Below are positions 1-64,000 of a stretch of 64,000 nt of DNA, piece after piece. The DNA is taken from positions 25,971,492 through 26,035,491 of the forward strand of contig OX637402.1 of assembly GCA_951799425.1 (NCBI GenBank). The letters are read 5' to 3'. Source of the stretch: Ilex aquifolium (taxonomy: Eukaryota > Streptophyta > Magnoliopsida > Aquifoliales > Aquifoliaceae). The notes under the pieces were generated by a model. The model had not been told where the DNA came from, ran no database searches, and saw only the letters and a program-made list of their open reading frames with translations. Numbering within the stretch: the first letter of the stretch is position 1; every line of letters starts with the position of its first letter. The translations under genes were made by a program, and so were the position numbers.

Positions 1-206
1 TTATGAAAAATTATAAGTATTAAAAACACTTTTAAAATATTACACCAAACACATCATTAGGTGCCTATTTTTTATATTAAATTTAGGATGTTAATATTAG
101 CCGTCGCATTAACTTTAAAGTAAAATTTAAATAGATCACCACGAAAAGTAAAAGTCATTTTGTTTATCTTTTGATATTTGAACTGTATTGTATTTTATTA
201 TATAGA
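1..206 (-). mobile_element. Helitron 5' end, copy 4 of the local family (truncated by the window edge)
   Basis: Read on the minus strand, this begins TCTATATAATAAAAT at 206 and continues with the same roughly 200 bp that open the Helitron copies at 2321, 2851 and 42584. Shared landmarks are a stretch near AATGACTTTTACTTTTCG and a later one near GCTAATATTAACA. The base just outside the TC end is A, as expected for Helitron insertion between A and T. The minisatellite and the 3' hairpin end lie outside the window. Confidence 0.7.
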
Positions 207-221
207 TTTGTAAAAGTGCTA

Positions 222-690
222 CTGCCACAAGAAAAAATATATTTGTATTTGGGAAAAAATCCAGTGCCAACATTATGGGGCAATCCCACGAATGTGTTCC
301 TTACTCTCCTATGAGATACCAAGGTATCCAATTAGAAAAAAATGTCATTAACTTCACTATAAAAATTAGAGTTTTTTGATATAATTTTTTACAGCGGCAA
401 TGTTTGCCGTCATAAAAAAAATGTGTTTTGGAGATTTTTTTTTATGGCTACAGTGTTATCATAAAAAATTTATTTGGTGCCACAAATACTGTTTGAGACG
501 ATCTATTGCCACCACATTTTTTTTTTAAAATTCTACTTATTACGATAAGGTATTGTGACAGCATGTCTCGACATAATTAGTGGAGTTTTAAAAAAAAATT
601 GTAACGGCAACAACCGTCATAAATAGTATTTGTAGTAGCAAATAAATCTTTTATGAAAACACTATCACCACAAACAAATTTGACCAATTG
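222..690. mobile_element. Degenerate CACTA-like non-autonomous element
   Basis: The left edge reads CCACAAGAAAAAA, close to the CACTACAAGAAAAA terminus common in plant CACTA elements. Inside are short repeats in both orientations built on GCCGTCATAAA and GTGCCACAAAT, for example near 395-415, 476-490 and 600-622, which resemble CACTA subterminal repeats. I found no clear right terminus and no transposase. The family call rests on motif style only. Confidence 0.35.
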
Positions 691-1242
691 ATTACTTTTA
701 AATCACTGAGACTGATTAATTTTATTTTATAAAATCTCTGATACAATGAACAAGTGAAAAGTGTTAGAAATATGTGGTAGTGTTCAGCATTTGAGAATCA
801 GAACAATCAGATTATGCTTGAAAGCACTTTTCATATTTCAAATGGTTCGGTGGTTGCTCCAAAAGAGTTGAAAGCAATGAAATATTTGTCTCCACTAGTA
901 GCTGATGATTCCGATATTACATATCTACTCAACCATGTTATAAGCACCAAACTCATTATGATGGTTAATGTATATATTCTTATTGGTCCTTCCAGAGGCT
1001 GCAATAATGTGCAAATAAAATATTCATAATTGGCCTATTATCCTGTAGACAACAACGGTAATTATGTAACTATTCTTTTCAACGAACACATGTAGTTTAA
1101 GAACTCATTGACTTCACATTATTCGTGATGTCGTACCAAATTATACATACAAAATAGTAAGTAGAGAAGAAAAGATTGAATATAGTGAGACATTCAACTT
1201 GTATTATGGCGTCATCAAATAATGATGTGAACGTCTCTTAGT
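691..1242. other. Intergenic stretch, nothing recognised
   Basis: AT-rich DNA with no convincing gene. The 71-codon open frame at 814-1029 has no recognisable domain and no splice context. Confidence 0.5.
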
Positions 1243-1346
1243 CAATCAAGAGGTGAGTGAGACTTGTGATTTATACAAAAAATATTTTGTTAGGCAATCA
1301 AGAGGTGAGTGAGACTTGTGATTTATACAAAAAGTATTTTGTTAGG
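1243..1346. repeat. Two tandem copies of a 52-bp unit
   Basis: The unit starting CAATCAAGAGGTGAGTGAG occurs at 1243-1294 and again at 1295-1346. The copies differ at about one position, so the duplication is recent. It lies about 600 bp upstream of the transporter gene. Confidence 0.85.
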
Positions 1347-1609
1347 TACTAGTCGTCTGTGTTGTATCATGTGGTGTCAATCAATACTCTAAATCATGCC
1401 CAATCTCCATCCCTATACATTGAACAAAAAAAGGAAAGAGAACCACATATTCCACATGCTTGGAGGTAGACTTCACGTAGTGCTGCATATGAATTTGTTC
1501 GAAAACAAAAAGGGGTGGTCATTGGCCCATATAGAAGCACTAGAAATAACCAATGAAGAATGCATATGCACAACCCTAATGCCATACACTATACGTGAAC
1601 ATGATCCAC

Positions 1610-1612
<3 letters not shown>

Positions 1613-1642
<30 letters not shown>
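1613..1642. repeat. (CT)n microsatellite in the transporter promoter
   Basis: About 15 CT units lie roughly 290 bp upstream of the start codon at 1930. CT/GA tracts are frequent near plant transcription starts; no function can be shown from sequence. Confidence 0.9.
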
Positions 1643-1647
<5 letters not shown>

Positions 1648-1854
1648 TTCCACTCATAATACTAGTTTCATTCCAACCATTACCACCTTTTTACCACTAA
1701 ACTCAACTAATAATTGAGGAAGCTTTTAATCTACCATAAATAACACACAACAAAAAGTGAATTAAATCGAGTCGGTATATCATTCCAAATGTGACTACAA
1801 CTTGAGGAATTTTCCACTACCCATGGCCCATTAATTTGAGTGAACAAGTCTCTC

Positions 1855-1861
1855 TATAAAT
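1855..1861 (+). promoter_or_regulatory. Probable TATA box of the WAT1-related gene
   Basis: TATAAAT lies 69 bp before the ATG at 1930, which would give a leader of about 35-45 nt. Its position and match to the plant TATA consensus support it; the transcription start is inferred. Confidence 0.5.
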
Positions 1862-1929
1862 GAAAGACTTCCGAATCCAAGTCCTAGTGGCCAAATATAG
1901 TAAACCATAAGCTTACACTCTGCTAAGTG

Positions 1930-4900
1930 ATGGGTTGGGAAACCATTAAGCCTTATATTATAATGTTCTTCTTACAGTTTGTGGATGCAGGTTTGGCGTT
2001 GGTCTCCAAGAAGGCCATAGCTGATGGAATGAACCCTTTCGTCTTTGTCGTTTATAGGCAGGCACTTGCCACTCTTGCCTTGGCTCCTTTTGCTTTCTTC
2101 CTTGAAAGGTTACACCAAACATTTCTAAATTCTAGCTACTCTCTTTCTCTCTAAGACTGCCTTTGTTGCCTCTGGCCTTATTTATTTTTCTCTTTGATGT
2201 TTTATATTTATATCTTTTTCTGCAGGAAGAAGTCTTCTTCTCTATCATTCTGCTTACTTTGCAAGATCTTCTTGGTTGCTTTATTTGGGTATGTATGTGT
2301 ATGTCCACGTACATATAACATTTATATAATAAAGTAATTTACAATTCAAATCTTAAAAATGACTTTTGTTTTTCGCGGTTCAAATCGTTTTAAATTTTAC
2401 TTTAAAGCTAATCTAACGGCTAATATTAACACCCTAAATTTAATAGGAAAAATAGGACTCTAAAGGTGTGTTTGAAGTGACTTTTTAAAAGTACTTCTAA
2501 AAATTATTTCTCATAAGTACTTTAAAAAAAAAATAGTGTTTGAAACCGCTCCATCACTACCTCTACCACCCCCACCCCCACCGTCGTCGCCGCCGGCACC
2601 ACCACCGTCGCCGCCGACACCATCACCACCACCACTACAGTAGTCGCCGCTGCCGCCACGGTCATTGCCACTCACCACAACCATCACCGCCTCCTACCAC
2701 CACCACTACCTCTCACCCTCACTACAACCGATGCTTAAATTCATTTATCTCTCCTCTATGTTTGTGATTTGATTTTGAATATAAATACAAATGTGTTTAT
2801 TGTTTACTATTTTTTATTACTCTGTGTCTTCAGGCACAGGCAATAACTAGTCTATATAATAAAGTAACTTACAATTCAAATCTCAAAAGATAAACAAAAT
2901 GACTTTTACTATTCGCGATTAATATCGCTTTAAATTTTATTTTAAAATTAATCTAACGGTTAATATTAACACCCTATATTTAATATGAAAAATAGGTCTC
3001 TAAGGGTGTGTTTGGAGTGATTTTTAAAAGTCCTTCTAGAAATATTTCTCATAACTATTTTAAAAAAAATAATAGTATTTGAAACCGCCTCACCACTACC
3101 TCTACCACCACCACCACCACCCCCACCCTCACCACCACTGTCGTCGCCGCCACCATCGCCACCGCCGCCACCGCCACCACCACCGCCGTCGCCACCACCA
3201 CCCCCACTGCCACTGTCACCGCCACTGCCACCACCACCGTCGTCGCCGCCACCACTGCCACCTCCACCCCTACCACTGCCACCACCGTCACCATCACCAC
3301 CACCGCCACCATCACCGTCGCTGTCACCACCACCATCGCCACCACCGCCGCCACCGCAACTACAGTCATTGTCACCCACCACAACCATCACCGTCTCCTA
3401 CCACCACCACTTCTCACCCCCACTACAAACCGATGCTTAAATTCATTTATCTCTTTTCTATGTTTGTGATTTGATTTTGGATACGAATACAAATATGTTT
3501 ATTGTTTACCATTTTTTATTACACTGTGTCTTCAGGCACAGACAATAACTAGTACTTATATAATGTTTAATCTGCTAGTGGCAACAAATCTAGTATCTAG
3601 AATACTATGATTTTTTTTATTTTTTTGATACAGCTTCATGTATTAATAATTTTCAGGATCACTTTGCTTTTGAATCCCTATTATTTTGCAATGAATTACA
3701 CATCTGCAACATTTGCTGCTGCGAGTACCACCACAGTCCCCGCCGTGACCTTTATTCTGGCTGTTTTTTTTAGGTAAATCAAATAAATACTACCATTGGA
3801 AAAATCTATAATTTAGATTATCCCTCATTAGAAAATAAACTTGAATTTTTTTTTATTTCTTAAAGGAAATAATTTTAATTTGAGAGTTCAATGTTTCAGG
3901 ATGGAAAGCATCTCCATAAAGGAAAGGCATGGAATGGCCAAGATATTGGGTTCTGTGGTTTGTATATCTGGGGCTTTGGTGTTTGCCTTTGTTAAAGGAC
4001 CTCCTGTGTATCCATCAATCCAAAGAAAAACTCCACACTTATCCACCAAGCATAGCTCCAAAGGGGAGTGGATTATGGGTTCTCTCATCATGCTCTCAGC
4101 CTACACTGCATGGTCTTTGTGGCTTATCATGCAGGTTCATCTTTTTCTCGCGTTTATGTCTGGACAGTCCACTGTAGAAGGCTCTTTTCAGTGCAGGGTC
4201 TAAGGGTGGGCGGAGCCAGAAATTGTGTTTTTGGTGGGCACCTTAAGGTTTAGTTTTTTTTTTCAATCGATAAAAATAAAATAATATTTATATTATCACA
4301 CCATATTGATACATAAAAGAAAAAATTATTGAATACAAAATATCCAAAATTCAATGATATATAAACAAAAAATGATCATTTTATTGTTAATATCTTCAAA
4401 GATATCTTTATATATATGTAATCAAGTTATCATTCATCCACTAATATCCATTCAGTTATGTAATGAAATTCTCTCAATCTTTGCTTTTAATTTATCAAAC
4501 AAAAGCGAGTAAGTTATAGAAAAAGAAAAAAAGTTGTGGAGAAATAAAGACAGCAAGTCTCAGGAAAATAAAAGTTAATTGTAGACTAATTTCAAGTAAT
4601 TAAATTAAGAACTAAAAACTCATAAATATACAATCAAAGTCAACTGAAGAAAGTCCCAAAACTATAAAACTAACCAAATATGTAATTATAGATCAATCAC
4701 AACTCTCATACTCATAAAATATTGTTGAAGATAAAAGGTATATTTGAATAATATTCAAATTTATATAACTCAGTACATAAAAAAAATTTAAAAAAAAAAA
4801 AATTGAGGGTGGACACTAGCCCCTTACTAGCTCTGCCCATGGGTGGCATGACTTAAATATGCACAATCTTAGTCTTACATGCAAAGAAGCTAATTCTCTC

Positions 4901-5726
4901 CTTTACTTGATTCCTGAATTAATCGATCGTCTACTTTCTTCAATACCTTCTATTCTTGCTTTGTAGGGTCCTATTGTCAAGCAATACCCATCGAGGCTAC
5001 GCCTTATAACTCTTCAGGCCTTCTTTAGCTGCATTCAATCTACACTTTGGGCTGTTGCTGTGGATAGGAAAAAATCATCATGGAAGCTTGGATGGGATGT
5101 TCATCTTCTTTCTGTGGCTTATTGTGTAAGTTAACCAACCAATAATATGATGCCTTAGACTCGCAGCTAAAATTGATCGTGGTACATTTGGGAAGTGTTT
5201 GGTTCGAGTACAACGTGAAATAAATTGACATCTTTATGTGAACTTACATTTCGACAAAAAATGGCATGTAGGGTGTTGTCGTGGGTGGAATTTCTTACGT
5301 GGTACGACTTTGGATTATAGAGAAGAAAGGGCCTGTCTTCGTAGCAATATTCAATCCATTAACACTTATTATAACAGCCATCTTCTCAGCTTTTCTATGG
5401 AGAGAAACCATTCACTGGGGAAGGTTCACTTCACATCCTTATCATTATCAATATTATTGTATATTTCCTATGCAATCTCTTTTGTGTGTGTGTGTGTGTG
5501 TGAAATGAAAAGATAAGGTTTGACATAAACTTCTTCATTTGACATTGATGATGAGGATTATGTCCCCCCCTCTCCCCTTTTTTTTTTGTATTGCAGTGTT
5601 TGTGGTGCTATAATGTTGGTAGTTGGACTCTACTGCGTTTTGTGGGGGAAGCATAAAGAAGAAAAAAGTGCTAAAAATCATCAGATACCAGAAAGCAAAG
5701 AAGAAGAGCGGATCACAAATGAGTAA
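1930..5726 (+). CDS. WAT1-related protein (nodulin MtN21 / EamA-type transporter), seven exons
   Basis: Exons by splice site and phase are 1930-2108, 2226-2288, 3657-3773, 3900-4134, 4967-5125, 5272-5423 and 5597-5726. Together they give 344 residues with no internal stop, near the usual length of about 350-400. The protein opens MGWETIKPYIIMFFLQFVDA and keeps family landmarks: a first membrane helix ending in G.ALVSKKA, the NYTSATFAAA block in exon 3, KILGSVVCISGALV in exon 4, and FNPLTLIITAIFSAFLWRE in exon 6. Two EamA domains and about ten membrane helices are expected, in the plasma membrane or tonoplast. WAT1 itself is a vacuolar auxin exporter; other members move amino acids or are uncharacterised, so the substrate here is unknown. 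The ATG at 1930 is the first with a hydrophobic start. Introns 2 and 4 are swollen by Helitron and hAT-like insertions, yet the exons look intact. Confidence 0.92.
2321..2850 (+). mobile_element. Non-autonomous Helitron, copy 1, in intron 2 of the transporter gene
   Basis: The 5' end is TTTATATAATAAAG after an A at 2320, one change from the TCTATATAATAAAG of the other copies. The 3' end at 2822-2850 is a hairpin, CTGTG with its partner CACAG, followed by GCAATAACTAG. A hairpin about 11 nt before CTRR is the hallmark of Helitrons. There is no coding capacity. The core holds about 150 bp of CCACCACCG/CGC trinucleotide-type minisatellite. Confidence 0.8.
2851..3552 (+). mobile_element. Non-autonomous Helitron, copy 2, head-to-tail after copy 1
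   Basis: It starts TCTATATAATAAAG directly after the CTAG of copy 1, with no base between, and ends with the same hairpin and ACAATAACTAG at 3552, followed by T. The core minisatellite is about twice as long as in copy 1 (about 3085-3415), built from CCACCACCG, CCACTGCCA and similar units. Copies 1 and 2 together are flanked by A on the left and T on the right, as one Helitron insertion would be. Confidence 0.82.
4207..4839. mobile_element. hAT-like MITE in intron 4 of the transporter gene
   Basis: The left end TGGGCGGAGCCAGAAATT and the right end CTAGCTCTGCCCA form an imperfect terminal inverted repeat of the type known in plants as GGCGGAGCCAG elements. The interior is AT-rich and non-coding. 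I could not find a clean 8-bp target duplication, so the exact ends and the superfamily are uncertain. Confidence 0.5.
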
Positions 5727-6672
5727 TGCAAATGGCTTCAATCGGTCGGTGACGAAGTCAGGAATTCACTTTCGAGAATTGTTAGTCATATAGACTTTTT
5801 TTTGTTTTTGGTTAATTTTTTGGTTGCACAAATAACCTATTATTGCCAACTTCAACTTTATTCGATCCACGCTGTAGGGATTTAGACCATGGCTAAGTGG
5901 GCTGGCCTTAAAGCCCGCTGGCCCATTGGTCTTTCAATAATGAATTTTTTGGCATGTTAATTAAGCGTAGTACCTCCTCATAACTTTATTCGATCGATTT
6001 CTTTGGGACCTAACCCATCTTGTGGATTTGGTTAGAAATTTCTCATGACTCATTTTCTATCGGCAGCCTCGCAACATGACCCTTGACTTTAATTTGTAAA
6101 ATCCTAATTATGGTTCATTTAAAGATTCATTAGGATCGGGCCGATAGGTAGCCGTTAAAGACTTATTAAGGCCTGTCCAGTGACAAAACGATAGGCCAGC
6201 CTTTTTTGAAATGGCCCGATCAATTGATTAGTCAACGGCCCAGAGGCCCATCTGGCCAACCCTTAATAGTGTCAGCACTAAAACCACCTCATTTATTTAT
6301 TAGGGAGTTTGTCGGGCTTCATGGTGGGTGTGAAAGAATTATCCTGTACACACACACTATATGGGCTGGACTAGTGGACTGGCCCATTTTCTGTAGCAAG
6401 GTTACCCTATTGAGTTGTCGACTCTCGACACTAACATTCTTATTTCTAGAAAATTCTATTTAAATTCATGATAAATACCATAAAATTGAAAATTTTGAGG
6501 GACTAATGGCATTATTCAAGGGGATTATTCTTTAAATGTTGGACTAGTGTGTCATTAGGCATTCTATTTTGATGCAATGACATTATTAGTCTCCAGCAAT
6601 TACATTTTCTGCATTTAGTTATGAGAATTTCCATATCTACCAGCTGATCACTTACCACAAGAAAGACAAACT
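5727..6672. other. 3' UTR of the transporter gene, then intergenic DNA
   Basis: The first 200-300 bp probably hold the 3' UTR. The rest has several GGCCC/GGGCC-rich patches (about 5890-6260) that look like eroded repeat material; no gene is recognised. Confidence 0.4.
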
Positions 6673-6803
6673 AACTAATCGAGGTTAGCGGTTGACCTAA
6701 TAGCCACCACACCCACCATTTCACTTTCAAGTCGCGGGTTTGAAACTCGTCTTCTCCCTTCTTGTAACAGTGTCACAATTTGTCATTCTACTATGTACAA
6801 TCT
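6673..6803 (+). mobile_element. tRNA-derived SINE
   Basis: An A-box-like GGTTAGCGGTTGACC near 6682 and a B-box-like CGGGTTTGAAACTC near 6736 are spaced as in pol III promoters of plant SINEs. The body is flanked by similar sequences, ACAAGAAAGACAAACT at 6657-6672 and ACAAGAAACAAAAACT at 6804-6819, which read as a decayed target-site duplication. Confidence 0.5.
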
Positions 6804-6990
6804 ACAAGAAACAAAAACTGCAGCTTCTTAGAAAATTTTGTGGATCCGAGAATTTAATTTTTATTGTTTTTCAACATTATCACGTTAAACAAACACCAAA
6901 AAATTAGAATTTTTTAATCGTATTGCGTTGGTCGACACAAGTCCAAACAAAAAAACTTGGGCTTCATAAGTTGAATTATAGTCGCCCAAT

Positions 6991-7550
6991 CAGGGCTGGG
7001 TTGACATGACTGAAGGCCCTAGGAAGGAATTTAAAAATGAGCCCTTGACAATTTAATATAAAATTTGACTTATTAGATTTTTTTATTTTTATCTCTTTTT
7101 TTATGCTTTTTATATCAAGATTCATTATTTTTTTGTTGACGTATCCGAGATTAAAAAGATTCTTCTTAATAAAATAAATATTTAAGGCTACAAACAATTA
7201 TACTGTATAAGAATTCTTATTTTATGCAGTTAAAGAAAAAATAAACATTAGTATAAATAAGTGATAAAATGTGGAACTTTTAATTATAAATGAGCTTTCT
7301 TTATTTATCAAATCACATAATTGCTAACTTATTCTTAATTTTGAAAAAAAAAAAAAAGACAGTATGTTTTGACTTTAATGGAATTAATGATTCATTTTCT
7401 ACATTTGTTTTAAGAATTAACTTTACATCTCTTCAATGAATTTTATATATGTTAAATATTATGGGCCTTTATTTGACAATTGGGGCCTTTATAATGGTGG
7501 GGGCTCTAGGCGGCCACTTCAATGACCTTGCCTTAGGCTGGCCAGCACCC
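6991..7550. mobile_element. hAT-like MITE or decayed hAT ends
   Basis: The left end CAGGGCTGGGTTGAC and the right end GGCTGGCCAGCACCC are roughly inverted and resemble CAGGGCCGGCCC-type hAT termini, with GGCCCTAGG-rich subterminal DNA on both sides. The interior is AT-rich. Target duplications are not evident. Confidence 0.4.
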
Positions 7551-10500
7551 AATCACGTATTAGTCAGTAAATTAAGTGTGAAATACTTGAAAAGTTTATA
7601 CTATAAACTTTCATTATATAATTACATTATACCTATTAAAACTGTAAAATATTGTATAATACAAAATAAGAGTTTTACACGGAAGAAAACATTACGGTAT
7701 CAAAAAATTATTTTTCAATATCATACTGAAAAGTTAAAAAAAAAAAATGATATAAATACCTCAAAAATAGTGAGTAAAAATATTACCCATTTTTATTTTT
7801 TTTTGGGTAGCGTATTGAAGGGTGAGAAAGATTTTGAAAATCATAGTCAAATTGGTTGAATCCAATTGATGAGTGACGAAAGTGTCAAATGTTAGTTGCA
7901 GAATTGCACGAGTTTTGAGATCTCTCTAAGTTGACTTAGTTGCTTTTTTTTTTTTTTTTGTGAATTGAGTTGAGTACGACCGCCTAACCAATTCGAGATT
8001 CTTTTTTCTAACTTTGTAGGTAGGAATGGAAAGAAGTTTATGTAATTGTTTATTAAGCAATTCTGTTTCTTAACCTAATTAATTATAATTATTACGTTGG
8101 TAATGAATCCCAATAAATATTAAAACTCACATTTAATTCAATTTTAACAATTGATTAAATCAATATTTTAGATCTAAATAAATTTTTTTGATGTTTATCT
8201 TATACGTTCATTCCTTTTATCATCATGTTCAAGGAAGTTTCTAAATGTAAATGTCCATAAACATGTTCAAGGTCTCAAAAATTAATTCGTCTTAATAAAA
8301 ATACCAAAAAAAAAATACACGAAAACTCATTCCAGACAAAAAAATAAAAAAAATTAGGTGTAATTATTTTCTACTTAGTAAGAACACAAAACAAAACAAA
8401 ACAAAATCGTTCCAAACAATATTATTAGAATATAGTTGGCTAAGTAGTCTAAAACATTTTATTTAGAGGTCGAAGTGTTTTCTAAGTCATACAAAGTCTA
8501 ATATAATCGTCTAGTAAGCGAGGCAGTTAATCACAAAGATGTCTATTGATCGGGATCTTGTCTACCAATTTATCATATCTCATCTACATCATGTTTGGTT
8601 AATGGTTGAGATTAGGTATAGATCTGTTTTCTTGATATCAATCCTTTGTTTCGATTGAAGTATGATATCATGTGAAAATGACAAAAATACCCTTGTACTT
8701 AATCTCATTCAAATCTTGTCTAAGGGACACTAATCATTCTCAATCTTAATACTAATCAAGATTGATTGTATACCAACTATGACATGGGAATGGTTTGCAA
8801 TGTATATATAGTGTTGTTTGTCAGAGAATTGTCGATGTGATATTAACTCATGTTATAAGACTGAATCCTATGACATTATCTAGATGTAGTATTAAGTCAC
8901 TACCGGACTACTTTAGTCCAATACCATCCACCAATATCTAAACCCCACTATTTGTAATATGGACATCATCTAATAGAAATACAAGTAAATGGATAAAATA
9001 GGCTCACTTTTTTATATGGTGTGGTTATCAAATGACATCTAGGGATGGTTACTAAAATGTATGAGATTCATTTGTCTATTTGTTATATTTTTATTGGATG
9101 AAAACACCACATAACGATAATTGACGTAACGTCACTGTTATATTGAATATTTTCTCTATCGAAACCAAGCATGTAAGTGTGTGTGTGTGTGCGCGCGCGC
9201 GCGCGTGAAGTGTGTGTTTATATGTGTGTGTGTGCGCCCGCTCACACGCGCGCGCGTGTGCGTGTTTGGTGTACTTTCAAATTGCAGGTGTGTTAAAGTT
9301 TAATTGGACTTAAGATCCATACACGTACGGCCTTACCTATTCGAACTAGTGTGAGGTTATAAAATCATGACTGTTCAGGCGATTGTAGCGAGACGTAAGA
9401 TTATCTCTGAGTTTTTTTCTATCTCTTAGGATTCAAGAATTTTAAATAATTTCTCAACTAATAGCGTAATGAACTAAAACGTAAAAAATACAACTGAAAT
9501 GCAAAGCAGCAAGTAGACTAAGTTTGGAAGATAAAATAAGTATTGTACTTAACATTAAATGAAAGCAGTAAAAGATTACTAGAGTGATGGGATACACAAA
9601 AAGTAAAGTTGCTCGAAAGTAAAAATAGGTAAGTATAAGGTAGACTGGCTCTATGTAGAGTTTGTTGTGTTTAATCGTGGATTCTTTCTCTGTGGCCTAG
9701 CCTTTATTATTTATAGGGATGACCTTCAATTGTCGAAGCCATCTTTTCTGGTCATGACTATAATCATGGTCTTTCTTTCGAAATGAGTATACGTGAGCCG
9801 AACCGTCTCCAACTGACGACTTATGATGTCACGTTTCCTCACTTCTCGAGATTCTTAAAGTCCTACTTTCCTAACCGATTTGTCAAATATAGACTCTCAC
9901 AGATTCCTTCATGATCGTTAGATCTCTTCTATGTGTCATCCCTCTGATTTTGATATTTTTAAGTGTGAACAATATGATATCAAGAGATATGCATGCCATG
10001 GTGTACAAAATTCCAGAAAAAAATTCAAAAAAAAAAAAAAAAATAGTGGGTTAGCTAGAAGTAAAAAAGAATACAAAAGAGAGGGACAAACCATGTTTAT
10101 GTCATTCCACAGACAGGCATCAACCAGATCTTCATAGAAAACTACCTGCTCTTGTGCCTATCTTCGTTGTGATGTCAGGTGGCTGCTAAGTGTAAGTGTT
10201 ATTCTGGACAATGCCATGTAATCGGACCTTCTTGTATGTTTTATATTCAACCATATCCAAGATTAATAATTTTTTGAAGAGATATTTTCTTACAATCAAA
10301 ATCTAAGGGGATGGATAGTATGATTCGATGCCTTGTCAATTATAGGGATAACGTTCCTGACCATTAAACTTAGATCTTGGGCGCCTTTCGGAGATTTTAA
10401 AGTGTATAGAGTATCTTGGATAAATGATCTAATCGACCACTTAGAAGATCAATCACTATAAGTCATTTTTTGATAATTTTTTTACATTTGGAGAAACATA

Positions 10501-11689
10501 ACTTATTTTCTATTATTGGAGATTGAAAAAAATGGCATGTGCGTATGAAAATATAAAAGAAGAAATCAAATATTCAAGTTAAGTAAAAAACACATGGAAA
10601 AAAGGAGGAAAGGCAAATTTGTTTTCAAAAAAACAAAACCAAAAATAATAAATAATCAAAACAGAAAAACAGAAAAACCCTATTGGAGTTGTTTATAAAT
10701 TTCAATCACTATTTTCAGATTTTTATTAAAGATGCTCTTTAAATTAGAGAACACTGTTAAAAATATTTTACGCGGGTATAGGTTGAACCAATATAGTGTC
10801 ATTGTTGAGTGGCTAAAAGAATTTAATATTAATCATTTGAATTCAACCATTCAAATAATAAAGAGATGTGTAATATAAATATTTATCTAATATTCTTCCT
10901 CACGTGTGATCCTGATCCCCTTTTGGATGGTCCATTCACGTGATTTTTTTTATTTAGGGAAGAAGCATTGTGGGATTCTGTGATTTAATACCTAATAGTA
11001 AAAAAAAAAAAAATCACGGATGCAAAATATTTTTACTATTAAAAAAATAATTGTTAATTTGCTAACCATAATTTTTTGGTACAAACCAAAAACACCAGTC
11101 GGGTGAAGGTTCAGTAATGGGTACAAAGTAATTAGGTATTAAATGATGTTTTTTACCAACTAATTAATCTTCCTCTTCAATTAAAATAAGCCACAAGCAA
11201 TCAATTATGGGATACTAATAACTTCTTGGAACGTTTGTGTGAAGTCACAGAAGGCCATGATTTTTGCAAAGAATGGCAATAAATTTTTTTTTTTTTTTTG
11301 AATATTTCAGGAGGGGAGGTTATAAGTTACAAGAGTTATTTTCTTACAATTATTTTTGTATTTCTTTTGGAGGCAATTTTCATGCTAATGTAATGTTGTC
11401 GTTTTATAATTTAGTCATCATAGATTTGAATAATGAAAACAGCCTATTTAAATTAAAAAATAAAGATGTATATATCTAAAATCGCTCTAAACTCTGCAAA
11501 ATGAATGTTTTGTATATTGAATTACCCTATGTTTAACTAAACAAACACCATGTACAATGTTTCATAGTTAAACAAATGAAATTAACACAAAAGACAATCC
11601 AATACAAAATAATTAAGGATTTATCTAAGATTTAGATAGAAGAAAACACAAGAAATTGAGAAATCGAATTCTTCAAAATTATGAGAATC
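7551..11689. other. Intergenic DNA without recognisable genes
   Basis: AT-rich DNA with many homopolymer runs. Short open frames at 9931-10137 and 11264-11479 have low-complexity translations and no domain. The only distinct item is the TG/CG tract at 9175-9264, listed separately. Confidence 0.5.
9175..9264. repeat. Alternating purine-pyrimidine tract, (TG)n(CG)n twice
   Basis: Two nearly adjacent blocks, about 9177-9207 and 9211-9264, alternate purine and pyrimidine as TG then CG repeats. The second includes CACACGCGCGCGCGTGTGCG. Such tracts readily adopt left-handed Z-DNA and are unstable in length. Confidence 0.85.
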
Positions 11690-11872
11690 ACATCATAAAT
11701 TTGATCTAATTTGCTGACATAATGATGTGACTTCATATGAACCATTGAATCAACATCAAGTACTGATGTTTGATGAGGTCTACAGTGAATGCAATGGTTA
11801 TAATGAATTAGATCAGCAAATTATGTAAGTAGATTAAGTCTCAATAGCATTGCTCAATAACTTATTAAATCT
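11690..11872. mobile_element. MITE-like foldback repeat, copy 1
   Basis: GATCTAATTTGCTGACATAA on the left is mirrored on the right by a stretch whose reverse complement reads TTACATAATTTGCTGATCTA. A related copy lies at 21715-21895 and half of one at about 25265-25395. Non-coding. Confidence 0.5.
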
Positions 11873-12600
11873 TGGTCTTGATTGCCTCATTCTTGTCCTA
11901 CACTCTCTCCTTTTTCACTTTATTTACGTGAATCATATAGTTACCTTGCTTATATATAAAGTCAGTAAAATATTGTCTTTCATCATAATTTTCTGGTAAT
12001 GTGCGGTAGTTAGGGTCAGGTTTAGGTGCCAAAAGTTAGCTTCTAAGCTAGTTGGGATTATGAAATGTCGCTAGAGCCCATTAACAAATACGACTAGTCA
12101 AAAATAGCAACCAAATAATAATAATAATAATAATACAACATGTTAGATATATTATCTTTTTTTTTGGTACAAAAAATAGATATACAGATAAATCACTCTA
12201 TATCTCTATCAGTTAGTATTGTCTTTCAACACTATATAACTATCTACAAGAAATCTCATCGCATCTACGTCGGAACTAAAACTAAAGTCTCACTGCTTGC
12301 TATTGGCGTTGAAAAATAGATTTAACCCCAACCAATGGCAAAGGGAGATAGGGGTCACGGGCTTAAGGCCACTCTGGAAAAAAATTACCTATATATGTTT
12401 TATATATTTTTTTGGACAATTTCAATTGGGCCACCCTAATGGGTTAGATAAAACAAAACTAATTGGGTCAAAGAAATTGGGTACATGGTATTAGAATTAA
12501 AAAATAAGGATCAATCTTATACAAATCTCTTAACGTTAGTAAACTAAAATAAATGTTGAGTCCAAGGACGGAGACTTGGAGATCAAGAGAAGAGGGAAAC

Positions 12601-12800
12601 ATTTCATTTTCTTTCCTCGCTGCATCAAGTGCCTCTGTTGAGAGAGCATTTTCAGTAATGAAGATTAAATTATGTAATTGAATGGATAATCCATGAATGA
12701 TAGATAATTTGATTACTTATATAGAAAAAAATATTTTTGATAACATTAATAATGAAATTATCATGAAATGTTTTCAAAGTATGAAGACTCGTCGGGGTTA
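12601..12800 (+). pseudogene. Fragment of a hAT transposase C-terminal dimerisation domain
   Basis: One frame reads ASSASVERAFSVMKIKLCN, then, after stops, NLITYIEKNIFDNINNE and MKCFQSMKTRRG. These match the SVERAFSAMK..K and LVTYIE.DIF..I blocks of plant hAT transposases and TTF-type/hAT-dimerisation proteins. Only the last 65 or so codons are present and at least two in-frame stops break them. No upstream transposase remains nearby, so this is an orphaned C-terminal scrap. Confidence 0.8.
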
Positions 12801-13424
12801 ATTATAATTGGTTGTAATTAGCCTCAGTTTTTTGTAAAAAATATAATTAACTTCTTTTTAGTTCTTTTTTTGTTTGCAGAGAATACATATATTGACTTTA
12901 GCCCCTTTAATGTTTAATGAATTTTTAAGTATCAAATATAATGTAAAAAATATAAATATATCATATTCCTGACTCCGCAATTGGCCCCGCTGAATTGTCG
13001 TATTTGTGGAGAATCGAACTCAAACATTAAAATTTGAAATTTAGATTTTTAATTGTGGGAATTAATTTAAGTTTCAAACTTATTTACTAAATTATCGTTA
13101 TTTTTATGAAAGTTTGCTTACGATATATGACTAAACAACTTAAAGCAGAACACACTTTTTCAAAAAATACGACTTCATATAAATAACAATAATTTGGTAA
13201 ATATATTTGAAAATATGATGTTTTAATTAAAAAATTAAAAATTTCTATAAATCTGGAAAAAAAAAAACCTAGGTATCAGAGTCCCTCGATGGGAAGGGTA
13301 AATCAGTAATTGGGCATGGCTAAGGTTTTATTTTGTTGGGAACTAATTAAACTACTAAGTTTGTAATTAAAAACAACAGCAACTTTCTTAAATTAAGTCC
13401 GTGAAATGGATTTAATAAGCTTTG
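12801..13424. other. Upstream region of the Tubby-like gene
   Basis: AT-rich DNA that should include the promoter. No single TATA box stands out. GC content rises only near 13430, where the likely leader begins. Confidence 0.35.
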
Positions 13425-14832
13425 GAATCCGCCGAGTCACACGCGCACAGACAGAGATAGAGAGAGAGAGAGTTCTGGTGAGAGAAACTGAGAAACCCTG
13501 TGGTAAAAGCGAAGGATCTGAATTTGTAATCCATGGAAGCTCCGAGATAAGGTGAGCCTTGGATCTCTTTATTTTCACTGAATTTAGTGCCTTGTATTTG
13601 TATAGATAATATATATGTGTGTGTGTGTGTGAGTGTGGCTTCATAATTGTTGGTTTTGATGAGGTTCCTTCTTGAGATTCTTCTGTAACTCACCCTGTAA
13701 TGTGTATGATGATTAAATTTAGGTCCTCCATGAGACTTCTTCAGCTGATTCAATGCATTTTTTCTAAAAGAATGTTCGATTTGCTGCTTGTGTTTTATTT
13801 CATGTTGCTTTGGGGAAGGCTTAAGAATAAAAGTTCTGTATAAATATTTTGAAGAAATTTCTTGTTTTGTTGTGACAATATGAGAAATTGTTATTCTAGT
13901 GATTCTATGTGTAATTTGATTGGGGGATTTATGGGCCTCTTTGGTTGTTTTTGGCCTTAGAATATGTGTAGTGTTGGAGATATAGTGGAAAGCTTTCGTC
14001 TTTCGGGCTCTTTCGCCGAGCTTAGAAGGTCACAGTTGAAAAAAATTGGATATTTGATCATATAATCTCACTTAGAGGATAATGTAATGGCATACATAAA
14101 ATTTTTATATATAAGGATTTAATACACATTTGAATCCTAATTGACTGATATCGAAGAGGCGATTCTTCTTCTTCTTTTTTTTTTTTTTGCCCGGGGAAAA
14201 GAATTCAAGTGGGTTTCCTAACCTCTTTTTTTTTTTCCTTTGTGAAGGTTTCACTTTTTCAAATTTATAAACATACATTGTTTCTCGCCCTTATTGTTGT
14301 TTGTGGCATGTTTTTTGCTTTAGAAAACTTGACGCAGGTAGGCTTCCTGTTTGAAATTTGTTAGCTATAATTTCTTTTTCTTTTTTCCTTCAGTTTTCTG
14401 TTTGGTGTCCTTTTAGATTATTCGTATGAATCAGTTTGTGAAAGATAGTATTAATAAATAGCATTTATTGTCCCAAAATGAGGTTTAACAAGTGAGAAAG
14501 TGGTTTCTAATTTTATTTTTTGCTAAATAAGTTGTTTCTGATTAAAGCCTGGTATTTTAGACTATCTTTAGTGCTGCATGTGAGGTCGTCTTTTATGGGA
14601 ATATTCTTTTCTTGCTTTGTGCTTTTCTTCATTCACTTCTGTCCTTTTTTTACTTTGCTAATTTGCTATGCGGAAGGAATTGAACTAAGAAATGCATTCA
14701 TTTGCAGTTATATTGTGGTGCTAATGTCGTTAATTTGAGGTCACCACCGTCTGGAAATTCTCAGTGCAATTTATACGTCTCTACTGTATATAAAACATTC
14801 TGCTGGGTGTGGGTGTACTTGGATTGGAGTAA
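13425..14832 (+). other. 5' leader and leader intron of the Tubby-like F-box gene
   Basis: A transcribed leader probably starts near 13430 with a GA-rich patch (13453-13471). A good donor, AAGGTGAGCC, lies at about 13550 and an acceptor, TTTGCAG, at 14701-14707. This implies a leader intron of about 1.15 kb, as is common in plant Tubby-like genes. The remaining leader leads to the ATG at 14833. Confidence 0.5.
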
Positions 14833-17800
14833 ATGTCATTCCGCAGCATAGCTCGGGACCTAAGGGACAGTTTTGGCAGCTTATCAAGACGGAGTTTTGA
14901 TGTGAGGCTGCCAGGCCATCACAGAGGGAAATCACAGGGTGCAGTCCATGAGTTGCATGACCACCCTGTGGTCATCCAGAACAGCTGTTGGTCTAGTCTT
15001 CCACCTGAGCTGCTCCGTGATGTGATCAACAGGCTGGAGACCAGTGAGACTGCATGGCCTGCTCGCAGGCATGTTGTTGCCTGTGCTGGTGTTTGTCGGT
15101 CATGGAGGGAAATGTGCAAGGAAATTGTAAAAAAACCTGAGTTATCTGGGAAGCTTACCTTTCCAGTCTCCCTGAAGCAGGTGGGTCCTTCCTGCTTTAT
15201 AGTCTTGCTTTAAATTATTTTCTAGATTGTGTGTACCCAGTTTGGCCGACATAATTATTCTTTTGAGGTATAGATACATCAATTCGGAGTCCAAGTGAAT
15301 CCTAATTAAGAGATTTAGATGACAGCACTATTTCATTTGACATTTTTCTAATTTGAATATCTTTTGCAGCCAGGGCCTCGGAATGGAACTATTCAATGCT
15401 TTATAAAGAGAGATAAAGCTAATTTAACTTACCATCTTTTCCTTTGCCTTGGTCACAGTAAGTGTCCAATTTCCATTGATTTTTGCAGCCTTTCTTTGGG
15501 AATTGAATGGATCTTAAACTGTTATCTCGGGCCTCAAGTTTCTACTCTAAAATATAAATGAGTTGAGTTGTTTTTCCAGCATGTCTCCCCCCAAAACCCA
15601 AGAAAAGAAAAAAAAAAAAAACCAAAGTGAAAAGAAAAGCGATGATGATAACTAGCTTTGTAATGCAAGCTAAGATCATGCTTTAAGTAGCCCCCTGCAC
15701 TTCCATCAAACTAAAAGTTCCCATAAACTTGAGCTTACTCTAGCCAATTTAGACATTGATAAGACCAAGAAACTGAGCCTATATATTCACCATCGGATGC
15801 TTGAGGATGTTTGCAAGGTTGGATTCCTGCTAGTTCAGTGTAAACTGGATCGGTGGATCCAATTCTTTGTCACTCTTTAGCTGAATGCGAATCACAGTAC
15901 TCTGGTTTAGATGTCTTCAAAATCTCTGCTTTGTGTATTATACTGGCCTGCTGGATTGAGTGTGTTTTCTTCTGCAAACAGCTTATATTGAACATTGTTC
16001 ACAAAAATAAGAAACCTCCTTTCCAGTAGGGCTGTAATTTATTGAAATCTTTCCTCTATGTTTCCAAACTAAGTGATTGCGTCACCGTGATTTGCACTGC
16101 ATTTGGTCCTGCAGTGGGGTGCTGGTGCTGCTGTTACTCTAGACAACATTGAAAATATGATTTCATTGCTCATTCAGTTGGAGACAAAAACCAGCCTTAG
16201 GCTGACTAGCTGAATCAAAACTCATTTTTAAAATTGACCAAGTCGATGAACCTTGCAGGTTCCAATTCCGTTGATGTTTCATTGTCCTTGGTATCATTTA
16301 CTCAGTATCTCCTGTTTTGGTGCATTCAATGCTTTGGATTCAGTCTTTCTTTGACTTCACTTACATTGATGTCTTTTATTATGTCTTACTGTCATCATTA
16401 CCTGCTTTTGAAGCATTGCTTGTTGAAAATGGGAAATTCCTTCTTTCTGCGAAACGCATTCGAAGAACAACTTGTACGGAGTATGTGATCTCGATGGATG
16501 CAGATAACATATCAAGGTCGAGTAGCACTTATATTGGAAAACTGAGGTATAGGAACCCTTTGAACTGTCTTCTTGAACACTTAATGTTGCAGTATGCTTA
16601 AATTCTACATATTCCTTGTATTAATGACATTCTTAAGAACGTTTTGGATATTCGACTTTGTATTGAAATTGTTGGGCGATGAAAGGGCTGGTAATGAAAT
16701 CCAATGGTAAACTCATTACTAAATATGAATGCTAAGCTTCACATATACTTGGAAACTTGTCTCAATATATGTTTTATGAATGTTATGCACATCACATTTA
16801 ATTATTTCTTGATGAGCCTCTTAGTTCCAGCATTTACTATAGAATTTCTTATTTTTTGCGTAGATGACATATAATTCGATACATGCACGCCCGCTGGTGT
16901 GCCTGGAGAGCAAGTGCAAGACAATGCTTTTCTAACTAGTTTTGTTTTAGATTTTGCTGCTTTGGATGTTGGCATGTGGCTGCTGGATTTTTTCTTTTAT
17001 GGCTCTTGTCTTGAGAGGAGACAATGAACTGGATTTTTTCTACATTTTTTTGGGCAAGGGGGGAGAGAGGGGGGGGGGGGGGGGGGGGGGAGGTGTCAAG
17101 AAATTAAAATAAAATATTAATATGATTGGTTGATTAAATTTGTTCTTTTTGGTATAGATGTCCAAGTTAGCTTTCATAGTAAATGGTCTTTGTGGACACT
17201 GTATTTGTAATTCATGGAATCTTACATTGTTCCGTGTCTTACATGAGAGACAGGTGTAAGCTATATAGGTAAATTTGGTCTTCCACCTGTTTGTTCTTTT
17301 TTTTTTCTTCTTCTCTCCAATTTATCGTCAGTTTCCTCCCCTTCCTCCCTGACCTGCCTCTTCAATCACTTCTCACCACTATCCCCGACGAGCTCCACTT
17401 CCAACCCATGAAAACCTGACAAACCTCACCACCAGCCCTCAACTTACACAGCCCAGACCACCAGCAGCCCCACAACCCATAGCACCATTAAACCACCTCC
17501 CCCCCCCCCCCCCCCCCCCCTTTTTTCCGCCTAATTGGCCCCCCACCAGCACCTACAGAACGTTTCCAATAAGCCCCACTGTTATACCCTCCACCTGCCT
17601 AGAAAAGAAATGGAAGGGGTACATTGAAAGAATGCTGAATTATAAGAAACAAAATTGAGAAAGAATTTTGTTTAAGGGCTTAATTGAATTAGGGGTCTAA
17701 ATTTATGGGTTACAGGTGTATTTTAGCTAACAATTTGTACCTCCAATAACTCCTCGGTGAACCCTCTGGCTTCGCATTATGTTATGCATTTGTTATTTTT

Positions 17801-18817
17801 ATTTTCTCATCCTCCCTTAGGCTTTGCTGTTAATGCTTGTCTAATGCTCCAGAATCTATACTGTTCAGAAAAAAAATCATGATATGAATACTTATGAAAT
17901 CTGTTTCTTTTATAGAAATTGATCAGTACAGGTAATTAGAGAGCATGGCAGTATTAGTTTTAGAATATTGTGTGATGCTAGTATCCTATTGTGTTTTTTT
18001 TTTTGGGTAAGTGGTATCGTATTGTTGCCTTCATGGATAATATCTGATTAGTTTTTTTGTACCTATTATTAGCACATCTGCTTCATTGGAATCTTTTTCT
18101 CGTTTCAGGTCAAATTTCCTTGGCTCAAAGTTCCTAATTTATGATACACAACCTCCGTGCAGCAGTGCTTATCTTTCCCCTCCTGGTCGTACAAGTCGTA
18201 GATTCTACTCTAAAAAAGTTTCTCCAAAAGTTCCTACTGGAAGTTACAATATTGCCCAAGTCACGTATGAGCTAAATGTGCTGGGCACAAGAGGGCCACG
18301 CAAGATGAACTGCATTATGCACTCAATTCCCACCTCAGCCCTTGAGCCGGGTGGTTCTGTCCCCGGCCAGCCCGAGCTCCTTCCCCCATCCCTTGAAGAT
18401 TCATTCAGGAGTATGTCATTCTCAAAATCAATTGACAACTCGACTGAGTTCAGTAGCTCCCGGTTTTCGGACATTGTTGGCCCACGTGATGAGGAAGACG
18501 AGGGAAAGGATGGACCTTTGGTGCTTCGAAACAAGGCTCCAAGATGGCATGAACAGTTGCAGTGCTGGTGCCTTAATTTCCGTGGGAGGGTAACAGTAGC
18601 ATCTGTAAAAAATTTCCAACTCATTGCTGCCACACAGCCTGCTGCTGGCGCACCCACACCAGCACAGCCTGCCCAATCTGATCAAGACAAGATTATTTTG
18701 CAGTTTGGCAAGGTTGGCAAGGATTTGTTTACGATGGATTATCGCTATCCTTTATCTGCATTTCAGTCTTTTGCCATCTGTTTGAGTAGCTTTGATACAA
18801 AATTGGCATGTGAATAG
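14833..18817 (+). CDS. Tubby-like F-box protein (TULP/TLP family), four coding exons
   Basis: Coding exons are 14833-15180, 15370-15457, 16414-16546 and 18109-18817. They join in phase to 425 residues, a normal TLP length. The start [20 protein letters not shown] is the conserved plant TLP N-terminus. An F-box spans about residues 54-100 ([14 protein letters not shown]...), which would dock to SKP1/ASK in an SCF ubiquitin ligase. The Tubby domain fills about 116-421, with [18 protein letters not shown], the [17 protein letters not shown] block that includes phosphoinositide-binding residues, and the family-typical C-terminus [15 protein letters not shown]. Plant TLPs attach to the plasma membrane through the Tubby domain and are released under stress or ABA signals, which is family knowledge. 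Intron 3 is 1.56 kb and contains paired homopolymer runs. The gene looks intact. Confidence 0.95.
17069..17520. repeat. G22 and C22 homopolymers in intron 3 of the Tubby-like gene
   Basis: A run of 22 G at 17069-17090 followed by AGGTG, and a run of 22 C at 17499-17520 preceded by CACCT, are reverse complements separated by about 410 bp. In the transcript they could pair into a GC stem of about 27 bp; the G run could instead form a quadruplex. The DNA between is partly pyrimidine-rich and non-coding. Confidence 0.8.
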
Positions 18818-21714
18818 TAGGAACAGAGGATCTAGTTGGTAATGATTTTGCTGCTTGCGTTTCATAGATTGAGAACTGTTGTACGAAGGTGATGTATAAC
18901 TAATTGTCAGACTGGAGAGTGCAGGATCAATATCATGCACATTGGAGGAGGATTTTCCTTTTTCCTAGCTTTCTGTATTTTCTTTTTCCCATGGGCTTTT
19001 GTTTGTTTCCAATGGTTGTCAATGCGTTGTGGAACCATAGTTGTTCTTTATGTATTGAAAAGAATAGTTAAAAACTATTGTGTTTCTGTGTTTTTACTTG
19101 TATCTTTTGCCTTTGATTACTTCATTTCTAATCTGCTGTGTATATATGCTTTTCTGTGCGTGTCCAGCCAGTAATGCACTGTTTTTGGAACGAACAGAGG
19201 TTCATCCACTGCTATGTAGGCCTTGTTCTGTGTAACAGCTGTTTTAAGCTCTTGCAATTGTATTGGTTGCATCCTGTTATTAATAGGTGTCTGCCAGACT
19301 GCCAGACTGCCATTCTGATTATTCCTTTGCCCATTCCTTGGCATAGTCCTATTTATCTCTGTTTATGAATTGCTGGAAGCCTTTAGGTGTTTCCTCATCT
19401 GTTCATGGTCTAGATACCACGTTCATTGTTCTAGTACCCCAACTGGACATTAGAAAATTGCTTTATGATGTGACCCGAGTAGTTATTTTGCTCGAGTGAG
19501 AGACATATTACTCAATCAAGCCCATCCTTGACCACAATGGAAGGTGGAAAAAAGATTGATCAGGATGAAATACCTAGCCGAGTGAGCTTGAGCACGCTAA
19601 GATGACTTTGATTAATCGAATCGAGTCATAACAGAGAGAAGAGAAGATACTTGTAACTGTAAACAACTTTGTGCTTGGAGCTTGAGCTCTTTAGACCTGA
19701 ATGTGTTTTCAAGGCTATAGTTTCTTTAACCTACTTGTTCACCCCATTATGCTTTGTAACAATTTTTCCCAATCTCACTGCCAAGTATTTCTGAAAAATC
19801 CTAGTAGTCATTCTTAAAATAGGCTTGTAGAACTGGTTTGTGGGTTGAATATAAGGGCACAATCATCAACTCATACACCCAAAGAAGATTTATTTTCTGA
19901 AAGGTCTGTCAATTCCAATGCAGATAATGAAGGGTATATCCATAAAAGAGAAAAAAAAAAACTCATAATCAGCCCACAAAATCATGTAATTAATGCACAT
20001 GACTTTCATTGGTATAACCTAAGTAAAGATGTGACCAATTTGTAGGGTAGTGAACAAACTTATTTCCGTTCGTATATCCATCCCATTAATAATTAAACCA
20101 TAAAACCAACAAATACTTTGCTTTTCCATTAGTATGACAAGCATGCCACTATGATAAAAAGACAATAGCAGACTGTTAAATAGTTCAAATGACAAAAAAA
20201 AATCAAAAGAAAAAGATACTTTCTACAACAAGTAATGTTGAATGATTTGAATTCTTCATCCACAACAAATTTGAACTAAACTTTATGCAAACAGTACTTG
20301 CCAAAACAAAGTCAAATTGATCACTGCCAGATGAACAGGTAAACCAAACAAAAGAATTTGTACAAGTATTATTGGTGAATGATCTGAATTCAACATTTTA
20401 CAAACCTATTTCAAACAAACTTTACACAAAAAAAGATACAAACAGTACTTGACAACATGAAGCCAAATTGATCATTTTCAAACAGGAATTGAGCACTCAC
20501 CTACATGTTTGCCACTTGACCAACTAAACAAAAACAAACCCAGTGATTTTGGTGCAGCTGCAAAGGCAACACTGACTAATAAGAGTTGTCTCACAAGGTG
20601 CAGAGGCCATGGGTTGAAGGTGGTAATGGTTAAGCCATGGTGGGGCTCTCTATATCATTGACAGACTTTGAGAAGTGAGCACTTCTGGGCATCTAAACTG
20701 TATTCACCAAAAAGCTGAGCTTCAGCTGAAACTGCTCTCTGTTCTCCTATGGTGGCATATAGATACACCAGCCTTCTTTGTAGGCCAGGTATCTAGGACA
20801 GATTCTGACCATTAGACCAGCTGACAAACAACGCCCCTCCCCCAACCCCCCTCTCTCTCTCTGTTTCTTTAAGTACTAAAAACTCCAATGCCCCATATCA
20901 TATTCTTTATAACAAGAAACCTCTCCACGATAGTACAATTTTGGACTCGCCTTTTGCAGAATAAACCATAAATATATGTAATCATCGGATGAAAACAAGT
21001 ATTGGTTAAACTTGAGACCAGTAAGAGTCGAAACTATGACACTCGAATTTATGGTTCATCCCAACCTAACCCCACACTATCATTGTGGCCTTTCTGTGTT
21101 AGAGAAGACAAACATGAGAACATTGAGTAGTATACTAAATGAAAACGAGTGAGAGAGAGAGAGAGAGAGAGAGGGAGGGCGGTGGAACTAATACATAGGA
21201 GCGATAGCTATGAAGTTTTTTTTTTATGGTGGTGGTTATAAAAAAAACTAGAATATCCTTGCGCCATCATGGCCAAAGATTTGAGCTTTTCTGCCTGTCC
21301 TCTTTTTGATGGGATATAAATTAGAACGAAAAACAGAATCTTTGACAAATTTTTATCTTTCATTTTTTATAAACAGGGCATTGAATATAAAAGTACAGTA
21401 ATAACTCAAATCGTTTAGTTATGAACCAAACTTGAATTCTCGATCGAATAACCCATGAAAGTTTTTTCATCCGAGCTTGATAAATTATAGCTTTTTGTTT
21501 TTACTTTTTTTTTTAATCATGCTTTATTGGTGTTATTATGGTGAATTAGAGGTAAAGGATTTGTGACTTTGGGCTTCAATTAATATCAAGTAAAGAATTT
21601 TAGAAATTAATTTTCATAGAACTCAATAATGTATATGATATGGAAAAAAAGATGCAAAAGAATCGCACACAAAAACACACGGAATTATTTGAAAATTTTG
21701 AAACGGCAAAAAAA
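18818..21714. other. 3' UTR of the Tubby-like gene and intergenic DNA
   Basis: The 3' UTR probably covers the first few hundred bp (about 18818-19180). Beyond it I see no gene. A (GA)n run lies at 21150-21172. The block 20560-20860 is less AT-rich than its surroundings but has no long frame. Confidence 0.45.
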
Positions 21715-21895
21715 TCATGAAGTCATACAAATTTGACTTAATTTGCTGACTTAATGATGTGGTTTCATTGGAACTGTTGGGTCAACATCAAGTTTCAATG
21801 TTTAATAGGGTCCACAGTCAATTCAAAAATCATATTAAATTAAGTCAATAAATTAGGTCAGTAAATTATGACCCAATAACATTGTTTTATATTAT
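21715..21895. mobile_element. MITE-like foldback repeat, copy 2
   Basis: It shares GACTTAATTTGCTGACTTAA, the ATGATGTG stretch and the GGTCAACATCAAGT-like stretch with the copy at 11690, in the same order, and has the same foldback pattern. Non-coding. Confidence 0.5.
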
Positions 21896-22004
21896 TTAGT
21901 CTACAAACAAGTGTAAAAAAATTACAATAGTACCATTTTACCATCTTCACATGGCCTAAATTTTGGATACCTAACAGTTTAGTTTAGACCGAATGTTTAG
22001 GACT

Positions 22005-22180
22005 ATTGAACTATGCAACCAAGAGGTTTTAGGTTCGATACTTCCCACACCTCCTAAGAGTCAGTTATCCTTATTCCTCAGGGAACATGTTCTTCAATTA
22101 GCTCAAATTACGGTGGCTGGCTTAGAGCTCGAGAGAGTAGTCGTTACAAACCTGAACACCCAATAACAAAAAAAAGAAAA
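22005..22180 (+). mobile_element. Probable SINE, degenerate
   Basis: A B-box-like GGTTCGATAC lies near 22033 and the stretch ends in an A-rich tail at 22168-22182. Parts of the body (CTTAGAGCTCGAG, CCTGAACACCC) resemble the 3' part of the SINE at 24224. No target duplication is evident. Confidence 0.35.
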
Positions 22181-22558
22181 AATCGAACTGAATTTCAAAA
22201 GCTATATGCAACTTGGTACCTTATGTCAGCTACCAAAATTCATCCAAGATGGAGCGCACCACTACATAGTAGTCTTAATTAGGTTATCTGCTTAAGCCTA
22301 TCTGATCTCCAATCTCAATTAGGTCACTAACCAAAGCATGAACCCATCTTGTGTTAGTGCAGCCCCTCTTTTTGCTCATCAAAGCACCTTTCAACCCAAC
22401 TCAAATCAACTGACTTTTGTTCCATTTATTTTTAGAGTCGGTTATATGAATATTGACCGGTCATTATATGAACCATGCTCCACCATTATACTTCAAAAAA
22501 GACCATTTTTCTTTCCTGTTTTTGTAATGCCCAATTTGAAAAGATTGCAAGAAGATTT

Positions 22559-22914
22559 GAGGCACATGTAGCCACCTAAAGTGCAAGCATGTTGTGGCCA
22601 GGGAGTTGGAGCACTAAATCTAAAGAATGGTGGCCGAAAAGCTAAATACGAAGAATTATCACCTCCCAAGGTATAGGAACATCAAAATTAGTGCGTAAAA
22701 TATGAAATTATACATACTATCAATGCGAATAAGACAACTGAGTATTGATTAAGAAGTTCAAATTGGTTAAATTGATGACCGGAACTTGAAAAAGACGACA
22801 AATATGAATGATCATCGTGTCACATATCGTTCGTGGGCACATGTAGCCATGTAATGTGCAAGCATGCTGTGGCCAGAGAGTTGGAGCACTAAATGTAAGT
22901 AATGGTGGTCGAGT
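22559..22914. repeat. Direct repeat of about 80 bp, two copies 277 bp apart
   Basis: 22559-22637 and 22836-22914 both read GGCACATGTAGCCA, then GTGCAAGCATG, then TGTGGCCAG and GAGTTGGAGCACTAAAT, with about ten differences. The unit between is unrelated. This is a local duplication of unknown origin. Confidence 0.75.
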
Positions 22915-23639
22915 AAACAAATAGTTTGCATAGAAGAGTTAATGGGTTGCCATTGGAGTCATGTAGTGGCCACTAAAGTAACCTTTTGAAGAATAACGAT
23001 AACTCCTGTGGATTCCAAGTTGATTCCGAAGATGGGTCTTTCGGAAAGTGGTCTGGCATGTGCATTTGTAGCATCATATTCCTAGAGTGATGGAGAAGAT
23101 CATGGATAACCCTATAGTACCTCGAAAAAAGGAAAAAAAAATGGGTGCTATGTTGAAATTGATTGGAGCCATAGATCATGGTTTGATGCAATTCGTAGCC
23201 GTTGATCATACTTGTCAAATTGCATAACAAAAAACATATCATTTTTAAAAAATAGTGTATCGGATCGTAAATCATAAGATACATGCAATTTTAAATAATT
23301 ATTAATAAAATATATATACCTTTACAAAAACGTTTTAGACTCATAATAACATAGCATTTCATTAATATTTCACAAACTATTCAAGTTCTCAGCATAGTTC
23401 ACTATAATATTAACATTCCACCAACTATTAAAGATTTCTTTGCGATAGTCCATTGCGATGAAGAAGACTGAGGTTGTTCTTCTTTGTTGTCTTTGACTAT
23501 TCGGTAGATAGCTTCCGATATTCGTGAATCAGAGAAGAAGGCCCCCTTTATTTTTGTTTTTTAAACCCTAGCTACTGAAACGATATTTTTTCACTAGCTA
23601 GGGATTAAAAAATAAGATCCTGACAAAAATGATATCGTT

Positions 23640-23815
23640 TCAGCTCAAAAAACCCAAAAAAAAAAAAACATCACGTATTGTACGTATCATACCGTATATA
23701 GTACGATACGATACAAAAATACAGAGACACGATTTGTATCTTTTTTCTTGTGAATCATGACATATCGTACGATATGTATTTTGTATCGTACAATACTAAT
23801 AACTATGTCGTTGAT
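23640..23815. repeat. ACGATAC-rich inverted repeat region
   Basis: Short words such as GTACGATACGATAC and ATATCGTACGATAT recur in both orientations around an internal segment at about 23705-23755, so the stretch can fold back on itself. A partial third block near 23255-23285 (GTATCGGATCGTAAATC) is similar. It is probably a MITE; terminal repeats and target duplications are unresolved. Confidence 0.45.
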
Positions 23816-24223
23816 TATAAGGTAACAAAATAAATAAAATAAAAAAATAACAAAACTTAGCCAATACGCTATTTTTATCGGATATAAAGTGAAAGAATGG
23901 TATTAAAAAATAACGTCTCGTACTATAGTTAAACCTGTAGATCATTCATCTGATCATTGCAACATTCAGTGCCACGGATTATCTGTTGTCCAAAGGTCCC
24001 GTAGGAGGAGATAGTAAAAGAGTCATTACCCAGTTTAGTCTCGATTAATCAGGGTGTTGGGAGAGTTGAGGAAGGAGGAGATAGTGCATTGGTTAAGAAA
24101 GTCAATGAGATTAATGTGATCACTGATTTCATTAGGAATTGATGAGTTTTTTATATGTCAAGTTAGTATGTTCCAATTTAAGGCCAAACCTCATTTGTAA
24201 TGTCGTCAAATCTTAACACAACT

Positions 24224-24422
24224 AACCCCAGAGTAGTTCAAGTAATAACACGGACGAGCTGTAAATCCAGACATTATGAATTCAAATCTTAACAACTCCT
24301 TAGGGCTAGGTCATGAATACTCTATTCTCGGCATGAATGGTCTGTTTTTGACCATTGAGATGTGCGTAAGCTAGTTCGGACACCCATGACCGTTGAACAG
24401 AAAAAAAAAAAAAAAAAATTCA
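24224..24422 (+). mobile_element. tRNA-derived SINE with an intact 10-bp target duplication
   Basis: The body is flanked by perfect direct repeats TAACACAACT at 24214-24223 and 24423-24432. It has an A-box-like GTAGTTCAAGTAA near 24232, a B-box-like GAATTCAAATCTT near 24278, and ends in A18 at 24401-24418. The body phrases GTCATGAATAC and GAGATGTGCGTAAGCTAG are typical of a widespread plant SINE. Target duplication, pol III boxes and poly-A tail together make this firm. Confidence 0.82.
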
Positions 24423-25264
24423 TAACACAACTCACACGAGGACAGTGGATATGAGATTAGATTTTACGGGTATTGGATCATAGAAGGGTAAACCCGCCAA
24501 ACTCATTTGATAAATGGTTTACACGAATTCGGATAAGCCTAATTTATACATAAAATGAACCCGATATAATAAAAATTCGATTATGTACAATTATCAATCG
24601 ATCCTGCGATTTTAATATTGCACAACTTATAAACACGATCACTATGACTTATAAAAAAGACAAACACGACATATAAGAAAAACCCACTTTCAAGATCAAC
24701 TTGCCATACCAATCCAAAATGGTTATATCCCTTGCTTGCTAGTTGCTATTGTTAATGCTAGCCGAATTCAGCAGATACTACTAAATTCGAATCTGTTTCT
24801 TTCCATATTTAAAGTACAAACAAAAACAGAAAGTGATATGCAAGCAGTGCAGATTGCGATAGATATCGCGCAAATCTCGTGGACAGCAAGTGGACATTTT
24901 TTTACGTGAAAAAACCTGAGAATGCTATGGATATTGAGGATGACTCGTCTCGAGAAAAAATATTAAATATAATAGTGACAAAAAACTATTCTTATCAAGT
25001 CAATGTCAGCTTATCTATTTATAAGTTTATTATTTGATGATGAATTGTCACGTATTATGGCCATTATACCCAATATTTACTCATAACAAGTGGACATTTT
25101 TTATGTGAAAAACCCAAATGATGTGGACTATGTCATGGCAGGAAGTTGTGTGTGGTACCATCCACTATCTTTAGGATTATGCTATTTTATTCTCTTTGTG
25201 GTTTACATGTATGTGTCCTACAAGATTTTACAGATGACAATTATCTTTGCTAATATAATTTGTT

Positions 25265-25395
25265 CACTTTCTCAATGCATCACAATTATTAGATTAATAG
25301 TGAACCTTAAAAAAAAAATTATAAGTTATTATCAATCCAATAGTTATGATGTATTAAGTCAAAAATTTAGGTCGAAATAACATTATTCAATGATT
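25265..25395. mobile_element. Half of the MITE family seen at 11690 and 21715
   Basis: The stretch with TTATGATGTATTAAGTCAAA and AATAACATTATTC matches the right half of the other two copies. The left half is missing or too diverged to see. Confidence 0.3.
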
Positions 25396-25670
25396 GCGAT
25401 TTACTCAGACATGTAGGGTAGGTCTCACATGAAAACTTGTTATTCACGATTAGTTGGAAAAGAATTAATAAACCTACCAAGTATAAGTTTTTGATTCTTA
25501 TCGTTGGTGAAATATGTTAAGTGTTTTTGTGGTGGGTAAATGTACACATATTTATATCTATTTCAATGATTAAATATAATTACAAAAAAAAGTATCAAAT
25601 ATAATTCAAATAACTACATAATAATATATAAATGAAATTCATGCAAATATTTCTTATTGCATGTACCAAG

Positions 25671-25913
25671 GGTTGCACGCCAATTACGTGGTTCATAATT
25701 TTATGTCTATTTGGTCTCTAAAATTTTTAATTTGTGTTGATTTCATGTGATTAGAGCGTGACTAGAGACATTAACGATTTTTTAACGGACGTTTGGGGTT
25801 GGGCCACATAGCTATAAATTAGGAATTTTAAGGACCAAATAAATACAATTGAAAAATTGATGACCAAATAGACACTACACGCATAATTTAGAGATTAAAA
25901 ATGTATTTTACTC
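25671..25913. mobile_element. Short inverted-repeat element of the TGTCTATTTGGTC type
   Basis: TGTCTATTTGGTC followed by an AATTTTTAATT-like stretch near 25707 is mirrored by the reverse complement of 25840-25880, giving long imperfect inverted repeats of about 70 bp around a short centre. No target duplication is found. It sits directly upstream of the presumed promoter at 25.93 kb. Confidence 0.45.
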
Positions 25914-25925
25914 AAATTATAAAAC

Positions 25926-26101
25926 AACCCTAAAATAATTAAAAAATCCATAAATTTGTAATAACGGTTTTTTTTTTTTTTTTTGGACTGGGCAATTAGT
26001 TAGCCTTGTATATGTCAAGACTGCCCATCCATCCCAGCAAGGCCCTAGCTTCTCTCGGCCGTTCACTATCTCTTTCGTGCCGCCGTCGAAATACGGATCT
26101 G
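25926..26101 (+). promoter_or_regulatory. Telo-box/site-II-like promoter and first exon of a non-coding locus
   Basis: AACCCTAAA (a telo-box) lies at 25926-25934, TGGGC at 25989-25993 and GCCCA (the same motif inverted) at 26023-26027. The telo-box plus site II (TGGGCY) pair is known from plant promoters of ribosomal-protein and snoRNA genes; here the base after TGGGC is A, so the match is partial. GC-rich sequence follows at 26040-26100 and ends in a strong donor, ATCTGTAAGT, after 26100. That fits a short first exon. Confidence 0.45.
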
Positions 26102-26344
26102 TAAGTCCACTTTCGCACTTGTTTTAACTCTCTCATGCTTTTCCGATCTAGCCCGATGATGGAAAAACCTCAATACATTGAGCGGTCTGGTGGTCTTACT
26201 TCATCATTAGCCTTTGCTCATCACCGGAGAAATTATCCACCACCACCACCATTGTTGCCACCTCCTCTCTCTCCTCCTCATCCTATTTGCTATGCACACA
26301 TGCACACACATATACAAATGCGTAATTTCTTCATGGTGGTGTGT

Positions 26345-26417
26345 AAAGGCTTCTGATGAATAAACACTAGATTCAAACCGTCGATGATTCTTCAAAGCTA
26401 TGAGATCTGAGGGCCAT
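26345..26417 (+). ncRNA. C/D-box snoRNA-like sequence A (guide toward elongator tRNA-Met)
   Basis: Box C is TGATGAA at 26354-26360 and box D is CTGA at 26407-26410. GGCTT before box C can pair with GGGCC after box D (three Watson-Crick pairs and two G-U), the terminal stem expected of a C/D snoRNA. A C'-like GATGA lies at 26383. The antisense element next to box D is AAGCTATGAGAT. Its complement AUCUCAUAGCUU contains the anticodon loop of elongator tRNA-Met, and the fifth base before box D faces C34 of the CAU anticodon. C/D RNAs guide 2'-O-methylation by fibrillarin at exactly that position; human SNORD97 does so on elongator tRNA-Met. Confidence 0.6.
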
Positions 26418-29189
26418 CATTAAAAATGTTTCAATTTTGTCCGTGTGTGCCTATTTACTGTTCTTATATAGATTGTGTGAGATTGGAAAGTGAAACATTG
26501 GTGGTGTTACTGGTGTATACCACCCCGAAAAGGAAAAAGTTTCTTTGTTTGGATGTATTTTTGGTTGTCAGCGTAATAGTTTGTTAGCTGTTGGTTTTTG
26601 TGATAATGACATATTATTGGGTGTTCAAGTGTTGTTTTAGCAACTGCAGAATGTGTAGATTGGAGGGAATAATGCTACTTATTTAAATTATGTAGTGGTA
26701 TCATGCATATACACCTGGTATATATGCAACACAAATATATTAAAAGTAGAATGTGCATGAATTGTGAGATCGAATTTCGTCTGTTTTGTTTGATTTCTGT
26801 TGGAAATAGTTAGTGTTAGATTATGAGTAGATTGCATGTGTAAAATGTTTTATGTTATCCTTTTATGTGGTGTAAAAGGCGTTTGTGTGTTTAAGAGAGC
26901 TATAGTTGACACCAATCTTATCTTCTCCACAACTCTTTACCACCCTATATTTTAGGGGAGGACTTTGTTTCTGTTTCATGATCTGTTGGCCGATTCATTC
27001 AACAAAAGGAAATAGGTTGCATATCCCTTGTAGTTAATTAAAATTAGAAATCAGAGGAGTCTAGAATATCATTGGAGACGTATAAAAGAAATTTGTCTTG
27101 CGTGCTTTTGTCCATCATGCTGACCCTATACTATTGCTATGCTTTTGCATCTTCACCTCAGCACAATAGAGAGGATCAACAAAAACCTTTGATATTTGAT
27201 GGTCCTACTCAATTATAGTCGTCATAAATAATCCACTCTTTTTATGTAAACCTCCCACACTCTCCATAATCTCGGGTCCATTTTTGCTGCTTCTTTGCTT
27301 CCCTAGTGGCTTTGTTGTTAACGTTGATCTGTGAGTTCATTGTAGTATTCCTAATAATCATTACTAACTTTTTTATTAGTCCATAGCTCCAGAATCCATG
27401 GGTTGCTCAGTGATGTAGATCTTAATGTGTGGTTAACCATTTGTCATTATCACCATCTTTAGGTGTCAATGTAATTTACCTTATTTAACATCTATCTGTC
27501 TATCTATCTGTTGATTGATCTCTTTATCTATGTCTATCTCAAGTTGTTTAAAATCGCTAGGATATGGTTTTAGTTTGTTTGTTATGAGTGTAGGGTTTAA
27601 TTTGTTTTAGTAGTCCATGTCAGTGCATAATTGGGATAATTGTGAAGTCTTGGATAAGATGTGATTATTGTGATGGCTACCGTACTTTGAATATATTTCC
27701 ATACTATTTCATTATAATAATTCATCCCAAGACTTGGGTATTATTTTCATATTATTGTTTGAAACTCAAAATATGTGCACATTGTCACGCTACTTTTGGA
27801 TTTTGTTGTATAGAATTTTTCCTTGGAGGCTTGAAATATATAGTGGAGATGGAATGTTGACCTTGGTAGGATTTTATTTGAACCAATCTTTTCTTGGGGG
27901 GACATAACACATTTACTCAAGCAAGACTTTTATTTCTGCAGAAGTTCTTTCAATAATCTTATTATCCTTGCTTTGATTAGTATGAGTGAAGCACTTTGTT
28001 GACATGCTCCTACAAAAATGTGAAGTACATTTGCATATTCTTGATAAAGGATTATAGGTCATCTTTGATTATTATTGAGCCTTAGCCTTTTCTTTCTTAA
28101 TAATCTCCCTAGATAGCCATGATTGAGCTTATAATGAGAATTCATTTCTTAGCCATGCTTAAATATATGTTCCAATACCTTGGTTAATCCCGAATTGCGT
28201 ATTATGTGTATTTGAGATGTGTGAAGGGTTAAGTGGTAAGGAAATGAGAAAGGAAGGGGTATGTGTACAAAAAGAAAAAAGAAGTATCATTGGGAAAAAA
28301 AAAAATTGAGAATAGGAAGTCTATGAAAGGGAGAGGAGACTTTGTACAAGACAAAATATATTCGGGTTAACCTCTTTAAATTCTTTGAAAACCTTCACTT
28401 CTTATAACCAAAAAGAATAGTATGGATTTCTCCAATACTTAGGGATATGTCAATATAATTGCTTTTACTTCATACTAATATCTTTTATGAGATTATATCA
28501 AATTCATTCATTCAAATATCTGTCTTTTGGAACTTAACATATGTGAGTCATACTTTTGTTTTGATATACATGATTCTCCTCACATATGAGCGTTGTGAGT
28601 AATAAAATCACTATAACTTGGAGTGTTTTTATTATAGAGTGTTAACGCTTGGAGAGGTTTGAGATAAAAGCTAGATATGGATGGCTAAAGCGGAAGATTG
28701 TAGTTTACTAGAATTTTGAAGATAGCATGATCATCACACACACACACGAGTTTTGAATGATCCTATGACATGTGAATATCTTTGTTTAGCAGGGATATCC
28801 ATAAATGAGTTTGTGGAGATTTATTCAAGGTTTATGGTTTAGACATTGCTATCTCATTGTTAACACGGATCTAACAGGTGATTCCAATTATTGTTGACAT
28901 GTATTGAAGTTTATAGGTATCTTTACTAGAAACCTTCACAAAATAAAACTTGTGTTCAAAAACTTATTACATATGCTCAATGCAATTGTACTACCAACGA
29001 AAGTGATTTTTTGATTTATTGTTATTTTATTTTTGGTTTTTGTTATTACTAGGGACTAGTAATATTTAGATTGAGTGTGATTAACCATTAAAAGTTATAT
29101 TTTAACATGCATTAGAATGGTTAATTACATTTATGAAGTATTTAATGGGATAATTTTAATATCATTTTATGTATAATGGTTGGTTTGGA

Positions 29190-31100
29190 GTAGTGACATT
29201 ATTTCAGGGGTAAACAGGTCAATGTAGCAAGTTGGTAGACAAAGGCATGTGGAGGAAACGATTGGAAAAAGAAAAGCAAGAAATTCTAGAAGGAGCAGAG
29301 GCCTCTGCTGGCGTTCGAATGCCACCCTCAATCAAATATTCTCACTAAAAAATTGGACAAACAACCACCTCCACTAAAAGAAGAGACAAATTGGAGGAAA
29401 TGATGGAAAACTATTGGCATTCGAACTCCTATCCAGAAATCAAGAAAAAGCAAGCAAATTTACCCGAGAGTTGCTGGCGTTCGAATGCCTCCCTCAAAAG
29501 TTGAATTTTGCAAGTTGATTTCCAACTTCAGATTTTGTGCTCCACCTTCGGATACTTATTCATCAACTCCAGATTTTGTGCTCCACCACTTAAAGTAGAA
29601 TATTGCTCAAAATGTAGAGAGAGTGATGAATAAGTATGTCCTCAAGTTGATGACGACGATCTAGCACCATATCGCGTCAAAAGACCAAGGATCTGCTTTT
29701 GATTGTCTTCATAGCAAACCCATCCTAGCCTCAAGACTCCCCATTCTTTTCTCCATTCCTAGCATAATCTCTGTCTCATTCTCCTCATTCCTAGCATAAG
29801 CTCTTGTGCCAGGTCTCTCTCATTCTCCTCATGCTCGGCTTCCTCCTCATTAGCCTCATTTCTAACCCCTCTAACTCCTTACCTTGCCACATGCTCAGTG
29901 CTCCTATGGACTGTGGTCTTATCCAAATGTGCTAATTCCTCCACAATCTTCTAACTAGGGTCGACCACAACACCCTTATGCTTGCACAATTTAGTGACAA
30001 GAATCCCAAATGGAAGAGTGGGTCTGTTGTTTCTTACCATAGGCATCATTTGGTCAACAATTAGATTGGGTAAATCAGTTGAATGCCCTTCGCCAAAAGC
30101 ATGCAATAACACAACTCATTCTTTATAAACTTGATTCTTTTGGCTTTGGGCATTAGGTTGGTCACTACAATTAAGTTGAGAATTCTATATTTCTTAGTGA
30201 AGTCGCCTTGCTTAATGCATTTACTCGGGATATCCAGTTAAAATCCTGCCTATTGCATTGTAGTCAATTGGGGGATTAGGGGGTACATTGCATTGGGTAC
30301 TTTTGGGCATAGGCTTAATGATATCAAAAATCACCCTAGGATTAACAACAAATTCAAAACCCCTCACAAAAGTAGTAAATTGCCTTGCCTCAGTAGGCTC
30401 GGCATTGTTGTAGAATTCTTTCACATTGCATTCAACCCCAACTCCAATCGATTTCATGTAACTCTCCCATCCTCTATTTCTCAACATTCCCCTTATACCC
30501 AAGTGCTTAAAATCCTCATATATGATTCCCTTTTCACAAACTACAGATCTGGCAGAGAAGTGGAGGTAATACATTATCTACAAAATGATTCCCCTTTCCC
30601 TTTGCACAAGATGCTAGAAGAAATTATCTCCAAAATGGTAGTGGACTTGAGGTTCTTGCTCGTGCAACCCAAGATTTTGCTCTTCTTGTTCCTTTTGGGA
30701 TGGTTGCTGAGGTCTCTCCTTGGTTTGCTAGAGCTTGTTCTATTAGCAATGTGTTTTCTTCTTGGTCCCATGAGAACAATCTGTGATGAAATCAAAGAAA
30801 TCAATTAGTGAAATTGTGTTAGGAGCCGTAGATTTTGAGTTTGGAAAGAAATCAAGTTTTAATCGATGGTTTTGAGTTTCTAAGGCGGGAGGACTGTTTA
30901 AGGAGGCTAGGGTTTCTAAAATATCGATTAGGAGGCAAAAATGGCGAAGAATGATAGTCTGCAGAGCGTTTGAACGCCTATGCCTTTCTAGAATTTTAAA
31001 GGCTTCTATTTTTGGCTTTTTGCTCCAGGGTGTTTGAACGATGGTCAAGGCGGATCGATTGGGGAGGCTAGAGGATTGTGATCGTTGGCTCAGATCGAAT
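29190..31100 (-). mobile_element. Old fragment of a retroelement-type plant transposon protein gene
   Basis: On the minus strand, about 30221-31050 encodes pieces resembling the putative plant transposon protein domain found in plant retrotransposons (for example VKEFYNNAEPTEARQFTTFVRG). It is broken, with several interruptions, and no terminal repeats could be recognised, so the outer limits are rough and the copy looks old. A phrase close to GGCGTTCGAATGCC recurs around 29.3-29.5 kb. It interrupts the presumed non-coding locus. Confidence 0.5.
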
Positions 31101-31861
31101 ATCGTAAGATCCTACAAACTCAAAAAAATGAGACGAAAAATATATGTAACACTACAAGGTTCTTAAAAATAAGAATGAAATAAACATGTTATATATGTAA
31201 ATAGCATAACAAATATAAAACTTAGAAATATGATTAAAATCTGAAAAACTATAATCTAAGCATTGAAGAGGGTTGAAAATCAAAGGCGAATTGTTAATCT
31301 TGTGGGATTTTGCAAAGATTAATGAGAGAATTAAAGTATTTTGATCCTAACTAGCGGAGAGAGATGGTTGTTGAGGGGAGGTTGGAAAGTCGAGAAACTG
31401 TTGAATAAACCTCTTTGACCGTTCGACATTAAAAATAGAAGTGGATAAAAATGAAAGATTATGGGCTATAATCACTTGCCGAGGTGATGAGATCAAACCT
31501 AGCTGTTGTTTTTTACTTTTCAATAAGAGAGATGAATGAGTCAAGAGAGCTTCTTCTAAAGCTTTTTTGTAATTTTTCTCATCCATCGAAATTCCCCGAT
31601 ATAATAACAATTATGTGAGACAATCCTATATGGATTGAGTCTTTAAGTATCAAACAATGAATATAAATTGGGTTGGCTCGATAACAAAATGTGCCTCATA
31701 AACTTACCCAACAATTTGAATCGGGATTCTTTGATCCTAGAAATTCGGATAGAACCTATAAATTAGAGATTCTGCAAGAGACTCGGATCAATTTGTTTGT
31801 ACCGATTGTGGGATTGTAAGATCTTTGATAACCATGGTCTATCTATCATGAGGTTTTGTAA

Positions 31862-31932
31862 AGGCATTTGATGAATTTCATGAGCCCTAAACCACAGATT
31901 ATTTAATCAAAACTATGATATCTGAGGGCTCA
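31862..31932 (+). ncRNA. C/D-box snoRNA-like sequence B (diverged copy)
   Basis: Box C-like TTGATGAA at 31867-31874 and box D CTGA at 31921-31924 are spaced as in copy A. The guide reads AAACTATGATAT, with two changes from copy A. One falls at the third base before box D and weakens pairing to the tRNA. GGC before box C and GGGCTC after box D allow only a short stem. It may be a decaying or retargeted copy. Confidence 0.45.
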
Positions 31933-32485
31933 CATTAGTCAACGCTTTTCTATTCACTCTAATAGCTAGGTCTAGCTCAAATACAGGTCACACCTTGGGT
32001 TTCTTATGCCCTCATGTCTTATCTAGATGTATCATGCAATTATTTGGTTGATTTGCAGTTTGGTTGGTGATTTGGCCCATGTTGGCAGTTTCCTAATGTT
32101 AGTTTATATATTGCGATTCTATGGGTGTTGTTCTTTCTTGGAGATTCACTATGAACCCACTTACTTGTGTTTTTGTAAGCATGTCCGTATGTGTGTGTTT
32201 GTGTACATATTTATTATATAAATATGTAACTTGCCATTATCCGATTGCTCGGTGATGACAATCTCAATTTATTGAGCAATAATATGGTCTCTATTTATCT
32301 CTAGCCTTCACTCTCTACCACCTCCACCTCTTCCTTCATCAGTGGGCCCACCAAAGTTAATGGTTGATGATTGAACTTCAACAAAATTGACAGAATTTGG
32401 AATTGAGATGATCCAGATTCTGCCACCTATTTCATCATAGCATTGCTCCAGTTTACTGACTAGTGTAATCGTTGGTGGAGATTGT

Positions 32486-32534
32486 AGTCTTTTGATGAAT
32501 GCCATTTATTTGTAGCTATGAGATCGTGGGGCTC
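32486..32534 (+). pseudogene. C/D-box snoRNA-like sequence C (degenerate)
   Basis: Box C-like TTGATGAA at 32491-32498 and the conserved GTAGCTATGAGAT at 32512-32524 remain, but box D is replaced by CGTG and about 20 nt between the boxes are missing compared with copy A. It is unlikely to form a C/D particle. Confidence 0.5.
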
Positions 32535-33521
32535 TTGTCAACTAGTATTTTGAAACTTTGCCTATCTTAAACATCAGACCTAGGACGGTTGTTCTGATAG
32601 ATAGTTATTGGATTTCGATTGCAGCTTCTGGTGCTGTTACATGGTTCAGAAACTTAGTATTTTGATGAATTCGAAGAAGTGATGAATATGAGAATTCATA
32701 TTTGATCCCTGCAAACTACCTTTAGATTGTACAGGCAAAGTGTGTTTTGCAATAAAGTGTTGGGTTGTCAACTTGAGATATTACGAATTTTACAACCTGG
32801 TACATTGGGTGAAGAATACATGGTAGGAGATAAATTCCATTTTGGCATCATCTGCTCATGTTATTTTTCAATGTGATGTACTTGATGATGCCTCAAAATT
32901 ACTTGGTTTCCACATAATTATGTATATGGCTCTCTGTAATATAGGTAAATAATATGCCACATTTTGCATATCTTAAGTTTGGTTTCAATTTCTTGTTTTC
33001 TTGGCACATGAAGGATTGTTCAGTAAATATAAACTCATCCATGTAACAGATTGTGTATCTGTCTTGTATTTAATGAGGCTTTATATCCAACTTCTTGAGG
33101 TTGTGTGTTTGTCTGATTCTTCTCTGGACAACTTGTAGAGCTTGCAGCATTCACAAGTATAAGGTTTCAACAGTGAGTCGTATTAATCTACATGATATCA
33201 TTGTGTTTATTGACGAATTTATTTTGCTTTGGTTACCAATTGTCCGTGTTTAGTGCAATTTGTTGGCTGCTATATGTTATTTTGTTTGCAGTTCATCTAA
33301 TTTTTGCACTTTTGGGATACTTGCTTCTTGTTGTCTTGTCCCATTATCTTGTTTTGTATATTTATGACTAAATGCCCGATGATGGAAAATTCATTTTGTG
33401 GAGAGGTTGCTTTGGTTTTCATTCTAAGCCTCCCCCTATCATTATCATCATCATCACCATCACCATCATCATCATTGTCCTTCTTGCTGTTATTGTTACA
33501 TCAATATTATGACTCTGGGGG

Positions 33522-33596
33522 ATAGGTTTTAATGAAAAATCATAGCACTTAACCGTCAAATGAAAATTATGATAGCTATGAGATCTGAGGGCCTAT
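33522..33596 (+). ncRNA. C/D-box snoRNA-like sequence D
   Basis: Box D CTGA at 33585-33588 is preceded by TAGCTATGAGAT, the same guide core as copy A, and followed by GGGCCTAT. That can pair with ATAGGTT at 33522-33528 into a stem of about seven pairs. Box C is TAATGAA, one base from TGATGAA and therefore weaker. The internal stretch AACCGTC is shared with copy A (26377-26383), suggesting a second conserved element near D'/C'. The terminal stem is the best of the four copies. Confidence 0.5.
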
Positions 33597-34580
33597 TTAG
33601 CACATCCACTATGGTTGCTTTTATGCACACTTGCGTGCCCCTTTCAGTTTTAGATCGATATTGAGTTGCATATTCTATGGACAGATTTGCACCTAATCTG
33701 TTAAAACATGAGTGCTTGGATCTCAGCTTGTCTCATGTTCTGAAGGTGTCTACCCAAACTGAATTGCTTCCTTAGTACTGGTATGCACCTAAAAATTCTC
33801 ACTTAGTGCAAATTTGACCATTCCTTTTCGTGTTATATAAGTAACTCTTTTACGGACATCTTACAAAGTTGCACATCTAGTCCATTGTAAATGTTTTCTG
33901 CAGCGTCCTAACAGATTATATATTGGTGATGCCATTCAGGTAGCATCTTTGTGGATACTTTGTCAAGCAGTACAGAATGCAAGTCGGAAGATTTTAATCA
34001 TCTTCCTCATTTCTTTCAATGGTAAATCATCTTTCATTATAGACTCGAGTTGAATCTATTGTACACATAAATGGGTGTCCTATCAGTATCAGTACATTAT
34101 GAATGATCTATTATTGTGTGAAATTAAAGGGCATTGTATTGTTATTAATTTGTTCTCTCCTTTGTTAAGTTCCAAAAAGTTTTGTTGTCCTCTGAATTGG
34201 GAATTTTTTGAATACTCTCATTAGTTTGATGCCTTAAAAGTCATTTCAATCAACAGAAGAATTCTCCTGATCATAGGAGTAAATTTAGGCTTTCTCGATT
34301 GTTGAAAACTTTAAGAATCGAATCTTAACCACCTTTAATGTGGTCGCCATGTGTATAAGCTGCCATCATTGCCGCCGTTAATGAGGGATTAACATTTTTT
34401 TTCACTTTTTCAAGCTTTCATCATGAACAAGAAGGCATAGAAATCGGAGAGATAATTTGGAATCTCGACACCGAAAGTTATGAAACTTTAAATACATCTC
34501 AATCAGGGGTCGTAGAAATCTTTTTTTTTTCTCATATATCGGGGAATCATCTTAATCATGCACTTTATATTTCATTTTTG

Positions 34581-37128
34581 CAGGATGGATGGAAAAAATG
34601 GAAGATAGAAAAGTGAGAGATATGTACTTTTCTTTTCTTTTCTTTCTTCTTTTGTATTCGGTAGGATGATTGAAATTATGAGAGGTCGATTCTTCTTTTT
34701 TCATGTATGTTATGGACAAAAAAACGAAAGGAAGGGAAAAAAAATGCACATGTATATTTTATCGGTGTATCTACATATGAAATTAGCATCTATAATAGGA
34801 AATAGATTAATTTACTATATGCAATATTGATGGGGGTAAACGTAAGTAATCTTATATTTCAATACATCATTAATTTTTGTTGCCTAATTTTGGGATGGTA
34901 GGTTGAAGGGAATACTAATATTTCCAATTTATCTATATATATATGGGATAAAAAAAAACAATTTTGAGGAGAGAGGGTATGAAAAGTCTTTATAATTTTC
35001 TAAATTGTTAGAATTTTGAATTTTTTAATGGAAAAATTTTAGTCACTTTTTTCTAGTTTATCATATTTTTAAGGACACATTTTTTCTAGTTTATATTTAA
35101 ATATCATTGACACTTTATGCCGTTAAACTACCATTTTTAACCAAAAAAAAATCCAAAATACCAAAATTACCTCTACATAAATCTCAAACAATCTTTCTAC
35201 ATAAAAATTGATTGAAATTCGAGTTGTTTAAAATGTATTTTTTTACATATTAAAATTTGAGTCAATTAAAATTTATTTTTTTACATATTAAAATTGAGTC
35301 GATTAAAATTTGATTCAAGCTGATTAAATTTTATTTTTTTAAGTATTAAAATTAGAGCCAATTTGAGCTCTACTTGAGTTGTTAGCGCCAATTAAAATTT
35401 GATTCAAGTCGATTAAAATTTATATTTTTTCTTATTAAAATTTGATTCAAGTTGATTAAAATTTATTTTTTATATATTAAAATTTGAGTAGATTAAAATT
35501 TATATTTTTTTATGCATCAAAATTTGGACTGATTAAAATTTAATTCAAACATTTTGATCGGCTCAAATTCTACTACGTAAAAAATATAATTTTTAATTGA
35601 CTCGAATTTTAATACGTAAAAAATAAATTTTAATTAACTCAAATCAAGTTTTAATCGGTCCAAATTTTAATACGTAAAAAAAATTAAAAAAATAGAGGGG
35701 ATCTCATTGAAAATATGCCTATCTAGAGGGGGTGTTGATGAATTTTTTTTAAAATATTTCATTGATAATTTAGTAAAATTACATTCTGGTTAACATTTTT
35801 AATATGATAGGAAGTGTTGGTGAAAATTCAAAAAATAGAGGAGTTGTCTTTGAAGATATGGTAAACTATAAGGAATGTGACTAAAATTTTTCCTTTTTTA
35901 ATTTAAAGCCTAAAACTCCTAATTAACTCTTATCATGTGTCATTTGTAGTTATCTTTCAACTCTTTCAAAACTGACCATTATTTTTTTTAATTTATTCAA
36001 AAATGTTATTTTTGTCGGTCAAAATATTTTTTATAATTATTTATCTAACTTTTCATTTGATAGAATTAAAAGAGAAATTAAAAAAGAAAAAGACAAGAAT
36101 TATAATTTCGTGCAGGGCACGGGGCTGGCTGCTAATATTTCTTAAAGTTGTCCTTTCTAATCAAAACGGATTATTAGAGACTCCTTAATTCAATGCACTT
36201 CTACTATACACAAACATAGCAATACATTTCAACATCAACCTAACAGTGCTTTGTTATGTTTTTTTCTTTTTAAACAAGTGTAAAGAATTCAATGGAGTGA
36301 GATTGAGGTGTGGATAGATTAATGTTGAGGCAAAGCTTGTGGTCATCTTTGAGTGTTTCAACTCTAAGATGAATCTTTCAAAGTCAAGGTCAAGATTAGT
36401 AGCAAAAAAATGGATGGATATGGATGCTCTTTGATTATAGCCTTTGAGGTGGGCCCCGGGGGGGGGGGTTGGTTGATCAGTTAGGAGACAATAGGAGGGT
36501 CCATTGCTAAGTCATCTGATTGGTCTACACCTCACCAACTACCATTGAAGTTCACGAACATCTCTTTTAATATTTCATATCACCACTTAAAAAACTCCAA
36601 ATTGAAGTCCTTGAGAAAGAAAAAAATGATGTGAAAATGGCAACCAAGTGTTTGATAGTGACAATGAATCAATATTCAAATTAAAGAAATGGGTTAGTGG
36701 TGATTGTGCCATTTCAATTTTAAAATTAAAAAAAATGGGGGTTTGTGAGTATATAAAGAAAGAGATTCAAATATGCTTTCATTATCCATTCAAGAAAAAA
36801 AAATCACGAGGGTTATTCAGATTATCAGATTTCAAACGTTGAATATCTTAAGATTGAATTTTGAATTTTATAATAAGGAATTAGGTTTTGATTTGATGCA
36901 CGTGATTGCAATTTGTTACATGAATTTTGAGTTTACGTAGCAAGCAAGACTGAAAAACACTTGGATAGAAAAAACTATTAAAAATTATTAAAAAATAAAG
37001 AATTAAATTATTGTTATTGACATACGATTGCTTTCAATTAGCATCAAATGTTATTTTACAGAAAAGAAGGCATTCATATTGAATGCCCTCTTGAAATCAT
37101 CTTAAATTTATCTCGCTAATTATTCGGT
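34581..37128. other. Intergenic AT-rich DNA
   Basis: No gene is seen. At about 34580-34750 the sequence resembles fragments of the TTA-flanked element at 38632. A degenerate repeat at 35215-35690 is listed separately, and a G11 run lies near 36460. Confidence 0.45.
35215..35690. repeat. Degenerate tandem array of ATTAAAATTT units
   Basis: A phrase like GATTAAAATTTATTTTTT followed by a spaced ATATTAAAATTTGAGT recurs about eight times on the plus strand, then in inverted orientation after about 35550 (AAATTTTAATACGTAAAA, several times). The mirror arrangement suggests a foldback built from an old tandem array. Confidence 0.6.
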
Positions 37129-37619
37129 GGGACTAATCTCACTTTGCACTATGAAAGATATTTTATTTTTTAATTTGTACCTTCAAATATTAAAAATATC
37201 AATTTATATTCTCAATGTTATGAATTAGTAGTAATGTAGACCTAACCGAGACTGTTATTCAATTTTTTTGTCATAAATTGAAGCACATGAACTGCAAATG
37301 TTTCGAGCATAAGAATGAGGTATGTTTATTGCTACAAATCTTTGTCTGTAATTAATTTGACACTGTTTTGTGTATCAAAAATAATATTTAACAAATCAGA
37401 TATAAGCTAGCCCTACCATGTATAACTCACATGATATGCCAACAATCTATAAATTTACACATAAGTCCACACCCGAAACACTTTGTAACTCACGCATTTT
37501 CGTCACAGGTTCATATTACTACTAATTCATAACATTAAGGGTACAAATTAAAATTTTAATATTTAAGAGTACAAATTATAAATCGAAATATCTTTCAAGA
37601 TACAAAGTAAAATTAGCCC
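37129..37619. mobile_element. Mutator-type non-autonomous element with long inverted repeats
   Basis: The ends are GGGACTAATCTCACTTTG and the inverted copy of GGGCTAATTTTACTTTG. The inverted repeats extend for about 110 bp and share TTATGAATTAGTAGTAAT. Target duplications flank the element: TTATTCGGT at 37120-37128 and TTATTTGGT at 37620-37628 (8 of 9). Long inverted repeats with 9-bp duplications are diagnostic of Mutator-like elements. No coding capacity. Confidence 0.75.
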
Positions 37620-37934
37620 TTATTTGGTGGAAGTGGAGAAGTATGGATTGGTGTTTTCAACACAATATTTGCCTTTTCAACAATAATGTGAAATTGACCA
37701 TTAAATTTGAGTTAATTGTTCATGATCCCGATGGCTTAACTTAACGAAGTAAGGTATTAATTAAAGAGTAATGTTACATGGACTTCAAAAGTGTACATGA
37801 TAATTACAATTATTAATTTTATTATGAGTTTCAGTATTTATTAAGACCCATTGTCTATTCAATGGTTGTGATTATCAAGTACATATCTTCAACGTATACT
37901 GATAATAAACTTGCACCCTAGAGCCAAGACCAAT

Positions 37935-38241
37935 GATCAAAATTTTGTTTCGGTACATTGTTTCGGTCACCTAGAAAACGAAAATATTTCAACGTGTTTC
38001 GGAAACGTTTTGACTTGTTTTGGAAACAGAATGAAAAAAAAAAATTCCAAAGTATTAGTTGAAATATACCAAAGTATTTTGAAATACCTTTAAACATTAT
38101 AAAATAATTGTGCAAATGCATTAAAATATTATGAAAACACATCAAAATATTAGAATTTATATTCCATTATTGACTCATTTAGGTTTTCTTGAAAACAAAA
38201 TATTTTGAACATTTCGAATGTTTCGAAACGAAATTTTGATC
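37935..38241. mobile_element. Short inverted-repeat element with GATCAAAATTT ends
   Basis: The left end GATCAAAATTTTGTTTCG and the reverse complement of the right end GATCAAAATTTCGTTTCG match at 17 of 18 bases, and similarity continues inward (TTTCGG..ACATT). The interior is AT-rich with repeated AAAATATT words. Target duplications are not clear. The right half of a relative lies at 42590-42830. Confidence 0.6.
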
Positions 38242-38631
38242 TTTGATCGGGGCACGGAGCAATGTTGGGGTTGGAAGCGAGGGCCATTGGCCACTTAAAT
38301 CTCAACAATCAATTTTCTATCATTGAATTTAAGGTATTTTCACTTAACCCCCTAAATTTAATTAATATTCTTTTTAGCCCACCAGTTTGAAGTTTCTAAC
38401 TCGGGGTAGAGCTCATTGTGTCGTGCACGTATAATCATCGATATACATTTGGGCAGTGAATTGTAGGGGCGATACACAAGCAACATAATTATTAACTAAC
38501 TAGCGTTGACTACGTACAATGTACGAATGTTCAAACAAAAAAGACAGATAAGAATTGACATTCAAAATTTAAGGGGATTTCACCAAAACATGCAAAATAT
38601 CTCAAAAATGTCTTTAAAAAAAAAAAACTTA

Positions 38632-39311
38632 TGCTCCGTTTGGTAGGAATGATGGAAAGTAGGAAGAATGGAAAGTAGGAGATATACATTTTCTATCTTT
38701 CAAGGAAAGAAAGTAGGATGAATACACTTTCTTTCCTGCGTGTTTAGTTGGTTGGATGGATGGAAAATAAAAATGACTAAAGGTTTTTTTTTTTTTTTTT
38801 GTGTTGAATAAGATTATGGGTGATAATCGAGTCGTATCGTTGCAGATTTGTGTTGAGTCATTACGAATTTATGTCGAACACTAGTAAAATCTAACTCAAC
38901 TCATTTAATTAATTGTGTCGTGTCGAGTTACGAGTTGACCTGTTTATTATTATTATTTTTATTTATTATTTATTTTTTTTATTTTTTATTAAAAAATTTT
39001 AATATATATATATAAATACATATTTTATTATTCTATTTTTATATGAAATTAATGTATATATAATATATGTATATATTAAAAGATATATAGACAAATAATA
39101 TACATCTCAACACAAATAATTAACTTTCCATCCACTTTCCTTCCGATTTTGGAGGGATTGATTTTGGTGAGTTGGAAGGAAAGTTAATTCATCCACTTTT
39201 CCATCCTTCCTACTTTCCTTCCTTACCAAACATGATGTTTTATTTATCCATCCCACTTTTCATCCTTCCAACTTTCCATCATTTCACTTTTCCATCGTAC
39301 CAAACGGAGCA
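38632..39311. mobile_element. Inverted-repeat element with TTA target duplication (Tourist/Harbinger-like)
   Basis: Perfect 14-bp inverted ends, TGCTCCGTTTGGTA and TACCAAACGGAGCA, are flanked by TTA at 38629-38631 and 39312-39314. Subterminal DNA is built from GGAAAGTAGGA words on the left and TCCTACTTTCC words on the right. A 3-bp TTA duplication points to the PIF/Harbinger superfamily, although the terminal bases are not the usual GGC type. The central part (about 38790-39110) may be a nested insertion. Confidence 0.65.
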
Positions 39312-39598
39312 TTAGGGTTGTCTAACTGACACCACTGGTTTTTGAATTGAATAAATTTGCATTTTGTGGCTTGTATTATTTATTTATTTATTTTGGTTAG
39401 ATATTATTAAAAGAGAGAGAGACAACGAAGTTCGAACTTCTGACCTTAAGATCCAACAACGGTAACGATAATTATTAAATCAACCACTAATCTTATTCTG
39501 TGTCTTGAATTTGTTAGATATTGTAGTGCTCTACACTCTTTTGGGAAGTAGCAACTCACATGTGAGGAGATATTTGCAGGTAACCATAATAAAATGTA

Positions 39599-40515
39599 GG
39601 GTAAATACACAAGATCCCCTTGAACTTAGTGTCAATGGCACGCCACCACCTAGACTTTTACGAGTTATACTTAATCTCATCCTACTTGTAAATAAACTGC
39701 AAAGTGTAATAGATGTAACAGTCTTTATAAAATGCCTAAAATACTCTTTGATTTTGTTCTAATTTTTTTGTGATGTCATCCATTAAACAACTTCATATTA
39801 ATCAATTAATAAAAGAAAACTTGGTTGCAGGCACACCCCTCTCTCATTCTTCTGTGTTTTAATTTGTTCCTCAACGTTCTCGAAGTTTTCATTTGCAACA
39901 GATACAATTTCATTGTTTGGATTGTAAACAAAAACAACCACACCTCCATAGCCCACCTCCCACAACCACTGTCAATGTCAATCACACTATAGCCATACCC
40001 CCACTATCACTAGTTCTACCACCATAAAACCACCACTGAACAACAATCAACACTAATGAACACCCCTACCACCACAAATCCACTCCTAAAAGTCCACCAC
40101 CATCGCCATCTCCATCACCATAAAGCCACCACAAAACACCCAAACAAATCATCACTAGTGAACACCCAACCACCCCCATCATTGAACACCCAAGAAACCC
40201 TCATCACCACCCCCACCAATGAACACCCAACATACCTCTCCCCCCCACCCCCACCACCAATGAAGAGCACCCAATCCACCAACATCATTCAACACCTAAC
40301 CAAATCCCCTTTACAGAAGTCATTCAACATCCAATCAAATCCATTCCATCGACAGCTCAATCACACAAATGTCATAGCACCAGATGCCTTCTAACTCGAA
40401 TTGTAGAGACACCAGATGCCTTCCAACCTATCAGAGTCCTCCTCCACCACAGCTCCGCCACCCAATTGCAGAGCAATCATTATCCTCCTACCTAAATTGC
40501 ATAGACATCGACACA

Positions 40516-40548
<33 letters not shown>

Positions 40549-40851
40549 AACGAACTTGGAGAATAGAAAAGGTAGAGTTTGGCTTTTATTAGCTATTTTT
40601 ATTTTGTTTTTATAAAAAAAAAAATAGAACTTGAAAAGTATAAAATTGTCATATTGAACATACATAATTAACGCCTTCACAGTTCAAGTAATTTGATTGG
40701 CACATGTAGCTCAAACACTGTTAAAATTTATGGTTTCTGTTAAATTTGCATTTTATTTATAAATAGAAAGGGGTTAAGTATAACTCGGAAAAGTCTAAGG
40801 TGATGACGTGCCATTGATCCTAAGTTTGAGAGTGTTTTGTGTAATATACCC
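39599..40851. mobile_element. Mutator-type non-autonomous element, 1.25 kb
   Basis: The ends GGGTAAATACACAAGA and (inverted) GGGTATATTACACAAAA open inverted repeats of about 80 bp that share TCAATGGCACG and GACTTTT.CGAGTTATACTTA. Flanking 9-mers are TAAAATGTA at 39590-39598 and TAAAATATA at 40852-40860 (8 of 9). The interior includes a CCACCA-rich block (about 39930-40300) and (TG)n(GA)n at 40515-40550. There is no transposase. Confidence 0.78.
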
Positions 40852-41115
40852 TAAAATATATAATATAGGATTTGACCTTCATATAGTTTTCTGGCATTAC
40901 CAACTTGGGAATTTCAGATTTGTCTATATTTTTGTCCTTTTGTTAAGGTGCAACAGCCTAGAAGCCAACCTTTTTTGTTTTTTTTTTTTTTGAACCAACC
41001 CTTTTGCCAAAAACAAAGCATATGCTTCAACACAACTCAAAAGGTTCTGATTTGTCCGAATCAAAGAGTAGGCCATTTATTTTAGAGCCGAATAAAGTTA
41101 TTGAGATATAAAAAC

Positions 41116-42584
41116 TTAGTTATTTCCTGTGCCCGAAGATACGAAATAATAAAAAAATAGTCAACATATTTGTTTGTATTCACACCTAAAATCAAATCAC
41201 AAACATAAAGGAGAGATAAATAAATTTAAGCACCAATTGTAGTGGAGGTGAGCGGTGGTAGTGATGGTGGGCGACAGTGGTAATGGTGGGAAACAGTGAT
41301 AGTTGTGGTGGGTAAGGCGATGACCGTGGTAGTGGTAGCAGCAGTGGGTGACAATGGTGATGGTGGCAGTGGGTTTTGAGTGAAGATGATGATAGTGACA
41401 ACCGTGGGTGGCAACGGTGGTGGTAGTGGGTGTGGGTGTGGTGGACAACGGTGATAGTGGTTAGCAGTGGTGGTGGTGGTGGTGGGATGACGACAACGAC
41501 GGTGGTCGTGAGCTGTGATGATGGTGGTGGTGGGCGATGATGGGTGTTTCTAAGCAACAGTGTGATGAGTGGTGGCGAATGACGGCGGTGGTAAGTGTGA
41601 TGGGGGTAAGTTATAGTGGGTGGTTATAGTTGTGGGCGATAACAGATGATGGTGCTTGGTGGTGATAGGTGTGGTGGGATAGGTGATAGTGGCTGGTGGC
41701 GATGGTGGGGGACGATGGGTGGTGATGGGTGCTGACAGGTGGGCGACGATGGTAGTGGGATGATGGTGATAATGGTAATAAATATAAGAATAAGATGACG
41801 ATGGTGGTGAGTTGTGGTCATGGACGACGATGGTAACAATCGGTAGTGGGTGGTGGTGGCGATGGGGCAGTGAGAGTGGGGTGGGGGTGGGGGTGGGGGT
41901 GGGGCAGTGGCGATGGTGGGGGTGGCAGTGGTGGGTTGGCGATGGTGGTGGTAGTTGTGATGGTCATGGGGGACGGTGGGGGTGATGGTGGGACAGTAAC
42001 GGTGGTGATAAGGTGCAACAGCGGTGGTGATGATGATAGAGTGCGGCAACGGTGGTAGTGGGGATGGTGGTGGTGGGGCGATGGAAGTGGTGGTAGGATG
42101 GTGGTGGTATTGGTAGTGGTAGTGATGATGGTGGGGTGGTGGTGGTAGTGGTGGACGGTTGTTGTAGTGATTTTGGTGGTGGCAAGGCAATGAAAGTGGT
42201 GATGGTGGTGGTAAGGTGGTGGCAGTGGCGGCGGTGGTGGTGAGGTTGTGGTAAGGTGGCGATAGTGATGGTGGTGGCGGCGATAATGATGGTGGTGGGT
42301 GTGATGGTAGTGGTGGTGGTAATGGTGATGGTGGCAGAACGGTAGAGGTGGTGGTGGTAGAGGTATTTTTTTTAAAGTACTTATGAAAAATGATTCCTAC
42401 AAGTATTTTTAAAAAGTCACTCAAAATACTTTTAAGCGTCTATTTTTCCTATTAAATTTGGAGTGTTAATGTTAGCCATTATATTAACTTTAAAGTAAAA
42501 TTTAAAACAATCTCAACCGTGAATAACAAAAATCATTTTGTTTCTCTTTTGAAATTTAAATTGTATTATACTTTATTATATAGA
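41116..42584 (-). mobile_element. Non-autonomous Helitron, copy 3, with expanded minisatellite
   Basis: On the minus strand it starts TCTATATAATAAAGT at 42584, after an A, and ends GAAATAACTAA near 41116 after a partly eroded hairpin (GGGCACAG retained). Its first 200 bp match copies 1, 2 and 4. The core, about 41240-42360, is more than 1.1 kb of GGTGGTGGC/GATGGTGGT-type trinucleotide repeat on the plus strand, far longer than in copies 1 and 2. The long open frames here are products of the repeat, not genes. Confidence 0.78.
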
Positions 42585-42589
42585 TATAA

Positions 42590-42830
42590 AAATTTATTTT
42601 TAAATTAGTCTAAAACACTCAAAATGTATTAAAATATATTAAAATACTTCAAAATATTTTGAAATAATAGTAAAAAAATATGTCAAAATACCTTGGAATA
42701 CTCCAAAATACATCAAAATATTGTAATTTTGATTTTATCAATAATTTATCTTGGTCTCCTTAAAAACAAAACTATTTCAACTATTTTGATTGTTTTAAAA
42801 TAAAATTTTTGATCCTTAATATAATATTTG
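42590..42830. mobile_element. Right half of a GATCAAAATTT-type inverted-repeat element
   Basis: The ATTAAAATATATTAAAATA words, the AATTTTGATTTTATC stretch and the final AAAATTTTTGATCC resemble 38060-38241. It abuts the 5' end of Helitron copy 3; a matching left half is not present beyond the Helitron. Confidence 0.4.
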
Positions 42831-44030
42831 TGATTAATTGTAACATTTTATAATGGATTATAATTTTTTTATGACATAATAACCTTACAAACTCCCATTT
42901 GACATCATCCACCGTCAACCTTCCATCATTCTAGAAAAAGTAAGGGAGCATGGACCCAGTCCTCCCCCTCGCTAAAACACGCGCCACAGTGAACCCAGCT
43001 GGGCCCCAGTCCACGTCTGCATCGAAATTGACTGCTTCTTAGTCTCACCTATTATACCCCATCCATGAGGTCAACCTTATACCCCACCATGCCCTCCATC
43101 TATTCCACGTGGCACGACTAGAGCTCTCCATTCTCTATCCCACTAACCCATCAAGTCATGTATGATTAAGATTATCAATATGTGGTATCCTGTTGAGTAT
43201 GTTTTGTATCCTATTTAAAATGTGCCGTGACAATAAATTTATTTCAGAGTTTTATATCATATTTTTTATAATTGTAAAAATTCTTATTATATTAAATTCA
43301 TATCGTATATATATTACGTTTAATGAGTTCATATCGTGTTTAAATAAATTCGTATGAATCTATTTATTTAACGAGTATAATGAATATATTTATTTATCAC
43401 CCAACTCAACTAATTTTTAATTCACTAATTTCAAATCAGTTTCACGTTACCTTAGCAAATTGTATTTAAAATGAACATTTTTCTACAACATCCCGACATT
43501 AATGCAACGAAGGATAAAGATTTAGAGTTTGATATAGGATCTTAGGATTTGATTCTAAAAACAGTTCGATTAGAATGAAGAGATTTCGAACAAAAATGTC
43601 AAAATTAACTGATAAAAAAAGAAATGAAAAATAAAGCAATGTCAATAGCTTAATCAATCCGTTGTTTATAGATAGACGAATTCCAACTATATTTAAATCC
43701 ACTAATTTTGAATCGATTTCGATTCGCCTTAGCGGACAGTGTCTAAAATTAACAGGGGCCGAACTGATCTAAACCCACCAAACGGTCGGTTTAAACCGTC
43801 TGATGAGATTAAAACTAGAAATCAACGGTTAAGATCTAATGACGAAGATTCCGGGGATGTTTTTACTATGACCGCGTAGGGGTGAAGGCGTGTCAAGTGC
43901 GTGGGTGGAGGGGGTCTGAATGTTTTCACTATTTCACTGCTCGAAAACACTGGATCAGTTACTAATTATTGTGATTACTTTTGAAAGTATTACCGTTTTT
44001 AATCCACTTCAATATTACGCGGTCCAAATC
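42831..44030. other. Upstream region of the ROH1-like gene
   Basis: No gene is seen. A C-rich patch lies at about 42950-43130. A palindromic CCACGTGG (G-box/ABRE core) lies at 43105-43112, too far upstream to assign with confidence. Confidence 0.4.
43105..43112. promoter_or_regulatory. G-box (CCACGTGG)
   Basis: A perfect palindromic G-box core lies about 960 bp before the presumed transcription start of the ROH1-like gene. bZIP and bHLH factors bind this motif; use by this gene is inference. Confidence 0.35.
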
Positions 44031-44037
44031 AAGTCGA

Positions 44038-44748
44038 TATAAATCTCCCCACCTATTAGGTTTTCAGACATCCCCCAGTTCATTTCCTTCACCACCCTTC
44101 TCTCTCTCTCTCTCTTTCTGCTGGTACCTTGTTCTCTGAAGGGATTTTCAGGGTTTTTCCAGAAATTGAAGGCCTGAGTTCTTTGGACTCGTTGTGTTCT
44201 AGGGGGTCACTTTGAAAAAAATTGGTCTTTTGTTGGTGCCTCTTCATTTCCAGCAATTCTAAGCTCAATTGGGTTTGTTCTGTTTCTGGGTTTTAGAGGG
44301 TGTGATTCCAATTTTCGATTGAAGGGTTTGTTTTTTTGGTAAACAATTGGGAAACCATTCGTGTTCTAGGGTTATCAGCTGAGCCAAGTTTGCGTTTTTG
44401 CCATTGTCTCTTTTATTTTCAACCATTCTTGAGTCCAGTGGAGTTCTCTAGTTTCTGGGTTTTCCCAAGTTTGATTCCAATTTTCATTTGAGGGGTTTTT
44501 TTATTCCTTGAGCCCTCAGTTTTGGGCAATCTAGGGTTTTTGTCATTATCTCCTCAATTCCTACAAATTTTGAATCCAATGAGTTTGACCTGTTTGTAAC
44601 TTTGGGCCTTTCGTTTGTAGCGAATCTTGAATTTTTGTCATCATCTCTCCAAAATTCTTCATTCCCACCAAGTTATTCTGTTTCTGGGTTTTTGGATTTT
44701 GTACCAATTGCCATTTCAAGAATTTTTCTGAGTTTTTTCATGTAAGAA
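44038..44748 (+). promoter_or_regulatory. TATA box and long leader of the ROH1-like gene
   Basis: TATAAA at 44038-44043 would place the start near 44070. A (CT)n run follows at 44099-44116. The leader is then about 670 nt, rich in GGGTTTTT-like phrases and upstream ATGs. No convincing leader intron was found, though one cannot be excluded. Confidence 0.5.
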
Positions 44749-45888
44749 ATGCCAACAACAGATTATCAAGGATCATCAGCATCTTTCATCAATTTTGGCC
44801 GTTCAATTCTAAGTACACGCCGTGATCAGGTTCATTCAATGGAATCAACTCATGGGGCCACAAGCCAAGAACTTGAGCTCGAAGCCTTTCAGAAACATGT
44901 AGCTGAAAGGTTTCACGATTTATCGTCTGTCCAATCCGATGAGCTTCTCTCACTTCCATGGATTAGCAAACTTCTTGATGCATTCCTATGTTGCCAAGAA
45001 GAATTCAGGGCCATAATGTTTAACAACGGGGAGTACTTGAATAGAGCCCCGATGGATCGATACACGTTGGACTTCTTTGAGAGGAGTGTGAAAGCTTTAG
45101 ATGTTTGCAATGCAATTAGAGATGGGATTGAACAAGTCAGACAATGGCAAAAGCAATTGGAGATTGTGTTGTGTGCATTAGGCAATCAGAGGAGTTTTGG
45201 AGAAGGCCAATTTCGTCGTGCCAAGAAGGCGTTGATCGATTTGGCAATCGGAATGCTTGATGAGAAGGAGTCTAACACAACTCTTGCTCATAGAAATCGA
45301 TCATTCGGGCGTAACAATGTGCATAAGGATAACAAATCCTTTGGGCATTTTAGATCATTGTCATGGAGTGTATCCAGGTCATGGTCAGCTAATAGGCAGC
45401 TCCAAGCTATTGGGAACAGCTTGGTTGCTCCAAAAGCCAATGAAATTATGGCCACCAATGGACTTGTTGTTGCTTTTTATACAATGAGCTATGTGCTATT
45501 GTTTGTAATGTGGGCTTTAGTGGCCGCAATCCCTTGTCAGGACCGTGGCCTCCAGACACATTTTTATGTGACTAGGCAGTTCAGTTGGGCAGTTCCTATT
45601 CTGTCACTCCACGAGAGGATTATGGAGGAATCGAAGAAGAGAAACCGTAGAAATTCTTGTGGATTGCTGAAGGAGATTCATGAGATTGAGAAATGCTCGC
45701 GTCTCATGAATGAACTGACTTATTCCGTTCAATTCCCCTTGACAGAGGATAAAGAGAGAGAAGTAAGGCAGAGAATGCAGGAGCTTGGACTAGTTTATGA
45801 AGCAATTAAGGATGGATTAGACCCGTTGGAGCGCCAAGTGAGGGAAGTGTTCCATAGGATTGTGCGCAGTAGAACCTTTGCATCTTGA
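44749..45888 (+). CDS. ROH1-like protein (DUF793, BYPASS1-related), single exon
   Basis: An uninterrupted frame gives 379 residues from the ATG at 44749, a normal size for this intronless family. Landmarks are [19 protein letters not shown] near the start, [20 protein letters not shown] at about 68-87, and [13 protein letters not shown]-like [19 protein letters not shown] at 109-127. A single membrane-like helix follows at about 238-261 ([20 protein letters not shown]), with a helical C-terminal part ending [20 protein letters not shown]1 in Arabidopsis binds EXO70 exocyst subunits and affects seed-coat mucilage; BYPASS1 relatives restrain a root-derived growth signal. That is family knowledge, and this copy's role is inferred. 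The arginine- and serine-rich stretch at 182-215 is probably disordered. It looks intact. Confidence 0.9.
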
Positions 45889-47184
45889 CGCTATGGGAAG
45901 AGTAGACACTCACAACTAATACACTGTGCTGGTTCAATTGCTGGTTGGCAAAGAATGTAGAACTTGGGAATGCGTTCCGAATTTTGATTCCCTTAAAATA
46001 AAAGGTTTAAGGAGGTAAAGTCTTTTATTTATCACAATATATCGTGTAAAGAAATTTGGATATGGATTGGACCTTTGCAGTCCATCATGCTGCTGCCCTG
46101 CTTGTGTTGCCACTGTATAATTAAATTTCTGAGTAAATTTGCTGCTTCTGTTCTTCATGCGGTAGCTGTTTTTTATTATGGTAGTGTTCATGTTCATTTT
46201 GTTCTCTAAGATCGATCGAAAACGTTGTTTTGGTTTTGTGTGAAATGTAAAATTGGAGGTATTCTTGGTCCACTGGCCTCTCTGGATGAAGTAATAGCAG
46301 CAAGAAGAAATGAAACAGAGCAGCACTTTAGTTTAATATATGGTCATTTCCCAATATCATGTTTAAGCTTTCCTTTCATGACTGAGGTTACTTTGATGTC
46401 CTTTCAATTAGTTTGCTGGAATTGCAAACCTGGTAACCATTCTACATAATTGATGACTAAATACGATTAAGCCGTTTCCTCCATATTAAGATGTGTAGGA
46501 AATTCAATAACCAGGGAACACTATTTTGAGCCATCTCCCTTCTTGTCGAATGGCCTTAGTGCATGTATTGAGCTATAATGTATATCTTGTCTGTTTTCGA
46601 AATATATTTTTTCCCCTCGAAAAAAAAAAGGCGAATTATGTCCTGATCATTTTCCTTGTGGCTTTGAATATGGTCTGAGAGGGTTTTTGAAATTGATTCT
46701 GAACTCTTCTTCTGAGTATTTAATCCTGATTTACTCTCTCTGAATTGCTTCCTCAACTTCATGTGAGTGGGGGGATGATGTTAAATATTAATAATGCTCA
46801 AGGACTAGAATTCCTGTCTGCATTAATGAGAATTATTTTATAGTTCTTGTTCAAATTCCAGCTTTCTTGTTGACCTGTACCTTGGTTTATAACTTTATAT
46901 GGTAACCATGAAATTAATTTTAATATAAGAAAGATCACATCAGGTCAAGACTTGAAGAATGCTCTGCTTATTTGCCTGCACGTTTTCTTTTCCTTCTTTT
47001 TGATTTTTTTGGGTACAGTGTATGAAGGTGTATTACATCAGAAGCATTCCAACATCCCCCCCAAGTTGGGGTATTGACTTGGCAGAATTATTGACCATTT
47101 CAAACTACATTGCATAGGATTCTTTTTGCAATCTAGTGTGCATTTGATTATGCCTAGAGATCCTGCCACTAAGTTAATTAATTG

Positions 47185-47244
<60 letters not shown>

Positions 47245-50200
47245 TTGATTTTTAATTTGGTAAATTTGTGATAGACTAACTAGGCTTAACCTCGTTCGCC
47301 ACTTTCACCAATACTTCATTGTGTTAATAATGCATATATTGTACTTAAGATTATAATAATGATCCACCGTCATATATCAAAAATATTATTGATGTTTAAT
47401 CTCACTCTCTTTATCTGTGAATCCTTATGATGCTTCTTACTTTTGTGCTTATGGTTATGGAGAGTATACATGGAGAGTCATTTGGAAGCAGTTGAAACAA
47501 AGAAAATACTCTTGACTTGTAGTGCTTTGGTAACTGTATCAGCTAGCTCTTAGCAATTAGCATGCTGTGAACATACATTTGGAAGTGTGAATAGTGGCAT
47601 TTAGCTTGTGGCCTCAAATTTCAACTACATGATTTTTAGAAAAACTTTGATTGTTATATAAATGCATTTGTGCTTGAACTTGGATGCTGTTTTTGGCCAT
47701 GTAAAGTAAAGCTCTTACCCTTTCATTAGACTTTCTCTGTCATCTCTGATCTGTCTAGAAGATTTTTTACCTCGCTAACAATCGGCTCGGACGCCAGACC
47801 CCCCGTGTCCGCCCATCCTATACTAGCTATACCTTCCTGTAACCACCACTTTGATTGCTGTTGGTTTTAAGGCAAACTTAGGTAGAAATCACCATCCCAT
47901 CCTTGAGCAGGCACCAGCAGCACCATTGCTAAAGATGATTGGATCTCTCTGGTTGAAATCAATTCTGTTTATTCTCTTTTTGTAGTTACTGGCCTCCTTG
48001 CAGCAACTTGCAAGTTGTTGAGGAATCTGAAGCTTCAATTTGGAGAAGTTTTTGTTGGTTGGAGTCAATGTCCCATACATGCAAATGAATCACAAATTGC
48101 TATAATTTGGACAGCCTATGAACAACTCAGTAGCCAAATTACTTTGATACTTCTGGGAAAAAAAGTCATGTTAAGGGTTGGTTGTCTAGGCGTTAGTAAT
48201 TTGTAATCAACAGATAGATGAGACGACAGGGTTTAAATTGACAAAATAGATGAAGTTTCCTGATCCTCCATAACTTTCGGGAAGAATCAAAAGAGGCCAA
48301 CATGACTAACCCAAGATATATTTGAAGAGTCACAGCCGAAGTTTAAGGTAGGAGGATAAATACTGGATCTGGTAGATACCCCTAGCATCCCACGAACCGG
48401 GATTGCACAATCCGAAACAATGTCAGTTTATGATTCAGATCGCTCAAAGTTCCAGCCCAAATTATAATCAAACCACAAATTAACTCGTGATTTAAGTAAT
48501 TCCACATTCGAATATTAATCCCAGATCTTAACACTAACTTGTTATTTCGTTATTCTTTAAACTCATATTTTGATCTTTGACCAAAAAAAAAAAAACTAAT
48601 ATTTTGATTACTTGGTGGAAATATAAAATAAATATTTGTTAACTACGTGTATGTGAATGTGTTATTCTACACAAATGGTACAAAATGAACTACAACCCAA
48701 AATTAATATTGACTAAGCCTACCATCACGTTTTGCATATACTCATACCAGTATCACATACTAAATCAACCCACGATCCAACAGCTATCATTGAGTGAGAG
48801 TTAGGCCCAACTCTCAAAACCCAGGGCCAGTCCAATAACGGAGGCAAAAAAACGTGGGCTTTATGCCTCATATTTCATATATCCGTTGTATAGTTGAGAA
48901 TAAATCCATAATATTCTACGTCAATATCAAAATAAATGTATAAAGCTTAAGCTCAATAAAAATTATTATATGCTCAATGGTCTAGATCCATCTATAAATC
49001 AGCCCACAAAATCCAAAACCAATCTCTCTTTCCCTATCCCAATGTTTCACAAAATCCATATCTTCAAATCTCCCTAAACATAGTCCACTCAATTTTGCTG
49101 GTAAGAGTGATAATCTAACTTCAATCAAGAGAGAATCAAAATATCAAATTTTAATTTTTTAAAGTAACACTAATAAATAAATTTTATTGTTTCATATTTT
49201 TAGGGCTTTTGTTTAAATTCAAACTTTTTTTTTTAATTATAGATCCTTTTTAACCATATGTATTTATTTTGATTATATATTATAGACAACCATCTGGATA
49301 TAAAAAATTAAAAAACTAATTATACCTCCAAAAAATATTTTGATAAATTTGTCATAAGTATCAAATAAAAAGATATGTTAGTAATTGATAAGATATGATA
49401 GCAAAATTTGAGAATACAATAATTTGAATATGAATGTGTAGTTGAACTAACGAGAAATTTTTTTTTAAAAAAAAATTATATTAGTATTAAATAAATCAAA
49501 AAACCTCATCCAAATTTATCGCTTTAAGCTTCAATATGTATCAGGTCGCTCTGTCGAAACCTATTCCCGTTATTAGATACAGTTGGCCTGCCAAGGTTTG
49601 GTCCGGTTACAGTTTGAATAAGAGTGTTAGTCCACAATATTGCTGTTCCTTTTTCAGAAATTATTCGAGAATGTAAGTATCGGAGCTGAAAAATCTAAAA
49701 ACATTAATTAACAATTTCTTTTCTTCCCGTTTTTTAATTACATAATTTGAAATTAATTCCTACCCATTATTTTGTAAAACAAAAATCGACAAAATTTTCT
49801 CAAAATACATGACCTCAAAAAAATATCACATATGTATACAATAACATATATGAATAATGTTCGAAATAAAAATTATATTGGGCCACAAATTAATCAAAAT
49901 TTAAATAATTCCGCTTGTGATAGTAATGGGCGAGAAAGAATATGTAGGGATAAAATTACAATGTCAACCTCCCTTATTCTATAGATTTACTTGATTCCAG
50001 CTGTTAGATGCATTTTACATTTGGAATCACAATGGACATAGCTTCCCGCCGAGGCAAATATTGTCACAAGAAACAAGTAACCGACTTTTAACTGTCATAA
50101 CCGCCTCCAACAAAACCATATCAGGAAGCAATGCATTTATACTTTTCTCTGAAATTTGGGCATACAAACACACACAATGTTCCTCTATTAAAACTTCCAC

Positions 50201-50257
50201 CATTCTCTCTCTTTTCCAACTCATTTGATCAAAAATCAGACAAGAAGACTCACCAAA
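45889..50257. other. 3' UTR of the ROH1-like gene and intergenic DNA
   Basis: The first 300-400 bp are probably 3' UTR. No other gene is recognised. Contents include a (CT)n(CA)n tract at 47188-47244 and AT-rich DNA near 48.8-49.5 kb, part of which begins CAGGGCCAGTCC at about 48822 and might be the edge of a decayed hAT element. Confidence 0.4.
47188..47244. repeat. (CT)n(CA)n compound microsatellite
   Basis: About 18 CT units run directly into about 10 CA units. Confidence 0.9.
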
Positions 50258-51472
50258 ATGGAACTTGAATTGGGACTCAAGCTCACCAGAGTATTAGATG
50301 ATTTTGCCGCGGTTGATCTTCTAATCGCGAAGGATCGAGCTGGTCCTCTTTTCTTGTCTAGAGAAACAGAAACCATGTTTATCCTTACTGCTCATGTCAA
50401 AGGTTTTCTCTCTTTTCTCCTATCTGTTTGTGTGTATGTGCTACAATTTGATTCATTTTTTTTTTTTTTTTTTGCTGTATTACCATTTGATTTGGTGAAA
50501 AATTGAACAAATCCAGGTTACAAGAGAGAGAATATAAAGATTGACATCAATGAGGATGGGAATATAATTACAATAGGGGGTGAAAAGCCAGTCCAGGAGA
50601 TGGTGGTGGTGGGAGGAAAAGTGATCAAGAAAGAGGAGGTGATGAGGGGATTCAGAAAGGCTTTCAAAATTCCTGGTGGAGTGATTTTGGACAAAATCGA
50701 GGCGAAATTTAATGAGGATGAATTGCTTTTGACAATTACAATGCCAAAATCAGTTAAAGGTGTTACCAGGATTCAGATTGAAGAGGTGAAGGAAGAAAGG
50801 CTAGCTAGGGGCCGTTCGGGATCACTGGAAATTATAGGCGACAAGGTCACTGAGAAAGAGAAAATGAAGCAAGATGAATATGGAGAGCCTGAGATTGTTG
50901 ATGTTAAACAAACTGATCAAGCTAAGCAAAAATTGCCAGAAGAATATGAACGACGAGAGGGGTATGAAAATTTGAGTCCTGGGAAAGAAGAACCGGCTGG
51001 TTCAAAGGTGATGCACCAAGAAGAAACTCAAGGAGAAGAGGCTAATAATTCGAATGAACAGGCAAAGAAAAAACAGGAAGCGGAGTGTGAGCTGCGAGGA
51101 AAAGAATTAGAGGAAGAGAAAACAAGTCAAGGTGTTCGAGCACCAGAGGAATTCAAAAGTGATCAACAACTTCATCAAGCTGAAGATCAAGGTCAGCATA
51201 AAGAAAATAAAATTGTTCGCGGGAAAGAAGTTGAAGGAAGAGAAAATGATATTCATGAAGAAGTAAATGGTGCAAAAGAGACAGAAGAAGGTGAATCTTC
51301 GAGGGTGAAGAAGGAATACCCCCGTGATCAATCAACTCAAACAGGGGAGACACCTACAAAGAGGTTCAAGATCTGTGCTCCTATGTTTGCAGGATCGGCA
51401 TTGCTGGTCTCTCTTATAGTGTTTGTAATTCATGTTATTAGAGATAAAAGCCAACAAAGCAAAAAACAGTAG
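50258..51472 (+). CDS. RTM2-like HSP20-domain protein with C-terminal membrane anchor
   Basis: Two exons, 50258-50402 and 50517-51472, join in phase to 366 residues. An alpha-crystallin/HSP20-like domain spans about 33-126: AHVKGYKRENIKIDI, then GFRKAFKIPGGVILDKIEAK, then DELLLTITMPK. A long charged, Glu/Lys-rich linker follows (about 135-330, probably coiled or disordered), then a single membrane helix at about 337-357 (MFAGSALLVSLIVFVIHVI) and a short basic tail. This layout is that of RESTRICTED TEV MOVEMENT 2 and its relatives, which are membrane-anchored HSP20-type proteins; RTM2 in Arabidopsis limits long-distance movement of potyviruses in phloem. Most paralogues have no known role, so antiviral function is inference. 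The ATG at 50258 is preferred because the N-terminal helix and domain follow directly. Confidence 0.82.
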
Positions 51473-53060
51473 GACTCAAATATGATGAACAAGGTGAACT
51501 TTTTAATGGCTTATTCTCTTGTATGTCAATAAAATAGCTTGTTGTCTTTGGTATCACTGACGAACTTACAGTGCAGGAGATTGAATAGCAGTGGATGGCT
51601 TTTGTCAAAACTTTACCTCCTTATTCATCATTGGAACGTAATAAAGCCCTCCTCCAAAACTATTCCTTGTAAGAATTAAGATGACCCTATTCCCAAAAAA
51701 CACCATTCCCTTCACCTCCTTCCTTCTCACTCTATCTTTGTTACACCCCTTCCCACGACCAATCCCCATCAAAAGTGAAAAGCCCCTCCCCAGCAGCAAC
51801 CCCTTCCTTGGCAGAACACCCTAACCTGACCCCCCCCCCAAAAAAAAAAAAAAACCAGACCATGCAGCCCCCCAACTCCCTGGCATAGCATGCCACCTTT
51901 TATATTCTTTCTCTCTGTTATTATTGTTGCACTGATCTACCTGGTCCAAAATGGTATTGGAATTGCAAAAGGTCAGCTAGTAAAAAAGGTATTGTGTTGC
52001 CATGCAGAAGCTGCATAAAAAGTAGAACTCAATTCATGTGTCTTTTGATTATGAAATATGGGGTTTGAACTAACTATGCAAGATTAGGTGCCCTCACACA
52101 TGAAACTGAACAAAATGATTGGATTTTGATCACTTTAACAAACTTTAACCAGTTTCTACTCACTCTCTTAGTTGACAGGGCAAAGGCAAAGTCTGTTTAC
52201 CTCTCTACCAACCATAGGTGGGGCTTGCTCTAATTACAACCCTAAGCCCTTCATGATTGACAAGGACTCTTTTTGCACCCCCCACTATGTGCTTGTCAGT
52301 TTCAACTCATCCATTTGCATAGTTTGTTTGGGCATTACATCACAATTTGTATATATAATTGGGTTTGAAACTGGATCTTTTTTTGAATATGCATCAAGAT
52401 AAGTCCCAATAACTCAGAAGTAATCATGCAGAAACCATTCAAGTATAGGCATCTATATAATGGAAACATGAATCCCTTTAAAACAAAGTATGACGGCGGT
52501 TCAGATTGTTTGAACTGTCGATTATCTTCTGATTTACATTTTACTTTTTAACTATAGTAAATCTATCTACTTACATTTTAATATTCTAACCACGGAAAGT
52601 TTATGCACTTATATATCAACCACCTCTTACATTTTAGTCAGAAAAAGTACAGACTAGCGTAACTACTCACATCTATTCGGGACGTTAAAATTCACTTGAT
52701 AGTTGTATGATGAATTTCACTATGAGAGAGCTTGGGACTTCTGAATCCCATTGAGAAAGAGAACACCACCCCAGCAAAGGAAAGGTAAAAAGAGGCAAAT
52801 AAAAAAGAAAAAGGGTTGTTTGATTGCTTGGCAAAACTAAAAAGAAAAAGAGTAAAAGAACAAAGTGCTAATGATTCCAAAGTAGGGTCAAATATTGCAT
52901 AATACCTTATATAATCGCCACCTTAAAGCTACTTTAGATACAAAGCTACAGTTCCGGGCACACGTACCCCTACCACATCTCTTTACATAAATTGCAAAAC
53001 TCTCTCTCTCTCTCTCTCTTCCTTCATAGCAACGCCAGGAAAACCACACAACATAAAGCT
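51473..53060. other. Tail-to-tail gap between the RTM2-like and early-nodulin-like genes
   Basis: It holds the 3' UTRs of both convergent genes. C9A14 at about 51831-51854 and a (CT)n run near 52998-53018 stand out. The open frame at 52692-52880 (minus) has a hydrophobic translation but no family match and no context. Confidence 0.45.
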
Positions 53061-54644
53061 CTATGAACTGTAACCAACCCCACCACCTGCAATCACACCC
53101 AAAAAAATTATTGAGAATCCAATCAAAGACACCATCATTAGCCTCCTAAGACCCACCATAAATATGCATATAATCATGTAAACATACTTATATACACTTT
53201 GCTTTACATGTGTATAGATCTATGACAGTGTCACCATTGCATAATTAAATGGAGACGTGATAAATAGTATATAACATTTGAATAATTGTGTGATTTATCC
53301 CTTCCGGGTAAGACTACAGTACCATTACTGAAAATTAGAATTTTTAGTGGGCTAAGCTATAACTTTTAAGAGAGTATGTTTCAAATCAAACGCTAGAATC
53401 AATTCTAACATTTTAGGATTAATGTTTAATTTGACTGTCAAAAAATTGTTATTTTCAATACAGTATAAAAAAAAACCCCTTTCGATAACGTAGATTAAGC
53501 AAAAATGGAAGTAAACTGTCCATGAGTACCTGTTCTTCATGACCAGAAGTGGGCAAAGGGCGAATTGTAGTCGAGTCCACTTCACCAGTTGGTAGAGGAA
53601 CTGCTGGATTACTGTTGATAAATGGTATACTATCACCTTTGTCTGGAACCATAGGACTCATAGCTGGAAGGATTGCACTTGGTGCAGGACTTGGTGAAGT
53701 CGATTCTCGAGGTCTGAAAGGCCAAGGGTATGCCGGAGAAGACGATACAGAACCACCGGAACTCACTGGTGGAGCTGCCATTGGTGGTAGTTCTGGTGAG
53801 GAAGCAGAATTCTCTGGGGGTGATGACAAAGACACCTTCACAGAGAGCTTATGGCCTTCTTGACATGGTTTAGCAGAGCCATTGTAGAAGGAAAAGTAGA
53901 AGAAACCAGGGCGTGATGGGTTCCACTTCATGTCATAAGAAAATAGTTAGACACGAAGTTTCAGCCATTTCTAAAGTACCCAGATGAACAATGCATATAG
54001 GTAAATAAACAATACACAAAACCAATTGAAAGTAAAACAACATGGTCCAAACTATAAGATTTAATTTAGACCATTTCTGAATTATCCAGAGAAGAATATG
54101 TCCAAAAGCACAAATCTTTAGTAATTTCTCAAGTACCCAAAAGAAAATTCAAAGATCAAGACAAAATTTTGTAGCAAATTTTCAAGTATTTAAAAGAAAG
54201 TTACACACACACACACACAAATTTAACCATTGTTCAAGAACACAAAAGCAAGTCACACACACAGAGGAAGAGAGAGAGAGAGTGACTACTGTAAAAGAAG
54301 TAGAATTTGGTTTGCTGAGTAGTGTAGCCTGGGTGAAGTTGCAGAGATTGAAGGCATTTTTGTGCTGGAAAATGTAAAGATTGTAGTGATACTTGTGCTG
54401 GAAAACTGAGAAGAGAGAGAGATTCAAAACAGAGGGTATGTTAGCTAATAATGGCCTCAAAAATAAGCAAATGAATCAACCATTATGGGGAGAATATTTT
54501 ATACTTACTGACAGAGTCCCCTACTTGGACAATGGGGTTTCTCCATGCTGAAACTCCATCTACTACAAGTGTTGCAGAGTGAGACAACTGGAAGAGTAAA
54601 GTAACAAGGTAGGCAAGGGAGACAAGCATGAGGAAGACTTCCAT
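53061..54644 (-). CDS. Early-nodulin-like phytocyanin (probable arabinogalactan-type), four exons
   Basis: Minus-strand exons are 54509-54644, 54290-54405, 53530-53925 and, less surely, 53061-53186. The total is about 257 residues in phase. A signal peptide (MEVFLMLVSLAYLVTLLFQL) leads into ATLVVDGVSAWRNPIVQVGDSV and the cupredoxin fold (YHYNLYIFQHKNAFNLCNF, then PGFFYFSFYNGS, then PCQEGHKLSVKV). A Pro/Ser/Ala-rich stretch follows (SPSPAPSAILPAMSP), typical of chimeric arabinogalactan proteins. The putative last exon supplies a hydrophobic tail, LMMVSLIGFSIIFLGVIAG, suited to a GPI signal or membrane anchor. The two disulphide cysteines are present, but the type-1 copper ligands appear replaced, as in early-nodulin-like proteins. 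It is likely secreted to the cell surface. The weak point is the final acceptor at 53187-53188, whose pyrimidine tract is poor. Confidence 0.75.
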
Positions 54645-54739
54645 GAAACTGCTGTGTTCTGTGTTAGCCAGAGAAGAAGATTATTTAGACACCTAGAGGG
54701 GCTTGAGAGCTTTGTGGCTTGTCACTGCATATGACAGGG

Positions 54740-54741
<2 letters not shown>

Positions 54742-54779
<38 letters not shown>
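54742..54779. repeat. (GA)n microsatellite
   Basis: About 19 GA units; on the minus strand this is a CT tract in the 5' region of the early-nodulin-like gene. Confidence 0.9.
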
Positions 54780-54782
<3 letters not shown>

Positions 54783-55089
54783 AAAGATTGTCAGGCTTGT
54801 TTGGCTTTTCACGGGAAGAGTTTGAATGGACGACAGAAATGGACCATGTGGTATTGGAGGATGTGTATTTATTTCTTATCTTTTCAGGAAAAGGTGGAAT
54901 GATTTTGCTCCTGATTTCTTTATTTTTTTAAAGAGAATGGTATACCAGAGATAAGAGTGTTGATGAATTTTGGGTGGCTGTGATGAGTGATGATGAGGAT
55001 TATTATTCTAAAATGATTAGTTATGTGATTATCAAACTGGGACTTCTAATTTGGTGATTATTACATATTTTTGGGTTTTGTTGGGGAAT

Positions 55090-55205
55090 CCAATTTGGAT
55101 ATATACATATGCAAAAACCCACCAACTACAGTTTATTTGAATTTTATGCAAACTCAGGACTTTTAAACTTACGTCTTGATTCTTATTCAACCACTAGACC
55201 ACGAG
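55090..55205 (-). mobile_element. Possible SINE remnant
   Basis: On the minus strand, GTGGTCTAGTGGTTGAA near 55200 resembles a tRNA A box and AAGTTTAAAAGTCC, about 40 nt on, resembles a B box. No tail or target duplication is clear. Confidence 0.3.
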
Positions 55206-55656
55206 AAATCAAAATCAGATTAGAATGGGATCCTTGTAGCATTTGGGATCCCAAAAGGAAAATATGAAATCTTCAATGAAAAACCTGAGTGAGACTCGTG
55301 GAAAATGGGTGGGCAAGGCGGGACAAGACAAGGATCCGTCCGCAGTACACAGGAGACAGCAGCAGAATACCAGTGACCGGCGTGACCACCCCTAAAGTTG
55401 TACCGTTGGAGGTGGGCCAACTCCTACCACCAAAAGGAGAGAAAGCATACACAAAATGAACTACAGGACGTGAACAGTTTGGTCAGAGAGGATTTGGAAA
55501 TGTCCAACAACAACCAATTTAATACAAATTTTCGTGTCTCTTATACAAATTGAAAGTGTCCGTACTTTTGAGGAACGTAGCAGAAGCAACTCTAAAGTCA
55601 ATCCAAATACGCCATATTTGCAGAGGAAGACAACAACACACACAAAGTTGGAGTCT

Positions 55657-55740
55657 ACTACCAAAGTAGGGCAGTTTTTGAACTTTATTACCGAAGTACA
55701 GCCGTTTTTAACTTATTTACCAAACTACGGTTGTTTTTAA
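55657..55740. repeat. Three tandem units of about 29 bp at the presumed element end
   Basis: Units begin TACCAAAGTAGGGCAG (55659), TACCGAAGTACAGCCG (55689) and TACCAAACTACGGTTG (55718), each followed by TTTTT. They stand just outside the AAAGCGGAAT array and may be transposase-binding or terminal repeats. Confidence 0.65.
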
Positions 55741-56085
55741 AAGCGGAATCAACAATTCCGAATTCAATTGAAAGCGGATGTACTAATTACGACTTCTCAT
55801 AGAAAGCGGAATCAACAAGTACGACTTCTCAGGGAAAGCGGAATTGATAAGTACGCTTTCTGTTGGATTCAGCGTCGTTTTGAAATTGTAGGAAGGCGGC
55901 TTTGCCAATTCCGCTTTCATTAAAAGCGGTGATACCAAATCCGCTTTCATTAGAAGGCAGAATCAACAAGTCCGCTTTCTAATGAAAGCGTATTTGGAAA
56001 ATCCGCTCTTAATGAAAGCGGAATTGGCAAAGCCGCCTTATATTGAAAGCGGTTTTGTCAATTCCTCCTTCTAAGTTTTTGTTTT
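55740..56085. repeat. Subterminal array of AAAGCGGAATT motifs in both orientations
   Basis: About a dozen copies of GAAAGCGGAAT or its complement occur in 350 bp, often followed by CAACAAGTACG or TTGGCAAA. A stray copy (AATTCCGCTTTG) lies at 56280-56291. Dense subterminal motifs are typical transposase-binding regions in plant DNA transposons. Confidence 0.75.
55893..56039. repeat. 147-bp near-palindrome with perfect 31-bp outer arms
   Basis: 55893-55923 and 56009-56039 are perfect reverse complements (outer arm beginning AAGGCGGCTTTGCCAATTCC). Inside, 55935-55955 and 55977-55997 pair again at about 20 of 21 (CCAAATCCGCTTTCATTAGA). Arms total about 63 bp around a 21-base loop. The DNA could extrude a cruciform and a transcript would fold into a long hairpin. 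Confidence 0.85.
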
Positions 56086-56684
56086 TATATCTCTCCCCAT
56101 GGTGTAATTATTATTAAATCAGATTCCACTTTCAATAATTTATTAAAATAATTTAACATACTTATTAGGTCAAAACATTATACAATCCCATTTTATTTAA
56201 CATATTGGAAAATTAAATTATGATATCCCATTGCATAAATAATAAATAAGAAAACATACTTAGTTAAAACGGTTTTATCAATTCCGCTTTGTAAGTGATA
56301 TATCCCAACCAAAACGTTTTACAATCCCATTTTATTTAGCATATTGGAAAAATAAAGTATGATATCCCATTTCATAAACAATATAAATAATAAATAATAA
56401 AACATAGTTAGTTCTATTAAACAATAAATAATAAAAATAAGTTTCACCAGATTTAATTTCCATAAATACTACCCATTCAAACAAAACCTTAAATCATAAA
56501 AATTATGAAACCCTATCTGGTCAAACTAATATTATCCAAAAAGAGAATTGCAATCTAACCACCCAATTCCTAGCAACAAACCCTAAACATATATAAAGAG
56601 ATTTGATTTTAAGTTTTTTGTTGGAATAGGACAATAATATTTTATTTTAAACGACATAATACATTAATGGTAGTCATAATATTT
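56086..56684. other. Spacer with a duplicated block of about 80 bp
   Basis: Around 56173-56250 and 56315-56395 the phrases ACAATCCCATTTTATTTA, CATATTGGAAAA and ATGATATCCCATT recur in order. No gene is seen. The AT-rich remainder leads to the stop of small ORF C. Confidence 0.6.
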
Positions 56685-57344
56685 CTAATGAAGACCATAT
56701 TTCCAACAGCATAGGGGAGTGTCATGTAAGCAAAGAGTAGCTGGGAGAAATTTTGCACAATAATCATCATCACTAGATTCTTCAAAATCAGAAAGTTCAT
56801 TGTCAGAAGTCAATGATGGATCGGACAGTATTGCATTAATAGGCTGTACAGGGTTAGAATGTTCAATCTTAGCCTTTGTAATAAGGTGGAATCGATTTAG
56901 CCGTCGTTCCATCTGATCATTCTCAAGAGCCAGTGTTGCAATGATATCATGGTAGTTATCCGTACACCATTCCACATACATTTCAGCTGAACGTGTCTGT
57001 GGCACTCGCAATCCATGCCAACGACAATATACTTCAAGTTCACAGCGCTTGAAATAAGATTTCAACCAACTTGGTCCCGGTAGGTGATAATAAAACTCTA
57101 GAGGCGGAACAAAGGTTGCAGGTCCAATCATAACATGGCCGACTTCGGTGAAAGGGTTATGAATGTTGATTGGCTCATTCTTAAAGGAACGTAATTTTTC
57201 ATACCATGTTACTCCAGTGGGATCTGTGTAATTACCAGGTTCTGGTGAACTGAATGAAGAAAATGTTTCATGATGGTTATGGTGGGTTGGGAATGAGTCA
57301 TTGTTTGGTTGGCTTGAAGACCCATTTGATGACGTTGTTGACAT
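56685..57344 (-). CDS. Small ORF C of the Mutator-like element, unnamed family
   Basis: The frame gives 219 residues from the ATG at 57344 (MSTTSSNGSSSQ...). The first 55 residues are Ser/Asn/His-rich and probably disordered. The middle has WLKSYFKRCELEVYCRWHGL, then RVPQTRS, then a helical stretch IIATLALENDQMERRLNRF. An acidic segment (DNELSDFEESSDDDY) follows. The order LR.[LP].PR, then EN..M.RR..R, then an acidic S/D-E tail is shared with small ORFs A and B, so the three look homologous. I recognise no named domain. The helical EN..M..R region could be a coiled coil. It is transcribed away from ORF B, with which it shares an upstream region. Function unknown. Confidence 0.55.
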   Translation of the reverse strand: MSTTSSNGSSSQPNNDSFPTHHNHHETFSSFSSPEPGNYTDPTGVTWYEKLRSFKNEPINIHNPFTEVGHVMIGPATFVPPLEFYYHLPGPSWLKSYFKRCELEVYCRWHGLRVPQTRSAEMYVEWCTDNYHDIIATLALENDQMERRLNRFHLITKAKIEHSNPVQPINAILSDPSLTSDNELSDFEESSDDDYCAKFLPATLCLHDTPLCCWKYGLH

Positions 57345-57820
57345 TATACTGTATGTATGGTTTTCACTGCAGCTAATGTTACTGTATGTAAACAGCAACA
57401 ATGATAATTAGTAGATTGTGATATAGTGACGTGTGAACAATGAAAGTGACTACACATTGATACAGTGATACAGTGATGAGTGAACAATGATAGTGACATG
57501 ACAATGATAAAGTGACGATTGAACAATGATAGCGACAACACAACCATAAATTATTGTGATTAATATGATGATATTGACATAACACTGACAAGTATGTACA
57601 AACAGTGTAGTTTTACATCACCATGGACGACTTATCACTGCTAGTTATGTGTTGCGTGCAGTGTTGATTCAAATCAGAAGTGTTGCAGGTGTAGTCAAAT
57701 CAACATATTTAAAAACATTATAGGCACAGTTGTCTAAACAGTTACTACGATTACCTCTACAATATCACTATAAATTGATTGGATGTGTTGCTTCTCTTAC
57801 CATACCTATCATCTACGAAA
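57345..57820. promoter_or_regulatory. Divergent intergenic region with three GTGAACAATGA-AGTGAC repeats
   Basis: Between the divergent ORFs C and B, the 18-mer GTGAACAATGAAAGTGAC at 57433-57450 recurs with one or a few changes at 57480-57497 and 57519-57536. Shorter ACAATGATA/AGTGAC words lie between. This could be a shared upstream control region or simply a minisatellite. Confidence 0.45.
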
Positions 57821-58258
57821 ATGAGTTACAGTCCACGCGCAGTGTTTGAAACTATGGGATATCATTGGGCGTTAGAGGATGAATTTTTCTATCCTCTAAA
57901 TCCTCGTTTACGTTTCGCACAAAGGTCAGTAAATAGGATGAGGGAGGAATGGCAATATCGTTTGAATGAGAGAGAAGTTCTGAATGAAGATTTACGCATT
58001 TGTAACATACGCAGGCCGCGACAAATTGCCATTAACATGCCTATTGAAACACCACAAGAGTTGGAAGGCGCATTGTGGCGTATTCGTGCTGAAAACAACC
58101 GTATGGCAATACGGCAAACTCGTTACAACCTCCGGCGAATTGCTGGCGACCGTGCTGCAGAAGGTTTGGTAGATGAAGCACGTTTGTGTTTACAATTGTC
58201 TATGGAAGGCGGATGTGTTTCTGACGTTGAAATGTCGGACGAAGAAAATTTCCCATAA
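57821..58258 (+). CDS. Small ORF B of the Mutator-like element, unnamed family
   Basis: The frame gives 145 residues from the ATG at 57821 (MSYSPRAVFETMGYHWALED). It contains RMREEWQYRLNE, then LRICNIRRPRQIAINMP, then IRAENNRMAIRQTRYNLRRI, and ends in the acidic tail DVEMSDEENFP. It aligns without large gaps to ORF A (LRREWAFRY, LRVLGIPVPRRR, VRNENNLMLVRRQRY, SDGYMSNEE), so A and B are clear relatives. It is the only element gene on the plus strand and converges on the PMD gene. There is no membrane segment or signal peptide. Function unknown; a small helical, basic then acidic protein might bind DNA or another element protein, which is inference. Confidence 0.6.
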   Translation: MSYSPRAVFETMGYHWALEDEFFYPLNPRLRFAQRSVNRMREEWQYRLNEREVLNEDLRICNIRRPRQIAINMPIETPQELEGALWRIRAENNRMAIRQTRYNLRRIAGDRAAEGLVDEARLCLQLSMEGGCVSDVEMSDEENFP

Positions 58259-58891
58259 TGAAGATTTAGTGATGATTAAACATTTAAGAATATGTTGGTT
58301 TATCCGCAACGTGTTTTATTATTGTGTGTCGTTTGTTATAATCATGCTTAAATGTTTGTTATAATATGTTTGTACTACTGTATTGTTGTAGTTTATCTGT
58401 ATTGACAGTATGCATTGTCATAATGTATTGTCATTAGGTTATCTTTATCTGTATTGTCAGTATGCAGTGCTAAAATATAATGTACCGTTTGTTGTCTTAT
58501 TTTATATTACTCATTGTAGTGGAGCATAATTGATTAAAGTATGTATTGTAAATCCTGACTTTAAACATAATGAATTTTTAAAAAATTCGGCAGAGTTTCC
58601 TTTAAAACTTTGTAATACCAAAATAATTTTTCCCTGTATGCACAATATCAAAACTATAACAATCCCAAAAAACACTACCATAGCAACACCCAACCACAAA
58701 TACCACCACAAATACCACCACCAACACCCAACCACAAATACCACCACCATCACCCAAACCACGACTACAACCAACAACAACCAACCACCAAATCACAAAA
58801 ACCCCACCACACAACCAACAATAATACATACCAAGTAGTGTTAAATATACATGTAACAATAAATGTCTAAAAATGATAAAACATGATAAGT
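58259..58891. other. Convergent gap between small ORF B and the PMD gene
   Basis: It holds the presumed 3' UTRs. TTATCTGTATTG.CAGTATGCA occurs twice (about 58395 and 58447). An ACCACCA/AACCACA-rich stretch lies at 58680-58830; open frames in it are low-complexity. Confidence 0.45.
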
Positions 58892-61722
58892 CTACGTGCC
58901 ACAAGACGGCTTCTTCCTGAGCCGTGTTGGACGCCCATCCTGTAACTGTGATGGCTCGCCATCGCACACCTGTGACACTGGATCTCCGACTGGAATACTA
59001 TCTACCCCTCTGCTTGTGCCGCTGCCTCTGCCTCTGCCTCGACCACCCCGTACTCTACCACCGCGGCCTCTAACACCTCCATATCTGTCGCCTCGACCTC
59101 GCCCTCGACCTCGACCTCGTACTAATGATATCAGCTGGGCCAGGGGAGTCGTAGCACTGTGCTGTGACCTATGTACAACTGGGGGCGTAGTATGAAGTCC
59201 TATATCATGACCATGCGTCACAGCATCTAAAGGCTGGGATATCTGAACATTTGTGGGAGGTGATGCAAGCAGGCTGGGTAATGTGACTGCTGAAGTAGGT
59301 GATGTAAAAGTGGCTAGTCCTGCCATGGGTGAAACAGGCGATGCATGGTGCTCAGTAGGTATGAAGGTCTCGGTCAATGGTGATGGACGGGGTGTAGTAT
59401 GTGGTGATGTCTGATGTGGACTCGATGTGGATGGTGTATCTCCACGTTCTACGGATGGTGTCTGCTGAGGCTCAATAGGTGCTGATGTCCTCTCTGCTAC
59501 ACTCGTCTCTGGTACTGTGTCGCCACTGTCATCTACCCGAATATCTGGTCGGTGGCGTGGAGGTCTCTGTCGTCGTACAACAATACCATGAGTCCGGGGT
59601 GGTAAATCCGTCGGTGCACGTGGTGCAGTGTGTGGTATATGCAGCGGGTCGGTGTGGACCGCGCGATGTAGACGATGGTCCTGTCCAACCGCCTCTAGTC
59701 AAGTGGATGTCAGCGAACGGGCTGTCTGTAGTGTCTGTCTATGGGCTGTGTCCGTATCATCCGCAAGGGCAGCATCTGCTATCTGGTGAATCTGAACAAG
59801 TGTATGACCCTGTAAATGTAAAACTCACATACATTAGGATGATATAATTTATGTATTAGTAAATACTTATTATAATAACAAATGCACTTAGCGATTATCT
59901 TACAAAAATGTCGAATATGCTACCCATCGGCTGGAATCCAATAGGTGGAGTATGTACTGGAGGTCCGATCAACCGTCGAGTGATACGGCTATACCACACC
60001 ATATACGCATGAACACTCATATCGGTCACTGCTGCAGGTGCCTCCCCCGCAATAACATGATCTCGCCGGTGGGTCCACATATCTACAGACGAATGATGTA
60101 CAACACTCCAGTCATAACCACCTCTACCGCGTCGATCAGTAGCATGAAGAGCCGACCCAGTGTCACATGGCTGGGGGATATCCTGTCTAAATCCGAACTG
60201 GCGCATGACTCGATCAGGAAGATGCCACTCTACTAATGCAAAACATATAAGTGGTGCACGTGTCATCCACAAGTCGCTCCTAATAGTGCAATACGTCGGT
60301 AAGGCTGCTATGACCTCAGCACTATATGGCATCCAAACCATCTACAATAAAACAAATACTCAATTAACATGTAAGTGTAAAAACAGTATGACTTTTTAAC
60401 ATAGTGTACGTTGATGTACAAATTGAACCTGATCATCGCGCATCTGGTCTAGCTGATCCCTATAATGTCTGAGCACGTGTCTGGGGCTGTGTACATACGA
60501 TGTCATACGCACATTCCACCTGCAACTCATTATATTAATCATTTTGATCATTTGTGAAAAAAATTAATATTCATTGATGGTTACACACCTGCACCCCAAC
60601 GGACCCCTAGGTAATAGGTCATGCTGGTCAGGCATCTCCTCCGCATCAGCGGGTACCTCTGCAGCAACCCCAGCATCATGCCCCTCTGGCACGTGAATCA
60701 CATCGGGTCTATCTACCTCTGGTGCTTGATGAGGTAGTACTCTATCAGGACGGATATGCGTAAGCCGCTCCCAAGCCCATAACTATTACATTAAACGTAA
60801 CTATTAATTAGTAGTCATTCATATGAACATACCTTACAATTATATTTTAATGAAACACTACCTGTAAAATAACTAGCGGTCCACCAATGTCAGATCCGTC
60901 TGGTGCTGTAGCGCGACACATCTCACGGTACAAGCACGCAAGAGCTGCACTACCCCAGCTCAATCTCCCAGATGCATCTAGGTCCTCAAGATGTTGTAAG
61001 TATATAAGTCTGACCTTGTTCTGCGACTTGTCTGGAAAAATGTATGCCCCGATGAGCAGCATAATGTAGGCACGAGCATATCGATCAATGGTGATGGCAT
61101 CAGCATCATCTCGGAGTGGCTCAGCACATATAGTAGCAAGAGTGGTCATCTTAAGTCGAGATCCAGTGAATGCTGTGTCCGGTGGTCTAATGCCTAGATG
61201 ATGTTCACAGTAATCCTGCCACTCATGCACTGTGCGCTGTGTGTCAACACCGGTCACTGCATCACCGTCAATGGGTAGTCCGAAAAGTAGTGCCATATCC
61301 TGCAGTGTAACTGTCGCCTCTCCTATGGGCAAATGAAAAGTATGTGTCTCCACCCTCCACCGCTCCACTAGTGCAGTGACCAAATGGTGGTCCAGCTGTA
61401 TAAACCCAAGAGAGGCGATCCCATAAAATCCGGCAGTCATAACACGGCTCAATACCCTATGATCTGGTCGTCGTAAACGACGCATAGTAGCCTCTGCCCG
61501 ACATCACTTCAATGGTGCTAATTCCTTTAATGAATTACCAAAAAAAAATAATTATAATGTACAAACAGTGAGTTCTAAGTATCTACATATGTAGTGTACG
61601 CATTAAATTACGTGCCTGTCCATCCCATATCTGAGTGGACCGATGTCGTGGCTGCAAGTATAATACTGCAGGGTCAACTGGGCCCGGATGTACTAAGTCA
61701 CGCGCCTGCTGACGCTCTATAC
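58892..61722 (-). CDS. Plant mobile domain protein (MAIN / PP7-long-form-like), at least six exons
   Basis: Minus-strand exons read as 61612-61722, 60862-61493, 60589-60782, 60429-60519, 59904-60341 and 58892-59809. Family blocks occur in order: HPGPVDPAVLYLQPRHRS; then AGFYGIASLGFIQLD; ALVERWRVETHTFHLP and GEATVTLQDMALLFGLPIDG; then LWAWERLTHI; then GCRWNVRMTSYVHSPRHVL; then PLICFALVEWHLPDRVMRQF and AYMVWYSRITRRLI. The last exon is Pro/Ser/Thr-rich and ends in an RGRGRGRG-type tail. Plant mobile domains occur in host genes (MAIN and MAIL1, needed for silencing and meristem upkeep) and in transposons, where MULEs often carry them. Its place beside a MULE transposase points to element cargo. 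The last exon has an in-frame TGA near 59699, so the tail may not be translated, and no clear initiator ATG precedes the first exon. The ATG at 61483-61485 is an alternative start. Confidence 0.72.
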
Positions 61723-61888
61723 CTTAATACCATTAAATGACATTGCACGTAAATTGTTGTTGTTACAGTAATAAAAAAAAATAATTTCACTTGTAAAATA
61801 ACAATTCATACATTCGATTAATCTGTATTGTACATTATGTAATACATGTCAATAGTAGAATACACGTTCTGCGTCAAAAGTACACTGA

Positions 61889-62344
61889 TTATTCTTCGTT
61901 AGACATATAACCATCTGATATGTATTGTTCATTATTTAACACATTATTACGCTCTACAGCAGATAAATCGCGTCCATATGCATTTTTCACCATGTCGTTT
62001 GCAATTTGAACCATATAATAGCGCTGCCTACGAACCAACATTAGATTATTCTCATTGCGAACTTGAGTAACTACTACTTCGTAATCTTGTCTGTTCTTCC
62101 TTTGCATCATTAGAGATCTTCGGCGTGGCACCGGTATACCAAGTACTCTTAATTCGTTGCTTAATTCGTTGCTTAATTCGTTTGATTCAGTATAACGAAA
62201 TGCCCATTCTCGTCTTAATCCTGCATAATACTCTTTTGGGTCAGTACATTTCTCTGATTTGTAATCATCCTTTCGCTCTGTCAAAATCCAAACCCTATGA
62301 TTTCTGCGATTGTGCTCAACTATTGGACATCGGGATGTAGACAT
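61889..62344 (-). CDS. Small ORF A of the Mutator-like element, unnamed family
   Basis: The frame gives 151 residues from the ATG at 62344 (MSTSRCPIVEHNRRNHRVWI). It has LRREWAFRYTESNEL, a 4-residue tandem duplication NELSNELSNEL (from 12-bp repeats near 62149-62180), then LGIPVPRRRSLMM, VRNENNLMLVRRQRYYMVQI and the acidic end SDGYMSNEE. It matches small ORF B along most of its length and ORF C more weakly. It lies between the transposase and the PMD gene on the same strand. No named domain is recognised. Confidence 0.6.
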   Translation of the reverse strand: MSTSRCPIVEHNRRNHRVWILTERKDDYKSEKCTDPKEYYAGLRREWAFRYTESNELSNELSNELRVLGIPVPRRRSLMMQRKNRQDYEVVVTQVRNENNLMLVRRQRYYMVQIANDMVKNAYGRDLSAVERNNVLNNEQYISDGYMSNEE

Positions 62345-62533
62345 AGTGCAGTTGAATTATGTATCTGCAACAAGTACAAATTGTGAATACTCAATGAATA
62401 AAACATTGATGAATGTAATGACATAAACATAAATACATAACAATGTGAACATAGTTGAATTACATGAACATTGTTCATTTAATACTGCCGCACATTACAT
62501 ACACATCCACATTCATTTTCAATTGTGCACATC

Positions 62534-64000
62534 TTATGCAATTTTTGATGGGCATGTGCGTCGATCGTGCCCAGGTTGACCACACAATCTGCATTGATAC
62601 GTACTACGACCCTGTCGTACGTCCATTTCATTTCGGATCCGAGTTGATTGGGGACGACCCTTCGTTCGTAGTAGATTCGGATTAGGACAGATTTTTGGAC
62701 CACTTACCGCATCCCAATAGTCTACATGATGTAGTGGATGAAATTCACTGGCCCAAACGGCATCATGGGAAGCAACTGTGTATATCTCATCAACGTACTG
62801 CCACGGGTCTAAATGCCTCTTTGAAAAAAGCATCATTGCATGAGAGCATGGCATTTTATAGGTATTCCACTTACCACACGAACATGTGCGGTCTTTAATG
62901 TTTAGTACCTGTGCATTCCCTTTTTTTGTAACAACATATGCTCACCGGTGGTACGGCTGAATGTGGTAACATTCTGACCGGCTTTTTTCATTGAAACATA
63001 CGTCATCTTCTCCACCGCGTGAGGTGTAAAAGCAAACCCGCTATCTGATGTCGATCCACGCCTATCATTGAAATATTGAACAACCTTATAAAATATTGTT
63101 TCAACGCATGCCGTGATCGGTAAATGTCTTGCCTTTTTTAACACAAAGTTGAACACCTCAGAAATGTTGGTTGTCATGACTCCATAACGTCTTCCACCGT
63201 CATGTGCAAGTGCCCACTTCTCTTTTGGTATCTGATCAAGCCAATGAACGGCCGATGGGTTGATTTGTTGGATTTCCGCTTTAATCTTGTCATACTTGCG
63301 GATTTGATGAGCAGAGCCAGCATCCCATACTAGCCGTTTAAGATGAGAGTTATGAAACTTACTGTTGAAGTTACTTTGGATATGGCGTAAGCAATATCGA
63401 TGGTATGCATATGGTGCTTGCCATCCGGAACCATGAGCAGACACTGATTGAATTATACCTTGATGACGGTCAGATAGAAGACATATGCCTGGACGGTCAC
63501 CGACAACATCCTGTCTAAGTCTCCAAAGAAACCAACCCCATGTATCTATGCTTTCCTCATCGATGATTGCAAAGGCAAGAGGAAAAATCTGATGATTTCC
63601 ATCGAGGCCCGTAGCAATTAACAACTTGCCCTTGTACTTCCCGTACAAGAATGTGGCATCGATACTTATCAGTGGACGACATTGTCGAAAACCGTCAATA
63701 CACGGTTTAAATGCCCAAAATACTCTGTCAAATACGGCAGTCCCATTTCCAAGGTCGGCCGCCTGCCATCTGACTATTGTCCATTCATTAAACTTTTGCA
63801 GTGCAGCAAGGAATTTCAGCAAAAGACTATATGATTCATCCCAATCACCAAAAATCATTGTTAGGGCAGTTTGTTTTGCTTTCCATGCTTTCCGATACAA
63901 TATATCGTACTTATACACAATGGCAATGTGTTTTATTATCAAAACAACATTCAGAGATGGATCTGCCTTGACGAGGTCTTGTATTCTGCGTGCAACGAAT
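62534..64000 (-). CDS. Mutator-like (MURA-type) transposase, C-terminal part, one frameshift, N-terminus outside window
   Basis: The frame is open from the window edge (VARRIQDLVKADPSLNVVL...) to 62902, and a second frame covers 62534 to about 62935. The first part holds the helix-rich region with YRKAWKAKQTAL and FGDWDESYSLL, then the MULE catalytic domain with its DDE residues in RPLISIDATFLYGKYKG (D), ICLLSDRHQGI (D) and TTNISEVFNFVLK (E). The second part holds the SWIM zinc finger (CSCGKWNTYKMPCSH) and a C-terminal CCHC knuckle (CRLCGQPGHDRRTC). The two frames meet at a T7 run at 62921-62927 (A7 in the sense strand), so a single-base length change there separates the domains. It acts on the element's terminal repeats in the nucleus. 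It is transcribed leftwards toward ORF A. Confidence 0.88.

Follow-up and report, generated by a model that had tools for sequence, protein, structure and literature searches.

Candidate tandem SNORD97/SCARNA97-type guide RNAs in holly, predicted to target the wobble base of unspliced elongator tRNA-Met

We analysed a 64,000-nt stretch of holly DNA (hereafter, the window) and found two intact copies, A and D, of a box C/D RNA. They probably represent two isoforms of a plant SNORD97/SCARNA97-type guide for a predicted methylation of C34 (Cm34), acting on unspliced elongator pre-tRNA-Met (a reading to which we assign a probability of about 80%). Eukaryotic RNA-guided tRNA methylation is known mainly from human work.

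Results

Outline of the guide RNA copies

Comparison of duplicated loci outlined a conserved unit, which starts with GCCCGATGATGG about 200-245 nt 5' of the guide and ends with GGGC. The five intact copies compared are three of A (C12, C16 and C9) and two of D (C12 and C16), those in the window being the C12 copies. The A-D tandem pair is thus found on two chromosomes and A on a third, and the C12 and C16 loci have a neighbouring Tub-domain gene in common. Conservation along the whole unit peaks at its ends, the guide and box D. Copy D lies in a block conserved with C16 (33368-33595). The features in the window are as follows.

26151..26414, + strand: copy A, full-length box C/D guide RNA of ~264 nt, conserved with C16 and C9
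26151..26154, + strand: 5' side of the A terminal stem, GCCC, pairing with GGGC at 26411-26414
26156..26162, + strand: A box C, ATGATGG
26236..26295, + strand: A pyrimidine-rich apical part, 78% in 60 nt
26354..26360, + strand: TGATGAA in A, box C of the preliminary description, here read as a C'-like element
26396..26406, + strand: A guide AGCTATGAGAT, with G26402 facing C34 of tRNA-Met
26407..26410, + strand: A box D, CTGA
31842..31931, + strand: copy B, 3'-half remnant with altered guide AACTATGATAT
32246..32533, + strand: copy C, A-like and full-length but decayed; it keeps the guide, and its box D has become CGTG
33374..33592, + strand: copy D, full-length box C/D guide RNA of ~219 nt, conserved with C16
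33374-33377 with 33589-33592, + strand: D terminal stem, GCCC/GGGC
33379..33385, + strand: D box C, ATGATGG
33429..33488, + strand: D pyrimidine-rich apical part, 75% in 60 nt, partly microsatellite-like
33530..33536, + strand: TAATGAA in D (CAATGAA in C16), box C of the preliminary description, here read as a C'-like element
33574..33584, + strand: D guide AGCTATGAGAT, with G33580 facing C34
33585..33588, + strand: D box D, CTGA

Near the 5' end, box C reads ATGATGG in all five intact copies, its last base departing from the consensus RUGAUGA; in the C9 copy of A the base 5' of box C is altered and box C itself is not. Box D, near the 3' end, is CTGA in all five, and guide and box D together are identical throughout. 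GCCC and GGGC are paired in the minimum-energy fold of every intact copy; these terminal-stem pairs are invariant and so offer no covariation. The five-sequence consensus had an unfavourable covariation term (+1.04), with changes on both sides in 6 of 48 pairs. We take the GCCC/GGGC ends to resemble those of human SNORD97 and SCARNA97. Pyrimidine content in the best 60 nt is 72-85% in the A copies and 70-75% in the D copies, where the tract is partly microsatellite-like; on this strand, 3.0, 1.0 and 0.45% of 60-nt segments reach thresholds of 0.70, 0.75 and 0.78, respectively.

Allowing up to three mismatches, AGCTATGAGATCTGAGGG occurs at four places in the window against 0.02 expected, two of the four being exact. 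The family proposed in the preliminary description is retained for A and D; copy C is decayed and copy B is the remnant of a 3' half. Both halves of C, compared with the C16 copy of A, outscored 500 of 500 shuffles. Copy B gave a profile match with an E value of 2e-7 at 31846-31931 and scored above all 500 shuffles; the possibility that an insertion split this gene and that its missing 5' half lies at 27405 was rejected, as 240 of 500 shuffles scored equally high. A search allowing up to two mismatches returned 247 places against 127 in the control, and 14 among the matches listed were inspected. The one further exact 16-nt match to GCTATGAGATCTGAGG, at C1:53961084, was rejected as a guide, since neither ATGATG nor TGATGA occurs within 330 nt upstream of it and it has no GGGC stem. 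Loci on C2, C5 and C19 were likewise discarded as further guides, since they hold the first ~98 nt only, inside a dispersed repeat. An open frame in the 5' half of A, starting from ATGGAAAAACCT and noticed by eye, was not accepted as coding, because a 1-nt gap falls inside the frame between the C12 copy of A and those of C16 and C9; D shares little past the start. Upstream of A in C16 we noted by eye TGGGCC, CTATATAA and AAACCCTA, which we take to be promoter motifs; C12 keeps them poorly, and hence we claim no promoter.

The preliminary description had instead proposed a 65-75-nt molecule whose box C would lie at 26354 (A) or 33530 (D), with terminal stems of its own. That A and D are two ordinary C/D snoRNAs of 73-75 nt is very improbable on the present data. 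TGATGAA is indeed kept in the C16 and C9 copies of A, and in the fold of the 75-nt D form from C12 the ends are paired (z -1.82), but none of the three duplicate stretches (A in C16 and C9, D in C16) forms such a stem, and the 73-nt form of A is no stabler than shuffles (z 0.76). The putative box C of D varies, TAATGA in C12 being CAATGA in C16; conservation reaches at least 195 nt further upstream, beginning at GCCCGATGATGG. We thus place box C at 26156 and 33379, in units of ~264 nt (A) and ~219 nt (D). An Rfam search, suggested earlier as a check, returned no family at gathering score in the window, and among the families listed at E values up to 10 for 25800-34200, 26120-26440 and 33350-33620 none bore the name SNORD97; Rfam presumably holds a model of that name.

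Pairing with elongator tRNA-Met

As first described, AGCTATGAGAT is shared by A and D directly 5' of CTGA (26396-26406/26407-26410 and 33574-33584/33585-33588), and in both copies a G occupies the fifth position 5' of box D (26402, 33580). We found nine elongator tRNA-Met genes in the same 800-Mb genome; all of them read GTCTCATAGCTT, and the fifth-position G of the guide therefore faces C34. The earlier prediction of C34 as a SNORD97-type target thus gains support from the plant's own tRNA genes and from the invariance of guide and box D. The 7-nt tRNA match on which it was based was too short; with the tRNA-Met genes of this genome the match is longer and enters the intron. All nine genes contain an extra 11-12 nt after A37, starting GCTT, which we read as an intron and the exact ends of which we infer. 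By eye, TGAG in this intron could pair with CTCA of the anticodon loop, and the guide would need to open that pairing.

Copy A pairs over 12 nt with seven of the nine pre-tRNA-Met genes and over 13 nt with the other two, and D pairs over 11 nt with all nine. The resulting 11-13 bp span the exon-intron junction and exceed the 10-nt minimum expected of a box C/D guide next to box D, whereas with the deduced spliced tRNA-Met both copies pair over 8 nt only. Among the 325 CTGA sites on both strands of the window, held in the C34 register, A reaches 12 nt, D 11 nt and every other site at most 5. With the register ignored and targets pooled, unrelated CTGA sites score 11.0 and 10.5 against 10.5 for D, so pairing length alone proves little.

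We considered whether the tRNA match could be a coincidence, the box C/D RNA lacking any target or acting instead on rRNA or on an snRNA such as U1, U2, U4 or U5. Our target scan covered tRNA and U6 genes. No rDNA array was found in the assembly, where a 5.8S probe recovered a degenerate fragment only, and 18S or 25S probes had no match in genome_contigs plus viral_contigs. Such a coincidence seems very improbable, given that the exact register at a known Cm34 site occurs at 2 of 325 CTGA sites and that 30 tRNA hits and two U6 genes yielded no match comparable to tRNA-Met. The 8-nt pairing with tRNA-Ile(TAT) includes three G-U pairs and faces a U rather than a C. In addition, presumably homologous animal guides have been shown to act on elongator tRNA-Met (Vitali and Kiss 2019, PMC6601510).

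Related small RNAs and the intron match

Two olive small RNAs, oeu_mir_24 and oeu_mir_36, are listed as putative novel miRNAs in an olive report, the authors of which aligned the sequence to poplar scaffold_13:1053462-1053647 (PMC3564680). Represented by 12 and 10 reads, they terminate in GAGGG and GAGGGC, at the same stem as A and D, and their sequence, GAAGCUAUGAGAUCUGAGGG(C), comprises guide, box D and stem. They pair over 13 nt with all nine pre-tRNA-Met genes, and the olive/poplar sequence lengthens the tRNA match to five intron bases. Both small RNAs appear to be the 3' end of the same guide RNA. An aphid relative ('miR-1357') shares ATGAGATCTGAGGGC, and TATGAGATCTGAGGGC is common to this aphid sequence, a fragment rather than a full animal RNA, and the plant 3' end. 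The aphid guide fits the spliced loop over 10 nt versus 9 nt for the plant pre-tRNA; it has ATT in place of the intron-matching AGC and fits an intronless loop.

The RNAs might instead come from a microRNA precursor, with which the olive annotation (PMC3564680) would accord, or from a hairpin-type mobile element. Copy A does form a long stable hairpin (z -3.18, with 1 of 200 shuffles equally stable), and the dispersed repeat on C2, C5 and C19 holds its first ~98 nt. The stability of D is unremarkable, however (z +0.25, no excess over shuffles), the olive reads span guide, box D and GGG(C) rather than the two hairpin arms from which a plant microRNA precursor would yield 21-nt products, and the repeat copies lack the guide. 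Full-length copies are few (three A, two D), with the Tub-domain neighbour shared by C12 and C16. We thus consider this interpretation extremely improbable.

A more serious alternative is that the same RNAs serve the same site but pair over 8 bp with the tRNA after splicing, the intron match being chance or a relic. The guide still forms eight contiguous pairs with the mature tRNA as deduced, the extra pairs are few, from three (D) to five (A with two genes), in copies that are not independent, and the intron may mask C34 by forming a short stem, as judged by eye. We regard this as unlikely. The three guide bases matching the intron, AGC, are invariant in all five intact copies, although these are duplicates of one family and hence not five independent observations. 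Moreover, the olive/poplar match extends to five intron bases, and the aphid relative carries ATT at this position, suited to an intronless loop.

Discussion

We favour A and D as guides for unspliced pre-tRNA-Met. In our model, pairing of the GCCC/GGGC ends would bring box C (AUGAUGG) beside box D (CUGA), with a long hairpin between the boxes carrying the pyrimidine-rich apical part. The guide 5' of box D would pair with the anticodon loop of tRNA-Met, so that C34 would occupy the fifth pair and receive a 2'-O-methyl group (Cm34) from fibrillarin. Because the guide pairs across the exon-intron junction, the unspliced nuclear pre-tRNA is the likely substrate, which would be methylated before splicing. 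Partnership with the usual box C/D proteins fibrillarin, NOP56/58 and 15.5K/L7Ae, methylation, nuclear location and the order of the two events are steps that we infer.

On balance, we lean towards the broader view that the plant Cm34 guide co-evolved with the elongator tRNA-Met intron, so that wobble methylation would take place in the nucleus before splicing, that animal-type guides fit an intronless loop, and that the A/D tandem parallels vertebrate SNORD97 and SCARNA97. If true, two maturation steps would be ordered, methylation then splicing, and the first bases of a short tRNA-Met intron would acquire a function. The olive 'novel miRNAs' and aphid 'miR-1357' could also be reinterpreted as guide RNA 3' ends, and the plant system would be linked to an archaeal elongator pre-tRNA(Met) case. 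Haloferax volcanii reportedly has a box C/D guide for wobble methylation on elongator pre-tRNA(Met), going by the title of a 2011 paper by Joardar et al.; by that title the two share a pre-tRNA(Met) wobble target, the Haloferax RNA being archaeal.

In their lengths and inner pyrimidine-rich hairpin, A and D appear more like vertebrate SCARNA97/SNORD97 than like 73-75-nt snoRNAs. Human SNORD97 and SCARNA97 (SNORD133), as described by Vitali and Kiss 2019 (PMC6601510), are box C/D RNAs whose box-D guide has C34 of elongator tRNA-Met opposite its fifth base, with two isoforms per genome and, in SCARNA97, a 93-nt pyrimidine-rich internal part. The holly RNAs share the fifth-position geometry and the two isoforms, and may share the pyrimidine-rich part, which here lies at the top of a hairpin. 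Unlike the human RNAs as described there, the holly guide pairs into the tRNA intron and its two isoforms lie in tandem; a plant tRNA intron is not discussed in that paper's passages on introns, pre-tRNA and precursors. The same paper reports SNORD97/SCARNA97 candidates from Arabidopsis and rape, one common candidate per genome (PMC6601510), and this kind of RNA is therefore already known. Compared with those candidates, as they appear there, the tRNA position is the same, and holly carries the A-D tandem on two chromosomes and, on a third, A alone. What is new here, as read from the genome, is the putative 11-12-nt intron in all nine tRNA-Met genes and the predicted guide pairing across its junction.

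Guide Copies and the Extent of the RNA

The window holds two intact copies of a predicted box C/D guide RNA, A and D, and two decayed relatives, B and C.

26151-26414, + strand: copy A, intact
31842-31931: copy B, a 3'-half remnant with an altered guide
32246-32533: copy C, guide retained, box D replaced by CGTG
33374-33592, + strand: copy D, intact

The preliminary description had placed AGCTATGAGAT directly before box D (CTGA), and it is indeed present there at 26396 and 33574. With up to three mismatches allowed, AGCTATGAGATCTGAGGG occurs four times in the window, where 0.02 occurrences are expected, and exact AGCTATGAGATCTGA has five sites in the 800-Mb genome (two in the window, two on contig C16, and one on contig C9). 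The RNAs had been outlined as 73-75-nt species ending around this guide and box D, but the conserved unit is longer. Set against the C16 and C9 stretches, the window shows a first conserved block around the guide (26024-26505 versus C16; 26116-26488 versus C9) and a second one at 33368-33595 (versus C16). The latter coincides with a unit starting with GCCCGATGATGG and ending with CTGAGGGC, and the former holds the same kind of unit plus some flank. When folded, none of the three duplicate stretches formed the end pairing claimed for the short RNAs.

Column identity in D is 0.93-1.00 across the 5' parts, the guide, and box D, 0.80 in a C'-like element, 0.73 in the 3' arm, and 0.66 in the 3' spacer; it drops to 0.62 over the pyrimidine-rich part and lies at 0.37-0.48 beyond the unit. 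The three copies of A show 0.78-1.00 over the structured parts and 0.56 over the pyrimidine-rich part; immediately upstream the value is 0.65, farther upstream 0.39, and downstream 0.50-0.54. Box C is best read as ATGATGG, because the C9 copy keeps this box and has a changed base before it. In the minimum-energy folds of all five intact copies, GCCC pairs with GGGC. A is more stable than shuffled sequences (z = -3.18; 1 of 200 shuffles equally stable), and the stability of D is not above that of its shuffles (z = 0.25). The covariation term of the five-sequence consensus fold is unfavorable; 6 of its 48 pairs are altered on both sides.

Probable Duplication History and Neighboring Features

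Full-length A is found on C12 (the contig of the window, which spans 25971492-26035491), C16, and C9, and full-length D on C12 and C16. The other three of six matches to A are 5' fragments; the other 19 of 21 matches to D are short and fall in its repeat-like tract. A Tub-domain block (18075-19384) is also common to C12 and C16, with 81% identity to a stretch upstream of the C16 A-D pair, and the C12 and C16 copies thus fit a chromosome duplication carrying an older A-D pair. A dispersed repeat on C2, C5, and C19 contains the opening ~98 nt of A together with the sequence upstream of it, at 85-86% identity, as if a mobile element had captured gene sequence. The C9 copy of A has its upstream part in common with this repeat.

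11697-11855 and 21726-21884: repeat of ~159 bp, both ~80% identical to one C16 stretch
14833-19384: Tubby-like F-box gene, with exons matching Pfam F-box-like (E = 3.6e-7) and Tub (E = 1.8e-75)
30221-30577, 60847-61503, and 62534-62941, - strand: mobile-element pieces (Transposase_32, weak and under the cut-off; plant mobile domain, E = 3e-50; SWIM plus zinc-knuckle domains)
44746-45888: ROH1-like protein (E = 1.6e-154)
50507-51472: HSP20-domain protein (E = 1.4e-6) whose tail is long and charged

The Proposed Target and Its Intron

Elongator tRNA-Met genes were located with a sequence pattern, allowing three mismatches. All nine genes found fit it exactly, and ARAGORN places one gene, without a name, at each position. 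Each carries 11-12 extra nucleotides behind A37, bounded by a downstream ATCCTGAGG; these read GCTTCTGAGTT in six genes, GCTTTCTGAGTT in two, and GCTTCTTGAGTG in one. Introns in plant tRNA-Met are known. The extra nucleotides sit at position 37/38, the canonical place of eukaryotic tRNA introns (PMC3978253).

Against the unspliced tRNA, A pairs over 12 nt in seven genes and 13 nt in two, and D over 11 nt in all nine, versus 8 nt for either copy with the deduced spliced form. The fifth pair of the duplex joins G with C34. The preliminary description holds in part: its proposed target, C34 of elongator tRNA-Met, stands as far as can be judged from sequence; its outline of the RNA was wrong. Of the window's 325 CTGA sites, those of A and D alone pair over more than 5 nt in the register that sets the fifth base before box D opposite C34. 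Pairing length alone is weak evidence: once register is ignored, other CTGA sites equal or exceed D against the pooled targets, scoring 11.0 and 10.5. The targets scanned were the nine pre-tRNAs-Met, one deduced mature form, 30 of 63 Rfam tRNA hits, and 2 of 13 U6 genes; the next best tRNA among them was Ile(TAT), with eight pairs including three G-U. A 5.8S probe of the genome found no intact rDNA array, its sole exact match lying within a degenerate rDNA fragment (C13:2411400-2417800).

Comparison with Known Guide RNAs

In humans, SNORD97 and SCARNA97 guide 2'-O-methylation of C34 in elongator tRNA-Met, the latter carrying a 93-nt pyrimidine-rich Cajal-body signal, and a candidate for such a guide is on record for Arabidopsis and rape (Vitali and Kiss 2019, PMC6601510). 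Hybrids of human tRNA-Met with both RNAs are also on record (PMC12645875). In the passages considered, an Arabidopsis ribose-methylation survey gives orphan C/D RNAs and refers to guided methylation of tRNA in human and archaea (PMC8053127), and an Ostreococcus survey cites the human case only (PMC7671301). No plant guide pairing with the tRNA-Met intron appeared in the titles, openings of abstracts, and passages searched, a body of literature with most subscription journals outside it. Plant pre-tRNA splicing is described as probably nuclear in a review that also gives one contrary report (PMC4090602).

The five intact holly copies, duplicates that do not count as independent cases, all keep AGC, the three guide bases paired with the intron. 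From olive, two small RNAs were published as putative novel miRNAs, GAAGCUAUGAGAUCUGAGGG with 12 reads and a version extended by one C at its end with 10; their authors aligned them to poplar because there was no olive genome at the time (PMC3564680). They end at the terminal stem and pair over 13 nt, five intron bases included, with all nine holly tRNA-Met genes. An aphid small RNA named miR-1357, ATTATGAGATCTGAGGGCA (PMC3500242, Table 2), carries this box D and stem too, but with a guide that pairs better with the spliced loop (10 nt) than with the plant pre-tRNA (9 nt); it seems to represent the 3' end of a SNORD97-type guide RNA from an insect, not a microRNA. Taken together, the holly AGC and the olive and aphid pairings indicate that the guide matches the intron on the plant side and the intronless loop on the animal side. 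No other observation hints as strongly at action of the plant RNA before tRNA splicing, and it is the junction-spanning guide that merits follow-up.
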